Of a DNA stretch of 59,432 bases, positions 1-59,432 are shown piece by piece. The stretch covers positions 1 through 59,432 of the forward strand of contig CAMDKY010000006.1 in NCBI GenBank assembly GCA_945901245.1. The letters are read 5' to 3'. This DNA is from Polynucleobacter meluiroseus (GTDB lineage Bacteria; Pseudomonadota; Gammaproteobacteria; Burkholderiales; Burkholderiaceae). Made by a program: the position numbers and the translations under genes. Every line of letters starts with the position of its first letter. The first letter of the stretch is position 1. The notes under the pieces were generated by a model. It saw nothing but the letters and a program-made list of their open reading frames with translations, did no database searches and was not told the origin of the DNA.

Positions 1-89
1 CTAGCGACATCTGTGGCTGAATGACCTTTTTCAAGAATTTGTTTAACCGCCTCTAATTTGAACTCAGTTGTGTATTTGGTTCGCTTCAT
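1..89 (-). CDS. IS3-family transposase OrfA, N-terminal fragment (runs off window)
   Basis: The reverse strand reads from an ATG at 89 as MKRTKYTTEFKLEAVKQILE and continues GHSATDVA to the window edge. This is the typical start of the helix-turn-helix OrfA protein of IS3-family elements (MKR-x-[RK]-Y-[TS]-x-EFK-x-EAV). A GGGAG ribosome binding site sits just before the ATG. Only about 29 codons are in the window, so neither completeness nor the OrfB partner can be judged. Family assignment is confident; activity is unknown. Confidence 0.8.
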   Translation of the reverse strand, partial: MKRTKYTTEFKLEAVKQILEKGHSATDVA

Positions 90-149
90 AACTACTCCCT
101 TGATTCATTGTTGACAATATTAACTGTCTACTGAATCGGGGGAATGCCA
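1..149 (-). mobile_element. End of an IS3-type insertion sequence
   Basis: The sequence upstream of the transposase start (90 to about 149) should carry the left terminal inverted repeat of the element. On the reverse strand it contains CCCCCGATTCAGTAGACAGT, which resembles the CCCC...GACAGT pattern of IS3/IS150-type ends. The exact tip and any target-site duplication cannot be fixed without the other end. Confidence 0.4.
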
Positions 150-270
150 ATTCCAATAAGTATTAACCAAAAAGTTATTCATCAGTCGTTTATAGAGTGC
201 GTTACACACCGTTACAGCGTTACAAATTATGGTCGCCCAAATGCGTGGGCTAGACATTAAGGAATAACTT

Positions 271-519
271 ATGGCAAAGCAATCAAAAAATATAGTGCTG
301 ACATCAGAGGAAACAATGGAATTATCAGCGCTGTGGAATGTAGTGGAAAATAAAGTAGACGCCCAAAGCAATCGCTTTGTAAAGCTCAGGTTAGCAATGC
401 CTGGGGGAAGGGCAGTTTTTACTAAAACACAGCTGTTAATGACGGCATCCAACCTAGCGATTAACAATGTGACGCCACCCGCATGGATGTTTGGTGCGTT
501 GAATCTAGCGGGGGAATAA
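271..519 (+). CDS. Small hypothetical protein, 82 aa
   Basis: No family was recognised. The ORF has an AAGGAAT ribosome binding site a few bases before the ATG. Its stop codon overlaps the start of the next gene by one base (TAATG), which suggests translational coupling. The protein is mixed polar and hydrophobic, with no signal peptide, membrane segment or Cys pair. Three GTTACA motifs lie upstream at 201-225 and could be an operator. It sits in the accessory island next to an IS3 end, so it is probably mobile-element cargo. Confidence 0.5.
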   Translation: MAKQSKNIVLTSEETMELSALWNVVENKVDAQSNRFVKLRLAMPGGRAVFTKTQLLMTASNLAINNVTPPAWMFGALNLAGE

Positions 520-818
520 TGAGACCAATCAATTGCCCCCGTTATCAACGTTGTAGTGCTGCAATCTGCCCACTTTGGAAGCCAGTACTAGAGCAAAAAA
601 TGCTCAAATCAGAGCGAGTCTGTGGTGTACTTTTGGAATACCAAAAGCCGCAATCCCAGACAATTTTGATAACCCACTATGGTAGCGAGCTACTCAAGAT
701 CATGGCCCAGGCTACCAAAGACATCCAATCCCATGGCGGGTACCTGCTTAGATCCGCACTTGACCGGGCTGCAAACACCAACAGCCGTCTTGCTGTAACA
801 GCCCAGCTGAAAACCTGA
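519..818 (+). CDS. Small Cys-motif protein, copy 1 (99 aa)
   Basis: I chose the ATG at 519 because it overlaps the previous stop codon (TAATG) and because the protein from there aligns with the product at 6808-7149. Both share an N-terminal Cys cluster (C-x6-CSA-x2-CP), a central hydrophobic stretch beginning with VCG or PCC (LLE), and a C-terminal motif RAANT-x-SR. The Cys pattern suggests metal binding or disulfide formation, but no named family was recognised. A longer in-frame start at 483 would run inside the upstream gene and is less likely. Having two diverged copies in one island is evidence that it encodes a real protein. Confidence 0.6.
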   Translation: MRPINCPRYQRCSAAICPLWKPVLEQKMLKSERVCGVLLEYQKPQSQTILITHYGSELLKIMAQATKDIQSHGGYLLRSALDRAANTNSRLAVTAQLKT

Positions 819-997
819 CAGGCTAGATGCGGGCGTGTAAGGGTTAACTTGGTCTTGGACTGGATGTTTTGCCCCTTTGCACCAACTGTTCACAACTAGG
901 CACACGCTAGAACCAGGCATGTTCTAAAAAATAAACAACCGTATCGACAACTCACATACCCATTGAACTTCAATCCCTTAAAAAATAAGGAATCAAT

Positions 998-1270
998 ATG
1001 CAAATACGTACTAAAAAACGCAACAAACTAACCCAAAATGCTGAATTAGCTGAACTAGCCTTTCAACTACACCAGGGCGCCGCGCGATTACGGCGCACTT
1101 TAATGGAAATTAACATTCCTGCCGCCTACCGTGAAAAGCTGGGTCGTAGGATCTTTGACTGGGTCAATCAGGCCCAACTGCTTGGCACTGAGCTTTCCCC
1201 GCCGAATGAAGATGCGTTTCTATCGATTGAAACCACTGAAATGGAGTGTGAAAAGCTAGGAGTGTTCTGA
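998..1270 (+). CDS. Small hypothetical protein, 90 aa
   Basis: An AAGGAAT ribosome binding site precedes the ATG by six bases. The protein is basic at its N terminus (RTKKRNK), then predicted helical with an acidic C-terminal tail. It has no recognisable motif, signal peptide or membrane segment. It follows the small Cys protein by 180 bp on the same strand and probably belongs to the same cargo block. Function unknown. Confidence 0.5.
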   Translation: MQIRTKKRNKLTQNAELAELAFQLHQGAARLRRTLMEINIPAAYREKLGRRIFDWVNQAQLLGTELSPPNEDAFLSIETTEMECEKLGVF

Positions 1271-1439
1271 TTTTGACTCAAAAAAAACTACGGCATTTCT
1301 ACATCGGCCAGACTTCTATGGCTTGTAATTTCCAAAAAAATTGCCGAACTCAGCTTTTCTCAGAGACTCATAAGTACCCATCCCTGGCACTTTGAAATGA
1401 CGTGGTCCATAAATAAAAACAGGGCCCTACTGGATCGCC
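1271..1439. other. Gene-free stretch between the 90-aa gene and the terminator
   Basis: No ORF with a credible start and no stable hairpin with a T tract was seen here. The stretch separates rightward small genes from the convergent leftward giant gene, so it holds both 3' ends. Confidence 0.4.
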
Positions 1440-1475
1440 AAAGAAAAAAACACCGCCTTTAAGGGGCGGTGTTTA
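1440..1475 (-). terminator. Intrinsic terminator of giant surface-protein gene 1 (module copy A)
   Basis: A perfect 10-bp stem (AAACACCGCC at 1448-1457 paired with GGCGGTGTTT at 1465-1474) has a 7-base loop. On the minus strand a T-rich run follows. A second hairpin (AACCCAC/GTGGGTT, 1508-1529) lies between the stop codon and this terminator. The whole unit is repeated at 9301-9408 and 9645-9752. Confidence 0.85.
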
Positions 1476-1545
1476 ACTTGATACATATTAATTACTAGGT
1501 TTACTGCAACCCACGGTGCTCTGTGGGTTTCTCTTATTAAGGAGA

Positions 1546-4287
1546 TTAGGCTACGCCAAGAATGATACCTGTAATAGCAGCACCTGCAGCTAGTGGAGTG
1601 CCAGTCAACTGAACAGCAAAGTCAGATGCAGCGATTACGTTTGTTGCACCAGTTGTTTCAACATAAACATACTCATTGCCACCATAGATAAATACAACAG
1701 TACCACGATCAGTTGTATTTGCAGTAGCAGCAGCATTAAATGCGTTTACTAACGATGACTGACTAGAATAATCTTGAACAGTTGCGACGCCACTTACAGC
1801 AATTTGGTTGCCAAGAATAATGCTATCAACATTATTAAGGTTGGTTGAGAAATCAGAAATAGTTGCCCAGGTTACAGTAGATGCATTTCCAACAACAGAT
1901 TGTGGCTTGAGGAAGAAATATGTATCGGCTCCTGTACCGCCAGTTATTTGATCTGCACCGCCACCACCAACAATAATGTCATTACCTGAGCCGCCAACAA
2001 TGATATCTGCCGCTGCTGTACCTGCTGTACCTGCTGTAGGCGTAGCAATTACACCAGTTGCAGCACCCGCGTTAACTACAGTAATTGCAGCTAAGTCGCC
2101 ATCTGTCAAGCTGGTTACAGTTACAACCCCCAAAGCTGAAGTAGCAGTGACCAATCCTTTTAGCGAAGCATTTGCATTAATTGCTGTTGTCAAAGCTGTA
2201 GCATCTGCTGTAGCATCTGCGCCGCCAGTAAAGCCGACGGTAACTCCATTAATCATTACTGAGCCAGCTGCAGCAGCAACGTGTGTCAAGGTAATTGTTT
2301 GAACTTCTTTTGTGCCTTGGTTGTCTGCATAAATAATATCAGCGCCACCATTGCCATTAATTGTGTCAATACCTGTACCGCCAGTGATCGTATCCGCACC
2401 AGTACCGCCATTAATGCTGTTAGCAACCGATGAAGAACCTCTTAATACGTTAGTACCTGCAGTTGCTGTCATTGTTACACCTGCAACAGCTGCCGCAAAG
2501 TTCAATGTATCACCACCAATAGTAGAACCAGTTACTGTTGATGCAGCGACTAATGCATCTGATGTAAAGGTTACGCCGCCGCGAGTAATCAAGCCACTCG
2601 CATTAAACGTTGTCAAAGCAGTACCTGCTGTATGAGTCAGTGCAACGCCGTTATTACCAGACAGGTTAATTGTCTGAACAGCAGCATTGGTCAATGTCAA
2701 TGTAGCTAAGTTAGCAGTTGTTGCTGTCGTGTCATTAACAACAATGTTGATTGTCTCAACGCCTGGGGTTGTTAATGTTCCAAAGCCACGAACGCCGCCA
2801 GACAAGTTGCCATTCATGCTGAATGTCAATGTGTCGCTTCCTCCATTGATTGCATTGGTTGTAACAGCCGTTTGGTTGGTTGCGTTATATGTCATGGCAA
2901 TTGTTGTGCCAGATGCAACGCCACTCAATACTTGAGTAGTTCCAGCCATCTCTAAATTCACTCTATTAAAAGTACCAAAGCTTGATAGAGAAATTGTGGA
3001 GTTACCGGCAACGCCAGCATTTAAAGTTTCAAAGCCAGTTACAGCTGCTTTAAATGCTGCAGCAGTTGCTGCTGTACCAGTAATCGTTGCTGCATCAGCG
3101 TTGGCTAAAACGAGAACGTCAGCTGTGCCTGTGCCGCCATTAATAGAGCCGCCAGTACCTAAAGCTGTTACTGAAACAGTTGCTTGGTTAGTACCACCAC
3201 CTAAGTTTATTGCTTTTGTTGTTGCACCAACAGAAATAAAATCGTTACCAGCGCCACCAGTGAAGGCTGCGGCAGCATTTAAAGTGAAATTATTATTTGT
3301 TGTGCCAACTAATCCATTTGTTGCTGTAGCCAAAACGGCTGTTGAGCCTGTTGTGTTAATGCTAGTAATGGTTGCAAAAGCAGCATTTGAAAGGTCAACT
3401 GTTACACCACCAGCACCAGAAACAACCACACTTGTCAATGCTACAGAAGCAGTGTCAACAGTTAAGGCATTTGACTTTGTACCGCCAATGTTTAAGGTTG
3501 TAGCAACTGCACCAGAAACTGATGTTGTTGCAACAGCTGTTGTGTTAACGGTAATTGTTGTGGCTTTAGCGACTGTTACCAAGCCAACAGTTTGAGCGCC
3601 AGTAACATTCAGCGTAGCGGATGTTGCTGTTGCATCTGTAATGGCTGCAACACCAGCAGTACCAGTTGCATTAATTGTCAGGGCACGTGTGCCAGCTGAC
3701 GCATTGATTGTTGTTGCTGTTGCGTCTGCGCCAACTGTATCGCTAATATTAAGTGTAGTTATGGCATTGCCTTCAATGGTAATAACTTCTGCTCCGCCAA
3801 CGCCGTTACCTGCAGATCCACCAACTGTTACTGTGTTGAGTGTGCTGCCCCTTGCTGTGCCAGTGCCAGTATCAGTGACTGTAATTCCAAGAAACTTTGT
3901 AGCACCGGTACTAACAACAGAAATTGTTTTTGCGCTATTTAAGGTAACGCTTGCTGCAGCAGCAGTTTGTGCTAGTCCAGACTCAAGGACTGTAAAGTTT
4001 TGAACACCAGTACCAAATGTGGTGTCTGTCACTGTGACGCCAATACTTGTTGCGGCAGCAGCGGCAGCACGGTTAAGTGCAACTGTACCCAAACCGGTTA
4101 ACGTAGCGCTACCAGGCAATGATGCGGCGCCGAATGCGGCTGCTGTTGTGTCAGTAATGTTCAGTCTTGCATTTCCGTTACCGGTAATTGTGTCAAAAGG
4201 CGTCAAAGTAGCGCCAGTTCCCAAAATACCGTTAACAACACCGCCTGTACCTGGGGTGAATGTGTCTACGCCGGTCGTGAGTGACAT
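1546..4287 (-). CDS. Large surface-layer-like protein with RTX-type repeats (913 aa)
   Basis: The protein is dominated by Ala, Thr, Gly, Val and Asn, has no Cys, and is built of repeated beta-strand-like segments, as in S-layer and large adhesin proteins secreted by type I systems. Two blocks of glycine/aspartate nonapeptide repeats (GGTGADTITGG-like near residue 650, GGSGNDIIVGGGGAD near 780) match calcium-binding hemolysin-type repeats. There is no Sec signal peptide, so an uncleaved C-terminal type I secretion signal is likely. The N terminus (MSLTTGVDT) matches the start of the second giant protein. No strong Shine-Dalgarno was seen. No secretion ABC transporter is in the window. Paired direct repeats upstream suggest regulated transcription. 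Confidence 0.8.
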   Translation of the reverse strand: MSLTTGVDTFTPGTGGVVNGILGTGATLTPFDTITGNGNARLNITDTTAAAFGAASLPGSATLTGLGTVALNRAAAAAATSIGVTVTDTTFGTGVQNFTVLESGLAQTAAAASVTLNSAKTISVVSTGATKFLGITVTDTGTGTARGSTLNTVTVGGSAGNGVGGAEVITIEGNAITTLNISDTVGADATATTINASAGTRALTINATGTAGVAAITDATATSATLNVTGAQTVGLVTVAKATTITVNTTAVATTSVSGAVATTLNIGGTKSNALTVDTASVALTSVVVSGAGGVTVDLSNAAFATITSINTTGSTAVLATATNGLVGTTNNNFTLNAAAAFTGGAGNDFISVGATTKAINLGGGTNQATVSVTALGTGGSINGGTGTADVLVLANADAATITGTAATAAAFKAAVTGFETLNAGVAGNSTISLSSFGTFNRVNLEMAGTTQVLSGVASGTTIAMTYNATNQTAVTTNAINGGSDTLTFSMNGNLSGGVRGFGTLTTPGVETINIVVNDTTATTANLATLTLTNAAVQTINLSGNNGVALTHTAGTALTTFNASGLITRGGVTFTSDALVAASTVTGSTIGGDTLNFAAAVAGVTMTATAGTNVLRGSSSVANSINGGTGADTITGGTGIDTINGNGGADIIYADNQGTKEVQTITLTHVAAAAGSVMINGVTVGFTGGADATADATALTTAINANASLKGLVTATSALGVVTVTSLTDGDLAAITVVNAGAATGVIATPTAGTAGTAAADIIVGGSGNDIIVGGGGADQITGGTGADTYFFLKPQSVVGNASTVTWATISDFSTNLNNVDSIILGNQIAVSGVATVQDYSSQSSLVNAFNAAATANTTDRGTVVFIYGGNEYVYVETTGATNVIAASDFAVQLTGTPLAAGAAITGIILGVA

Positions 4288-4354
4288 AACTTAGCATTTT
4301 CTAAGTTACTGAATTCACGGTGAAATTGTCATGAATTATTAAACTTTTGCTCAT

Positions 4355-4480
4355 TGCCCATGAGCTGCCCATATTCTGGCGGCGATCTAATGCTGGTAGT
4401 AGGTTATTTTGTGCAAACAATCCCCGGTCATTAACCCTGGTGCGCAGACTTCAATATTGAAATTGCCCACAAGTTGCCCA
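4355..4480 (-). promoter_or_regulatory. Two pairs of 7+4 direct repeats upstream of giant gene 1
   Basis: TGCCCAT occurs at 4355 and 4366, and TTGCCCA at 4463 and 4474. Both pairs have exactly 11-bp spacing and the pairs lie about 108 bp apart. On the transcribed strand the half-site reads ATGGGCA or similar. The near pair ends about 13 bases before a TAATAAT sequence that could be a -10 box, the position expected for an activator replacing a -35. The 7+4 geometry is that of PhoB/OmpR-type response-regulator sites. Function is inferred. Confidence 0.45.
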
Positions 4481-4500
4481 TGAGGCATAGCTTGTCTATA

Positions 4501-4806
4501 TTAAGCCGCAGCCCGTTGTTTAGTAACCTTGAGGGGTTTGAAATGAATTTCAATTGCAGAGTTTGTTGCCACAGCAAATTTTTGCAAAGTGCGCATGGAG
4601 GGTAATGTTTTTCCACTCTCTAGCCTGGCTACTGCGGACTGGGAGGTATCCATCAGTTCAGCAATATCCTCTTGTGAAAGTCCACTTTGAATACGGGCTT
4701 CAATTAGCTTACGAGCCAACTCAAATTCAGCCTGCGATTCTTCATAGGCTGCTTTAAAGCCCTTTTCCTTCATCCAGCGATTTTTTAAAGTTGCAATCTT
4801 TGTCAT
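4501..4806 (-). CDS. higA: HigA-like XRE antitoxin (101 aa)
   Basis: A Cro/C1-type helix-turn-helix occupies about residues 42-90 (SGLSQEDIAELMDTSQSAVA, then RLESGK and PSMRTLQKFA), following a helical N-terminal segment. The ATG overlaps the toxin stop codon (ATGA), so the gene is translationally coupled to the upstream toxin. This is the toxin-first order typical of HigBA-type type II modules. The antitoxin would neutralise the toxin and repress its own promoter. Its stop lies only about 20 bp before the repeats upstream of giant gene 1, and no terminator is visible between them. Confidence 0.85.
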   Translation of the reverse strand: MTKIATLKNRWMKEKGFKAAYEESQAEFELARKLIEARIQSGLSQEDIAELMDTSQSAVARLESGKTLPSMRTLQKFAVATNSAIEIHFKPLKVTKQRAAA

Positions 4807-5135
4807 AGTAGCCCCGCCTCTTTTGCTCTTTGTAACGCAGTTTGTATGGCTGATGCTGGTGTTTTCTCTGTCTTCTTTATAAAAACATGCACAACCACAA
4901 CCCGCTTTCCAGTCGATACTATATAAATACCTCTACCTATTCCGTCTCGACCGCTAACTCGGATTTCCCACAGTTTTTTCCCCAGACTGCGAACGTGTGG
5001 CAACCCAATCTTAGGCAAGCCAAACTCTTCGATTAGGTCTGTAACTCTAATAAAGCGACCTCGCATATCCTGAGGTAGAGCCTCCAGCTCAAAATCGACA
5101 TCTTTATTTAGAGTCTCTACTATCCAAACTGTCAT
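4803..5135 (-). CDS. higB: HigB/RelE-superfamily toxin, Gp49-like (110 aa)
   Basis: The sequence matches the phage-derived Gp49-like branch of RelE/ParE toxins: LWEIRVSGRDGIGRGIYIV, then VVVVHVFIKKTEKTP and a C-terminal helix. Such toxins are usually ribosome-dependent mRNA endonucleases. It is first in a two-gene operon with the XRE antitoxin, overlapping it by four bases. Length is normal for the family. It may stabilise the island. Confidence 0.85.
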   Translation of the reverse strand: MTVWIVETLNKDVDFELEALPQDMRGRFIRVTDLIEEFGLPKIGLPHVRSLGKKLWEIRVSGRDGIGRGIYIVSTGKRVVVVHVFIKKTEKTPASAIQTALQRAKEAGLL

Positions 5136-5174
5136 ATGAAATTATATCAAAAAAGAGATAAATAAAACTTACTT

Positions 5175-5435
5175 TTATCTATTGAACAGCGATTTATCAG
5201 CGGTAATCGTAAAGCCGCCATCGTAGTTGTATTGGTCAATAAGAAGACCGCCGCTTTCAAGCGCCCTAATGATGCCAATAACAGTGTCATGCCTTGGGTT
5301 GATTTTGCCCGTTTCTATACGAGCAATACTTGCGGTGGCTAACTGGGTTTTTTCAGCTAAATCTGCCTGAGACCAGCCTAATATTGCCCTACCGGCACGG
5401 CAAAGTGCGGCAAATGACGCCATCTCAACACTCAT
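5175..5435 (-). CDS. XRE-family transcriptional regulator (86 aa)
   Basis: A helix-turn-helix spans about residues 15-70 (LGWSQADLAEKTQLATASIA, RIETGK), followed by a short C-terminal tail with GLLIDQYNYDGGFTI. The protein is a single compact DNA-binding domain like those of phage and element repressors. It is divergent from the integrase, so the AT-rich region between them probably holds both promoters and its operator. It lies upstream of the HigBA pair on the same strand but about 40 bp away. Confidence 0.75.
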   Translation of the reverse strand: MSVEMASFAALCRAGRAILGWSQADLAEKTQLATASIARIETGKINPRHDTVIGIIRALESGGLLIDQYNYDGGFTITADKSLFNR

Positions 5436-5563
5436 AGGTCTGCCTTAAGTAAAAAAATTGATAACAAGACTGTAAATATCATTTATAATAGCGTCAGTAG
5501 TGTTTAAAATGATTATTAAATATTAAAAAATATACTTTTAGCCTGATTCAATGACATTATACC
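5436..5563. promoter_or_regulatory. AT-rich divergent promoter region of regulator and integrase
   Basis: This 128-bp stretch between two divergent genes is strongly AT-rich. It contains TATAAT at 5484-5489 on the plus strand, with TTGATA upstream at longer than ideal spacing. No clear ribosome binding site precedes the integrase ATG, so its mRNA may be poorly translated or leaderless. Confidence 0.4.
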
Positions 5564-6769
5564 ATGCCTAAGCTCCTGTTTTCAAAGACAATTATTGATG
5601 CAGCTAAATGCCCTTTAGGAATGGCGAAGTTCAACCTACAAGATAGTGGCTGTAAAGGATTAATACTGGAGGTTCGCCCCACTGATTTAAAAGTCTTTGG
5701 CTTGAAATACGTTGATGCCCGAGGTAAGCAGCGCCAAATAAAGTTAGCTGATGCAAGGGATGTGACATTAGCTCAAGCGCGCCAACTGGCAGATCAATTC
5801 CGTAGCCAAATAGCTATGGGAGAAGATCCATTAGCCAAGCGCGCCGACCTCAAGAAAGTCCCCAAGTTATTAACGTTTTCATTTGAATCGTATATACCGT
5901 TTGTGCAAGGTTACAAGCGCTCATGGAAGTGCGATCTAGGATTATTGAATAACCACGTTCTACCCATTTTTGGCAGTAAGTATTTGGATGAGATATCCAA
6001 GCAGGACATTATTAAGTTCATAGCAGTGCATCGAACAACGCATGCTCCTGGCAGCGTCAACCGCATCATCATTTTGCTCCGTTACATGTTCAATCTAGCA
6101 ATTAGATGGGAGATTGCTGGGCTGACAAAAAATCCAACTTCAGGCATTCCCTTGCTGGAAGAGCTAAATAAGAAAGAACGTTTCCTTTCTAAAGAAGAAA
6201 CAGAGCGTCTCTATGGAGTACTAAAGGGTAGTGATAATGCCCTCCTGCAATACATCATCCCCATGCTCATATTGACTGGCGCAAGAAAGATGGAGGTGTT
6301 AACCGCTCGCTGGGAAGACCTTGATATTCAAAAGCGTCAGTGGCGTATTCCGATTACTAAAGCAGGTCGGCCGCGGTATGTGCCACTCTCCAGCGGTGTA
6401 ATCCATCTACTTTCTAATGTGCCGCACAAAGTTGGCAATCCATGGGTCTTTCCTAATCCCAAAACGGGTAAGCCTTATGTCTCCATCTTTAATTCATGGA
6501 ATGCTGCTCGGATCGCAGCAGGACTGGCAGATGTCCGCTGTCACGATTTACGTCATTCTTTCGCGTCCTTTTTGGTTAATGCAGGTCGCTCCTTATATGA
6601 GGTCCAGCGCATCCTCGGACACACCCAAATCAAGACCACCCAGCGCTATGCGCACCTCTCTCAAGACACCTTACTCGATGCTGTGAATGCGGCCTCGGAT
6701 ATGGCAGGTTCGATGGTCTATGCTGTTGCGCCAGTAAAACCGGATCAGCTCGGGTACCGCAATGTATAA
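5564..6769 (+). CDS. int: Tyrosine recombinase / integrase (401 aa)
   Basis: The N terminus is the arm-binding domain common in genomic-island integrases (about residues 1-95). A SAM-like core-binding domain (about 105-195) and a C-terminal catalytic domain follow. All catalytic residues are visible: R241 (TGARKMEV), K266 (ITKAGRPRYVPL), H327 and R330 (HDLRHSFAS), H353 (LGHTQIKTTQ) and nucleophile Y362 (RYAHLS). It looks intact. It should integrate and excise the surrounding element. No flanking att repeat could be identified, and there is no tRNA gene nearby. It is divergent from an XRE regulator. Confidence 0.95.
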   Translation: MPKLLFSKTIIDAAKCPLGMAKFNLQDSGCKGLILEVRPTDLKVFGLKYVDARGKQRQIKLADARDVTLAQARQLADQFRSQIAMGEDPLAKRADLKKVPKLLTFSFESYIPFVQGYKRSWKCDLGLLNNHVLPIFGSKYLDEISKQDIIKFIAVHRTTHAPGSVNRIIILLRYMFNLAIRWEIAGLTKNPTSGIPLLEELNKKERFLSKEETERLYGVLKGSDNALLQYIIPMLILTGARKMEVLTARWEDLDIQKRQWRIPITKAGRPRYVPLSSGVIHLLSNVPHKVGNPWVFPNPKTGKPYVSIFNSWNAARIAAGLADVRCHDLRHSFASFLVNAGRSLYEVQRILGHTQIKTTQRYAHLSQDTLLDAVNAASDMAGSMVYAVAPVKPDQLGYRNV

Positions 6770-6807
6770 GCAGCAAATTTGCCTTACTAACCTACGGAAA
6801 CTAAAAA

Positions 6808-7149
6808 ATGCCTACTCAAAAATCCACCACCCTAAATCAACCCGAACTCTGTTCTAAATTTGAATCATGCAGCGCTACCCTATGCCCAATGGACTTGCAC
6901 CGGACTAAGCGTCACATACACCGAGATGATCCCTGCTGTTTCTTCTTGCTTGAAGTGGCTAAGCCTGGCGGCAAAGAATTAATTTCGATGGGTTATAGCG
7001 AGGAAATGTATCAAATTGCTAGTACGGTATTCCTAGAGGTTGTGGATATGGCATACCCCATCAAAAGAAGCCTTCTAAGGGCGGCAAATACGCCTAGTCG
7101 TATACATTCAGTTGGAAAAGAAGCGGCGCAAGTGGAGGTAGGTATATGA
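6808..7149 (+). CDS. Small Cys-motif protein, copy 2 (113 aa)
   Basis: This is a diverged paralogue of the product at 519-818. Shared features are C-x6-CSA-x2-CP near the N terminus, a following hydrophobic LLE segment, and RAANT-P-SR near the C terminus. The family was not recognised. The gene follows the integrase by 38 bp and overlaps the ParB-domain gene by four bases (ATGA), so the three are likely co-transcribed. The four N-terminal Cys residues may bind a metal; this is inference. Confidence 0.65.
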   Translation: MPTQKSTTLNQPELCSKFESCSATLCPMDLHRTKRHIHRDDPCCFFLLEVAKPGGKELISMGYSEEMYQIASTVFLEVVDMAYPIKRSLLRAANTPSRIHSVGKEAAQVEVGI

Positions 7150-7895
7150 GCTATGAAACTAAAAAGCTGCCGCTCGGTGACATTACTTTGGATTCTGATA
7201 CGCAGCCGCGTGTAGGGCCAAACAAGCATGTTCTTGAATATTTTCAGGATTTAATCTTGTTGAATGGTGTGCGCTTTCCGCCGGTAGTCCTTTTCTATGA
7301 TGGCAGTAAATACTACCTTGCTGATGGCTGGCATCGGTACGAAGCACATCGAATGGCATTTGAGGAAGAAATTACCTGTGACATACATCAAGGTACAAAA
7401 AGAGATGCCATTTTGTACTCCGTTGGTGCAAATGGCAAGCATGGTCTGAATATGACAAATGCTGATAAGCACCGAGCAGTCACAAAGTTATTAAAAGATC
7501 CAGAGTGGTCTAAATGGAGTGATAAAAAGATTGCTAGCACATGCCATGTAACCGCGACATTTGTTGCCAAGCTCAAAAAGTCACTATCAACGGTGGATAG
7601 TGAGAAGCCGCAGGAACGTACCTATACCAATAAACATGGCAGTGTCAGCACCATGAAAATAGACCGAATTGGAAAACGGAGTTCAACGTCATTGCCAGCT
7701 CAAATTCAAACAAGCGATACCGCAGCACAATTGAGTAACCGTGATATCAACACGACTGAAGGCGTTTACCAGCGGATAAAAGAGTTGGAGCTTGAGCTTG
7801 AATTAAAGGATCAGATAATTAGTGGCCTAGAAGCGCAAGTTACAAAATTAAAGGAGCAAATGGGGGTAGGGGATGAAGAATCGCTACCTTTCTGA
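7146..7895 (+). CDS. ParB/Srx N-terminal domain protein (249 aa)
   Basis: The first ~90 residues match the ParB/sulfiredoxin fold: LPLGDITLDSDTQPR, then FPPVVLFYDGSKYYLADGWH with the characteristic G-x-HR element in DGWHRYEA. A helical DNA-binding-like middle follows (NADKHRAVTKLL, IASTCHVTATFVAKL). The last ~40 residues (IKELELELELKDQIISGLEA) are predicted coiled coil. In elements such proteins act as CTP-dependent clamps, partition proteins or regulators. There is no adjacent ParA, so a regulatory or replication-linked role is as likely as partition. It overlaps the preceding gene by four bases. Confidence 0.8.
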   Translation: MSYETKKLPLGDITLDSDTQPRVGPNKHVLEYFQDLILLNGVRFPPVVLFYDGSKYYLADGWHRYEAHRMAFEEEITCDIHQGTKRDAILYSVGANGKHGLNMTNADKHRAVTKLLKDPEWSKWSDKKIASTCHVTATFVAKLKKSLSTVDSEKPQERTYTNKHGSVSTMKIDRIGKRSSTSLPAQIQTSDTAAQLSNRDINTTEGVYQRIKELELELELKDQIISGLEAQVTKLKEQMGVGDEESLPF

Positions 7896-8025
7896 CCCTA
7901 CCCACTCCCACCCACCAATTATGGCCAAGTGAGGACAGTGACCCTATGCATACTATTTTGCAGTTCCGAGGATCTATCTTTGGCATTACGGTAAAAAATT
8001 ACATCATTAATCAACAACTTAAATT

Positions 8026-8051
8026 TCTATCTTTAAACGTTTAAAGATAGA
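8026..8051. repeat. Perfect 26-bp palindrome
   Basis: The half-site TCTATCTTTAAAC (8026-8038) is followed immediately by its exact reverse complement (8039-8051), with no spacer. It lies in the 226-bp gap between the ParB-domain gene and the 56-residue ORF. Such a site suits a dimeric DNA-binding protein or an element replication or partition locus. A weaker TAGGGG/CCCCTA dyad lies just downstream at 8067-8084. Confidence 0.75.
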
Positions 8052-8121
8052 TTTGATAGGGAAATATAGGGGAAAGGCCCCCTAATGTTTCTAAACAAAA
8101 AGGTAGGGGGTTATATTTTTT

Positions 8122-8292
8122 ATGAAAACAGCAGCATCAAAAACCGCAACACATGCTACTCGGTCATCCATTCGGCTCTACTTAGATGAATACACCGACA
8201 CCCATTACCGCCTGATCATCTTGCAGCAACGACGGATCATCACAAAACTTGAACGGAGAATTCAATGCTTACAGCGCAAACTATCCTTATAA
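8122..8292 (+). CDS. Small basic protein, 56 aa
   Basis: A short ORF opens with MKTAASKTATHATRSSIRLY and ends in a basic helical segment (QQRRIITKLERRIQ). A G-rich AGGTAGGGGG ribosome-binding-like sequence lies upstream. Its 3' end overlaps the start of the next gene by 28 bp, so translation may be coupled. No family was recognised. The basic, predicted helical nature suggests nucleic-acid binding, which is inference. Confidence 0.45.
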   Translation: MKTAASKTATHATRSSIRLYLDEYTDTHYRLIILQQRRIITKLERRIQCLQRKLSL

Positions 8293-8600
8293 CCGCTGGT
8301 GGAAGAATCACCTGCCGACGCTGCAATGCCATGAGTAAAAGGACTCGTATCCAATGCGGCGCTCCTGCAATGCAAGGAAGGCAAAAGTGTAGGAACCATG
8401 GCGGCTATTCCACAGGCCCAATTACGCTTGAAGGAGTGGCGCGCTGCGCAAAGGCTAAGACTATTCATGGTCATGAGACTAAAGAAAAGCGCGAAGCCCA
8501 CCGTCTTGGAATGATCAGGATTCGGTATTACGCTGCGCTTTTAGGCGTGAGCTTTCGATCATCGCGCATATGCCGTGGAAGCTCAAATAAAGCCACTTGA
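8265..8600 (+). CDS. HGGxSTG-type zinc-binding-like protein (111 aa)
   Basis: The core matches the small HGGxSTG family found in mobile elements: CRRC, then CGAPAMQGRQKCRNHGGYST followed by GP and EGVARCAKAKTIHG. The Cys/His spacing suggests a zinc knuckle. I kept the start at 8265 (GGAG seven bases upstream) because it retains the first Cys pair; an alternative ATG at 8331 would lose it. The C-terminal ~25 residues are basic and not conserved in my recollection of the family. Function in such elements is not established. Confidence 0.65.
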   Translation: MLTAQTILITAGGRITCRRCNAMSKRTRIQCGAPAMQGRQKCRNHGGYSTGPITLEGVARCAKAKTIHGHETKEKREAHRLGMIRIRYYAALLGVSFRSSRICRGSSNKAT

Positions 8601-8660
8601 ATTAACTTTCGTAGCACCTCATGAACCAAGCAATCAATTTGATGTAATAGGAGAAATAAA

Positions 8661-9122
8661 ATGAGCGTAGGAACGCAAGAAACACCCTCAAAAATTAGTG
8701 GGAAGTTTGAAGAGCTAATTCGGCCACTTATTGCTGAAGGCGAATACCAAGCTACAGTTAAAAAATGGCAGATATTGGAGATTATGTTTGGCCAACCTAA
8801 GCTGGTGATTAATTGCGACGTATTCGTTGATGATGTCATTTATGATCTTGCCTATTTTTGTAACATCAAACTTACTCCCGAGAGAGCTATCCAGCCCCCT
8901 GGACGCAGAAGTAATCTCTATAAGTTAATTCATAAGTTACTTTCCACTGAAAGTACATCCCGCGATCTTGATGATCTCATTGGCTTGCACTGTACCGCGG
9001 TTGTAGAAACAAGCATGCTCGATGATAAGAAAGGGCTTAAACCTGTTAGTGAGCAGTATTCTGTTATACGAAAACTATTACCCGATATTGATGCTAAGCC
9101 AGACCCTTGGGATGTTCAATAG
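8661..9122 (+). CDS. Conserved mobile-element hypothetical protein (153 aa)
   Basis: An AGGAGA ribosome binding site precedes the ATG. The layout resembles proteins often found in phage-like islands: an N-terminal G-E-Y-x-A-x-V strand, W-x-ILEIMFGQPKLVI, a region with RRSNLYKLIHKLL, and a C-terminal QYSVIRKLLP. I recognise this pattern but cannot name a function; an OB-fold or single-strand-binding role is only a guess. The last gene of the cassette, it ends exactly where a heptanucleotide array begins. Confidence 0.6.
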   Translation: MSVGTQETPSKISGKFEELIRPLIAEGEYQATVKKWQILEIMFGQPKLVINCDVFVDDVIYDLAYFCNIKLTPERAIQPPGRRSNLYKLIHKLLSTESTSRDLDDLIGLHCTAVVETSMLDDKKGLKPVSEQYSVIRKLLPDIDAKPDPWDVQ

Positions 9123-9290
9123 TACCTAGTACCCAACACCCAGTTTGCCCGCTGCATTACTTGTAAGCTATAACCTGTAACTAATAACCTTGTACCAATG
9201 ACCTATGAGCTAGTACCTGTGACCAAGTACCTAAGACCTATTACCCATGGCTAAAACCTAGTAGCTAGCATCCGCTACCTAACACCCACT
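9121..9290. repeat. Degenerate heptanucleotide array (AGTACCT-like)
   Basis: ACC recurs at 9124, 9131, 9138, 9173, 9187, 9194, 9201, 9215, 9222, 9229, 9236 and 9243, all on the same 7-bp register. After a one-base slip it appears at 9256, 9277 and 9284. The consensus heptad is roughly A-[GT]-T-A-C-C-[TCA]. The array starts at the stop codon of the 153-aa gene. Function is unknown; slipped-strand origin is likely. Confidence 0.75.
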
Positions 9291-9300
9291 TTGAGAGAAC

Positions 9301-9385
9301 AAAGAAAAACACCGCCTTTATGGGGCGGTGTTTAGCTTGATACTTATTAATTACTAGGTACTGCAACCTACGTTGATCTGTAAGT
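9301..9385 (-). terminator. Hairpin-terminator module copy B, downstream of the 68-aa gene
   Basis: A perfect 10-bp stem (AAACACCGCC at 9307-9316 with GGCGGTGTTT at 9324-9333) has a T-rich tail on the minus strand. A second, imperfect hairpin lies nearer the gene (AACCTAC/GTAAGTT, wobble-paired in RNA). The TTAATTACTAGG-ACTGCAACC core is shared with copies A and C. Confidence 0.8.
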
Positions 9386-9408
9386 TTTTCTTTTAAGGGA
9401 AGGCAGAA

Positions 9409-9615
9409 TCAACGCTTCTCCTTGCCACCTTCTTTTGGTAGTGCGGCATTTAAAGCATTTGCGTAGCCAATCCGAGCCGTTTGATATACCGCTACTTCGG
9501 CATTGAGCTGAGCGAGCTTTTGATCTACAAACTGAAGACTTGCAAACTGTCCTTTTGCATCCTCAGAGAGGCTATCCAATGCGTATTCAACTTCATCGAT
9601 GGTTACTGTGGTCAT
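9409..9615 (-). CDS. Small DUF6447-like protein (68 aa)
   Basis: The sequence begins MTTVTIDEVEYALDSLSEDA and continues as an amphipathic helix ending PKEGGKEKR. It resembles the small DUF6447 family as I remember it (V-x-IDG-x-EY-x-LDSLS). It has an AAAGGA ribosome binding site. It sits between two copies of the same hairpin-terminator module, downstream of giant gene 2 on the same strand. A role as an accessory or chaperone of the secreted surface protein is a guess from position only. Confidence 0.65.
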   Translation of the reverse strand: MTTVTIDEVEYALDSLSEDAKGQFASLQFVDQKLAQLNAEVAVYQTARIGYANALNAALPKEGGKEKR

Positions 9616-9644
9616 TCTGTTTCCTTTGATTTAAATTCGATTTC

Positions 9645-9740
9645 TACAAAACAAAACCCCAACTTTATGGGTCGGGGTTTTATCTATGCCTCTTAATTAA
9701 CTTCTAGGTACTGCAACCCACGGTGATCTGTGGGTTTCTC
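9645..9740 (-). terminator. Hairpin-terminator module copy C, downstream of giant gene 2
   Basis: An 8-bp stem (AAAACCCC 9653-9660 with GGGGTTTT 9674-9681) is followed on the minus strand by a TTTTG run. Nearer the stop codon is a 7-bp hairpin AACCCAC/GTGGGTT (9715-9736), identical in stem to copy A. Confidence 0.8.
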
Positions 9741-9752
9741 TTATTAAGGAGA

Positions 9753-12700
9753 TTAGGCAATGATATCGGCTGCAACAACGCCGCCAGCACCAAGGCCTAC
9801 CAATCGAATTACTGCCGTTGCAACTGCGCCAGCAGCAGTATCTACAAACAGCAATCCACCATCTGCAGCTGTGTGTGCGTAGTAATAAACTTGAGTACCC
9901 GCTGCAAATACAAGGTTAGCGGCAGTTTCAGCATCTGCAAAGCTCGCAGCTGCAGCTCCCGCAGCTGCAAAATTACCAGCTGCACCTGCTGTTCCAGTCT
10001 TGATCTTATCTACAGTTGTTGCAAAACCAGTAATATTATCAGCGGTGGCAAGTGTAATTCCAGTTTGAGCAGCTAAGGTTGCAATGGATCCATAGGCATA
10101 GGTATCTGTGCCTGTACCGCCTGACATAGTATCTGCGCCGGCAGCACCAGTAATGGTATTGGTACCGTTACCTGCAGCAATAACGTCCGCAGCTGCTCCA
10201 GTAACAATGACATCATTACCGGCACCAAGAGTAATGGTTTTGACCCCTCCTCCGTTTGCAGTAATAGTGATACCACCAGTATTTGTACCACCAGTTACGG
10301 TAGTTGCACCATTCAATCCGGCAGTAATTGTTCCTGATACACCAACTCCTAACGTAATGCCAGTTGCGGCAGCAAAGGAGCTAGCAGTTAATACCACCGT
10401 ACTAGCATTTGCGGTAGCAATCGATACAGTGGTAGCGCTATTAGCAACTAAGTTGGTCTCTGTAATTGAGCCAGTTGCACCAGTAGCACTAATATTGACA
10501 GTTGTAGCATCAGTTGTATTAGCTGTATCAACAATCGAACCGGTACCAGAATTGGTAATGGTCAATGTATTAGCGCCCGCTGACATTGTTGCTGCTGTAA
10601 TAATCATTGCGCTTGTACCGGAATTGGTAATTGATTGAGCACCAACACCAGAAGCTAATGCTGTCACGGTAATATTACCCGATGAGCTATTGGTAAACGT
10701 TAGTGCTGCACCTTGAATTCGCGTAAATGTACCAGCAGTAGTTCCACCTAAAGTAATGGTATCAGCACCACCTGTAGTATCAAAAGTTACGTTACCACCA
10801 GTTGCACTATTTAATGTCGCGGAATTAACCCCAGAACCTGCAATTGTAATCGCCTGAGTACCTGTACCGCTATCGGTAATCGTGTGATTAAAGTTATCAG
10901 ATAAGGTATAGCTAGAACCGCCAGCCAATGTGGTCACAATCGTAGGCGCTGTTGCTGCAGTAGAGCCGAGTGTGACATAGCCAGTGGAAGCTGTTACAGA
11001 TCCTGTATATCCAGTTAGCTTAATGACCGTAGTATTGGTTCCCGAGTTACCACCAGCGCCCTTCTCTTGAGCAATGTAGGTATCACCGCCGTATGTACCA
11101 TAAGCAACCCTACCTGCATTGCCACTATTTGCAGCATTTAAGAGTGCGATAGCGGCAACCGAGGAAGTAGCCGTAGTCAAGCTAGTGGCTGTTAATGCAG
11201 CATTGCTAGAGGCTAGATCATTGCTAAATGAAACGATGTCTCCTGCCTGGGCATTATTAATTGTGTAGTTTGCTGTCGAAGCAAATCCAGCACCAGCAGC
11301 GCCCACTTCAAAGAGGTTAGGAGTTGTGGAGCTTCGTGTCCCAGTAGTAATGGTATAGGTACTTGCACCACCAGTGCCGCCTAAAGCAATAAAGTTGGAA
11401 CCCGTACCCACGGTCACAGCAACAGTTCCAGTATTAACGCTCTGCTGGCTAACTAGCTGATTAAATCCATTACCCAGGGAAACCGTTAGCGACTTAGCTG
11501 CTGTACCGGCACCGGATAAATTCAACTGGTGATTTGAATTGTTTGATGCGCCAGTAATGGTCATGTTATTAGCATTGTTATAGCTATTGCTAATAATGGC
11601 TGCTCCAGCTGAACCCAATGTCAACGTTGTTAAAGAGTTGTCAGTGGTCGTCAATGCAGTATTACCACTTAAAGTAATGCTGCTATAAGCCAATGAATCA
11701 GCTCTGATGACGTTTGCTGCAGTACTTGTACTGTTTACCGCCAACGCACCAGTATTACTGTCACTTAAGTTCAATGTGATTTTGCCTGAGCCAGTTAAAT
11801 TCAAGTTGGCTAGGTTGTTGTTAATCATGTTAACGATCAAACCAGCAGCATTGGTACCCGTATTACCTAAGGTCATGGTCGCTGCTGTATCGGTAAATGA
11901 TGTAATTCCGGAGTAACCTGCTATACCACCCCGTAAGTTGAGACCACCGGCGCCAGCTAATGTTAACGTGCTGTACGCACCATCAGCTAAGAATACGGTA
12001 TCGCCGGCGTAGTTAAAACCAACGTTGTTAGAGGTAAAGTTCAATGTGCCAACGGTGTTACCGTTATTGTCAGCTACCGTAAGCAATTTATTGATTGCAC
12101 CAATCGTTTGCGCAGCATTTGTAAAGACACCTGTTACACGATCGGCAAAAGAGTTACCGCCTAAAGTAATTGCTACCACATCGGATGCGCCGGCTGTATC
12201 AGCATAATTTAGCTTAATTTCACCAGTGTAATTTCTAGCGGCGAATGTATTAGGTGCTGAAAATGATCCGCCAGTAAAGTTTACAGCCGCATTTTGATTA
12301 ATCTTATTAAAGGTAATATCATTTGCAGTATTAGTGGTGAAATCAATTCTATTGATCGATGAACCAAATACTGAGGCATTAATGACATCGGTGGCCGCAG
12401 CACCTGTTGTTCCCAAAATCTCAAAGCCTTTTACATTGACACCAGTAACTGCTGCAGTGAAGTTAGATCCGCCTGCACTCAAAATAATCGCATCGTTGCC
12501 ACCTGTGCCACCAGTAATCGCCTTAGTAGCGTTAGAGGCGATTGTAATTCGGTTAGTGCCACTTGTACCCGATGCATCAAATGTGACTACAGTCGGGTTG
12601 ATCGTAGTAGTAACTCCAGCAGCGCCCGTAACGTTGATGGCGGTTATCCCAGTTGCGCCAGCAGCGCCTAGTGTCAACACAGAACTACCTGATATATTCA

Positions 12701-13907
12701 GGGTTTTTAACGCCGTACTGGTTATATTAGCAAGCGCAGAAGCTGCTGTTCCTGTTACAACGTTAATGGTTGTAAATTGGTTTGAAGCATCCACATAGCT
12801 TGTAACACCGCCACCACCAGCAGTACTTGCTGAAGTTAAGCCATTGACATTCATTGTTAAGGTTGTGTTGGTTGCAGCATTCGAACCGCCTCCATAGGTA
12901 GTAACCGTGCTACCGCTACCTGTACCCGACAATGTCAAAGTATTAAGGGCTGCCGAGCTGATGTTTGTAGCTCCAAAATTGCTCAAGGTAACGGCAGTAA
13001 TCGTACCCGTCAAATTTCCAGCAGTAGCTGTGGTCGCGTTTGCCGCATTTAAATCTGCAATATTAACTGTGCCTGATGTAACACCAATCGCACCATTAAC
13101 GCCATTGACTGGAGTTACAGCGGCAACTGCCGTTGCAGGGGCAACACCAGGAGCTGCTGTTCTGCCAGTTACTGCAACGACGCCAGTAACAGCTGTAACA
13201 GCAGTAACTGCAGTAGCAGCAGCAGCTTGAGTAACAGAAACAGTGGTGGTTGCAGCAGTACCTGTGACAGAAACGTTACCCATATTATTAGTATCGTTTG
13301 CTGTACCAGCAGCTTGAACAGTCGATCCAATTGCTTCAGTAATGCTGATGTTAGTTCCGCCTTTAACTGAAATAGCACCGATTTGGGTAGTCGTATTGGT
13401 GTTATTAGCTAAAGCGGTAGCACTAATGGTTACTGCGCCGGTCGGGACAACGCTTGCACCAACAGTAATATCTGCGGTAGCAGCAGTAGCCTTATTGGTG
13501 CCAGTTTCTGTGATATTGATGGTTGTGCCGCCATTGACTGAGATTGCATTTGCAGCAGCAGAAGTACTGGTTACTGTGATCGTGCCAGCTGGGCTTGCAG
13601 TTGTGCCTGCTGCACCACCAATGGTTACAGCACCTGCGGAAGTTGATGCAGATACATTATTACCACCCGCAATCGTTACGCTACCAGCAGCGTTTTGAGC
13701 GCTGATATTTGTAGTTGCTGCAGTTGTGATGTTTGTAGCACCGTTGGAGTTGACATTTAATTGTGTAAGGCCACTATAACCTTGAAAGCCACCAGTCGAG
13801 GTTGTGTTGGCCGTTACAGCTTCGCCTGAGTTAAAGGTTACAGTTTTAACGTTTGAAACTGTAACACCGGCTAATGAAGTAGGTGTCCATGTACCGCCTG
13901 TGGTCAA
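9753..13907 (-). CDS. Giant surface-layer-like protein with RTX-type repeats (at least 1384 aa)
   Basis: The composition matches the 913-aa protein: Ala, Thr, Gly, Asn and Val, no Cys and very few charged residues, in long runs of beta-strand-like repeats. A glycine/aspartate calcium-binding block lies near residues 1240-1290 (LGAGNDVIVTG, AAGADTMSGGTGTDTY). The C terminus (GLGAGGVVAADIIA) should be a type I secretion signal. The coordinate given uses the TTG at 13907, but the same frame stays open to 14057 and encodes SPLTTGSDT, homologous to the start of the other giant protein, without any ATG, GTG or TTG before the in-frame TGA. So the true start is unresolved. An Ala/Val/Thr-rich tract (VTAVTAVTG) near residue 235 marks an internal repeat. 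Confidence 0.75.
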   Translation of the reverse strand: MTTGGTWTPTSLAGVTVSNVKTVTFNSGEAVTANTTSTGGFQGYSGLTQLNVNSNGATNITTAATTNISAQNAAGSVTIAGGNNVSASTSAGAVTIGGAAGTTASPAGTITVTSTSAAANAISVNGGTTINITETGTNKATAATADITVGASVVPTGAVTISATALANNTNTTTQIGAISVKGGTNISITEAIGSTVQAAGTANDTNNMGNVSVTGTAATTTVSVTQAAAATAVTAVTAVTGVVAVTGRTAAPGVAPATAVAAVTPVNGVNGAIGVTSGTVNIADLNAANATTATAGNLTGTITAVTLSNFGATNISSAALNTLTLSGTGSGSTVTTYGGGSNAATNTTLTMNVNGLTSASTAGGGGVTSYVDASNQFTTINVVTGTAASALANITSTALKTLNISGSSVLTLGAAGATGITAINVTGAAGVTTTINPTVVTFDASGTSGTNRITIASNATKAITGGTGGNDAIILSAGGSNFTAAVTGVNVKGFEILGTTGAAATDVINASVFGSSINRIDFTTNTANDITFNKINQNAAVNFTGGSFSAPNTFAARNYTGEIKLNYADTAGASDVVAITLGGNSFADRVTGVFTNAAQTIGAINKLLTVADNNGNTVGTLNFTSNNVGFNYAGDTVFLADGAYSTLTLAGAGGLNLRGGIAGYSGITSFTDTAATMTLGNTGTNAAGLIVNMINNNLANLNLTGSGKITLNLSDSNTGALAVNSTSTAANVIRADSLAYSSITLSGNTALTTTDNSLTTLTLGSAGAAIISNSYNNANNMTITGASNNSNHQLNLSGAGTAAKSLTVSLGNGFNQLVSQQSVNTGTVAVTVGTGSNFIALGGTGGASTYTITTGTRSSTTPNLFEVGAAGAGFASTANYTINNAQAGDIVSFSNDLASSNAALTATSLTTATSSVAAIALLNAANSGNAGRVAYGTYGGDTYIAQEKGAGGNSGTNTTVIKLTGYTGSVTASTGYVTLGSTAATAPTIVTTLAGGSSYTLSDNFNHTITDSGTGTQAITIAGSGVNSATLNSATGGNVTFDTTGGADTITLGGTTAGTFTRIQGAALTFTNSSSGNITVTALASGVGAQSITNSGTSAMIITAATMSAGANTLTITNSGTGSIVDTANTTDATTVNISATGATGSITETNLVANSATTVSIATANASTVVLTASSFAAATGITLGVGVSGTITAGLNGATTVTGGTNTGGITITANGGGVKTITLGAGNDVIVTGAAADVIAAGNGTNTITGAAGADTMSGGTGTDTYAYGSIATLAAQTGITLATADNITGFATTVDKIKTGTAGAAGNFAAAGAAAASFADAETAANLVFAAGTQVYYYAHTAADGGLLFVDTAAGAVATAVIRLVGLGAGGVVAADIIA

Positions 13908-14057
13908 GTCACTAACTATTAATGTGTTATTGGTGCCGCCTGGGGTGATTATGTCGCCAGCGATAAATGTAGCGCCAGTGCCATTGGCAGAGCCTGAAAT
14001 GGAGAGATTGGTACCAGTAACTGTATCGCTACCAGTAGTGAGTGGACTAGTATCGGT
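13908..14057 (-). other. In-frame N-terminal extension of giant gene 2 lacking a start codon
   Basis: These 50 codons read SPLTTGSDTVTGTNLSISGS and onward into the annotated protein. They begin right after an in-frame TGA (14058-14060). An ATG-ATG pair at 14065-14070 is in another frame and hits TAG after five codons; deleting one base between it and the SPLTTG segment would join them. Either a sequencing indel, a real frameshift mutation or an unusual start explains this. Confidence 0.7.
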
Positions 14058-14118
14058 TCATCATTAACTCATTAAAATCAATGACTTGCGTACTTGTTTC
14101 GGGTAAATAAATTTACTA

Positions 14119-14223
14119 TGTACTTCCCGTGTACTTAATTTCCAATTGGCTTGTCCAACCTGTATATGCAGGCATAGCCTTTTATTCAGCTCAACTCTTT
14201 TTACGTGTACTTCTCGTGTACTT
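14119..14223 (-). promoter_or_regulatory. Two pairs of TGTACTT direct repeats upstream of giant gene 2
   Basis: TGTACTT occurs at 14119, 14130, 14206 and 14217. Each pair is spaced exactly 11 bp (7+4), and the pairs are 87 bp apart. On the transcribed strand each half-site is AAGTACA. The geometry is the same as upstream of giant gene 1 although the heptamer differs (ATGGGCA there); both fit WWGKRCA. Response-regulator binding is inferred. Confidence 0.45.
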
Positions 14224-14405
14224 GATTTTGCCATTTAGATTGAAATTTAAAGGTCCTGCAAAAAAATAAAAAAAATTAGGAACTTGCGACTCACCCTTCT
14301 GGGATAAGGGTGTCAGCTTGCTTTCTTTGGGGCCCCATCAGAGTCATGGGTAGATGGGACCCAATTTGGTTGGCGCCTTCCTTAACAAGTACCCCCCCTC
14401 TACGC

Positions 14406-14445
14406 TGTCCAAATCCTGTCCATTTCTTGTCCATTTTCTGTCCAA
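14406..14445 (-). repeat. Four tandem TGTCCA direct repeats, 11-bp period
   Basis: TGTCCA[AT] starts at 14406, 14417, 14428 and 14439, an exact 11-bp period over four copies. On the minus strand the half-site is [AT]TGGACA. This is one helical turn per unit, as in multi-site OmpR/PhoB-family operators. It lies about 350 bp upstream of the giant gene and may be a distal activator array. Confidence 0.55.
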
Positions 14446-14525
14446 CTGAGTATCAAAATATGCTTAAATATCGACTGGAACAGATGTAAATTGATAAACA
14501 CTAAACAGGAATTGGTAACTCTCTT

Positions 14526-14660
14526 TTTATCGCCAACAAGCCGCGAAGCCACGCCAGTCATGCCTTCCACGACAACGAACTCTTTTACATGGATAAGACC
14601 ATGATGGTCTTCGGTGATGCGAAGAAGGTCATTGAAGACATGGTTAAGGCAGTTGAATAA
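14526..14660 (+). pseudogene. pntB: 3' remnant of NAD(P) transhydrogenase beta subunit gene
   Basis: The frame ending at the TAA at 14658 encodes NELFYMDKTMMVFGDAKKVI then EDMVKAVE, the conserved C terminus of PntB. The preceding residues (ANKPRSHASHAFHD) are only loosely like PntB and no upstream coding continues, so the gene is truncated. A strong terminator follows. It marks the right boundary of the island: either the element inserted near the 3' end of pntB, or a deletion removed the rest. Confidence 0.8.
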
Positions 14661-14684
14661 AACAACTGGCTTAGTCAGCTTACC

Positions 14685-14712
14685 AAAGTCACCTTCGGGT
14701 GGCTTTTTTTTA
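14685..14712 (+). terminator. pntB terminator
   Basis: A 9-bp stem AAAGTCACC/GGTGGCTTT (one G-U pair) closed by a TTCG tetraloop is followed by a run of T. It is a textbook intrinsic terminator for the rightward pntB remnant. Confidence 0.9.
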
Positions 14713-14750
14713 CTTCTTATTTACCTACACGCGCTGGGCTTAGGCAAAGA

Positions 14751-14775
14751 AAAAGGGCAGCTAAGCTGCCCTTTT
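14751..14775 (-). terminator. groESL terminator
   Basis: A perfect 11-bp stem AAAAGGGCAGC/GCTGCCCTTTT with a 3-base loop lies 23 bp beyond the groEL stop codon. On the minus strand it ends in TTTTTCTTT. Confidence 0.9.
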
Positions 14776-14797
14776 AAGTTCTAGCGAGGCTAGATCA

Positions 14798-16465
<1,668 letters not shown>

Positions 16466-16477
16466 TTATGTTCTTAA

Positions 16478-16768
16478 TTACTTCTGAACAACAGCCATGA
16501 TGTCTTCTTCGCGCATGACGAGAAGCTCATCTGCGCCCACTTTGACGGTTTGTCCGGCATATTTACCGAACAACACCCGGTCGCCTACTTTGACATCAGG
16601 GGCATTTAATTTGCCGCTGTCATCGCGCTTGCCAGGACCTACGGCAAGTACTTCGCCCTGATCTGGCTTCTCGGCTGCTGCATCGGGAATAACGATTCCT
16701 GAGGCAGTCTTGGTTTCTTGATCCATACGCTTGATGATCACGCGATCATGTAAAGGACGTAGATTCAT
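16478..16768 (-). CDS. groS: Co-chaperonin GroES (96 aa)
   Basis: It matches the standard 10-kDa co-chaperonin: [12 protein letters not shown] at the start, the mobile loop [12 protein letters not shown], and [12 protein letters not shown]. It caps the GroEL cavity. An AGGAGAAGG ribosome binding site precedes the ATG. It is first gene of the groES-groEL operon, under a CIRCE operator about 110 bp upstream. Confidence 0.99.
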
Positions 16769-16875
16769 TCCTTCTCCTAAGTTAGTGAGTATTAACTACA
16801 TAAAAATCGATATAAATCGTCGGGTTATAATCTCTACATATCAAGTTAAAACGATTTTGACTGGTCAAGGTCGTT

Positions 16876-16902
16876 TTAGCACTCGATTGCAGTGAGTGCT
16901 GA
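16876..16902 (-). promoter_or_regulatory. CIRCE operator (HrcA binding site)
   Basis: TTAGCACTC at 16876-16884, nine bases, then GAGTGCTGA at 16894-16902. Only one base differs from the CIRCE consensus TTAGCACTC-N9-GAGTGCTAA. It overlaps the start of transcription predicted from the adjacent promoter, so HrcA binding should repress groESL until heat shock. Confidence 0.92.
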
Positions 16903-16932
16903 TTATATAGGTCTATTCCCATCGATTTCAAG
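16902..16932 (-). promoter_or_regulatory. groESL promoter, sigma70 with sigma32-like elements
   Basis: On the minus strand CTTGAAA (16926-16932) is followed 18 bp later by TATAAT (16902-16907), a good sigma70 pair. The same DNA also fits sigma32: CTTGAAA, 14 bases, then CCTATATA, close to CCCATNTA. The -10 abuts CIRCE. Dual control by HrcA and RpoH is inferred. Confidence 0.7.
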
Positions 16933-17005
16933 GGGTGGCCCAATAAAAGCCTGCTGTAGGTCTTTTCCTACACACAAATCAGATTCGCCTGCTTACTTCC
17001 CGGAC

Positions 17006-17027
17006 CTGTCCTGCCTAGACTGGACAG
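17006..17027. promoter_or_regulatory. Inverted repeat before the EAL/response-regulator operon
   Basis: CTGTCC (17006-17011) and GGACAG (17022-17027) form a dyad with a 10-base spacer, 22 bp before the start codon of the EAL-like gene. It could be an operator for the operon's own LuxR-type regulator or a small leader hairpin. Confidence 0.35.
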
Positions 17028-17048
17028 TCATCGACTGGAGAACCCCAT

Positions 17049-17915
17049 ATGAGTCCCAAATCTCGGCTGTATTCGCTTGTCCATGCATGGAAAAATAAGC
17101 CTTTTCATGAGCTTAGGGATGTTCAGGGGACTCATACACTGAACGCAGTTCACGAAACCCAAGATCCAGGAAGCAATGCCAACTGGTCTAAGCGGCAAAC
17201 CGTTAGTTACGAACCTATTTTCAATGCAGCGGGTAATTCCATGCCAGCCGCCCTCTTTAGGCCACTCTTAAGCGCAAGCGACTCCCAGGTATTGCGCTTA
17301 ACTATGGAGGGGTTGGATGCCGCAAGTTATTGGCATTGCTGCAACCGGCCTATTCAAATCGTGCTCCCTTTGTCGCCCGATATTGTGGCAAACGCCCAGC
17401 GGATTGATGCCTTATGCGATCTGATTCTCAATTCCAGACTACCCGTTGGCTTAGTTCATGTGGGTATTACTGCAATACCGCCGGAGGCGATTAGAGCCAA
17501 TTGCAAAGAAGGTTTATTGCGCTTGCGCCGCATCGGAGTACTGCTCCACTTAATGAATGCCAGTCCGCAATCGATCCAACCCCAGTGGCTAGAAGAAATC
17601 AAACTCGATGGCATCCATTTTTCTATTCAGGAATTGCGGAGTGATGATATTGCCGAAGCAAGCCAACAAGCCAAGTTACTCGATGCTCTGGCCATGGCAC
17701 GCACCCTGGGAGCTGCGCTTTATGCCACTGGCATCACCTTAATTAAAGACCTCGAAAACGCACGGCTTTTACCCGTCGATTTTTGTTACGGCGGACTCAT
17801 GATGTCGCCCGTCAGCAGACACCAAATTCTTCATATCAGCGACAGTCGAATTGCGAAGGCTATTTTTGCAGTGAAACCCCACGGAAGTCCAAACCAGAAC
17901 GGAGATAAGCAATGA
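17049..17915 (+). CDS. Degenerate EAL-domain protein (288 aa)
   Basis: The fold of an EAL (cyclic-di-GMP phosphodiesterase) domain is visible from about residue 53: YEPIFNAAGNSMPAALFRPL, then IRANCKEGLLRLRRIGVLLH, IKLDGIHF and LGAALYATGI. The catalytic EAL, the DDFGTG loop and other metal ligands are absent, so it is almost surely not an enzyme. It may bind ligand or protein as a regulator. A GGAG site lies before the ATG. It overlaps the response-regulator gene by four bases, recalling Bordetella BvgR, an EAL-type protein next to bvgAS. Confidence 0.7.
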   Translation: MSPKSRLYSLVHAWKNKPFHELRDVQGTHTLNAVHETQDPGSNANWSKRQTVSYEPIFNAAGNSMPAALFRPLLSASDSQVLRLTMEGLDAASYWHCCNRPIQIVLPLSPDIVANAQRIDALCDLILNSRLPVGLVHVGITAIPPEAIRANCKEGLLRLRRIGVLLHLMNASPQSIQPQWLEEIKLDGIHFSIQELRSDDIAEASQQAKLLDALAMARTLGAALYATGITLIKDLENARLLPVDFCYGGLMMSPVSRHQILHISDSRIAKAIFAVKPHGSPNQNGDKQ

Positions 17916-18535
17916 AGAAAAGTGTCATGTTGGTAGACGATCATCCCGCCATGCTCATGGCCCTAAAAAGCATGCTGCAGGATCAGTTGTTGTTTGAGGT
18001 AGTTGGTCAATGCCGCAATGGAGAAGAATGCTTGCAAAGTATGAAGCAAATGAATCCTGATATCGTGATTCTCGATCTCGATATGCCTAAAACGGACGGG
18101 TTTGATGTAATCCGCCGCATTAGCTTGACCTACCCCGATATCCGCTTACTGGTTCTATCCAGCCTAGATGAGCATGTGTATGGCGGACGTGTACGCTCTT
18201 TAGGTGCCCATGGCTTCATTAACAAAACGGCTGGGTCAGATGTTATTTTGGCAGCCTGCGTGGCGATCTCCCAGGGCTATGCGTGCTTTTCCCACACTCG
18301 CAATGGGCATAGCTCGCTCAGCGACCAAGAAAAACTCGCCCTCATCTCCGATCGCGAATTACAGGTGATGAAGTATTTGGGCAAGGGCAATAGCAATCAA
18401 CACATATCCGACTTATTGCACATCAGCAATAAAACCGTAGCGACATACAAAACGCGCATATTTGAGAAGCTGGGTATCAATAACATTGCTGACCTCATTA
18501 TGTTTTGTCGTAATAACCACATCATTGAGGGATGA
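17912..18535 (+). CDS. NarL/LuxR-family response regulator (207 aa)
   Basis: The receiver domain (residues 1-120) has the acidic pair DD at 9-10, phosphoacceptor D55 (VILDLDMPKTDG) and a conserved Lys near 106. The C-terminal LuxR-type helix-turn-helix (about 140-203) contains LISDRELQVMKYLGKGNSNQ and KTVATYKTRIFEKLGI. It should be phosphorylated by the hybrid kinase encoded next, as BvgA/EvgA are by BvgS/EvgS. It overlaps both neighbours by four bases. Confidence 0.92.
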   Translation: MKKSVMLVDDHPAMLMALKSMLQDQLLFEVVGQCRNGEECLQSMKQMNPDIVILDLDMPKTDGFDVIRRISLTYPDIRLLVLSSLDEHVYGGRVRSLGAHGFINKTAGSDVILAACVAISQGYACFSHTRNGHSSLSDQEKLALISDRELQVMKYLGKGNSNQHISDLLHISNKTVATYKTRIFEKLGINNIADLIMFCRNNHIIEG

Positions 18536-20988
18536 TGCGAGCAACTGCATTCGGTCAAATCGCTTGCAGTGCCGTACTGCTTTACTGCAGTACGGCGTTC
18601 GCACATCACATAGAACTCAGTCCGGCAGAGCGGGCTTGGATAAAAGTAAGGCCGGTGGTGTATTTCAGTATTCACGAGAAACACGCACCCTATCTGCTAC
18701 CCCAAGATCAGGTTGGGGCAGTTGGGGTTTACCAATCAGTCCTGAATGCACTTCAGCAACAAACTCACCAGCAATATGAACCTATTTGGCGCAGTAGTGA
18801 TGCTGAATTAACGCAACTACTCAGTAGGCAATCGATTGATTTTGTGATTGATCCGCCTCTGGCCTCTCAAAAGCAAATGCAGGCAGGCCTGTGGTCAGAG
18901 CCCTTGTTTTGGGGCCATGAGGTTGTAGTAACCCGTGCTGAGACCTTGCTTGAAAGTCCAGTACTTGCTCAAAAAACCGCTTTCTTTGGAAAGAGGCCCA
19001 TTCCCCGCGATCAAGAATCACCCACGCATTTATTTGCCGCTTTACTTAGCGGTGAGTTTGATGCCGTAGTAATGCCGATTCGCCTTGCCCGGTATGCCAT
19101 GCTTGCAGAGCACCGACAGCAGTTAAAGCTCAACGGCTTATACGGCCGTGAGCCTTTTGCCTACCGCTGGTTTATTGGCAAGCACGCCCAGCCCCTCAAA
19201 GGCATTCTAGAAAAAACCTTGCATGCGCTCGACCCAGTAACTTCGCGGGCGCTCTTTTCAATCCCCGGCTTTGGCCTGAGCCCGTCCTATATTGATGGGG
19301 CATCTGATTTTGATTTCACCCATCAGCATGAGGCCCCTTGGCGACGCCATACGCTTTTTGGTTTTTTGTGCACCATGCTCTTAGGTGGATTCGCTTGGAT
19401 TGTTCATTTGCAGCGCCACCGAAAGCAACAGGCACTGCAACGCGATGCACTATTAATTCAAAAAGAGCATGCGGAGCGGGCTAATAATGCCAAATCCACT
19501 TTCTTGGCCGAGATGAGCCATGAAATTCGGACGCCGATGAACGCCATTTTAGGTGTTCAAGAGCTTCTATTAAAAAGTCCGCGCTTACCCGATAGCGAAA
19601 AGCCTTTACTGCAGAGCGCCCATGCATCCGCTGAATCGCTTCTCGGTATGCTAAATCAGGTATTAGACCTCTCCAAGATTGAGGCAGGCAAACTCACCTT
19701 AACACCCGAGCCTTGCTGCCTTAAAACATTGCTTGAAGAAATCGATGCTGCTTTTTCAATCTTTGCTAGCAATCGCCAACTCACTATGCATACCCATTTA
19801 GACCTGCGCATTGCTGAGGTGCTGATGGTTGATTCTCTGCGCCTGCGTCAAGTACTGCAAAACTTATTAAGCAATGCAATCAAATTTACCAATGCGGGAT
19901 CAATTCATTTTTCAGTACGCATCTTGGCCGACGACCATGCAGGTCAATTGATTGAGTTTCGGATTATTGATACAGGCATTGGCATGAACCCGGCTGATAT
20001 TGCGATTGCACTTCAACCCTTTGAACAGCTTCGCGCCCAACACAGTCAGCACCATGCTGATATCCATCAGGGTACCGGACTAGGCTTAACCATCACCAGT
20101 CACTTTATTCGATCGATGGATAGCCGTCTTTACTTTGATAGTGAACCTGGCATGGGGAGTAATGTTTATTTTTCTGCCGCTTTTCCCAGAACAACGCAAG
20201 TTGCCTCTAATCGACTCCTTACTGAGTCAACCGTACATTATGCTCAGCGCATGCAATACCGCGGTGAACACGTCTGCGCCTTAGTAGTCGAGGATCACCC
20301 TGCTAGCCGTCAAGTGCTCTCCCTGCAGTTAGAAGCGCTTGGAGCAAAAGTAACCGTCTGTGAAAATGCAGAGCAAGCATTGGCCTTGTTAAAGCAGCGG
20401 GTCTTTCATGTCATGCTCACCGACCATTCCATGCCAGGTATGCATGGCGCCGATTTATCGCAAACGATCCGGGCGGATGGATTTGCAGATCTCATTATTA
20501 TTGGGGTCACTGCTGATATCTATGTCCTGGATATTCGGCACCAGTTACTTGCCTCGGGTATGAACGCTGTTTTGATAAAGCCGCTTAATTTGGCCACCCT
20601 TGAAAATGAATTAAGCCGCTATTTCTCGATTGTGGAGATCGAATCAGATGATGCCGAGGATGAAATTGCCTTTCCACACCTCGGCAATGGGAGTCAGGAT
20701 CAAAACCAAATTGGTAGGCTAATCTTGCATGAAATCATGGAGGTACACCACCAAGCAATTGCCGAGCTATCGAACAAGGCCCTAACTGAATCGGAGCTGG
20801 GGAGCCTGATTCATAAAATCAAAGGAGGTGCTTTATTAATGAATGGTCTGCACTTCGCCAATCGCCTCGACGGCCTTGCTGCTAATCGCACTGATACCCC
20901 TCAAAAGCGAGCAGCAATCTTGAAAGAATTACTACTCAAACAAAATTGCGTAATTGATGCCTTTTTAAGTCGCGACTCCTGTGAGTAA
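18532..20988 (+). CDS. BvgS/EvgS-like hybrid histidine kinase (818 aa)
   Basis: Domains in order: a signal peptide (cut near AFA at 22-24); a periplasmic solute-binding-like sensor (about 28-245); one membrane helix (273-293); HisKA with H330 (EMSHEIRTPMN); HATPase with NLLSNAIKFT at 444-453, DTGIGM and GTGLGL; a receiver with D631; and a C-terminal Hpt with H761 (HKIKGGALL). This is a full His-Asp-His relay that would pass phosphate to the upstream-encoded regulator. It has one sensor module where Bordetella BvgS has two. The signal sensed is unknown. Confidence 0.9.
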   Translation: MMRATAFGQIACSAVLLYCSTAFAHHIELSPAERAWIKVRPVVYFSIHEKHAPYLLPQDQVGAVGVYQSVLNALQQQTHQQYEPIWRSSDAELTQLLSRQSIDFVIDPPLASQKQMQAGLWSEPLFWGHEVVVTRAETLLESPVLAQKTAFFGKRPIPRDQESPTHLFAALLSGEFDAVVMPIRLARYAMLAEHRQQLKLNGLYGREPFAYRWFIGKHAQPLKGILEKTLHALDPVTSRALFSIPGFGLSPSYIDGASDFDFTHQHEAPWRRHTLFGFLCTMLLGGFAWIVHLQRHRKQQALQRDALLIQKEHAERANNAKSTFLAEMSHEIRTPMNAILGVQELLLKSPRLPDSEKPLLQSAHASAESLLGMLNQVLDLSKIEAGKLTLTPEPCCLKTLLEEIDAAFSIFASNRQLTMHTHLDLRIAEVLMVDSLRLRQVLQNLLSNAIKFTNAGSIHFSVRILADDHAGQLIEFRIIDTGIGMNPADIAIALQPFEQLRAQHSQHHADIHQGTGLGLTITSHFIRSMDSRLYFDSEPGMGSNVYFSAAFPRTTQVASNRLLTESTVHYAQRMQYRGEHVCALVVEDHPASRQVLSLQLEALGAKVTVCENAEQALALLKQRVFHVMLTDHSMPGMHGADLSQTIRADGFADLIIIGVTADIYVLDIRHQLLASGMNAVLIKPLNLATLENELSRYFSIVEIESDDAEDEIAFPHLGNGSQDQNQIGRLILHEIMEVHHQAIAELSNKALTESELGSLIHKIKGGALLMNGLHFANRLDGLAANRTDTPQKRAAILKELLLKQNCVIDAFLSRDSCE

Positions 20989-21097
20989 GCTTGGCGCAAA
21001 GCCAAAGCAACATCAACAAAACAAATATCTTGAAAGTAATTGATTAAATTACCCAAGCAAGTAATAAAAAGGCCAATCTTTTTAGGAATTTTGGATT

Positions 21098-22693
21098 TTG
21101 GCTTACCATTGCTCGGTGCCAGTATTTTCCATCCCATATCCAGTTCACCGCACCGTATTTCAGGGGGCGATACAGTGCCTTCAATCGCTGTGCCTGGCTT
21201 TATTCCTTTGGCTGACTGGCCATACCGTATTGGCATCGAGCCCTCCAAAGTCGATTGATATTCCGCCTGCGGTTTTGCAATCCCTGGCTAAAAATCAAAT
21301 TCCGCGTGATGCCGTCAGTATTTCTGTTTTAGAGTTGCCCAGCGCTCCAGGCGCTGATGTGCGCGAGATATTGGATTGGCGGGCAAAACAAACGATGAAC
21401 CCCGCCTCCACAATTAAGTTGCTAACCACCTTAGCCGCGCTTGATTTACTGGGTCCACAGTATCGCTGGAACACCAATCTATATACAGATGGCCAGATCA
21501 AAAATGGCCTCCTCAAAGGGAATCTTTACCTGCGCGGCAGTGGCGATCCGAAATTAGTGCCGGAAGAGCTCGAGCAAATGATGAAAAGCCTACGCGCCTT
21601 AGGCATTCAACGCATTGATGGCAATTTGATTTTTGACCGCAGCGCCTATAGCCCGGAGGTGATGGAACACACCACCATTGATGGGGAATCGATGCGGGCC
21701 TATAACGTGCCGCCGGATCCATTGTTGTACGCCTTTAGAACATTATCATTTCAGCTAAATCAAACGAGCAATCAGAATGGCATTGCGATTTCGTATACCC
21801 CTGCTCTTGCCTACTTTAAGATTAACAATCGTCTGCGCACCAGTAAACAAAATTGCGATGACTGGCGAAGAAAGATGCAGTTCGAGCTAGTTAAAAATGT
21901 CGGTTCAGAGTCAAGCAATTCAGATCAATTAAGTGCCCTGTTTACGGGCGAGTTCCCCAGTGCATGTCGAAATATTACCTACAACGTAGTTGCGTTGGAT
22001 GCGAATACTTTTTTAACCTTAGGATTTGCAGCGGCATGGGAATTAGCCGGTGGCTCCTGGGTCAGGCAGCCGCAAGGGAAAAGTGGTGAGGTTCCGCTTT
22101 TTGCAAGACCATTACTGGAATTTCAGGGCGGCCCGTTGATTCATGTGGTGAACGATATCAATAAATTTTCCAATAACGTCATGGCACGGCAACTCTTTTT
22201 AACGCTGAGCTTAGAGCGCTTAGGTAAACCAGCATCGATTGCGGCTAGTGATCGGGTGATGCAAGCATGGCTCAAACAACGGGGTTTAGATTTTCCTGAA
22301 TTGGTTTTAGAAAATGGTTCGGGCTTATCGCGCAATGAAGCGATTAGCGCACGCCACCTCAATGATCTATTGATTACTGCCCGCCAACTTCCATCCGGAG
22401 ATCTATTTGTGGAGTCCTTGCCATTGGCCGGATCCGATGGCACCATGAAAAATCGACTGATACGGCAGTTGCGGCAATTCTTGCACCTAAAGACGAAACC
22501 CGAGGCGCGCATTAAGACGGGATCGCTTGCGGAAGTACGAACGATCTCAGGCTACGTCATTAGCCAATCTGGCAAGACCTATGCCGTTAGTTCGTTTATT
22601 AATCACCCCAATGCCTTTCGTGGCATGGATGCCCACGATCAACTGCTGACGTGGCTATTAACGGGCGGGCCCGAGCCAAAACAAGCACGCTGA
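21098..22693 (+). CDS. dacB: D-alanyl-D-alanine carboxypeptidase/endopeptidase, PBP4 type (531 aa)
   Basis: This is a penicillin-binding protein of peptidase family S13, trimming and cleaving peptidoglycan cross-links in the periplasm. The three active-site motifs are present: S104-T-I-K107, S358-N-N and K473-T-G. A hydrophobic signal segment (LCLALFLWLTGHTVLA) lies at about 31-46. The start is uncertain: the TTG at 21098 and a GTG at 21116 are both in frame and there is no ATG before the signal peptide. Its 3' end overlaps the convergent sua5 gene by 55 bp. Confidence 0.9.
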   Translation: MAYHCSVPVFSIPYPVHRTVFQGAIQCLQSLCLALFLWLTGHTVLASSPPKSIDIPPAVLQSLAKNQIPRDAVSISVLELPSAPGADVREILDWRAKQTMNPASTIKLLTTLAALDLLGPQYRWNTNLYTDGQIKNGLLKGNLYLRGSGDPKLVPEELEQMMKSLRALGIQRIDGNLIFDRSAYSPEVMEHTTIDGESMRAYNVPPDPLLYAFRTLSFQLNQTSNQNGIAISYTPALAYFKINNRLRTSKQNCDDWRRKMQFELVKNVGSESSNSDQLSALFTGEFPSACRNITYNVVALDANTFLTLGFAAAWELAGGSWVRQPQGKSGEVPLFARPLLEFQGGPLIHVVNDINKFSNNVMARQLFLTLSLERLGKPASIAASDRVMQAWLKQRGLDFPELVLENGSGLSRNEAISARHLNDLLITARQLPSGDLFVESLPLAGSDGTMKNRLIRQLRQFLHLKTKPEARIKTGSLAEVRTISGYVISQSGKTYAVSSFINHPNAFRGMDAHDQLLTWLLTGGPEPKQAR

Positions 22694-23748
22694 AGTCGAT
22701 CTCGTATCCCATCCCACTCTTGACCGATTGGAGGTTCGGGCATCACGATTAAATCCCACGAATGGTCATCTAAGTCACGCAACAATCGGTATAGGCGGCT
22801 AGCAAATAAGTCGCTCTGTTCTGGCATAGTCACCTGCTGAACATGCGATGAACCGAATGCCTGCGGATCCATCATTTGCTCGGACTCCCATACGATGAGG
22901 GCTATATGGGATTTAGTATCTGGGTATTGCGCAATGCAATCGAGCGCTGCACCCGCCGCATACAAACGCAATGGCGTATTGGGTGCGTAATGGGCTTTAA
23001 GGCTGCCGGATACCCGTGGAATCCGTATTTTCGAATCAGCACGTTCTCCCGCTTGCAATACATGCACGCCTGTTTGCTGCGCAATTTGCTCTGGCGTAAT
23101 CGCACCGGGTCGCAGCAAGATGGGGGTACCCGAAGACAAATCGACAATTGTCGACTCAATGCCTATAGCGCAATCGCCGCCATCCAAGATCAATAAATCG
23201 GCTTGGTCACTGAATTCAGCGCTGACATCGGCAGCCCGAGTAGGCGATACCTTACCAAAACGGTTCGCCGATGGCGCAGCTAAGCCGCCGCCAAAGGCCT
23301 GTAAAAGGGCTTGCGCAACGGAATGGTCTGGCGAGCGCAATGCAATGGTGTCTTGGCCTCCAGTCACCGCGCTCAGCACGTGTTTGTCTTTTTTGAGCAC
23401 TAGCGTTAAAGGGCCAGGCCAGAAGGCCTCTACTAATCGCATTGCCTCTTCCGGAAGATCACGCACCCAAGGCGTAATCAACGTAAACCAGGCATCCGAT
23501 CGAGTGATTCCTGATCCCTCTACTATTGCTGGCGCTGCCAGATGCACAATCAGCGGATGGTCAGCCGGTCTGCCTTTAGCAGAAAAGATGCTTCGTACCG
23601 CCCGTTCATTGCTGGCATCTGCTGCCAGTCCATAAACCGTCTCCGTCGGAATCGCCACCAAACCGCCCTGCTGTAGGCGTTGCACTGCCTGCTCTACTGC
23701 TTGCTGTAATTCAGCTGCGGCGATGGCGAATTGCGGCTCGGTGTTCAC
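22639..23748 (-). CDS. sua5: Threonylcarbamoyl-AMP synthase, Sua5 type (369 aa)
   Basis: The enzyme makes threonylcarbamoyl-AMP from Thr, bicarbonate and ATP for the t6A37 modification of tRNAs. The YrdC domain (about 1-225) shows GGLVAIPTETVYGLAADASN, KGRPADHPLIVH and the SANRFGKVSPT loop. The extra C-terminal domain (about 235-365) defines the Sua5 rather than the short TsaC form. It is last in the pgk-to-purK operon, 14 bp after purK, and its end overlaps dacB convergently. Confidence 0.92.
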   Translation of the reverse strand: MNTEPQFAIAAAELQQAVEQAVQRLQQGGLVAIPTETVYGLAADASNERAVRSIFSAKGRPADHPLIVHLAAPAIVEGSGITRSDAWFTLITPWVRDLPEEAMRLVEAFWPGPLTLVLKKDKHVLSAVTGGQDTIALRSPDHSVAQALLQAFGGGLAAPSANRFGKVSPTRAADVSAEFSDQADLLILDGGDCAIGIESTIVDLSSGTPILLRPGAITPEQIAQQTGVHVLQAGERADSKIRIPRVSGSLKAHYAPNTPLRLYAAGAALDCIAQYPDTKSHIALIVWESEQMMDPQAFGSSHVQQVTMPEQSDLFASRLYRLLRDLDDHSWDLIVMPEPPIGQEWDGIRDRLQRACFGSGPPVNSHVSS

Positions 23749-23762
23749 AGCTACAGCATCAC

Positions 23763-24974
23763 TTAGGGAGCAATACCTAAATCGCTGGCAACGGTGCTAC
23801 AGCCCTGCTGTGCCTGCTCTAGGGACTGACCAAGGCAATTGACGTGACCCATTTTGCGACCGGGCAAGGGTGAGGCCTTGCCGTATAAATGCAATTTTGC
23901 ATCGGGGTGACTAAGCACGCGTTCCCATGCTGGCTCGGTTGCAATAGCGTGCTGCTTACCCTCGCTCACAAACCACGCATCGCCCAAAATATTGAGCATG
24001 GCAACAGGGCTTAATAAGCGCGTATCGCCCAGTGGCAAGCGGGCCATTGCCCTAACCTGCTGCTGAAACTGACTGGTAACGCAGGCATCCATGGTGTAGT
24101 GCCCTGAATTATGGGGACGCGGCGCTACTTCATTAGCGACGATGCTGCCATCGGTAAGAACAAAGTATTCGACGCAAAGCACGCCGACATACCCCATCTC
24201 CTGCGCAATGGCGCTGGTCGCTTTTTGAATCCGCTCAAGTAAAGCGGGATGTTGCTGCAAGGATGGCGAAGGCACGATACTGGTGTGCAAAATGCCATCG
24301 CGATGGATGTTTTCTGCCGGAGGAAAAGACCGGACATCACCGTCGTGCCCGCGCACCACAATCGCCGATACCTCAAAAGCCAATGCCATGCGCTTCTCTA
24401 ACACACAAGCCACCCGACCTAAATCATTCCAGGCCGCTGCCAATTGATCGCGCGACTGCACTGTCATTTGACCTTTGCCGTCATAACCGAGGCGCACCGT
24501 TTTCAAAATACCAGGGAAGAGATCATCTGCAAGTAAGGCCAGATCGGCCTCGCCATTAATCACACCATAGGGTACCGGACCCACTCCAGAGATAGAGGCG
24601 CACTTTGCCAAAAATGCTTTCTCTTTAATGCGGTCTTGTGCAATCGAGACGCAGCTGCTATCCGGAGCAACAAAGATTCCGCGCGTTTTAAAAAAGTCGA
24701 GCGCTTGCGCCGGGACGTTTTCAAACTCGGTACTAATCGCAGAACACAAGCTCGCCATTTCAGAAAGAGCGGCTGCATCAAGATAGTCAGCACATAAATG
24801 CTTTTCAGCAACTGAGCCGCCTGGGCTGAGTGGATCTGGATCGAGGACGCAGACTTTAAATCCCAAAGACTGCGCTTCATGGATAAACATGCGTCCAAGC
24901 TGACCGCCGCCCAAAATACCGAGCCACGCCGGCGATTTACAGATACTTAAGGAAGGGGCTACGTCCATGCTCAT
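23763..24974 (-). CDS. purK: 5-(carboxyamino)imidazole ribonucleotide synthase (403 aa)
   Basis: PurK converts AIR, bicarbonate and ATP to N5-CAIR in purine synthesis. The ATP-grasp fold starts after LGILGGGQLGRMFIHEAQ, with DYLDAAAL, FPGILKTVRLGYDGKGQ and the metal-site segment ANEVAPRPHNSGHYTMDA. It lies three bases from purE, its partner mutase gene, in the same operon. A second ATG two codons in is possible. Confidence 0.97.
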   Translation of the reverse strand: MSMDVAPSLSICKSPAWLGILGGGQLGRMFIHEAQSLGFKVCVLDPDPLSPGGSVAEKHLCADYLDAAALSEMASLCSAISTEFENVPAQALDFFKTRGIFVAPDSSCVSIAQDRIKEKAFLAKCASISGVGPVPYGVINGEADLALLADDLFPGILKTVRLGYDGKGQMTVQSRDQLAAAWNDLGRVACVLEKRMALAFEVSAIVVRGHDGDVRSFPPAENIHRDGILHTSIVPSPSLQQHPALLERIQKATSAIAQEMGYVGVLCVEYFVLTDGSIVANEVAPRPHNSGHYTMDACVTSQFQQQVRAMARLPLGDTRLLSPVAMLNILGDAWFVSEGKQHAIATEPAWERVLSHPDAKLHLYGKASPLPGRKMGHVNCLGQSLEQAQQGCSTVASDLGIAP

Positions 24975-24977
24975 TAA

Positions 24978-25496
24978 TTACTTGGCTGCTAATTCCATAG
25001 ACTGTGCTAGCGCAGTCTGTTTGCTACGAAAGGCTTCTAGAGACGCCATTAAATTAGCATCGTGCGCAGCCAAAATAGCAATCACATGCAAAGCCGCATT
25101 GGCAGCGCCCGCCTCGCCAATTGCAAAGGTAGCCACTGGAATGCCCTTAGGCATTTGCACAATCGAATACAGGGAATCTTCGCCGCGCAAATATTTACTC
25201 GGTACTGGAACACCAAAAACGGGGACCAGTGTTTTAGAAGCCAGCATTCCGGGCAAATGGGCAGCGCCACCTGCGCCGGCAATAATTGCCCTCAGGCCAC
25301 GACTGCGAGCTGCTTCTGCATACGCAAACATATCATCGGGCATACGGTGTGCAGATAAAACCTGCGCCTCATACGGTACGCCAAACTGATCGAGCATCTG
25401 GGCAGCATGCTGCATGACGTCCCAATCGGAATTGGAACCCATCACAATACCAACGACTGCTGTTGCGTTTGAACCTGTGCTCATGACCTGCTCCAC
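24978..25496 (-). CDS. purE: N5-CAIR mutase, class I PurE (172 aa)
   Basis: PurE moves the carboxyl of N5-CAIR to give CAIR. Diagnostic are [13 protein letters not shown], the catalytic-His region [10 protein letters not shown], and [17 protein letters not shown] start a few codons in (near VMSTGSNA) is also possible. It follows purC by about 70 bp and is immediately before purK. Confidence 0.97.
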
Positions 25497-25567
25497 TTAT
25501 GCTGGATACGAAAAGAGGATCTATTATCCCAGCCTTTTGGCAGGGACTCCAGCAGAATGACTGCCAA

Positions 25568-26470
25568 TTAGACTGCCTGACTCAGGCGCGTGAGGGCTTC
25601 GCGGTACTTTTCTGCGGTCTTTTCGATGACCTCACTGGGTAGATCGGGGGCTGGCGCAGTTTTAGGCCATGGCTTGCCGTCGATCCGAACTTGCTCTAAC
25701 CAGTCGCGGACAAATTGCTTGTCATACGATGGGGGATTGCTGCCTGGCTGGTAGGTTTCAGCCGGCCAAAAGCGTGAGGAGTCCGCTGTCAGAATCTCAT
25801 CCATCAGAACCAATTGATTGGCTTCGTCCAAACCAAACTCAAACTTGGTGTCGGCAATGATGATGCCGCGGGTAGCGGCATAGCGTGACGCTTCCTCATA
25901 CAGGAGAATGCTGACATCTCGAATTTGATTAGCTAGGAGCGCGCCGATGCGCTTCACTACCTCCTCAAATGAAATGTTTTCATCATGCTCACCTACAGCT
26001 GATTTAGCAGCAGGCGTAAAAATCGGTTGATCTAATTTTTGGGCATTTTGTAAGCCGGGCGGCAAAGGAACGCCGCACACGCTGCCGGTTTCTTGATAGT
26101 CTTTCCAGCCACTACCCGCCAAATAACCCCGCACTACAGCCTCAACCAAAATGGGTTTGAGTCGCTTCGCTACCACCGCACGCCCTTGCACCTGCTCCAC
26201 TTCGTCTGCCTGCACGACGCTAGCCGGATCAATTCCAGTGAGGTGGTTTGGAATCACATGGGCTAATTTATCAAACCAAAAATTCGCCATTTGATTGAGG
26301 ATGATGCCTTTTTCAGGAATGGGTTGCGACAAAATCACATCAAAGGCCGATAAGCGATCGGTTGTGATCATCAGTAAACGGTCACTACCCAATTCATATA
26401 CGTCACGCACCTTGCCTTTGGAGAGCAAAGGTAAAGAGGCAATCGAAGTTGCGTGTAATGCTTTTTTCAT
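25568..26470 (-). CDS. purC: SAICAR synthase (300 aa)
   Basis: Condenses CAIR with aspartate using ATP, step 8 of purine synthesis. It is the monomeric 300-aa type: [48 protein letters not shown] and [11 protein letters not shown]. It is four bases downstream of fba, so the glycolytic and purine genes are one operon. Confidence 0.98.
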
Positions 26471-26474
26471 TGCA

Positions 26475-27539
26475 CTACTTCACAATCTGAGCAAGCTGAC
26501 CTGCGCGATAGCGCTCAGCCATTTTTTCGAGTGCCATCGGTTTAATCTTGGCTGCTTGACCGGCACAACCAAAGGACGTGTAGCGTGCAACGCAAATGGC
26601 TTTTGCCGCTTCGCGTGCTGGCTTGAGGTAGTCGCGCGGATCAAATTTGCCGGGATTCTCAAATAAGTAACGGCGGATCGCAGCCGTCATCGCCAAACGT
26701 ATGTCGGTATCAATATTAATTTTCCGTACACCGTGCTTGATACCTTCCTGTATTTCCTCTACGGGTACGCCGTAGGTTTCTTTCATGTCGCCACCAAATG
26801 CCCGAATCTCGGCAAGCAACTCTTGCGGAACACTGGAAGAACCATGCATCACCAAATGCGTATTCGGAATGCGCTGGTTGATTTCTTTAATGCGGGTGAT
26901 GGCCAAAATATCGCCAGTGGGCTTCTTCGTAAATTTATAGGCGCCATGGCTTGTGCCAATGGCAATTGCTAGCGCATCGCATTGGGTCGCTCGCACAAAA
27001 TCAGCAGCCTGCTCTACATCCGTTAACAACTGCTCGCGGGTCATGGCGCCATCGGCGCCGTGACCATCCTCTTTATCGCCCATCATGGTTTCTAGCGAGC
27101 CCAAAACACCGAGCTCAGCCTCTACCGTAACGCCAATCGAGTGGGAGAACTTCACCACCTCTTGCGATACAGCAACGTTGTAGTCATAGCTTGCAACCGA
27201 TTTACCATCGGCCTCGAGTGAGCCATCCATCATCACGCTGGTAAATCCACTTTTAATTGCCGCCATGCAAACCGCTGGGCTTTGACCGTGGTCTTGGTGC
27301 ATTACCACTGGAATGTGGGGATACTCCTCGATCGCCGCGGAAATCAAGTGGCGCAAAAATGCTTCCCCAGCATACTTTCGCGCCCCTGCCGATGCTTGCA
27401 TGATGACGGGCGCGCCGACTTCATCGGCCGCCATCATGATGGCCTGTACCTGCTCTAAATTATTGACATTAAAAGCAGGCAATCCGTAACTGTGTTCAGC
27501 AGCATGGTCTAGCAGTTGGCGCATGGATACAAGGGGCAT
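26475..27539 (-). CDS. fba: Class II fructose-bisphosphate aldolase (354 aa)
   Basis: A zinc-dependent aldolase cleaving fructose 1,6-bisphosphate in glycolysis and acting in reverse in gluconeogenesis. The class II motifs are present: [11 protein letters not shown] with metal ligands, [10 protein letters not shown], a second glycine-rich site [13 protein letters not shown], and [12 protein letters not shown]. Length is that of the betaproteobacterial CbbA/FbaA type. It lies 39 bp after pyk and 4 bp before purC. Confidence 0.97.
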
Positions 27540-27578
27540 AACAGTCTCTTCTATGTAAAAGGATAAAAATTCAGGGTC

Positions 27579-29015
27579 TTATTTTACGTTGACAATCTTT
27601 AAGGTATTAGTGCCACCAGGGGAGCCCATCGGCGCGCCAATCGTCAACACAATCGTATCGCCTGTTTTCACGGCGCCAAGCTCTTTGAGGCGTGCCTCAA
27701 CCTGTGCCAATGCCGTATCACGATCGTTGCTCAGCGCTAAAGCGAGAGGAGTGACGTTGCGATAGGTACTAAGTACACGCTGGGTTGAAATGTTCGGTGT
27801 TAAGGCAAAAATTGGTACATGAATGTTATGGCGACTCATCCAGATTGGTGTCGAGCCCGACTGCGTTAATGCGGCAATTGCGGTTGCATGCAAATGGTGC
27901 GCAGTGAACAAGGCGCCCAAGGCTATGGTCTGATCGATGCGGGTAAAGGTCTGATCTAAAAAGTCGGTATCCAGCCGCACCTGATCTGATTTTTCTGCTT
28001 CGATGCAAATCTCTGACATCTGTTCAATGGTCTTGACGGGGTACATACCTGTAGCCGATTCTGCTGACAGCATCACCGCATCGGTTCCATCCAAAACCGC
28101 ATTGGCAACGTCGCTCACCTCGGCGCGAGTCGGCACCGGCGCATTGATCATCGATTCCATCATTTGCGTGGCCGTAATCGTAAATTTATCGGCTTCGCGG
28201 GCCAGCTTGATCATGCGCTTTTGTAGGGCTGGCACAGCAGGGTTGCCGACTTCAATTGCGAGATCGCCGCGTGCCACCATAATGCCGTCGCTCTCAGCAA
28301 TAATGCTATCAAGGGCATCGGGTTCGATCGCTTCTGCGCGCTCTACCTTGGCAATCAATTTGACCTTGTGCACACCATGCTTGGCACTGGCTGCATCGGC
28401 TAACTTGCGAGCGTAGGCCATATCCGCTCCGTCTTTTGGAAAGCTAATTGCAACAAAGTCCACACCCATTGCAATTGCGGCATCCAAATCGAGAATGTCT
28501 TTCTCCGTCAAGGCAGGGGCGGTTAAGCCACCCCCGGCGCGATTGATGCCTTTGTTATTCGAGAGTGCGCCGCCAAGCTCCACCCGCGTATGAATCTCGC
28601 CGCCCTTGACCGACTCCACTCGCAATACGATTAATCCGTCATTGAGGAGCAATCGATCGCCGGCACGAACGTCATTGGGTAAATTTTTATAATCGAGTCC
28701 AACGCGCTCTTCATTGCCAAGGGTGCAAGCCACGTCCAAAATAAATGTAGCGCCTTCCTTGAGCATGGCCTTGCCATCGGCAAACTTACCCACCCGAATC
28801 TTGGGTCCTTGTAAGTCCGCCATGATGCCGAGCTCACGACCCACCTCAGCGCAAATTGATCGAACCAGATCATGTCGTGCGCGATGGTCTTCGACGGTGC
28901 CATGGGAGAAGTTCAGTCGAACCACATCCAATCCGGCGCGGATCATGTCTCGCAAAACTGCTGGCTTCTCGGAAGCGGGTCCTAGTGTTGCAATAATCTT
29001 TGTGGCTCGTAACAT
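27579..29015 (-). CDS. pyk: Pyruvate kinase (478 aa)
   Basis: It makes pyruvate and ATP from phosphoenolpyruvate. Visible are the N-terminal RATKIIATLGPASEKP, the metal/substrate site LIAKVERAEAIE, MVARGDLAIEVG, and TATQMMESMI. The ATG at 29015 is chosen: AAGGAG lies before it and the protein starts like the family, whereas the in-frame extension to 29219 overlaps pgk. It is 13 bp downstream of pgk. Confidence 0.97.
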   Translation of the reverse strand: MLRATKIIATLGPASEKPAVLRDMIRAGLDVVRLNFSHGTVEDHRARHDLVRSICAEVGRELGIMADLQGPKIRVGKFADGKAMLKEGATFILDVACTLGNEERVGLDYKNLPNDVRAGDRLLLNDGLIVLRVESVKGGEIHTRVELGGALSNNKGINRAGGGLTAPALTEKDILDLDAAIAMGVDFVAISFPKDGADMAYARKLADAASAKHGVHKVKLIAKVERAEAIEPDALDSIIAESDGIMVARGDLAIEVGNPAVPALQKRMIKLAREADKFTITATQMMESMINAPVPTRAEVSDVANAVLDGTDAVMLSAESATGMYPVKTIEQMSEICIEAEKSDQVRLDTDFLDQTFTRIDQTIALGALFTAHHLHATAIAALTQSGSTPIWMSRHNIHVPIFALTPNISTQRVLSTYRNVTPLALALSNDRDTALAQVEARLKELGAVKTGDTIVLTIGAPMGSPGGTNTLKIVNVK

Positions 29016-29028
29016 GAAACGCTCCTTT

Positions 29029-30240
29029 TTATTCACTTCCTCGCTCAACCAATACTGCAAACGCCGGTAATGTTTTGCCTTCCAGAAACTCAAGGAAAGC
29101 GCCGCCACCGGTAGATATATAATCCACTTGATTTTCGATGCCGTACTTGGCGATGGCCGCCAAGGTATCGCCACCACCCGCAATTGAAAACGCTGGGGAA
29201 TGGGCAATCGCTGCTGCAATCATTTTGGTGCCACCACCAAATTGATCAATTTCAAAAACGCCCAAAGGCCCGTTCCATACAATCGTGCCAGCATGGGCCA
29301 GCATAGTCGACAGGCGTGCCGCCGTCTTCGGACCTACATCCAAAATCATGTCATCGTCCGCTACCTCGTTGGCTGGCACCCGATTGGCACGCGCCAATGG
29401 TGATAGTTCGTTGGCAACGACAACGTCTTCCGGAATGGGTACATGGGCACCGCGCTTTTCCATCAGATCCATGATTTCTCTGGCCTCATGAACAAGGTCG
29501 GGTTCGGCTAAAGACTTACCGATTGGCAGGCCTTTGGCCAGCATGAAGGTGTTGGCAATACCGCCGCCCACAATCAGCTCATCGACTTTTTCGGCGAGGG
29601 CTTTCAGAATCGTTAGCTTGCTCGATACTTTTGATCCGGCGACGATGGCGATCAAGGGACGCTTGGGATTGGCGAGGGCTCGGCTCAAAGCATCAAGCTC
29701 AGCAGCCATCAGTGGGCCTGCGCAGGCAATCGGTGCAAACCGTGCGACGCCGTGGGTAGTCGCTTCAGCACGGTGAGCCGTCCCGAATGCATCGTTAACA
29801 TAGACATCGCACAGTGCAGCAATTTTTTTCGAGAGTGCTTCGCTGTTTTTCTTTTCACCCACATTGACCCGGCAATTCTCCAGCAGCACTAAATCGCCAG
29901 ACTGTAAGTCAAAGCCGCCATCAACCCAATTACTTATCAAGGGTACTTTGCGGTTTAGTATTTCTGCGATGCGCTGAGCTACCGGAGCCAAGCTATCTTC
30001 TGGTTTAAATTGGCCTTCAGTTGGCCTTCCAAGATGCGAGGTCACCATCACTGCAGCCCCAGCTTGTAGGCAAATTTCAATGGCTGGAATAGATGCCCGA
30101 ATGCGGGTGTCTTCGGTAATATTGCCAGCCTCATCCTGTGGCACATTCAGATCCGAACGGATCAGTACCCGTTTGCCCTTTAACAATCCAGCTGCTGCCA
30201 AGTCGTGGAGGCGTTTTACTTTAAAAAGGGTATCGGACAT
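29029..30240 (-). CDS. pgk: Phosphoglycerate kinase (403 aa)
   Basis: Transfers phosphate from 1,3-bisphosphoglycerate to ADP. Conserved segments: [57 protein letters not shown], and WNGPLGVFE plus GGGDTLAA near the C terminus. It is first gene of the pgk-pyk-fba-purC-purE-purK-sua5 operon. The promoter would be in the short gap after azlD. Confidence 0.98.
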
Positions 30241-30275
30241 GGGTGTAAGGTGGGATTAAAGAACAGTCCCCCATT

Positions 30276-30617
30276 CTAAAACCAGTAGCGCAGGGCGCTG
30301 TAAACTAGCATCCCTACCACCAGGGTCGGTAACATGGTGCGTCGCCAGGTAAAGGTGACAAAAGCAGCCAGACCAGCCCAAATCTGGGGCAAGGCCCAAT
30401 TAAACTGGGTGAATTCAGTAGCGCCTGCTGGCATCAGGATCTCTGGAGCCAAAATAGCCACAATCGCTGCTAGGGGTGCATAGCGGATCGAACGCAGAAT
30501 AATCTCCGGCATCCGCACCCGATCACCCCAAAACATGAAAAAGCCCCGGGTCCCTAAGGTTACTAACCCCATCCCAATAATGAGTGCACCGATTTCGAAA
30601 GAAGTGAGGCTGGGCAT
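30276..30617 (-). CDS. azlD: AzlD-type branched-chain amino acid exporter subunit (113 aa)
   Basis: A small membrane protein with four predicted helices, starting FEIGALIIGMGLVTLGTRGFF with the family TRxxFF-like motif. It pairs with AzlC, encoded two bases upstream, to form a branched-chain amino acid exporter. Its stop lies about 35 bp before pgk starts. Confidence 0.88.
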   Translation of the reverse strand: MPSLTSFEIGALIIGMGLVTLGTRGFFMFWGDRVRMPEIILRSIRYAPLAAIVAILAPEILMPAGATEFTQFNWALPQIWAGLAAFVTFTWRRTMLPTLVVGMLVYSALRYWF

Positions 30618-30619
30618 AC

Positions 30620-31417
30620 TTAATCCCCTGCGCTAACTGAGTTGGTTTGGGGGCCATTGGGGCGGCGATCGCTCACAATACCCACCACGATCGCAGCGAT
30701 GATCGCTAAAACAATGTTGAGCTTAAAGGGCAAACCCATGCTTAGGACGGCCACTATGGCGGCGGCACCAGCAGCCCAGCGCGCTGCAGCGCGGTCCAGC
30801 ATGGGCACAATGATCGCAATTAGGGCTAAAGTACCGGCAAACTCGAGTCCCCAGCTTTGCGGAATTTGCCCTGCTAGGGCAATACCGAGTAAGGAGCCCA
30901 GTTGCCAAATACTCCAATTACCGCAGGTCAGCCCGTACATAAACGCAATGCGAGATTGACGGGCGGCAAGGCTTTCCTCGGGCGGATGGGCTTCAGGGTG
31001 CCTTGAGGTGTACATCAGGTAGCCAAAATCGGCCGTAAAGTAACCCAAGGTAGCGCGGCGCCACAGCGGCAATGAGTAAAAATGGGCCTGCATCCCCACA
31101 CTGAAGATGACAAAACGTAAATTAACGACAAACGCAGTAATTAAGATGGTCCAAATCGGCAGACCCAAGGCTATTAAGGGCAATGCCGCTAATTGGGCCG
31201 TTCCCGCAAAAACCAAGAGGCTCATGCTGACAGCCTGCCACAGGGTCAAAGTGGATTTCCCCATGGCCAAGCCAGTCACTAAGGCCCAGGTAAAGATGGT
31301 CACTACCGACTTTGACATGGTGCGCAAACCATCCTGAAAAGCCAGCTGCTCATCGCGCGGCCAAGCAAAATACGGCAAATGGCTCAGAATCAAAGGGGCT
31401 TGAGGGTGCTTGGACAT
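30620..31417 (-). CDS. azlC: AzlC-type branched-chain amino acid exporter (265 aa)
   Basis: The multi-helix membrane subunit of the AzlCD exporter. Family features are the N-terminal amphipathic region then VFAGTAQLAALPLIALG, LRFVIFSVGMQAHF, and a C-terminal helix pair. A probable partner of AzlD, encoded immediately after. It is divergent from ilvE, a branched-chain aminotransferase, which fits a role in branched-chain amino acid balance. Confidence 0.9.
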   Translation of the reverse strand: MSKHPQAPLILSHLPYFAWPRDEQLAFQDGLRTMSKSVVTIFTWALVTGLAMGKSTLTLWQAVSMSLLVFAGTAQLAALPLIALGLPIWTILITAFVVNLRFVIFSVGMQAHFYSLPLWRRATLGYFTADFGYLMYTSRHPEAHPPEESLAARQSRIAFMYGLTCGNWSIWQLGSLLGIALAGQIPQSWGLEFAGTLALIAIIVPMLDRAAARWAAGAAAIVAVLSMGLPFKLNIVLAIIAAIVVGIVSDRRPNGPQTNSVSAGD

Positions 31418-31541
31418 TGGATCCCCATTATAGGAAGCGCTGCCGCCTGCTCTACAATAAAGCCCATGTTAGGCAGCTTGGTTTTGCAAGTCAATTGCAG
31501 GACTGAAGGCTCCGATTAATTCAACGCAAAAGGTAGAAAAC

Positions 31542-32465
31542 ATGTCGATGTCCGACCGCGATGGTTTTATTTGGTCCGATGGAAAGCTCATTCCATGGCG
31601 CGAAGCAACAACCCATGTGCTCACGCACAGCTTGCATTACGGCATGGGCGTATTCGAGGGCATCCGGGCGTACAAGACACCCAAAGGCACTGCGATCTTT
31701 CGCTTAAATGAGCACGTCAAGCGCTTATTCAATGGCACCAAAATTTTCCAAATCACACTGCCTTACACCGAAGCACAAATTCGGCAAGCGATCATTGAGG
31801 TTGTTAATGCCAACCAATTGGAGTCGTGCTACATACGGCCTTTGATTTACATTGGCTCAGAAAAACTCGGCATCTCCCCTAAAGGCAACACGATTCATAC
31901 CATCATTGCGGCTTGGCTGTGGGGCGCTTACTTGGGCGAAGATGGACTTAATAAAGGCATACGGGTTAAAACATCGTCTTTCACGCGGCACTTTGTTAAT
32001 TCATCTTTAGTGCGCGCCAAGGCATCGGGTTACTACATCAATTCGATCCTGGCCAATCAAGAAGTCACTGCCAATGGCTACGACGAAGCATTACTGCTCG
32101 ATACCGAAGGCTATGTATCCGAAGGTTCCGGTGAAAATCTCTTCATGGTGCGCAACGGTATTGTCTACACCCCCGATTTAGCCTCATGCCTCGATGGCAT
32201 TACGCGCGACTCGATTATTCAGATTGCCAAGGACTTGGGATTTGAAGTGCGTGAGAAACGCCTAACGCGCGACGAGGTCTATACCGCGGATGAAGCCTTT
32301 TTCACTGGTACCGCTGCTGAAGTCACTCCCATTCGCGAACTCGATGATCGCCTGATTGGTGACGGCGTAAAGGGTCCTATTACGAAGCAGATTCAAGATG
32401 TGTTCTTTGATACGGTCTACGGTAGGAATGATCGCTATAGCGATTGGCTTACTCCGGTTAAGTAA
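31542..32465 (+). CDS. ilvE: Branched-chain amino acid aminotransferase (307 aa)
   Basis: A PLP-dependent class IV aminotransferase acting on Leu, Ile and Val. Visible are SLHYGMGVFEGIRAYKTP, the PLP lysine in SSLVRAKASGYYINS, EGYVSEGSGENLFMV, and GITRDSIIQIA. It is divergent from azlCD, leaving about 120 bp for both promoters. It is followed by a small zinc-finger gene and waaF on the same strand. Confidence 0.97.
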   Translation: MSMSDRDGFIWSDGKLIPWREATTHVLTHSLHYGMGVFEGIRAYKTPKGTAIFRLNEHVKRLFNGTKIFQITLPYTEAQIRQAIIEVVNANQLESCYIRPLIYIGSEKLGISPKGNTIHTIIAAWLWGAYLGEDGLNKGIRVKTSSFTRHFVNSSLVRAKASGYYINSILANQEVTANGYDEALLLDTEGYVSEGSGENLFMVRNGIVYTPDLASCLDGITRDSIIQIAKDLGFEVREKRLTRDEVYTADEAFFTGTAAEVTPIRELDDRLIGDGVKGPITKQIQDVFFDTVYGRNDRYSDWLTPVK

Positions 32466-32482
32466 TACAAAAAGGGTTTACC

Positions 32483-32686
32483 ATGAATCAAGTACACACC
32501 GCAGCGCAGACCCCCGTGATGGTGAACGGAGCTGATCTACCTTTACATTGCCCAAGCAGCACTACACCCAGCTGGAATTTGCATCCCCGTGTTTTTTTAG
32601 ATATCACCCATACCGGTCAGGCCAAGTGCCCTTACTGCGGTACCGAGTACCACTTGATTCCCGGTACGGAACCCCACGGCCATTAA
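32483..32686 (+). CDS. CHCC-type zinc-finger protein (67 aa)
   Basis: The C-terminal part has a Cys/His pattern: PLHCP, an HPRVFLDI segment, then AKCPYCGTEYHL. This is the zf-CHCC family related to the mitochondrial complex I subunit NDUFS6. In Burkholderiales the gene commonly sits between ilvE and waaF, as here. Its function is unknown; zinc binding is very likely. Confidence 0.88.
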   Translation: MNQVHTAAQTPVMVNGADLPLHCPSSTTPSWNLHPRVFLDITHTGQAKCPYCGTEYHLIPGTEPHGH

Positions 32687-32729
32687 TCACCCCATCCCCG
32701 CATCCATCAACCGAGGCGAGGATCTGCAA

Positions 32730-33746
32730 ATGCATCGTATTCTGATCATCGCCCCGAACTGGATTGGCGATGCTGTGATGTCTCAGCCCCTGCTAGCGGC
32801 AATCAAATCCTCCCATCCCGATGCAGCGATTGATGTCTTAGCCACCCCCTGGGTAGCACCGGTTTACCGAGCCTGCAGCGAAGTCGCTGAATTAATTGAA
32901 GCCGATCTGCGGCATAGGCAATTGCAATGGGGTCTGCGACGCGCACTGGCTGCTCAGATTAAAAAACGCAACTACGCGAGCTGCTATGTTCTACCAAATA
33001 GCTTGAAATCCGCCCTCATTCCCTGGCTCGCTAACATTCCTGTACGGATTGGCTATCAAGGTGAGTTACGTCGCTTTTTGCTAACCGAGGTCAAGGCGAA
33101 TTCCCCTAAACCACAGCACATCCCGATGGTGGAACACTACGCCAATTTGTACAAACACGCACGCAATCTAGATCCTGCAGTACGTATACCGCAATTAACA
33201 CCAACCGCATCCGCACTGGGGGCAGCGCGTGCTCGATTGCAGGCGTCTGGCATTCAAACGGATGCACTCGTTGTACTCTGTCCCGGCGCAGAATACGGCC
33301 CCAGCAAACGTTGGCCTGCTGCCCATTTTGCAGAGCTTGCACAATCGATTCTGAACGCAAAGCCTACTGCTTCGGTAGTTTTATTGGGCAGCCCATCGGA
33401 CCGTGCAATTGGCGATGCAATTATTTCTTCGGCAGCTTCTCAGGATCACATATTTAACTGGTGCGGAGCCACATCGCTGGATGAGGCCATCGCCATTATT
33501 AGCATGAGCAGTAATGTTGTCAGTAATGATTCTGGCCTGATGCACATCGCTGCCGCACTGCAGGTTCCCCAAGTGGCAATATTTGGCTCAAGTGACCCAA
33601 ACCATACCCCACCCAATTCTGTAAAAGCAAAAATCATTTCTTTGCATTTGCCCTGTAGCCCCTGCCATCAACGTGAGTGCCCACTAGGGCATTTAAATTG
33701 CTTAAATCAAATTAGCGCAGAGCAGGTATTTGCCACAATCCAGTAA
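32730..33746 (+). CDS. waaF: Lipopolysaccharide heptosyltransferase II (338 aa)
   Basis: A family GT9 enzyme adding the second heptose to the LPS inner core, on the cytoplasmic face of the inner membrane. Typical are ILIIAPNWIGDAVMSQPLL at the start, CPGAEYGPSKRWPAAHFAEL, GATSLDEAIAII, and SNDSGLMHIAAALQVPQVA. Length is normal. Downstream is a tight pair of small metabolic-type genes. Confidence 0.95.
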   Translation: MHRILIIAPNWIGDAVMSQPLLAAIKSSHPDAAIDVLATPWVAPVYRACSEVAELIEADLRHRQLQWGLRRALAAQIKKRNYASCYVLPNSLKSALIPWLANIPVRIGYQGELRRFLLTEVKANSPKPQHIPMVEHYANLYKHARNLDPAVRIPQLTPTASALGAARARLQASGIQTDALVVLCPGAEYGPSKRWPAAHFAELAQSILNAKPTASVVLLGSPSDRAIGDAIISSAASQDHIFNWCGATSLDEAIAIISMSSNVVSNDSGLMHIAAALQVPQVAIFGSSDPNHTPPNSVKAKIISLHLPCSPCHQRECPLGHLNCLNQISAEQVFATIQ

Positions 33747-33791
33747 TACAATTTGCACAGCAGTACTACCCTACCGCAAAGGAATACAGTC

Positions 33792-34226
33792 ATGCCCAAC
33801 CTTGCCAGACTCTTTCACAATGCCGATGAAGTAGTCGATGCCTGGCGGGAGGCCCTTAAGCGCCGTGACGTCGTGACAGCCTTAGCGCTATGGTTAGATG
33901 ATGACTCGATTACCTGCGTACTGCCTGAAGGCCAACGCCTGAGTGGCCATGCCGAGATTCGCGGCGGACTTGAGCGCCTGCTGGCTAAGCAGGCGCTATT
34001 TCTGGAGCCGATTGCCTGCATCTCGCATTCGACCTTAGGTACGGCGATCTACGACACCACTGAAGCAGTTCACCTGCGCGCCGACCAAGTCGAGTCTGCG
34101 TTCTTTCTGAACATTACCCTAGTTGTTTTACAAGATAGTCAAGGCTGGCGTATTGCCCACCTGCATGCAAGCCATTCCACTGACATTAGCTCTAACGCAC
34201 CCATTACGCAGCATGGTTTGCACTAA
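33792..34226 (+). CDS. NTF2/SnoaL-like domain protein (144 aa)
   Basis: The length and the helices followed by curved beta sheet (WREALKRRDVVTALALWLDD, RLSGHAEIRGGLERLL, GWRIAHLHAS) match the nuclear transport factor 2-like superfamily, often ligand-binding or isomerase proteins. The ATG at 33792 is chosen because AAGGAA precedes it; an upstream start at 33753 would be very close to waaF. Its substrate cannot be assigned. It precedes a conserved Burkholderiales gene by five bases. Confidence 0.75.
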   Translation: MPNLARLFHNADEVVDAWREALKRRDVVTALALWLDDDSITCVLPEGQRLSGHAEIRGGLERLLAKQALFLEPIACISHSTLGTAIYDTTEAVHLRADQVESAFFLNITLVVLQDSQGWRIAHLHASHSTDISSNAPITQHGLH

Positions 34227-34231
34227 ACCCA

Positions 34232-34855
34232 ATGGATGACAGCGTTGTTCGGTCCTTAGTTAAGTGGCCAACAGTAGCAAATTGCTTTGGCTGGCTAGCG
34301 CTCGATCGGCGTGGCGCGTGGCGTATGCGCGACGACTATGCCCAAGCCCATGGATTACCCGGCGATACCATTAAACACGAGGCGCTCAATGCCTTCATTG
34401 CGCGCAATTACGCTAGCGATAAGGAGGGTCGGTATTTCTTTCAGAATGGGCCGCAGCGCGTCTACGTTAATCTCGATGCAACGCCCTGGGTACTACGCAT
34501 GATGCCCACGGGCACTGCAGAACATCCTTGGCAATTTCAGACGCAATGCGACAGCTTGGTGCTACCCACCGCTGCCTTCATGGATGAAGCGGGGCATATT
34601 TTGATTGAAGGAAAGCTCACCCAAACCATTTGTACTGGAGCCGCCCCAAATCAGTTTAGTGAAATAGAGCGCCTCAGCATTGCGTTGTTGCATGACCATG
34701 ACATCGAACTGTTCTCCGGACTTACTACTCTGGGTAATACCGCATGCGCGCTGGAAGGAGTTTGGCGTTGGCATGACCATGATTTAAAGCTGGAGCCCAT
34801 TACCACTACTGAAGTGGAAAATCGATTCCAGTTTCAAACTCACCCACACCCCTGA
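34232..34855 (+). CDS. Conserved uncharacterised protein (207 aa)
   Basis: The pattern WPTVANCFGWLALDRRGAW, FFQNGPQRVYVNL and TPWVLRM belongs to a family of unknown function widespread in Burkholderiales, possibly DUF2944, though I am unsure of the number. It has no signal peptide, membrane segment or enzyme motif. It is coupled to the NTF2-like gene upstream and convergent with the M48 protease gene. Confidence 0.75.
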   Translation: MDDSVVRSLVKWPTVANCFGWLALDRRGAWRMRDDYAQAHGLPGDTIKHEALNAFIARNYASDKEGRYFFQNGPQRVYVNLDATPWVLRMMPTGTAEHPWQFQTQCDSLVLPTAAFMDEAGHILIEGKLTQTICTGAAPNQFSEIERLSIALLHDHDIELFSGLTTLGNTACALEGVWRWHDHDLKLEPITTTEVENRFQFQTHPHP

Positions 34856-34870
34856 GTAGCTGATATAGGG

Positions 34871-36598
34871 TTAGCCGCCCCTGCTTTTAGCGTCATCCCG
34901 CTGTTCTTCTTGGTACATTCTCTGAAACTCGCGAAGGCGCGCATCAATCGTCGAGCCTTGGTAATAATTATTGCCGCCAGCCGCCCTTGCAATCCGCAAC
35001 TGCTCAATTGCAGAAGGCCAAGCACCGGTCAGCGCAAACTTTTCTCCCATAGCGTAATGCCGTAAAGCGACGTTATTGCTTTGGTCGTAGGCATCCGCTA
35101 ACAAAGTCCACCAAATGGTTTCATTGGGTTGCTGTTTGGTGCGGCTTCGAAGCCAAGCAATCGCTTCAGTGGTTTTGCCCAGCTTGAGCTCCGCCTGAAT
35201 CATCGCCACTGCTGCCGCAAAGGATTCTGGGTATACCCGCAATGTCGCCTGTGCGATCTGCAGCGCCTCATGGGGCTTGCCTTTAGCCAAAGCCAATTCC
35301 GATGCGGTGGTGTCGAGCGCCACACTTTGACGTATTAATGGCGAACCAGGGGCTGCTGCAGCTTGCATGATCTGCCGGGTTTTTTGTAAATAGCCCTCAG
35401 CTAAATCTATTTTGCCTTGGCGCTGTGCGACCAGGGCAAGCCCATAAAATCCTTCAAGCTGTTTAATGGGCGCTGCTTGCTTACTAAAGCTTTCAAATAC
35501 ATTGCGCGCATCAAATAAACCACTAGAACCTTTTTGCTGATCTAAACGGGAGCGCGCCTTGATTAAATAAAACTCGAGTGAGCTAGGAACGATTTTGGCA
35601 TTAACCATCCGCACTCGGTCTTGCATATCGGCAATGCGATCAATGGTCAAGGGATGGGTGCGTACATAAGCTGGCACGCCGCTGTCCATGATGCCAGTGG
35701 CTTTTTGTAAGCGCTGAAAGAATGCAGGCATGCCGTTGACGTCATAACCACTGCCTTCCAAAATTAAAAAGCCAATGCGATCGGCTTCACGCTCGGCATC
35801 GCGGGAGTAAGCCAACTGATTCTGAATCGATAAGGCCTGACCGCCACGCATTAAGCCGACTGCTGCCGATGGGTTGCTAGAGGCGGCCAAAGCGCCTAGC
35901 ACCATTCCGGCGATGGCAATCATGGTATTCATGGCCTGCTTATCCATGGAGCGTGCAATGTGCCGCTGCAATACGTGGCCGATCTCATGGCCCATAACGG
36001 AGGCAACCTCGGACTCCGTTTCAGCTGCAACCAAGAGCCCCGTATGAAAGCCAATAAAGCCGCCGGGCAATGCAAACGCATTAATGCTCGGCTCTTTGAC
36101 TGCAAAAACTTCAAAGTTGTATTGGGCACTGCCTAAGGCGTTAGCCCCGCCCAACTGCAAGCGTTTTGCAGCTTGCAGTAAGCGGCGGTCCATTTGATTC
36201 AGAAAATCATAAATGGGCAAGTCATTGGAGTAATCCGGATCCGCACGGATTTCCCGCATGATGCGCTCACCAATACGGCGCTCATCCACCGGGCTTAAAG
36301 CATCGCCGCCCGGGTCACCCATGTCTGGTAAAACTAAATTAGGCTGTATGCGCGGTGTATTTTTATTTGGCAGAAAAGGGGATTGGGCTTCTTGCGACTG
36401 TACTGCTCGCCCCAAATTCTGAAGTGCTGCGGAATTGCCTTCGACCACCACCTCAGAGGCTGGCGCCTTCGGCAGAGGTGTTTGGGCACCCGCAAGGCCC
36501 ATGGCAAAGATCAATTGCAAGGCCAAGCACTTCCGTCCGATGCCCAAGAGCACCGGCTTTTGCATCCACTTAAAATAGGCTGGTTTTACGATCCCCAT
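34871..36598 (-). CDS. Periplasmic M48 metalloprotease with TPR domain, BepA-like (575 aa)
   Basis: A signal segment ([15 protein letters not shown]) leads to a peptidase with zinc motif H204-E205-x2-H208 ([11 protein letters not shown]) and a third ligand Glu near 268 ([10 protein letters not shown]). A TPR region fills the C-terminal half (about 340-560). This is the layout of BepA (YfgC), which degrades stalled LptD/BAM substrates in outer-membrane assembly. The start could be 36598 or an ATG 33 bases inward (MQKPVLLG). Divergent from moaC with only 23 bp between. Confidence 0.9.
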
Positions 36599-36621
36599 CC
36601 CTCTATGGTAAAACCTATTTC

Positions 36622-37101
36622 ATGAACCCACTGACTCATTTTGATTCCTCTGGCCAGGCCCATATGGTGAATGTGGGCGATAAGCCCAATACCCACCGCA
36701 TAGCCATTGCTACCGGCAGCATTTCGATGTTGCCAGCCACCTTTGACTTGGTGGAGGCTGGTAACCACAAAAAAGGGGATGTTTTAGGCATCGCTCGCAT
36801 TGCCGGCATTCAGGCGTCCAAGAAGACATCGGATCTCATTCCCTTGTGTCATCCATTGGCCCTCAGCCACGTTAGTCTGCAGTTTGAGCTAGACCGGGCC
36901 AAGAGCAGCATTCGCTGCCAAGTACAAGTCGAAACCACTGGCCCTACTGGCGTCGAAATGGAAGCCCTTACCGCAGTCCAAGTAGCCTTACTCACCATCT
37001 ACGACATGTGCAAAGCAGTAGACCGTGGCATGGTGATGGGGGATGTGAAGCTCTTGGAGAAGAGTGGTGGCAAGAGTGGTACGTGGACTGCAGATAAATA
37101 G
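36622..37101 (+). CDS. moaC: Cyclic pyranopterin monophosphate synthase (159 aa)
   Basis: MoaC acts after the radical-SAM enzyme MoaA in molybdenum cofactor synthesis. It carries the family segments [53 protein letters not shown] and CKAVDRGM. Length is typical. No other mo-cofactor gene is adjacent; the gene stands between a divergent M48 protease and a small ORF. Confidence 0.97.
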
Positions 37102-37139
37102 TTCACCGCACACCATTTTTTACTTCAGTAAAACTCCCA

Positions 37140-37340
37140 TTGGTTTTAGTTAAACACAATCAAGCAATTCATGAATTCAACTCCTTAGACGAGGCCATGG
37201 CCTTTGCCAAAGAATTGGGTGAATTTGTAACTATTCAGTTTGATGGCAAAGAGGTGGTGGGTGTATTTGGTGCCACTGGGGTTGCGAACGGCAAGTGCCC
37301 TGACGGAATCGATTATTCGTGGAAGAAGCGACGCAAGTAA
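37140..37340 (+). CDS. Small conserved-looking protein, 66 aa (TTG start)
   Basis: The ORF reads MVLVKHNQAIHEFNSLDEAM, then VTIQFDGKEVVGVFGATG and a basic end DYSWKKRRK. The codon use and composition look genuine, but the only start is a TTG with weak ribosome binding. No family recognised. It follows moaC by about 40 bp. Confidence 0.55.
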   Translation: MVLVKHNQAIHEFNSLDEAMAFAKELGEFVTIQFDGKEVVGVFGATGVANGKCPDGIDYSWKKRRK

Positions 37341-37377
37341 TTAAAAATGTAAGTTTTCAATTGTGAGTATTAATTAG

Positions 37378-37408
37378 TGGCGGCTAATCCTTTTGGAAAG
37401 AGCCGCCA
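37378..37408. terminator. Hairpin between the 66-aa gene and pilA
   Basis: An 8-bp stem TGGCGGCT (37378-37385) and AGCCGCCA (37401-37408) lies between two convergent genes. It can serve as a weak bidirectional terminator; no strong T tract follows on either strand. Confidence 0.5.
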
Positions 37409-37420
37409 GTCCTAACTACA

Positions 37421-37933
37421 TTACTTTGAAGTACGGCATTCCGATGGCAATAAGGGCTGAGGCAAATTACTCATGGCCGAGCGACAAGACCAGCCTCCAG
37501 ACCATGTTGCCCCATCCGGCTTGGATAAGTCGAGTGGCGTTGGCATTGCGGCATCGGGGTAATTGGTTGGAATGAGCACTAGGCTGTTGGTCCCTTGCGG
37601 TGCAACCGTTGCCTGAAAATCAATTGCAATTGCACCGGATTGCAAGATCTCAATGTCCTTGACGCTGCGTGTGGGAGAAAAGCTAAAAGCCCCTTGGGTT
37701 GCATCATTCATGGGTGCGACCCCCCCACTTGCAAATGCTTCGGTGACAGCTAACTTGGCACTCGATGACAGGTTCATGCCTTCAATAATCCGGCTGCGAG
37801 CAATGTAATCTTGATACTGCGGAACCGCAACGGCAACCAAAATACCGATGATGGCAACGACCACCATGACCTCAATCAGGGTGAAGCCATTTTTGTCAGC
37901 GGTGTCGATGGTGTTTTTGTTCTGTAGTGTCAT
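37421..37933 (-). CDS. pilA: Type IV pilin (170 aa)
   Basis: A prepilin with a short leader cut by PilD before F at NGFTLIEVMVVVAIIGILV, the hydrophobic assembly helix. The globular domain has a C-terminal Cys pair (SCRSAMSN...SEC), as in type IVa pilins. It would form the fibre of pili used for adhesion, motility or DNA uptake. It is unusual that its ATG lies only 11 bp after a terminator-like stem. Confidence 0.9.
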   Translation of the reverse strand: MTLQNKNTIDTADKNGFTLIEVMVVVAIIGILVAVAVPQYQDYIARSRIIEGMNLSSSAKLAVTEAFASGGVAPMNDATQGAFSFSPTRSVKDIEILQSGAIAIDFQATVAPQGTNSLVLIPTNYPDAAMPTPLDLSKPDGATWSGGWSCRSAMSNLPQPLLPSECRTSK

Positions 37934-37944
37934 ATCAATAAAAA

Positions 37945-37997
37945 TCCCCTAGTGAATGGAGCTCAATGATCTAACAAAGAGCCCACCAACTAGGGGA
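37945..37997 (-). promoter_or_regulatory. Stem-loop in the pilA leader overlapping its ribosome binding site
   Basis: A 9-bp outer stem (TCCCCTAGT 37945-37953 with ACTAGGGGA 37989-37997) encloses an inner GGGCTC/GAGCTC-type stem. On the minus strand the second outer arm AGGGGA is the only Shine-Dalgarno candidate and is followed by TTTTT, then the pilA ATG 11 bp later. It may be the terC terminator, a pilA translation control element, or both. Confidence 0.5.
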
Positions 37998-38045
37998 CTA
38001 ACTGCATCAGATTACTCTGATTTAAGTGTACGACTTTACTGCTTC

Positions 38046-38747
38046 TTAGTGCTCCTTCTTGCGTCTGCGCTTAGCAAGCTCGCCCACAACCATGACGCCC
38101 AAGGCACCCGCAATACTCGCCATTATGGCGAACTCTTGAATACCTTCACCGAATTGCTTGATCATGCCAGGATCCGTCATCATCATGCCGCCTGCAATCC
38201 AGCCGAGCAATCCGGCGCCCGCCGTCACAATCAGTGGGAAACGATCAATTAGGAAAAGCACCAAGCGACTACCCGCAATAATGATAGGTACTGAAACGAT
38301 TAAGCCAAAAACGATGTAGCCAAACTGATGGGCCTGATCGTCCACTTGCCCTGCAGCGCCCGCAATCGCTAAGACGTTATCCAAGCTCATGACCAAATCA
38401 GCGACGATGATGGTCTTGATCGCTGCAAACAATTTATCTGGGGCCTCCAAGTCATTACCGTCGTGACCGCTGTTATCTGCCATCAGCTTGTAGCCAATCC
38501 AGAGAAGCAGTAAACCGCCCACCACCTTCAGATATGGAATTTGCAAGAGCGTGACTGCGAAAATGGTCAAGATAATACGCAAAATAATTGCACCGGCTGT
38601 ACCCCATAAAATACCAGCGCGACGTTGGTTAGGATGCAAGTTACGGCAGGCCAATGCAATGATCACCGCATTATCGCCGCCCAGCAAAATATCAATCAAA
38701 ATGATCTGCAAAACGACAGACCAATCTAACATTGCAAGAAATTCCAT
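38046..38747 (-). CDS. TerC/YjbE-family membrane transporter (233 aa)
   Basis: A seven-helix membrane protein with the family's acidic metal motifs DILLGGDNAVIIALACRNL and DLVMSLDNVLAIAGAAG. TerC relatives export manganese or assist secreted metalloproteins. No yybP-ykoY-type riboswitch was seen in the 60-bp leader. A basic C-terminal tail (KRRRKKEH) ends the protein. The gene is between sucD and pilA. Confidence 0.9.
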   Translation of the reverse strand: MEFLAMLDWSVVLQIILIDILLGGDNAVIIALACRNLHPNQRRAGILWGTAGAIILRIILTIFAVTLLQIPYLKVVGGLLLLWIGYKLMADNSGHDGNDLEAPDKLFAAIKTIIVADLVMSLDNVLAIAGAAGQVDDQAHQFGYIVFGLIVSVPIIIAGSRLVLFLIDRFPLIVTAGAGLLGWIAGGMMMTDPGMIKQFGEGIQEFAIMASIAGALGVMVVGELAKRRRKKEH

Positions 38748-38808
38748 GTCATCCTCTAATAATTATTGTGTGTTGAACAACTACTACGGGTAAAGCAAAT
38801 ACCTAAAA

Positions 38809-39702
38809 CTAAATCATTGCCTTTAACAGGTTAGCCATTTCAGAAGGGTTGCGCGTGACCTTAAAGCCGCACTCTTCCATTACTGCTAATTTGGCATCTG
38901 CTGTATCCGCTCCGCCAGAGATCAAAGCGCCGGCATGGCCCATGCGCTTACCGGGAGGCGCGGTTACGCCAGCGATAAAACCAACGATGGGTTTTTTCAT
39001 ATTATCTTTGCACCAGAGGGCTGCTTCTGCCTCATCCGGTCCACCAATCTCACCAATCATGATGACGGCATCGGTTTCAGGATCGTCGTTAAACATGCGC
39101 ATGATGTCGATGTGCTTCAGACCATTAATCGGGTCGCCGCCAATACCGACTGCGGTCGACTGACCTAAACCAATGGCGCTCAACTGACCTACTGCTTCGT
39201 AGGTCAAGGTGCCCGAACGGCTGACAACGCCAATGCGGCCTTTTTTATGGATGTGACCAGGCATGATGCCGATCTTGATTTCGTCGGGGGTAATGATGCC
39301 TGGGCAGTTAGGACCAAGCAGTAAAGTCTTCTTGCCGCCCTTGGCTTCTTTTTGCGCCATCTTATTGCGCACTTCCAGCATATCGCGCACCGGAATGCCT
39401 TCGGTAATGCAAATCACAAAATCTAAATCAGCCTCGACTGCCTCCCAGATGGCAGCAGCAGCGCCTGGAGGCGGTACGTATATAACCGAAACCGTTGCGC
39501 CGGTTTGCTGCGCAGCCTCTTTAACAGTGCCGTAAATGGGAATATTAAAAATCGACTCGCCGGCTTTTTTGGGATTGACACCGGCTACGAAACAATTTTT
39601 TCCGTTTGCGTACTCTTGGCATTTCTCAGTATGAAACTGCCCGGTCTTGCCGGTAATACCCTGTGTAATTACTTTTGTATTTTTATTAATCAATATTGAC
39701 AT
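38809..39702 (-). CDS. sucD: Succinyl-CoA synthetase alpha subunit (297 aa)
   Basis: The CoA-binding, His-phosphorylated subunit of the TCA-cycle enzyme. Segments [41 protein letters not shown] and phospho-His region [14 protein letters not shown] are present. It follows sucC by 14 bp, same operon. Confidence 0.98.
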
Positions 39703-39716
39703 GGTGATTTCCTTGA

Positions 39717-40886
39717 TTATTTCTGTTTTTTAGCCGCAGCAACCACTTTGGTTGCTGCTTCTGCCATGGAGTCGGCGCTGATGATCGGTAAGCCGGATTC
39801 AGCCAAAATCTTTTTGCCTAAATCTTCGTTCGTACCCTTCATACGCACAACCAGTGGCACAGATAAATTCACTGCCTTACAGGCAGTCACCACGCCATCG
39901 GCAATCACATCGCAGCGCATAATGCCGCCGAAGATGTTGACCAAAATGGCTTCCACGCTCTTATTTTTGAGCATGATCTTAAATGCTTCGGTTACTTTTT
40001 CTGCAGTAGCGCCGCCTCCTACGTCGAGGAAGTTGGCTGGCTGCCCACCAAAGAGCTTAATCGTATCCATAGTGGCCATGGCAAGGCCAGCGCCATTGAC
40101 GAGGCAACCAATATTGCCGTCGAGTGAGATGTACGCCAAATCAAACTTAGACGCTTCGATCTCTGCAGGGTCTTCTTCGTCTTCATCGCGATATGCGACG
40201 ATCTCCGGATGACGGAACAGGGCATTGGGATCAAAGTTGAACTTGGCATCCAAGGCCTTAATGTTGCCATTGCCCTCCAAAATCAGTGGGTTGATTTCAA
40301 CAAGTGAGGCATCGGTCTCCCAATAGGTTTTGTAAAGATTCTTAAAAACTTCGCGGGCTTTTGCAACAGAACCATCAGGTACACCAATGCCATGGGCAAT
40401 GGTGTCGCACTGGGCATCGGTTAAGCCGACCAATGGATCGACAAAGACCTTTATGATTTTTTCAGGGGAATGCTCTGCTACCTCTTCAATGTCCATGCCG
40501 CCTTCGCTGGAAGCCATGATCACGTTTTTCTGTGATCCGCGATCAGTCACGATACTGAAGTAGTACTCTTTTTTGATATCAGCGCCGTCTTCAATTAAGA
40601 GCCGGCGTACTTTTTGACCTTCTGGGCCGGTTTGATGGGTTTTAAGCTGCATGCCCATAATTTCACTGGCGTATTTTTTGACTTCATCCATGCTCTTGGC
40701 TAATTTCACGCCGCCGCCCTTGCCGCGACCACCCGCATGAATCTGAGCCTTAACCACCCACACCGGACCGCCTAGTTTTGCGGCAGCATCCATTGCTTCC
40801 TCCACGCTGTGCGCTGGAATGCCATTGGGGACTGGAACATTAAATTGGCGCAGCAGCGCCTTGCCCTGATACTCGTGAATTTTCAT
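39717..40886 (-). CDS. sucC: Succinyl-CoA synthetase beta subunit (389 aa)
   Basis: The ATP-grasp, nucleotide-binding subunit, starting [20 protein letters not shown] with [16 protein letters not shown] and [13 protein letters not shown]. It forms the heterotetramer with SucD. It is first in the operon; about 165 bp upstream separate it from recX, with no obvious structure seen. Confidence 0.98.
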
Positions 40887-41052
40887 CGTTACTCCGGAAA
40901 CTGTCTGTGCGTGCAGCTAATGGTTAATTAGGACCTATTTTGCCTTTAGCTAAATTTCACAGATTTGACCGCAGTCAACTTAAAAAAATTAGGTTATTGG
41001 CAAACGAATGTAAGTCTATCATTTTGCAGTGCATCATTTACCATTTTCTGCA

Positions 41053-41619
41053 CTATTCAGCCCCTTTTTGACGCCCGCCGATGACCTTGGCAACGATTTC
41101 CGGGTTGAAACCTTTTGATACCAAAAACCGGTACTGTTTAGCCCGTAATTTCTGATCTTCAGCAATGCTGCCGAATTTCCGCTCAAAGAGCTCTTTGGCT
41201 CGCTGAAACTCGGTCGTTTTTAGGCTGTCCAACAAAGCGAGCGAGGTATCGCTTGCCACACCCGCCCGCTGCAACTCGTCTTTTATCTTACGCACACCGT
41301 AGCGCTCACTGCGCCGCCTTACTAAAGCCTCGGCAAAGCGCACATCGGAAAGCCAGCCGCGCTTCTCAAAGTCATCCAATACCGCCTCAATCTGCAATTC
41401 GCGCGATAGTCCTGAGGGATCTGTTTGCTTACTCTCTTGATCGTGCTCCTGCGGATTGCTGGCCCGGTCTGCTTTTGCTTGGAGGCTTAGGTAATCGCTA
41501 AGCTTTTTTGCCAATTCTGCACGGCTATGTTCACGCTGCGATAAAAGGCGCAAAGCCCGAGCTTTAAGACTCGGGCTTTGTTTTTTGCGGCCGACGGAAT
41601 CAGGCATCTGCCGATTCAA
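41053..41619 (-). CDS. recX: Regulatory protein RecX (188 aa)
   Basis: A helical-repeat protein that inhibits RecA filaments. It has [40 protein letters not shown] and [15 protein letters not shown]. The start overlaps the recA end by 20 bp, so the two are co-transcribed and coupled. An 11-bp inverted repeat lies inside its first codons (41551-41580). Confidence 0.93.
41551..41580. repeat. 11-bp inverted repeat inside the 5' end of recX
   Basis: CAAAGCCCGAG (41551-41561), eight bases, then CTCGGGCTTTG (41570-41580). On the plus strand TTTTTTG follows. On the recA-recX transcript the stem comes just after the recA stop and may reduce recX expression. Confidence 0.6.
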
Positions 41620-42697
41620 TCTCCGCGTCGTCTACCGCATTGGTGATTGCAATACCAGCTTTCACGCCCAGCTTGGCACGAATCTTGGCTTCAATGTCTT
41701 TCGCAATTTCAGGATTCTCCCTCAAAAATTCGCGAACATTATCTTTGCCTTGACCAATGCGATCGCCGTTATAGCTATACCAAGAACCAGACTTCTCTAC
41801 GAGATCGGCTTCTACGCCCATATCGATTATTTCACCTTCACGTGAAATACCTGCGCCATACATGATGTCAAAAATAGCCTCGCGGAATGGCGGTGAGACC
41901 TTGTTTTTAACTACCTTCACGCGGGTTTCATTGCCGACTACTTCATCGCCCTTTTTGATGCTACCAATGCGGCGAATATCTAAACGCATGGTGGCGTAGA
42001 ACTTCAATGCATTGCCACCCGTAGTTGTTTCTGGGGAACCAAACATCACGCCAATCTTCATGCGAATCTGGTTAATGAAGATCACCATGGAGTTGGTCTT
42101 CTTGATCGTGCCGGTTAATTTACGCAAGGCTTGGCTCATCAAACGCGCTTGCAAACCAGGCAATGAGTCACCCATATCGCCTTCAATCTCTGCGCGCGGA
42201 ACTAGGGCTGCCACGGAGTCAATCACAATTAAATCGATTGAGCCGGAACGCACTAAGGCATCTGCAATCTCAAGCGCTTGTTCGCCTGTATCTGGCTGGG
42301 AGATGAGTAAGTTATTCACGTCCACACCCAGGCGGGAGGCGTACTGCACATCGAGTGCATGCTCGGCATCGATGAATGCGCAGGTACCGCCAATCTTTTG
42401 CATTTCAGCAATTGCATGCAATGTCAGGGTTGTTTTTCCAGATGACTCAGGGCCATAAATTTCAATCACGCGACCACGTGCAAGTCCGCCGACTCCGAGG
42501 GCAATGTCTAAGCCCAAAGAACCGCTAGAGACCACCTGAATATCTTGATTGATTTCAGCATCACCCAAACGCATGATGGAGCCCTTGCCAAACTGCTTTT
42601 CGATTTGCGCCAATGCCGCCGATAAGGCTTTTTGCTTATCGCCGCTCATGCCATCAAATTCCGATGATGCTGTTTTTTTCTTATCGTCCATTGCCAT
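41600..42697 (-). CDS. recA: Recombinase RecA (365 aa)
   Basis: DNA strand-exchange ATPase and SOS co-protease. Walker A is [10 protein letters not shown], Walker [11 protein letters not shown], loop L2 [20 protein letters not shown]. Length and motifs are complete. A LexA box lies about 95 bp upstream. recX follows and overlaps its 3' end. Confidence 0.99.
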
Positions 42698-42790
42698 CCT
42701 TTGCTTTTGCCTTTTCGTCTTTTGCCTTCAATGGGGGTACAACCCGCCTCTTTTTCACCTGTTGCACTGCTTTAATCAATCTGGGATCTA

Positions 42791-42806
42791 CTGTATATAA
42801 AAACAG
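42791..42806 (-). promoter_or_regulatory. LexA (SOS) box upstream of recA
   Basis: CTGTATATAAAAACAG is a perfect CTGT-N8-ACAG LexA site, 94 bp before the recA ATG. On the minus strand a TTGCAA at about the right distance could be the -35 of the recA promoter, which LexA would block. Confidence 0.9.
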
Positions 42807-42847
42807 TGGTTATTGCAAGTGCTGTTTATTTCGGCTCACGTTGCTGC

Positions 42848-43378
42848 CTAGTTTGCTCTTGATGGGGCCTGGTTCTGGGGCACTTTAGCTGCCCACCAAA
42901 ACAGCAATGGCATCGCAATAGCCCAAATTAGTGCAAGTAAAACAAGGGCTTGCGTTTCATTACCCCAAGTCGCTGCCCCTAATTTTACGCCCGCCAGATA
43001 GGACAATGGTCCAGTAATGGCCCCCAATACCCCAGCCAGGAGGTATCGCCCCCGCAGCCAAGACATCGATTCATTTAAGGTACACCCCAGAATGACCCAC
43101 AAGGACACCATCCAGATTGGGGAAAGGTCTGGCAGAAGCCCTTTTGACTCAAAGACCAGACTACCCGTTTGCAACAGCAGGGTATCGGCACAAATGCCCA
43201 GCAGCGCAATCTTCAGTAGCAAGCTCGCTTCTTGAGTTCGGGCAGGCGATTGCCACAAATGAAAGCCAGTTACGGCTAGGCAAAAAAACACGGCCGCAGT
43301 CACATAACCATAAGCCGCGCCCAAAATGCAGGCAAACCAGCCGAGCTGGAACAAAACAAAGTTGATCAGTTTACGCAC
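42848..43378 (-). CDS. DUF2878 membrane protein (176 aa)
   Basis: A five- or six-helix inner-membrane protein beginning LINFVLFQLGWFACILGAAY, with the conserved WGNETQAL-like and LNESMSWLRGRYLLAGVLGA segments of the DUF2878 family. Function unknown. It is the third gene of a cluster with DUF3833 and a chalcone-isomerase-like protein, which elsewhere is linked to cyclopropane or furan fatty-acid modification genes, not present here. Confidence 0.8.
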   Translation of the reverse strand: MRKLINFVLFQLGWFACILGAAYGYVTAAVFFCLAVTGFHLWQSPARTQEASLLLKIALLGICADTLLLQTGSLVFESKGLLPDLSPIWMVSLWVILGCTLNESMSWLRGRYLLAGVLGAITGPLSYLAGVKLGAATWGNETQALVLLALIWAIAMPLLFWWAAKVPQNQAPSRAN

Positions 43379-43401
43379 AGAAGAGTCCAGACAAAGGCGA
43401 T

Positions 43402-43950
43402 TTACCGCTTGTAAAAGGCCAGTGTTACTTCGCCCAAGTAAATCCCGAACTTACTCATTTGGGCCCGGTTGATCATGACCTTATCGTCCATCAAATACAT
43501 CCAGTCATCGAACTGCACGTTGTAAACCTTGCCATCTACCGGTAATGCCAAGGTGTATTTCCAGTTTAAGGCATTGCCTGCCATCAGGCCAGTGGCAGAC
43601 CCAACCACATCATCGGCAGTGCCGGTAAAGACGCCGGGGGCTGTTTCCGTCAAGGTCCAAATGCGTTTTTGGGTTGTGCCGTCGGAGTAGAAAAAGTCCT
43701 CATCTAAGGTGCCTACCCGTTTACCGTCCTTGACCTCCCAGCTGGCTTTCATGACTACTTTGAACCGTTTCACGACCTCATTGCTACGATTGGTAAAAAT
43801 ACCGTACGCATCAATCGTGCCATTGAAGTAGGTCGTCAGATCCAGAACTGGCTTTTCTTTGGCGTACATCGATACCTGGGGTGCAGAACAGCCGCCTATG
43901 AATAAAAGGGTCGCAAAACACAACACAGCAGAACGGAGTAGGGATTTCAT
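43402..43950 (-). CDS. DUF3833 lipoprotein (182 aa)
   Basis: A lipobox (LLFIGGC, Cys 21) follows a signal peptide. The rest matches DUF3833: LDLTTYFNGTIDAYGIFTNR, EDFFYSDGTTQKRIW and VYNVQFDDWMYLMDDKVMIN. Probably a lipocalin-like envelope protein that may handle lipids. It overlaps the upstream chalcone-isomerase-like gene by four bases. Confidence 0.85.
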   Translation of the reverse strand: MKSLLRSAVLCFATLLFIGGCSAPQVSMYAKEKPVLDLTTYFNGTIDAYGIFTNRSNEVVKRFKVVMKASWEVKDGKRVGTLDEDFFYSDGTTQKRIWTLTETAPGVFTGTADDVVGSATGLMAGNALNWKYTLALPVDGKVYNVQFDDWMYLMDDKVMINRAQMSKFGIYLGEVTLAFYKR

Positions 43951-44540
43951 TTAGGGGTCTCACAGGTTGGGGCAAGAATCGCAGGGGCGCATGCCTGCCC
44001 GATTAGGGCGGTTCTCAGCTTTGGTACGCTTGTTTTGGGGTCAAGCCAAATGGAAAAGAATGCTTTGGCAAACTCCTCACCATCCATTTCGCCCCTTAGC
44101 TTGCCGTTGTATAGGAAAACAGTGCCTCGCCCCGGCACGTAAATTGCGGTTAGTGAACTGCCTGGGATCACATCGGGAAAAATCACATCCAATTTTTTTC
44201 CCCACGCATTGCGGTCGACTTCACTGATCCCAAGGCGCTGCATTTCTTCCATAGTGCGCTTACTAATATCTGTGCCCTTCAGCGCCCGTAAGTAATTGAG
44301 ATCCAAGGCAAAGCCGGCTTGGCCGCGCTGATCAGCAACATAAAGGCGTGCGTCATAGACATCAAAACCCCAAAATGTTAGCCGGCCCTGCCCCTGCAAT
44401 TGCAGTCCCTTCACATAAGGATCCAAGGCTTCTTTGGCCTGCGCTGGGGTAATCAAGAGCAGTGTTGCCGCTAGAAACAGCATTCCCAAGATAACGGCGC
44501 GGGCGCGCTGGGTAAGCGGAAAAGAATGCGAAATAGTCAT
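43947..44540 (-). CDS. Exported chalcone-isomerase-like protein (197 aa)
   Basis: After a signal peptide (ILGMLFLAATLLLITPAQA) it shows GRLTFWGFDVYDARLYVADQ, DISKRTMEEMQRLG and the C-terminal GEEFAKAFFSIWLDP typical of bacterial chalcone-isomerase-like proteins. These lack flavonoid activity and are thought to bind fatty acids. It is first of three genes that probably act together in the envelope. Confidence 0.85.
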   Translation of the reverse strand: MTISHSFPLTQRARAVILGMLFLAATLLLITPAQAKEALDPYVKGLQLQGQGRLTFWGFDVYDARLYVADQRGQAGFALDLNYLRALKGTDISKRTMEEMQRLGISEVDRNAWGKKLDVIFPDVIPGSSLTAIYVPGRGTVFLYNGKLRGEMDGEEFAKAFFSIWLDPKTSVPKLRTALIGQACAPAILAPTCETPK

Positions 44541-44618
44541 GATTCAAGCATATCGAAGTTTCACTGATCCTGCTTACAATACCCTATCGGCATTACGGCA
44601 TGAAGTCCCCAACCACCT

Positions 44619-45047
44619 ATGAATGAAAGCAAACCCATGGTACTGAAATTAGGTTACAAGCAGCTGATTGCAGAGGCGATGGAGAAAATTGATACCCTCG
44701 ATCAAACAGAAGCAATGGCTCTGCTGGATGATCCCGACACATTATTTGTGGATATTCGCGATGTGCGTGAGCTGGAGCGCGAAGGCATGATTCCGCATGC
44801 ATTTCATGCACCGCGCGGCATGCTGGAATTTTGGGTTGATCCCGAGAGCCCCTATTACAAACCCGAGCTGGGTTCTGGCAAGCGCCTGTTGTTGTACTGT
44901 GGCTCTGCTTGGCGCTCTGCCTTGGCCACTGAAATACTGCAACGCATGGGCGTACCCCGAGTTTGCCACATCGAAGGGGGCTTTTCAGCCTGGAAAAAAG
45001 CAGGTCTGCCAGTAGCAGAGAAGCCCAGTAAACCGGCGGCCGCGTAA
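44619..45047 (+). CDS. Rhodanese-like sulfurtransferase (142 aa)
   Basis: A single rhodanese domain (about residues 28-135) with DTLFVDIRDVRELEREG and active loop L-Y-C-G-S-A-W-R-S, the Cys being the persulfide carrier. The ATG at 44637 would shorten the N terminus by six residues. It lies alone upstream of htpG. Confidence 0.9.
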   Translation: MNESKPMVLKLGYKQLIAEAMEKIDTLDQTEAMALLDDPDTLFVDIRDVRELEREGMIPHAFHAPRGMLEFWVDPESPYYKPELGSGKRLLLYCGSAWRSALATEILQRMGVPRVCHIEGGFSAWKKAGLPVAEKPSKPAAA

Positions 45048-45107
45048 TACCCTGTATTACTCTGCAATGCCCTGTCTAAATGGATGGATGCGTTTAAGCT
45101 CAGCCCC

Positions 45108-45135
45108 CTTGAAAATCCAAGCTCTGCCCTCACCT
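45108..45135 (+). promoter_or_regulatory. Possible sigma32 promoter of htpG
   Basis: CTTGAAA at 45108-45114 is followed 12 bases later by CCCTCACCT (45127-45135), a fair match to CTTGAAA-N11-16-CCCATNT. It is about 90 bp before the htpG start. The -10 is imperfect. Confidence 0.45.
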
Positions 45136-45225
45136 CTTTACCTAAGGCGGATTGCATTGTTTGCTGCATGCAACATCTACTGCCCAACCCAGCCCTATCC
45201 ACCCCTTTTTTAGTACTGACACACC

Positions 45226-47127
45226 ATGACGACTGACCAAAAAGAAACCTTAGGCTTTCAGGCTGAAGTAAAGCAGTTACTGCAACTCATGATTCATTCC
45301 TTGTATTCCAATAAGGAAATTTTCTTACGCGAACTCATCTCGAACGCATCCGATGCGGCCGATAAACTACGCTTTGAGGCCATGACCCACCCCGACTGGT
45401 ATGAGGCTAATCCAGACTTGGCGATTCAGGTTGAATTAGACAAAGCAGCCCGTACGCTGACCATTTCCGATAATGGCATTGGCATGAGCCGCGATGAAGT
45501 CATCAGTAATTTAGGCACAATCGCCAAATCGGGTACCAAAGAATTTTTCTCCAAGCTCTCTGGTGACGAGCAAAAAGACGCTGCGCTGATTGGTCAGTTT
45601 GGCGTTGGTTTTTACTCAGCCTTTATTGTTGCTGATCGCATTACCGTGGAAACCCGCAGGGCTGGTCTGCCAGCGAGTGATGGTATTCGTTGGGAGTCCG
45701 ATGGCTCTGGTGAATTTACCGTCGAGCCCATCAATCGGCCCGAGCGCGGCACATCCATCATCTTGCACCTGCGCGAAGGGGAAGATGATTTCTTGTCACC
45801 CTACAAACTCAAGTCGATCATCCGCAAATACTCGGATCACATCTCCTTGCCGATTCAGATGCGCAAAGAAGAGTGGGATGAAGAGAAAAAAGAGCAGGTA
45901 GTTAAAGATGAGTTTGAAGCGATTAATCAAGCCAGTGCCCTTTGGTCACGCTCTAAATCCGAAATCAGTGATGAGCAATACACCGAGTTTTACAAGCACC
46001 TCTCCCATGACTTTGAAGGCCCCTTGTGCTATTCACACAACCGCGTAGAGGGCCGTAGTGAATTCACCCAATTGCTTTACATACCTGCGCATGCCCCATT
46101 TGATTTGTGGGACCGCAATAAGCGGGGTGGCATTCAGTTGTATGTGAAGCGTGTTTTCATCATGGATGATGCCGAGCAACTGATGCCAACCTATTTGCGT
46201 TTTGTGACGGGGGTGATTGATTCAACCGACCTGCCACTCAATGTCTCCCGGGAAATTCTGCAAGAGTCACGTGATGTCAAAGTTATCCGCGAGAGTTCAA
46301 CCAAACGCGTCCTCAGCATGCTGGAGGAATTAGCAAACAGCGAAGATACTGCCAAGTTAGAAAAGTACCGTACCTTTTGGACTGAATTTGGCCAGGTGCT
46401 TAAGGAAGGGATTGGTGAAGATCAAGGCAATCAAGAGCGCCTAGCGAAGCTACTGCGCTTTGCCAGCACCCACAGCGATACTGCCGAACAAACGACCTCC
46501 CTAGCGGATTACGTCGGCCGTATGAAAGAAGGTCAAGAGGCGATCTTTTACGTAACCGGCGAAACATTCAATGCCGCCCAAAATAGCCCCCACCTCGAAA
46601 TCTTCCGTAAGAAGGGGGTCGAAGTGCTACTTCTTTCCGATCGGGTGGACGAGTGGATGTTGTCTTTTATGCCTGAGTTTGAGGGCAAAAAGCTCACCTC
46701 CGTTGCAAAAGGCGGATTGGATTTAGGTCAGCTTGCCGACGAATCCGAAAAGAAAGAACAAGAATCGACCGAGAAAGAATTCAAAGACCTGCTTGAGAAG
46801 ATGAAAACCGCCTTGAACGAAAAAGCAAAAGACGTGCGCGTGACCTTTCGTTTAACGGATTCCCCTGCCTGCTTAGTTGCTGATGAAAACGAACTCTCGG
46901 GCAATTTGTTGCGCATGCTCAAAGCAGCTGGTCAAGATGCGCCGAGCACCAAACCCATCTTGGAAATTAATCCCGATCATCCTTTGGTTTTAAAACTTAA
47001 GCATGACGATGCAGCATTTGATGAATGGGCCAACTTACTCTTTGATCAAGCGCTGCTTGCGGAGGGCGGCCACTTAAGTGATCCAGCGAATTTCGTAAAA
47101 CGCATGAACAAAATGCTATTAGGCTAA
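45226..47127 (+). CDS. htpG: Molecular chaperone HtpG, Hsp90 family (633 aa)
   Basis: An ATP-dependent homodimeric chaperone. The N domain shows [30 protein letters not shown] and [20 protein letters not shown]; the middle domain [13 protein letters not shown] and [20 protein letters not shown]; the C domain ends normally. Length typical. A possible heat-shock promoter lies upstream and an OsmC gene follows by 7 bp. Confidence 0.98.
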
Positions 47128-47134
47128 AAACACC

Positions 47135-47524
47135 ATGAGAACAGTAGAAACGCAATTTGGCAAAGCGCCCTATGAGCAACGCGTTAGCATTGGTGGCCAT
47201 CAGTTGCTGTCGGATGTCGACGCTAGCAAGGCTGGTAGCGATAGTGGACCATCGCCCCATGAGTACCTCGCTGCTGCTTTAGCAAGCTGTACAGGCATGA
47301 CCCTCAAAATGTATGCCAACCGTAAAAGCTGGGGGCTTGAGAATGCGATTGTGGCGGTGAACATTACGCGCGTTGATGATGTCGAACGCTTTCAGCGCAA
47401 CATTACCCTAATTGGTAATTTAGATACAGAACAAACTGCGCGCCTACTGGATATTGCTGATAAGTGCCCAGTCCATAAAGCACTGATTGGTACGATTGCC
47501 ATCGAAACCCAGCTTGTGCCCTAG
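47135..47524 (+). CDS. OsmC-family protein (129 aa)
   Basis: OsmC-like peroxide-handling fold with GPSPHEYLAAALASCTGMTL (catalytic Cys), and DKCPVHKALIGTIAIETQL with the second Cys. It may reduce organic peroxides. Seven bases after htpG, so probably in one stress operon. Confidence 0.9.
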   Translation: MRTVETQFGKAPYEQRVSIGGHQLLSDVDASKAGSDSGPSPHEYLAAALASCTGMTLKMYANRKSWGLENAIVAVNITRVDDVERFQRNITLIGNLDTEQTARLLDIADKCPVHKALIGTIAIETQLVP

Positions 47525-47557
47525 CGCAAGCGGGTTTGATCCACTCGTTGACTGGCT

Positions 47558-47857
47558 TTACTTCGTGGTAGTCGAAGATCCTGAACTCGAACCGGATGTT
47601 TGACCCGCTTTGAAGCCTTGGTTGTATTGCGCTTGCTTCTCTTTTTCATAGGCATCGTAAACATAACCGGATGCTGCGCCTACTGCTGCGCCACCAACCG
47701 CACCCCAAATTGGGTTGCCGTGGAAAATGGCTGTGCCCACTGCGCCCGCTGCAGCACCAATTGAGGCACCTGAGAGCGTACGTTGTTCTGTATTGCTCAT
47801 ATTCGAGCAACCTGCAGCGAGAAGCACTACTGAACTAATGGCAATTATTTTTTTCAT
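47558..47857 (-). CDS. Glycine-zipper outer-membrane lipoprotein (99 aa)
   Basis: A lipobox (LLAAGC) gives a lipoprotein whose middle is a glycine-zipper membrane segment (GASIGAAAGAVGTAI and AVGGAAVGAASGYVYDAYE), like the YMGG/Gly-zipper-2 families. The ATG at 47857 has GGAG upstream and starts the signal MKKIIAISSVV; a longer frame start at 47878 is rejected. The tail is Ser/Gly/Thr-rich. Confidence 0.85.
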   Translation of the reverse strand: MKKIIAISSVVLLAAGCSNMSNTEQRTLSGASIGAAAGAVGTAIFHGNPIWGAVGGAAVGAASGYVYDAYEKEKQAQYNQGFKAGQTSGSSSGSSTTTK

Positions 47858-47890
47858 GGATTGAACTCCTTCAAACATTCATTAAGTGGA

Positions 47891-48250
47891 TTAGCGTGCG
47901 CAAGGGAAGCGAACGGTCAAGAATCGCAGGAAAGTTCCCGATGCAGGGCCACTGGCTGCCGGTGGATTCGCTTGAACCCACTGCGTATATCCCGTAATAA
48001 CCTCGTCACGCGTTGGTGCAGGCTGCTTAATGCAAATATTGGATGCAGATGTTTTTGGATTGCGGGTAGCTAAATAGGTGTCATAGATTGCCGTGACATA
48101 ACCAACGCAAAAGCTGCGTGATTCTGGACTGGCTGGGGTTTTACATGCCGTGACCAACTCTTGGGTGCTGAGCACTGGTATTTTTTCCTGGGCTTGGGCG
48201 GCACCGGAAAATGCGAAAACAGCAAAAACAGCAGGGATCAGTCGTTTCAT
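47891..48250 (-). CDS. Rap1a/Tai-family exported protein (119 aa)
   Basis: A signal peptide (AVFAVFAFSGAAQA) precedes a small domain with conserved Cys residues (VTACKTP, SFCVGYVTAIYD, NICIKQP, FPC), matching the Rap1a immunity-protein fold. Some members protect against type VI effectors, but no effector or secretion gene is near, so a general periplasmic role is as likely. It is upstream of the glycine-zipper gene on the same strand. Confidence 0.8.
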   Translation of the reverse strand: MKRLIPAVFAVFAFSGAAQAQEKIPVLSTQELVTACKTPASPESRSFCVGYVTAIYDTYLATRNPKTSASNICIKQPAPTRDEVITGYTQWVQANPPAASGPASGTFLRFLTVRFPCAR

Positions 48251-48463
48251 GGATTCTCTCTCAGGTCAATATCCCTCAATCATAATCCAAGGGATTGTAC
48301 TTTTTGCATTATTCCAAGGCGCCCTTAGTCGGCCATGATTTTTAGTGGGTGAGCAATCCGATCGGGTGCTTATTTAAGGTGAGCGTGGCCTTAATTGACT
48401 AATGGTCGCCTGGCCAGTAAAAACGCCTTTGGGCAGGTCTGCATAGCCTCTCTATAATGGGGT

Positions 48464-48988
48464 ATGGCTATTTATGAACTCGATGGTATTGCTCCCCAAC
48501 TCGGCGCAGGCGCTTTTGTAGCAGACAGTGCCGAAGTGATTGGGCATGTGCACTTAGGCAAAAATGCCAGCGTCTGGTCAAAGACCGTCGTGCGCGGTGA
48601 CAACGATCAAGTCACCATTGGCGATGAGAGCAATGTTCAAGATGCCTCTGTACTCCACTCCGATCCTGGATTTCCGCTCCTCATTGGTAAGCGAGTCTCG
48701 ATTGGCCACAAGGTCATGCTGCATGGCTGCACGATTGGCGATGGCTCGTTAATTGGCATTGGCGCCATCGTCCTCAATGGCGCCAAGATTGGCAAGCACT
48801 GCCTAGTCGGTGCTGGCGCCCTCGTTACCGAAGGTAAAGAGTTTCCCGATGGCTCGATGATTTTAGGTTCGCCAGCCAAGGCAGTTAAAACGCTGAGTCC
48901 TGAGCACATCCAGAACATCGAACGCATTGCTGACCACTATGTTGAAAACGCCGCGCGCTTTCGGGCTAGTTTAAAAAAGATCGGTTAA
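48464..48988 (+). CDS. Gamma-carbonic-anhydrase-like protein (174 aa)
   Basis: A left-handed beta-helix of hexapeptide repeats (ASVWSKTVVRGDNDQVTIGD, NVQDASVLHSDPGFP, GHKVMLHGCTIGDGSLIGIG) with the three His ligands of the gamma class. YrdA/PaaY-type homologues often bind metal with weak or no carbonic anhydrase activity. The AEC transporter gene follows by six bases. Confidence 0.92.
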   Translation: MAIYELDGIAPQLGAGAFVADSAEVIGHVHLGKNASVWSKTVVRGDNDQVTIGDESNVQDASVLHSDPGFPLLIGKRVSIGHKVMLHGCTIGDGSLIGIGAIVLNGAKIGKHCLVGAGALVTEGKEFPDGSMILGSPAKAVKTLSPEHIQNIERIADHYVENAARFRASLKKIG

Positions 48989-48994
48989 CTTACT

Positions 48995-49930
48995 TTGCTA
49001 CCCGTACTCAGCGTCGTCGTTCCGGTTTTTGCGCTGATTCTGGCGGGCTTTATCGCCGGCAAAACAGGCAAGCTCGGTCCCAACGCTTCTACTGAAATCA
49101 ACCGCTTTGTTGTCTGGTTAGCACTGCCTGCGCAACTCTTTAACTTCACCGCCAATAGCGATTGGCAAACCCTGTGGCAACCGGGTTTCATCATTGCGTT
49201 TAGTGCGGGGTGTTTTGCGGTTTACATCGCACTGCTTCTGTACCGCTGGTATCACACACGCGATTGGGCGGCGGCCAGCTTTACCGGATTAAGTGGCTCG
49301 TACTCCAACACCGGTTACATGGGCATTCCGCTTTGCCTCTTGGCTCTGGGCGACGACGGATTGGCACCCGCGGTGATTGCAACCTTGGTGGTGGTCTGCG
49401 GGCTCTTTGCCCTCGCCATTGTCTTTATTGAGTTCGGCAAACAAGGGCATAAGCCCTGGTACGCAATCATTGGTATTGTTCTGGGCTCATTAATAAAAAA
49501 TCCCTTACTGGTCGCACCGATTGCGGGAGCAGCATGGTCTGCGAGCGGCTTGCAAATGCTGGAACCTGCTCAGCAGTTTTTATCCTTCCTTGCCGCAGCA
49601 GCCAGTCCCTGCGCCCTCGTGTCGATTGGTCTCTTTCTAATGCAAAAGAGCGATAGCAAAGTGAGCGGGGTTTGGAGCCTAACGTTCATCAAGTTAATCG
49701 TGCAACCCGGTGTGGCTTGGCTAGTTGCAGGCCCTATTCTCGGCCTACCTTTATTTTGGGTTCAGGCTGCCGTACTGATGAGCGCCCTGCCTACGGGTAC
49801 AGGGCCTTTTATGTTGGCGCAGTATTACCAAGCCGATGGCTCCGCCATCTCACGTGTGGTTTTACAAACCACGCTGGGCTCGATCGTAACCCTGTCCATG
49901 ATCATCTGGTGGATTAACCAGACAAGCTAA
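48995..49930 (+). CDS. AEC-family transporter (311 aa, TTG start)
   Basis: A ten-helix auxin-efflux-carrier/malonate-transporter-type protein: VVPVFALILAGFIAGKTGKL, NRFVVWLALPAQLFNF, SGSYSNTGYMGIPL and MSALPTGTGPFMLA. Bacterial members move dicarboxylates or similar anions. No ATG precedes the first helix, so the TTG at 48995 is the likely start. Coupled to the upstream gene. Confidence 0.88.
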   Translation: MLPVLSVVVPVFALILAGFIAGKTGKLGPNASTEINRFVVWLALPAQLFNFTANSDWQTLWQPGFIIAFSAGCFAVYIALLLYRWYHTRDWAAASFTGLSGSYSNTGYMGIPLCLLALGDDGLAPAVIATLVVVCGLFALAIVFIEFGKQGHKPWYAIIGIVLGSLIKNPLLVAPIAGAAWSASGLQMLEPAQQFLSFLAAAASPCALVSIGLFLMQKSDSKVSGVWSLTFIKLIVQPGVAWLVAGPILGLPLFWVQAAVLMSALPTGTGPFMLAQYYQADGSAISRVVLQTTLGSIVTLSMIIWWINQTS

Positions 49931-49943
49931 ATAAACAGCACGA

Positions 49944-50612
49944 TTAAAAAGAGGGATTCGGCCCTTCTGCGTCGATTTGTTTTTCCCACGACGCATTGAT
50001 AAAAGCCGGCAGTGCCATGCACTCCTGAAAGATCGCCATCAAGCGCGGATAGAGCGCGACATCCATCTTGGCATCCAGTGCATTAAAGAGTTGCGGCACC
50101 AAACAGATGTCCGCCAAGGTCACTTGGTCACCATAACAAAAACGCCCTGAGCGCGAATCCTTGCTGATCTGCGCCTCAAGACCAGCTAGGCCGGTAGCAA
50201 CCCAGTGCCGATACCAGGTACTACGCGCCTCTTCACTGACTTCCAATTGGCGAACGAGGTAGCGTAACACCCGTAAATTATCAATCGGATGAATGTCCGC
50301 AGCAATGTCCAGCGCGAGTGCTCGCACCCAAGCGCGATCCACTGGATTGCTAGGCAATAGGGGCGGATTAGGATAAGCCTCATCTAAATACTCCACAATG
50401 GCAAGCGATTGGTGGATGCGCACATCGCCCTCTTCATACAGCGGAATCAAACGATTGGGATTTTTTGCGCTGTACTCGGGCTGCAGCTGATCGCCGCCTT
50501 TTTTAGTGAGGTGCGTAGCGATGGTGTCGTAATCGATGCCCTTAAGGTTCAGTGCGATGCGAACCCGAAAGGCTGCCGAGCTTCGCCAAAAACTATAGAG
50601 ACGGGGTTTCAT
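49944..50612 (-). CDS. maiA: Maleylacetoacetate isomerase / zeta-class GST (222 aa)
   Basis: Starts with the zeta-GST active segment YSFWRSSAAFRVRIALNLKG (SSxxxRVRI), then QSLAIVEYLDEAYPNPPLLP and GDQVTLADICLVPQL. Converts maleylacetoacetate (or maleylpyruvate) to the fumaryl form with glutathione. No other aromatic pathway genes are adjacent, so the exact substrate is open. Confidence 0.9.
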   Translation of the reverse strand: MKPRLYSFWRSSAAFRVRIALNLKGIDYDTIATHLTKKGGDQLQPEYSAKNPNRLIPLYEEGDVRIHQSLAIVEYLDEAYPNPPLLPSNPVDRAWVRALALDIAADIHPIDNLRVLRYLVRQLEVSEEARSTWYRHWVATGLAGLEAQISKDSRSGRFCYGDQVTLADICLVPQLFNALDAKMDVALYPRLMAIFQECMALPAFINASWEKQIDAEGPNPSF

Positions 50613-50651
50613 AGAAAGTACTTCATAAAAAAGATGGTGAGAATTAAAGAA

Positions 50652-51281
50652 TTAACGTGATCGTGTAATAAAGCGCTTCGGTACGCGTAAGTTCCAATAA
50701 ATGGCGGCTGCTCTAAAACCAAAGATCAGCAGCATGCAGGCAATCGCACCTTGCGTTGTATAGGCGGGAGCGTATTCCAAAATCAAGATGTACACAATGC
50801 AGCCCAGGGAAACGGGAATCGCATAGAGCTCGTGCGACATCAAGAGGTTTTTTCTACCCGCTACCATATCGCGAATCAAGCCGCCGCCAATCGCGGTAAT
50901 CACGCCGAGGATCACGGGCGCGAGCGGTAAACCGAAGTCCATATTCCAGGCCTTATCGGCCCCCTGAATACCAAACAAAGCAGCACCAAAGCCATCCAAG
51001 TAAAGCATCCAGCGGTAAATCTGTGGCTGCGTAAAAAAAGCCTCTAAATAAAAAGCGATGGCACTAGCAACTAAAGCAACCCATAAATAAATCGGCAGGC
51101 TTGCCCAAAAAACCGGGGTTTCTAAAATCAAGTCGCGCAGGGTGCCGCCGCCAATCGCTGTGATCAAGCCCAATACCATCACGCCAAACAAATCCACGCC
51201 GCGATCGGCAATGGCTAGTACGCCAGTAACCGCAAATGCAATCGTTGCAATGATGCCAATCCAAAAACTGAGGTTTTCCAT
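50652..51281 (-). CDS. TRIC-like / UPF0126 membrane protein (209 aa)
   Basis: Two repeats of a three-helix unit carry the glycine motif: ITAIGGGTLRDLI and ITAIGGGLIRDMVAGRKNL. This family includes bacterial homologues of trimeric intracellular cation channels and YadS/YicG, some implicated in glycine transport. Transcribed with maiA downstream, about 40 bp apart. Confidence 0.9.
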   Translation of the reverse strand: MENLSFWIGIIATIAFAVTGVLAIADRGVDLFGVMVLGLITAIGGGTLRDLILETPVFWASLPIYLWVALVASAIAFYLEAFFTQPQIYRWMLYLDGFGAALFGIQGADKAWNMDFGLPLAPVILGVITAIGGGLIRDMVAGRKNLLMSHELYAIPVSLGCIVYILILEYAPAYTTQGAIACMLLIFGFRAAAIYWNLRVPKRFITRSR

Positions 51282-51324
51282 AGGGTGCAGTCTAAAGCAC
51301 TTCGCTAGTACTACCGATTTTTAG

Positions 51325-51355
51325 GCAATAAAAAACCCGCTCCGAAGAGCGGGTT
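51325..51355 (-). terminator. Terminator of the symporter operon
   Basis: A perfect 9-bp stem AACCCGCTC/GAGCGGGTT with a 4-base loop (CGAA; TTCG on the minus strand) is followed on the minus strand by TTTTTT. It lies between the symporter stop and the UPF0126 gene. Confidence 0.92.
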
Positions 51356-51396
51356 CATAAAGCCCCAAGAGTTTACTTGGGGATCAAACGAGCAAC

Positions 51397-53544
51397 TTAG
51401 GTTGCATTCGTATTGAGTGTATCGCCTCGTAAGGTTGGGTAACGTACGTGATCGATCAGCTCTTGAATATCTTTACGTGGGGCAGGAGTTATCAAGCTCA
51501 CCAAGATAATCAATCCAAAGCCGACTGGCACGCCAAAAATACCAGCAGAAATTGGCTGAATTCCATACCAAAGTTCAACTGGTGAGGTTACGCCGAATAC
51601 ACCACGTAACCATGGCTGAGTTGTAACCATGTAATAAGCGGTTACAGCCAAACCAGCGACCATACCCACGCAAGCACCCGCTTTGTTAGCGCGCTTCCAG
51701 AAAATACCAAGGGTAAGTGCTGGGAAGAACGATGCAGCAGCAAAGGAGAAGGCCGCGCCAACCAAGAACAAGATGTCAGCTGGTTTCTGAGAAGCAACAT
51801 ACGCTGCCGCTAAAGCCACCAACAACAACAATGCTTTGGAAATTGCAACACGACGGCTTGCAGGTGCATTGGGGTCGATCATTTTGTAGTACAGGTCATG
51901 TGACAGTGCGTTAGCAATCGTCAACAGGAGTCCGTCAGCAGTCGACAGCGCAGCAGCCAAACCACCCGCTGCCACCATGCCGGAAATCACGTATGGCAAG
52001 CCACCGATTTCTGGGGTTGCCAGAACGATGATGTCACCACCAATGGTCATTTCTGCTAACTGGAAAATACCATCTTTATTAACGTCAGCAACCGATAACA
52101 ACGATGGATCTACCTTGGTCCACTGCGCGATCCAGCCCGGCAGTTGATCAAATGGTGTTCCAACTAGTACCGTAAAGATCTCGTACTTCACCAACACTGC
52201 CAAAGCAGGCGCCGTGAAATACAGCAAGAAGATGAAGAACAAGGACCATGTCACCGACTCACGCGCTTGCTTTACCGACGGAGTCGTGTAAAAACGCATC
52301 AGAATGTGTGGCAATGCCGCTGTACCCACCATCAAACAGAAGATCAAGGCTAAGAAGTTACGACGCGAGGTATCAAATGCAGCACGCGCTTTCTCGTCAC
52401 CATCTGGATTGCCCGCAAACTGCTGAGCATGGCGAGGCATGTTAGCAAGTGGGTTCGAGCGGGCTGTTGCACCGGCACGTTGCGCTGTCCAGGCTTTTTT
52501 CGCTGCTTCTGCATCCTTAGGAACTGCAGCCAAGGCTTTTTCAGCTGCGGCGATTTCAGGTGCAGGTGCATTTGCAGCCTTCAACTCAGCAACTTTTTGC
52601 TCGGCAGCTGCTTTATCGGCAGCGAGTGCAGCAGGAACGTCTTTCAGCTTCTCACCAAGAGCGTCAGCACGTGCCTTGAAAATCGCACGAACTTCGAGCT
52701 CTTTTGGATCCTTGATCAGCTCAGCTTCTTTGGCCGTTACTTTTTCAAGTTGTTGACCATAGACTAACTGGGGAATTGGAACGCCGGTTTGCTTAACAGA
52801 TAACCAAACTACAGGAATCATGTAAGCAATGATCAAGATGATGTACTGCGCAACTTGTGTCCAAGTAACCGCACGCATACCACCCAAGAACGAGCAAACC
52901 AAAATACCAGCCAAACCTAAGAAAATACCAATCTCAAATGGCACGCCAGCCAAACGGGTTGTAATCAAACCAACACCGTAAATCTGGGCAACCACGTAGA
53001 CGAAGGAGCACAAAATAGCAGCGAAAATTCCGATGAAGCGGGGAAGATTGCCGTCATAGCGTGCACCCAAGAAGTCTGGGATGGTAAATTGACCGAACTT
53101 ACGTAAGTAAGGGGCCAAGAACAAGGCCACCAAACAGTAACCGCCGGTCCAGCCCATGATGAAGGCCAGGCCGCCGTAACCCGTCAAGTACAAGGTACCG
53201 GCCATACCGATAAACGACGCGGCCGACATCCAGTCCGAACCCGTTGCCATACCGTTATAGACCGCCGGAACGCGTCGACCCGCTACGTAATATTCTGCAG
53301 CATCATTGGTGCGGCTCATTACGCCAATACCAGCGTAGAGCAATACCGTTGCGCCCAAGAAGACGTAACCAATCATTGCACGGCTTAAACCCATTTGCTC
53401 TGCAATACCTAGCAGAATAACAAATAGAATAAAGCCGCCCGTGTAGTAGCCGTATATCTTGTTTAGGCCTTTTTTGAAAGCGGCATTACTTGAGCCGCCG
53501 CCGAAGACGCTACCATCTCCACCACTAGGTGTCATTCCAGCCAT
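51397..53544 (-). CDS. Sodium/solute symporter, ActP/VC_2705-like (715 aa)
   Basis: An SSS-family transporter with about 13 membrane helices: AAEYYVAGRRVPAVYNGMAT then GSDWMSAASFIGMAG, IPDFLGARYDGNL, GGMRAVTWTQVAQY and ALSTADGLLLTIANALSHDL. Relatives take up acetate or other short acids with Na+. A charged, Ala/Lys/Glu-rich insertion at about 265-390 (KELEVRAIFKARADALGEKL and on) interrupts the transporter, an unusual soluble helical domain. It follows DUF4212 by two bases, a conserved pairing. Confidence 0.92.
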   Translation of the reverse strand: MAGMTPSGGDGSVFGGGSSNAAFKKGLNKIYGYYTGGFILFVILLGIAEQMGLSRAMIGYVFLGATVLLYAGIGVMSRTNDAAEYYVAGRRVPAVYNGMATGSDWMSAASFIGMAGTLYLTGYGGLAFIMGWTGGYCLVALFLAPYLRKFGQFTIPDFLGARYDGNLPRFIGIFAAILCSFVYVVAQIYGVGLITTRLAGVPFEIGIFLGLAGILVCSFLGGMRAVTWTQVAQYIILIIAYMIPVVWLSVKQTGVPIPQLVYGQQLEKVTAKEAELIKDPKELEVRAIFKARADALGEKLKDVPAALAADKAAAEQKVAELKAANAPAPEIAAAEKALAAVPKDAEAAKKAWTAQRAGATARSNPLANMPRHAQQFAGNPDGDEKARAAFDTSRRNFLALIFCLMVGTAALPHILMRFYTTPSVKQARESVTWSLFFIFLLYFTAPALAVLVKYEIFTVLVGTPFDQLPGWIAQWTKVDPSLLSVADVNKDGIFQLAEMTIGGDIIVLATPEIGGLPYVISGMVAAGGLAAALSTADGLLLTIANALSHDLYYKMIDPNAPASRRVAISKALLLLVALAAAYVASQKPADILFLVGAAFSFAAASFFPALTLGIFWKRANKAGACVGMVAGLAVTAYYMVTTQPWLRGVFGVTSPVELWYGIQPISAGIFGVPVGFGLIILVSLITPAPRKDIQELIDHVRYPTLRGDTLNTNAT

Positions 53545-53546
53545 GA

Positions 53547-53810
53547 TTAGTCCTCCTCCACTTCAGCGCAATCGTATTCTTTGTCAAGGTTGTTCATGTA
53601 GTGCGCGTAGTAGGCAATGATCAGAACATAAGTTACTAAAGCACCTTGTGCCCCGACCCAAAAACTAAACGGCCATCCAAAAAAATTAAAGCTTAAATCA
53701 CGGGCATAAAAGCCCACAACAAAGGTCACGATGAACCAGATGGCTAACAGAATTGCCGTCATCCTTAAGGTTTTGGACCAATATTGCTTATGCGATTCTG
53801 TTAATTGCAT
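53547..53810 (-). CDS. DUF4212 small membrane protein (87 aa)
   Basis: Two membrane helices (MTAILLAIWFIVTFVVGFYA and GWPFSFWVGAQGALVTYVLI) with the ARDLSFNFFG loop and acidic end are typical for the small partner of the VC_2705-type symporter. It lies two bases upstream of the symporter gene and has GGAG before its start. Confidence 0.92.
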   Translation of the reverse strand: MQLTESHKQYWSKTLRMTAILLAIWFIVTFVVGFYARDLSFNFFGWPFSFWVGAQGALVTYVLIIAYYAHYMNNLDKEYDCAEVEED

Positions 53811-53879
53811 AACAGTTTCTCCTTTAGTTAAAAAAATACATCTACTAATGCACTACTTAATACACACTACTAAAAACCA

Positions 53880-54455
53880 CTAAACAGCCAAACCGGTTTC
53901 TCGCTCCAGCTGCTTAGCAAATTTGGGTTCAAAATTTTTGAGGTGAAGAATGATTTTGGTGGCCTCTTCAGGCTGATTGCGCTCGGCATATACCCGGGCC
54001 AGCTGGTACCAGGCATAGGGGCTCATGGGCTGCAACTTCGTATTTTTCTTGAGGGCCTTGATGGCCTCGTCAAAGCGCTGTAATTGAATTAATACGAGTC
54101 CAAGCCCATACCAGGCTTGGTCTAAATTTTCATTGAGCTTAATCGCTTGGCGAAAGCTGTGTTCCGCATCCTGAGTCTGCCCCATCTCTTCTTGCAAGAA
54201 ACCGAGGTTGTACCAGAGAGCAGCAGACGCATCGGGCTTTTGAGTCAAGCGCTTGTAGTCAGCTATGGCGCCTGCCTTATCGCCATACTCGGTCTTCATG
54301 AATGCCAAGCTGGTCAGCACATAGTCGTCGTGGGGAAACTTACGATTCATTTCCTCAAATACATCCATCGCCTGATTTTTTAAACCGATAACGATCAGCG
54401 CGTTAGCACGCCACTTCAGCAGATACCAGTCAAGGGAGCGTTTATTTACTGGCAT
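53880..54455 (-). CDS. TPR-repeat protein (191 aa)
   Basis: At least four tetratricopeptide repeats can be read (ASAALWYNLGFLQEEMGQTQ, NLDQAWYGLGLVLIQLQRFD, SPYAWYQLARVYAERNQPEE). Such scaffolds bind proteins. No signal peptide was seen. It overlaps the upstream small membrane-protein gene by 10 bp. Partner unknown. Confidence 0.88.
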   Translation of the reverse strand: MPVNKRSLDWYLLKWRANALIVIGLKNQAMDVFEEMNRKFPHDDYVLTSLAFMKTEYGDKAGAIADYKRLTQKPDASAALWYNLGFLQEEMGQTQDAEHSFRQAIKLNENLDQAWYGLGLVLIQLQRFDEAIKALKKNTKLQPMSPYAWYQLARVYAERNQPEEATKIILHLKNFEPKFAKQLERETGLAV

Positions 54456-54742
54456 GCTTCAATTCCGATGGAGATGCAGTGCTCGATCTTGGCTAAGGTC
54501 ACAGCAATGTAGAGAACCCCAACAATACAAAATGCAACGAAGGGGATCTGACGATCAAGGATTTGCTTGGGCGAAATAAAGCGCGCTGTGAGAGTCCACG
54601 GTTTATTAATGATGCCAATCAGTTGATAGAACAAATTAGTATCACGGCCTTGGCCAGCTAAAACATAGAGCAAGCCTTGGCCAATCAGACCTAAGGCGCC
54701 GATGTACAAAACGAGCTGGGCAATGTTTAAAAATAAAAGCAC
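54446..54742 (-). CDS. Small membrane protein (98 aa)
   Basis: Two predicted membrane helices (LNIAQLVLYIGALGLIGQGL near the start and FVAFCIVGVLYIAVTLA near the end) flank a polar loop containing NKPWTLTARFISPKQI. No family number recognised, though it looks conserved in Burkholderiales. It overlaps the TPR gene, so the two products probably work together at the membrane. Confidence 0.75.
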   Translation of the reverse strand: MLLFLNIAQLVLYIGALGLIGQGLLYVLAGQGRDTNLFYQLIGIINKPWTLTARFISPKQILDRQIPFVAFCIVGVLYIAVTLAKIEHCISIGIEACQ

Positions 54743-54873
54743 TAAAAATCCTAAAAGTTACAGTCCGACTTGGAACGCATAGAAGTACAAGGATTATGGT
54801 GCCTATGGCAGGGTCGCCAAATCAGTGCTTTCCCCTATAAAACCGTGAAAAAATGAGGGTTTTTGAGGCTAAC

Positions 54874-55539
54874 CTAACTCGGAATCCAGTTCGCCTGACG
54901 GGCAATACGGCGCAATGTTGCCCATGAACTGGCTTCCCGCTTTAAATAAGGCCAGAGGCGCATCAGCAGTTCTGCCGTGGCAAAGGTGTCTGCGGCAGCT
55001 TGATGGCGGACTGCACACTCGATGCCAAAGTGCTCCAACCAATCATCCAAGGCGCGCAAACTAGGGTTTACCCCTGTAATTTTGGCCAAGGGCTCGATGT
55101 CGAGCCATTCATTTTGAAGGGGTTCTAACCCAAATAAACCATAAGCTCGGTTAATCATGGCCTCATCAAATGCAGCATGAAATGCCAATAATGGGCAATG
55201 CCCAACCCAGGCTCGAAACTCTTCAAGCACCTCTACCGGTGACCTTCCCTCAGATTGCGCCTGCGCGCCAATGTGGTGAACCAAAATATTGTCCTTGCTG
55301 CTCGGCAGATTTTGTTTAAGTACAGCCTCATAACTATCGCCAATCACAATCGATATGCGCTCAAAATCCGGACTGACATCCAGTGCCACGGCTGCAATCG
55401 CCAGCAGTCGATCTGAGTGCGGATCTAAACCACTCGTTTCCACGTCGAGCACAATCCAGCGCCGCACTTCGGGCTGTTTTGCCTTAAATAGTGCACGAAG
55501 CCCATCAAACAGGGGCGCATCCTTCAGATTAGCGAACAT
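54874..55539 (-). CDS. DnaQ-like 3'-5' exonuclease (221 aa)
   Basis: A DEDDh exonuclease domain: Exo I has D32 and E34 (WIVLDVETSGLD), Exo II lies around LLAFHAAFDEAMINRAYG, and Exo III has HQAAADTFATAELLM. It resembles the PolC/DnaQ epsilon-type proteins commonly encoded beside CBS/DUF294 proteins. It overlaps the upstream gene by 11 bp. A separate proofreading subunit is unlikely; repair or RNA turnover is more probable. Confidence 0.9.
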   Translation of the reverse strand: MFANLKDAPLFDGLRALFKAKQPEVRRWIVLDVETSGLDPHSDRLLAIAAVALDVSPDFERISIVIGDSYEAVLKQNLPSSKDNILVHHIGAQAQSEGRSPVEVLEEFRAWVGHCPLLAFHAAFDEAMINRAYGLFGLEPLQNEWLDIEPLAKITGVNPSLRALDDWLEHFGIECAVRHQAAADTFATAELLMRLWPYLKREASSWATLRRIARQANWIPS

Positions 55540-57433
55540 AGTCCAGCTGCAAGTGCTGTTGTAAGGAGCGCACTTTGAGTAGCGACTCTTTTAAGATGCT
55601 GCGATCCACCGAGTTCAGCTGATCGATGTCAATCACATTGGGGTTGCCATTGATGCTGACTTCACCAATTTGCACGGCCAGGCGCTGGGTTTGCAAAAAC
55701 TCGAATGCCGTAATCCAAGCAGCGCTCTCTGCCTCAGGCACATTCAAGGCGCGCCCTACCGCGGCTAAACGTTCCCGCGTATTAATTACCTCAATACCAT
55801 GCGCCAAGGAATAGATTCGCGCTGCATCTACCATCAATGCAGTGCCTTGTAACTTCAGGTCAATGGTTTTTTGGCCATTGATCTCAGTCGGCTCAATCGC
55901 GCCCAACCAATTCAGGGGTACCCGTGAATTGAGGGCATTCTCTGCCAATAATTTAATGAAGCGGGGAATGGCCGCCGCTTTCACGCGCACGTATTCTTTC
56001 AGGGGTATCAACAAGTCGGCGTTACCCGCAAGCGCCCTCAGATCAAAGAAGATGCTGGCTTTTAATAAGTCTTCTGGATTACCTTGCTCAATCCAGCGAT
56101 CAAAGCGATGAAGCCATTCCTGCTGCGACAAACAGAGCTCCGAATTGCTAGCCATGATGTTGCCCTTGCACAGCGGATAGCCACACGCATCGAGAGCCTC
56201 GTTCACTTCCCGAGCGAATTGAAGGTAGATCGCGCGCTGCGCCTCACCCTCTTCATCGGCATACACCAAGGCGTTGTCTTGGTCGGTCGCTATGGTCTGT
56301 TCGCTGCGCCCCTCCGAACCCAAGGCAATCCAGGCAAAGCGGCTACGATTCAATTGATAGCGGTCCGCAACCATGGCAATCAGTTGCTCCGTCAACACAT
56401 CATTTAAATGGCTAATGAGTGCGGTTAACTGGCGTGCTTGTACGCCTTGACCTAGTAAGTTGCGTGCAAAGGTCCGAATATCATCAGCGCATTTTTTCAA
56501 ACCCTGCAGATCGTCGGTCCCTCGAATGGCCGTACTGATATTACTGAGCGAGAGGCGCTGCAAGGAAAATAAATCCCGCTCGGAAATGATTCCAATCAGG
56601 CGGCCGCGATCCAAAATCGGCAAGTGGCGAATATTAAAACGCGACATCATAAGGCCTGCCATCTCAGCCGTGTCGTCGACACTTAAGGTTTTGACTCCGG
56701 TCGACATCACACTTGAAATGGGTGTATTGAGATCTAAATTACTCAGCGTCACACGTGATAAGACGTCATACCGCGTCAAGATACCGACGATGGTTTGCTC
56801 ATCCTCGCAAATTAAGATCGACCCTACTTTTTTCTCGTGGATCAGGGTCAGCGCTTCGCGCAGGGGAGTATTAGGGCTGGTGGTTAACGGCTTTTTTAAG
56901 CGTAAATCACCGAGGCGACTTTCCAGCGATTGCTCTGCTAGGGCCTGTGAGGCAAAGGAATTGCGCAGAGCCGTTCGGGATTCTTGAAGCAAACCCCAAA
57001 TACGATTGCTTAAAAAATCACTAAAGGGCTTGGATTGCGCTTGCAACTGGCGCATCGCTGTGACCGGGAAGAGCAAACAGAAACAGTCGTCTACAGCACT
57101 ATAGATGGTGGAAACAGGCCGGTTTGCAAAGGCCGAACCAATCGAAAACAAACTACCTGCATCCAACAGAAAAGCGGTTTCTTCTATTCCGGGAATATCG
57201 CGACGACCCGATACGCGACCCTGCCGTATTAAATAGAGGAACTGAGGGGGACCATCGGCCGGCGCAAGAATGCGCTCTTTGGGCGCAAAGTAGGCCTCGC
57301 GCGATTGTTTCAGAAAAAAATCGACGTCGGCTTCGGCCATTTTTGAAAATGGCAAGCTTTGCATCACCTGTTGCCGTAAGTTTTGCACCAGGCTATGGGA
57401 AGAAGAAGTATGTTGCGAGTCTTGCCCTGTCAT
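55529..57433 (-). CDS. cNMP-binding/CBS/DUF294 nucleotidyltransferase-like protein (634 aa)
   Basis: Domains in order: cyclic-nucleotide-binding-like (about 25-150), a CBS pair (about 180-295, VGSILICEDEQTIVGILTRY and FNIRHLPILDRGRLIGIISE), a nucleotidyltransferase-like DUF294 with G372-SEGR and D384-x-D386 (ATDQDNALVYAD), and the DUF294 C-terminal domain. Such proteins sense nucleotides and may modify partners; they commonly neighbour acetate-type symporters, as here. Overlaps the exonuclease gene. Confidence 0.92.
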   Translation of the reverse strand: MTGQDSQHTSSSHSLVQNLRQQVMQSLPFSKMAEADVDFFLKQSREAYFAPKERILAPADGPPQFLYLIRQGRVSGRRDIPGIEETAFLLDAGSLFSIGSAFANRPVSTIYSAVDDCFCLLFPVTAMRQLQAQSKPFSDFLSNRIWGLLQESRTALRNSFASQALAEQSLESRLGDLRLKKPLTTSPNTPLREALTLIHEKKVGSILICEDEQTIVGILTRYDVLSRVTLSNLDLNTPISSVMSTGVKTLSVDDTAEMAGLMMSRFNIRHLPILDRGRLIGIISERDLFSLQRLSLSNISTAIRGTDDLQGLKKCADDIRTFARNLLGQGVQARQLTALISHLNDVLTEQLIAMVADRYQLNRSRFAWIALGSEGRSEQTIATDQDNALVYADEEGEAQRAIYLQFAREVNEALDACGYPLCKGNIMASNSELCLSQQEWLHRFDRWIEQGNPEDLLKASIFFDLRALAGNADLLIPLKEYVRVKAAAIPRFIKLLAENALNSRVPLNWLGAIEPTEINGQKTIDLKLQGTALMVDAARIYSLAHGIEVINTRERLAAVGRALNVPEAESAAWITAFEFLQTQRLAVQIGEVSINGNPNVIDIDQLNSVDRSILKESLLKVRSLQQHLQLDYVR

Positions 57434-57582
57434 TCGTCAATGTGCTTGTATGTTCGTAACTTATCTACGGGGAATGCCCTGAAATTAAATACAAAGCCAA
57501 TCAAGTCCCTACAAATCATCATATGTTCATTTGGCTGACTTATCAATACAATAGAAATACTTCGATATAGCTAGGCAATCAC

Positions 57583-58842
57583 ATGAACCCCACCACCATC
57601 AACATCGTCAGCAGCGTTATTTTTGCCTTGGCGATTATTCATACCTTTTCCACCGCCTTTTTTGAGGGTTTGGCACACAAGCAACCCAACCATGCCGGGG
57701 TATGGCATTTGCTCGGCGAAGTGGAAGTGGTGTTTGGATTTTGGGCCATGGTCCTGGTTTCCTTCTTTTTTATTTACACCGGATCCGATGCCACGATTGC
57801 CTATTTAGAGAAACTCAACTTTACCGAGCCGCTTTTTGTATTCGTAATCATGATCATTGCGGCAAGTAAGCCGGTTCTCGAGTTTTGCTTGTTCTTGGTA
57901 TTGCGTGTCACGGCCATTCTGCCGGTTAAAAAGTCGGTAGGCTTTCTGTGGGTCACACTCACCCTCGTTCCCCTTTTAGGCTCGTTTATTACGGAACCGG
58001 CCGCCATGACGGTTGCCGCATTACTGCTGCGTGACTACTATTTTTCTAAACGCATTTCACCCAAGTTGATGTATGCCGGACTGGCGGTGCTCTTTGTCAA
58101 CATCTCAATTGGTGGCGCCCTCACTCCCTATGCAGCGCCTCCCATTTTGATGGTGGCCAGCACCTGGAACTGGGATCTCTGGTTCATGCTCGAAAACTTT
58201 GGCTGGCGTTCTGCGGTTGCAGTGGTAGCGAATTCCACTTTACTGGCATTCTTGTTTTATAAAGAGTTGCGTGGCTTCAATATCCAGCCCAATGAAAAGA
58301 AAATTGATGCCATTCCAGTGAGCGTGATTTTTATTCACTTAGCCTTCTTGGTGGCAGTGGTCGTTTCAGTACACCACTCGGTTTTATTCATGGGTTTGTT
58401 TTTATTCTTTGTGGGCTACACCACCGCGTATGCTCGCTATCAAAATAAGCTCATCATTCGCGAGAGTTTGTTAGTTGCGTTTTTCTTGGCTGGGCTCGTC
58501 GTCTTGGGCAGCCAACAAAAATGGTGGCTGCAACCCCTCCTCGTTAATCTCGATTCAACGACGGTCTACTATGGCGCCACGGTTTTAACCGCCATCACGG
58601 ATAACGCGGCGCTCACCTATTTAGGCTCACTGGTCGAAGGTTTGTCCGATGAGTTCAAGTATTCACTAGTAGCGGGCGCCCTCACCGGCGGCGGCTTAAC
58701 CGTGATCGCCAATGCACCCAATCCTGCTGGCTACTCTATTCTGAAATCAAGTTTTCATGAAGGCGCAATTAATCCGCTGTATCTATTTTTATACGCTGTA
58801 CCGCCGACGATCATTGCCATCATTGCCTTCCGCTTTATTTAA
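57583..58842 (+). CDS. Putative Na+/H+ antiporter (419 aa)
   Basis: An 11-12-helix membrane protein of the family annotated as putative Na+/H+ antiporter (DUF1504-type): GEVEVVFGFWAMVLVSFFFI, ITEPAAMTVAALLLRDYYF, GGALTPYAAPPILMVASTWN, TAITDNAALTYLGSL. Activity is inferred from family. It is divergent from the CBS/DUF294 gene with about 150 bp between and followed by a dehalogenase gene. Confidence 0.9.
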   Translation: MNPTTINIVSSVIFALAIIHTFSTAFFEGLAHKQPNHAGVWHLLGEVEVVFGFWAMVLVSFFFIYTGSDATIAYLEKLNFTEPLFVFVIMIIAASKPVLEFCLFLVLRVTAILPVKKSVGFLWVTLTLVPLLGSFITEPAAMTVAALLLRDYYFSKRISPKLMYAGLAVLFVNISIGGALTPYAAPPILMVASTWNWDLWFMLENFGWRSAVAVVANSTLLAFLFYKELRGFNIQPNEKKIDAIPVSVIFIHLAFLVAVVVSVHHSVLFMGLFLFFVGYTTAYARYQNKLIIRESLLVAFFLAGLVVLGSQQKWWLQPLLVNLDSTTVYYGATVLTAITDNAALTYLGSLVEGLSDEFKYSLVAGALTGGGLTVIANAPNPAGYSILKSSFHEGAINPLYLFLYAVPPTIIAIIAFRFI

Positions 58843-58853
58843 GGTATTGCCCC

Positions 58854-59432
58854 ATGCCTAAGCTGATTGCATTTGATGCCTACGGCACCCTCCTCGATGT
58901 GTATTCGATGGGGGTGTTGGCGGAAACGCTGTTTCCGGGTCAGGGGCAGTCTTTAACTGTGCTGTGGCGTGATCGCCAAATTGAATACACCCGCCTGATT
59001 ACGATGAGCGATCCTACGGGATCAGCGCACTATCAATCCTTCTGGGATCTCACCATTGCAGCGCTGCGTTTTTCCTGCAAACGCCTCGCAATTCCATTAG
59101 ACCAAGATCAGGAAGCGCAGCTGATGGGCCAATATGCCAAGTTGAGCGCTTTCTCGGAATGCCAAGCAACGCTGAGTCAGATTAAACAAGCGGGGATCGC
59201 TACGGCAGTACTCTCGAATGGTAATCAAGCCATGCTGTCCAAGGCATTGCAAGCGAATCAACTCGATATCCTATTGGATCGCGTCATTTCCGTAGATGAA
59301 GTACGCCAATTTAAAGTAAGTCCTGCAAGCTATGGTTTATTAACCAGCCATTTTGGATGTGCGCCCAAAGACATTTTGTTTGTTTCAAGCAATGCCTGGG
59401 ATGTGATTGGCGCCGGCTGGTTTGGGCTGAAG
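58854..59432 (+). CDS. Haloacid dehalogenase, type II (truncated by window end)
   Basis: The frame from the ATG at 58854 is open to the window edge (193 codons). It starts MPKLIAFDAYGTLLDVYSMG, where FDAYGTL holds the nucleophilic Asp of HAD type II enzymes. SNGNQAMLSKAL (motif II) and FKVSPASYGLL (motif III Lys) follow, then FVSSNAWDVIGA. This fits (S)-2-haloacid dehalogenase; the physiological substrate may be another 2-substituted acid. The C-terminal part lies outside. Confidence 0.9.
   Translation, partial: MPKLIAFDAYGTLLDVYSMGVLAETLFPGQGQSLTVLWRDRQIEYTRLITMSDPTGSAHYQSFWDLTIAALRFSCKRLAIPLDQDQEAQLMGQYAKLSAFSECQATLSQIKQAGIATAVLSNGNQAMLSKALQANQLDILLDRVISVDEVRQFKVSPASYGLLTSHFGCAPKDILFVSSNAWDVIGAGWFGLK

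Follow-up and report, generated by a model that had tools for sequence, protein, structure and literature searches.

Twin direct repeats beside a start-less S-layer-like gene of Polynucleobacter meluiroseus are likely arm-type sites of an integrase on a coat-gene cassette

Why do two giant surface-coat genes of Polynucleobacter meluiroseus lie next to direct repeats with the same layout but a different word? In the stretch of DNA analysed here (contig CAMDKY010000006.1, positions 1 to 59,432, hereafter the window), an earlier note made from the letters alone had pointed to pairs of the heptamer TGTACTT near coat gene 2, separated by four bases exactly as are the pairs near coat gene 1, and had proposed that one response regulator or two paralogous ones recognise them and thereby allow alternative expression of two surface coats. 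Taking the whole explanation given below together, we consider it likely that the TGTACTT pairs serve a tyrosine integrase as arm-type sites; this integrase would be carried on a small integrative element with a coat gene as its cassette. The features of the locus are collected in Table 1.

Table 1. Features of the window and of related loci; coordinates are window positions unless a contig or locus is named
Feature	Position	Strand	Basis or remark
IS end	1..149		same sequence as the 149-base end of contig C8
Coat gene 1, lattice module beginning MSLTTGVDT	1546..4287	-	ATG at diverged core
Putative arm-type pair of element 1, TGCCCAT-GAGC-TGCCCAT	4355..4372	+	11-bp repeat
Putative second arm-type pair of element 1, TGCCCAC-AAGT-TGCCCAT	4464..4481	+	11-bp repeat
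Toxin-antitoxin-like pair between arms and integrase	4501..5135	-	Pfam HTH_3 and Gp49
Tyrosine integrase intW, Arm-DNA-bind_3 domain	5564..6769	+	Pfam; relatives beside start-less coat genes
Element cargo genes, four ORFs	6808..9122	+	none with a Pfam family (E 0.001)
Coat gene 2, start-less S-layer-like lattice module	9753..14042	-	1429 codons open from core; RTX repeat near end
Candidate recombination core at 5' end of coat gene 2, CACTCACTACTGGTAGCGATAC, coding LTTGSDT	14023..14044	-	sequence pattern
Putative arm-type pair 1, TGTACTT-CCCG-TGTACTT	14119..14136	+	exact repeat; first arm to L codon of core, 77 bp
Putative arm-type pair 2, TGTACTT-CTCG-TGTACTT	14206..14223	+	exact repeat; 87 bp from pair 1
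(C/T)TGTCCA, four copies at 11-bp steps	14405..14444	+	probable arm-type sites of pntB-site integrase intA (contig C8)
Displaced 3' end of pntB, right attachment site of island	14526..14657	+	77% to PntB residues 412-455
groEL, chromosomal flank	14801..16450	-	convergent with pntB in relatives
Resident S-layer gene of own genome	C2:80633-83998		DUF4214 anchor
31A-FELB integrases, 98%/46% pair	L221:4301-5509 and L221:13079-14287

The repeats are exactly as the earlier note described them. All four copies of TGTACTT, at 14119, 14130, 14206 and 14217, are exact in the window sequence, and the two 23-bp copies that hold the pairs are 91% identical and lie 87 bp apart. TGTACTTN4TGTACTT occurs twice in the window and in none of 100 window shuffles, and in the 1.97-Mb draft genome this 18-bp pattern was found only twice, both at 14119-14223, with no match in the reversed control. 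The set at gene 1 (TGCCCAT at 4355 and 4366; TGCCCAC and TGCCCAT at 4464 and 4475; 109 bp between the two pairs) is also real, and one geometry with differing heptamers is indeed common to the sites of the two giant surface-coat genes. When one mismatch was allowed at spacing 11 within 300 bp, the sole twin sets of the window were TGTACTT, TGCCCAT and (C/T)TGTCCA, the last being a third 11-bp set absent from the earlier note. In contrast, AGGCATAGC, which had been put forward as a further element common to both regions, turned out not to be significant: two copies were found in the window against 0.82 expected, 19 of 100 shuffles reach two, and the word lies outside the repeat pairs at gene 1 but between the pairs at gene 2. 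We hence rejected it as a common element or att core.

The expectation that the repeats are maintained across the genus was borne out for their layout but not for the region itself. The 14119-14223 region was matched in 6 of 185 other genomes, across 25-103 query bases, with none of these matches covering a TGTACTT pair, and a scan of 151 genomes of the genus found TGTACTTN4TGTACTT in the own genome and in none of the 150 others. The layout was then counted at 60 integrase loci of the genus carrying the arm-binding domain PF13356, drawn from at least 150 matches and mostly on large contigs; the set excludes the integrase of the window, intB and the integrases of G071:C3 (see below), and expected counts were drawn from the remainder of the same 60 loci. 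In the 500 bp that precede the domain there were 10, 14 and 38 exact 7-mer pairs at spacings of 10, 11 and 12 bp against 1.45, 1.57 and 4.34 expected; spacings 13 (9 against 1.76) and 20 (10 against 2.26) were also raised, and spacings 14 and 15 gave none. At least one exact 7-mer pair at 10-12 bp was present in 44 of the 60 loci. These are partly non-independent and were grouped through the words that they have in common, which gave 17 groups sharing no word (the largest with 10, 8, 6 and 6 loci); the word therefore varies with the kind of integrase while the spacing stays constant. Judged by this association, the 7+4 geometry is a mark of integrase attachment regions in the genus.

The pairs had been placed upstream of giant gene 2, and they do lie 5' of the coat frame, but this frame has no start codon. 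It opens at an S-layer motif, LTTGSDT (general form LTTGxDT); an in-frame stop precedes this motif by 18 nt, ATG, GTG and TTG are all absent ahead of it, and a TTG at 13907 falls inside the frame. At 14058-14072, in frame with coat gene 2, there is an ATG AGT followed by three stops, the ATG being 30 nt before the motif; this may be what is left of a former start, or chance. In the PDB, coat gene 2 has partial matches to RsaA and to RTX proteases, that to RsaA reaching only E=1.8e-7 over 212 residues, and with both an anchor domain and a start of its own absent, coat gene 2 does not qualify as a complete RsaA-like gene. A search of the own genome for paralogs of coat gene 2 returned gene 2 itself only, and a first contig scan with gene 2 as the query found no relative. 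Between the cargo genes and coat gene 2, at 9160-9290, irregular repeats of about 10-11 bp with ACCT or TACC were noticed by eye.

Relatives of the integrase of the window led us to a contig of Polynucleobacter sp. 31A-FELB (G071:C3), in which a unit of coat gene (minus strand), arm region and integrase (plus strand) is repeated four times, with cargo between the units. The coat genes of this array begin with one DNA word, GTCCACTCACTACTGGTATCGATAC or near it, whereas the preceding DNA differs, and the motif DNA of coat gene 2 is also present in its start-less coat genes. The candidate core of the window has 0 mismatches to the pattern built from coat gene 2 and the array genes; a search with this pattern gave 39 places and the reversed control 16, which makes many of the weaker matches chance. 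Six start-less coat genes were identified by computation, each with a stop 12-81 nt before the motif, no start codon between, and 599-1429 open codons past the motif; a seventh, G071 a, was read by eye. HTH or toxin-antitoxin-like frames recur between arm sites and integrase, both in the window (an HTH protein at 4501-4806 and a Gp49-like one at 4803-5135) and at L221:12040-12516; such frames are present in some arm regions of the array, and the one examined there gave HTH_3.

Both a Phage_integrase and an arm-binding domain were found in intW, intB and int1. Two integrases of 31A-FELB, int1 and int2, are 98% identical outside the arm domain but 46% identical within it, a difference for which natural exchange of the arm domain and rapid divergence can both be considered. 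The arm domain of intB (C8:50255-51457), the second integrase on contig C8 of the own genome, is nearest to that of int3 (46%; others 24-27%), while the remainder of intB is nearest to intW; the int3 region in turn holds TGTACAT-CCTG-TGTACGT, close to the TGTACTT-4-TGTACTT of the window. The TGTACTT arms are therefore probably the sites of intB, a pairing that spans contigs and is based on the likeness of the intB arm domain to that of one further integrase, and intW is the likely owner of the TGCCCAT arms. The earlier idea of paralogous proteins was thus right in that DNA-binding paralogues tied to alternative coats best explain the differing heptamers; that they are response regulators has no support, since the fitting binders are integrases with divergent arm domains. 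An EAL-like protein, a LuxR-type response regulator and a hybrid histidine kinase are encoded at 17049-20988 of the window, just beyond the island described next, and these are perhaps the regulators that the earlier note meant.

Where the cassettes sit can be read from the flanks. Positions 14526-14657 code on the plus strand for the last 44 residues of PntB, and this displaced end is 89% identical in DNA over 103 bp to the native pntB on C8, where the order is pntB, TTGTCCA-4-CTGTCCA, integrase intA and intB. The pntB and groEL genes are convergent neighbours in relatives wherever the retrieved stretch spans both; in some the gap is close, and in others an intA-type integrase follows pntB and a displaced pntB end precedes groEL. 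Because of the displaced pntB end and the intA-type islands at pntB in relatives, window 1-14526 is, as judged from this comparison, the right-hand portion of an island inserted at the 3' end of pntB; an integrase after pntB, a displaced pntB end and groEL beyond it were all found, with the halves on two contigs. The window opens with the same 149 bases with which C8 ends, making the order C8-IS-C6 (C6 being the contig of the window) likely; this IS end on both contigs is the evidence for their adjacency, and a target duplication at the IS of C8 and C6 was sought by eye with no match. In the circular island intB would come close to the TGTACTT arms, with intA and the pntB site between them. 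The (C/T)TGTCCA array probably serves intA for attachment, and a similar stretch lies near pntB or the displaced pntB end in other genomes. The pntB 3' end (G000:C8:47771-50206) furthermore appears as an integration hot spot of the genus, displaced ends being seen several kb downstream in a number of genomes.

The same core was also found within an intact gene. The resident S-layer gene of the own genome adjoins genes for ABC, HlyD and outer-membrane efflux components of the kind found in type I secretion, and the core sits inside its frame after about 155 residues. Being matched to 5n97 in the PDB at E=4.1e-84, the resident has an RsaA-like lattice, and its residue 152 aligns with residue 4 of the 778-residue RsaA chain of 5n97; a PDB search with the first 300 residues of the resident gave no match. 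RsaA residues 1-249 are the LPS-binding part and residues 250-1026 the lattice (PMC6978808). Judged by these alignments, the core corresponds to the point where anchor and lattice meet in intact S-layer genes; its hexamer is CTCACA in the resident and CTCACT in coat gene 2. The resident is orthologous to genes of two relatives (84% and 58%), and no lattice swap is visible at it among the three orthologous residents. Of 186 genomes, 4 have an anchored resident at an identity of at least 43% across nearly the whole anchor, and 7 have one at any level; the three genomes with intW relatives above 40% identity are all among those four. In G000:C35 and G064:C24, matches to the DUF4214-type anchor were seen clustered in neighbouring genes.

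To look further than the genus, named genomes were scanned with the integrase alignment; of the 74 loci obtained, 64 were used (L261-L317 and L323-L329; L318-L322 and L330-L334 were omitted); L261, L266 and L308 repeat loci of G071 and G091, and the count of twin arms enters those genomes once. A coat-like giant frame starts within 2 kb upstream of the integrase in 22 of the 50 loci having at least 2.5 kb upstream. The other 28 have no adjacent upstream giant gene, and 19 of these are at 44% integrase identity or lower; in five loci (L286, L287, L326, L327 and L328) the giant coat-like frame is downstream of the integrase instead. The motif lies 0-34 codons past a stop in 14 loci (13 by the search pattern, L294 by eye), with no ATG, GTG or TTG ahead of it in eight, three of which are the repeated G071/G091 loci, and with a TTG, GTG or ATG between stop and motif in the remaining six.

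Twin arms were less evident in these loci at the beginning. An early count over the 64 named loci gave 13 exact 7-mer pairs at spacing 11 against 7.2 expected, with no clear peak, and twins upstream and downstream were found in 4 and 0 loci at spacing 11, 4 and 1 at spacing 9, and 3 and 1 at spacing 12. The method was refined after this weak first result, by relaxing the heptamers and bounding the regions by the core. With relaxed heptamers, twins of at least 26/28 were found in 8 of 72 at spacing 11 and in 0-2 at other spacings; in core-to-integrase regions, twin pairs of at least 24/28 at spacing 11 were found in 12 of 26, against 0-4 at eight other spacings, and 14 of the 26 have no clear twin arms. 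Tandem direct repeats in the attachment region are thus present in the window and, with relatives included, in 12 of 26 core-bounded regions. The distance from the first arm to the L codon is 73-78 bp in eight of the 12 (window genes 1 and 2, G071 a, L267, L282, L285 and two near-identical L287 copies), 67 bp in G071 d and G091, which are both AT-rich and may be chance, and 167 bp in G071 c, while L270 has no LTTG codon to measure from; in the weaker regions L263, L286 and G071 b the first arm is at 75-79 bp.

Intact ARRANGEMENTS, with a long N-terminal part before the motif, was found in 7 of the 64 loci (L263, L269, L284, L286, L287, L294 and L327), and anchored and start-less genes can be close neighbours. 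In Pseudomonas UMAB-08 the order is anchored gene, int1, start-less lattice, int2, start-less lattice; the two integrases are 98% identical and the X regions are identical at 230 of 248 positions, while each lattice has about one third identity to the anchored one and the two have no mutual match at 1e-3. Polaromonas OV174 has an anchored gene, an integrase and a start-less lattice in this order. Six loci have both gene forms, and the core hexamers of the displaced and the anchored gene agree in five of them and disagree in L294; the hexamer was chosen after the data were seen, and three of the five agreeing att pairs say little, as they are the same as the family consensus. The agreeing non-consensus hexamers are CTTACA in L263 and CTGACT in L284. 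Over 12 positions the agreement is 12/12 in L284 and 7/12 in L263, the latter to be compared with 8/12 between L263 and an unrelated locus. The two genes of L327 are on opposite strands and so are not two ends of one simple insertion. For L263 (Noviherbaspirillum) a right junction was sought as a long exact repeat, and the candidate was discarded, being just a 21-bp match inside coding sequence. L263 and L287 have anchors that are 47% identical and lattices without a match at 1e-25. Also, a start-less lattice of UMAB-08 matches the anchored lattice of Polaromonas L286 at 59% identity, beginning with the first residue of the latter, and the L286 anchor has no match at 1e-3 to the anchor of the one anchored UMAB-08 gene seen. 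Anchors and lattices thus appear to vary independently.

From this arrangement we infer arm binding, recombination and coat switching as follows. The element family would recombine at a short core, around CTCACT and coding L-T, that lies at the joint of the cell-anchoring and lattice parts of RsaA-like S-layer/RTX proteins, and each element would end in a start-less lattice gene abutting this core. Since the lattice gene abuts the core, integration into an intact S-layer gene would put the new lattice in frame with the promoter, start and anchor of the resident, and would leave the old lattice start-less and silenced behind the arms and the integrase; repeated integration would give arrays. 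Each integrase would have its own arm-binding domain and hence its own heptamer, with the geometry conserved as 7+4+7, twice, and with the first arm some 75 bp away from the core. In the window, coat genes 1 and 2 would be two such cassettes in an island put at the pntB 3' end by intA. They sit in this island and not at an S-layer gene, coat gene 1 has an ATG, and no expression site for the cassettes of the window was found.

Other readings of the pairs have been weighed against the arm-type sites. Direct 7+4 repeats of one helical turn resemble pho boxes, and the pairs precede the coat frames by roughly 70-200 bp, as would suit operators of OmpR/PhoB-type or other regulators switching both coat genes. 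Gene 2 has no start codon, however, the geometry tracks integrases, and the pattern recurs neither elsewhere in the own genome nor in 150 other genomes of the genus, unlike a regulon; neither regulon-wide sites nor conservation upstream of orthologous genes, by which such operators are recognised, was seen. The pairs are hence probably not regulator boxes, and the operator reading as a whole, to which the response regulators acting on promoters in the earlier note belong, seems to us very unlikely. Chance recurrence in AT-rich intergenic DNA has only a negligible probability: short words generally recur by chance, but these pairs are in 0 of 100 shuffles and unique in the genome.

Within the mobile-element framework, it is unlikely, but less so than operators, that the excisionase (recombination directionality factor) of the element, and not the arm domain of the integrase, binds the pairs. 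Such factors bind direct repeats one helical turn apart (PMC7498355), and TorI and IntS arm sites occur together in the attL of KplE1 (PMC2951348); in the sole case compared, however, heptamer similarity follows the integrase arm domain. A stronger competitor, though still doubtful, is that the elements parasitise a conserved S-layer sequence and leave decayed coat genes behind, with no functional exchange of coats. The coat frames are start-less, no swap is seen among the three orthologous residents, and dusA islands likewise replace a gene end (PMC4482086). Against such decay, the frames remain open over 599-1429 codons, the frame is kept across the core in anchored lattices near integrases, and one lattice family is found both anchored and start-less.

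If the arm-site reading is right, the elements would resemble several known systems in part. With P4-type and lambda-type attachment regions they share a tyrosine integrase with an N-terminal PF13356 arm-binding domain, tandem direct arm repeats and a separate core, but here the target is the joint of an S-layer gene, and arm domains diverge between two integrases that are otherwise 98% identical. In the shufflon (Rci/pilV), a tyrosine recombinase exchanges the C-terminal segment of a surface protein whose N-terminal part stays constant, as is proposed here, but the shufflon inverts a local set, whereas the integrative elements proposed here are separate, bring one integrase each, and would insert and accrete. 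Integron arrays likewise accumulate promoter-less genes at one site, where the gene nearest the expression signals would be expressed; here, by contrast, there is one integrase per element, the target is inside a coding frame and arm sites are present. The sap system of Campylobacter fetus also has alternative S-layers behind a common 5' sequence, with silent copies, but to our knowledge its switching is not by integrative elements bearing their own integrases. The dusA-associated islands are similar in that a tyrosine integrase inserts at one place of a protein gene and replaces one end (PMC4482086), but there the replacement end is short, whereas here it is a whole alternative C-terminal module, with arrays of old modules. 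Among the open-access papers listed we found no description of integrases targeting S-layer genes, which does not prove that none exists.

S-layers form the outermost coat of the cell and are a likely contact surface for phages and predators, and the diversification of coat genes in free-living bacteria is as yet poorly explained. That there is a widespread class of elements for integron-like coat exchange, in which a start-less lattice comes in frame behind the resident anchor, the old coat is archived in silent form, and a private arm domain and heptamer keep each element independent of the other elements of the array, is a proposition for which we see the chances as evenly balanced. Insertion of such an element at the joint of anchor and coat could change the outer coat of a cell, and an integrase family aimed at this joint would provide a concrete and testable route for coat exchange within and between genera. 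The joints would also be a set of natural fusion points of domains, and the near-identical integrases with different arm domains a natural series from which to learn how arm domains read DNA.
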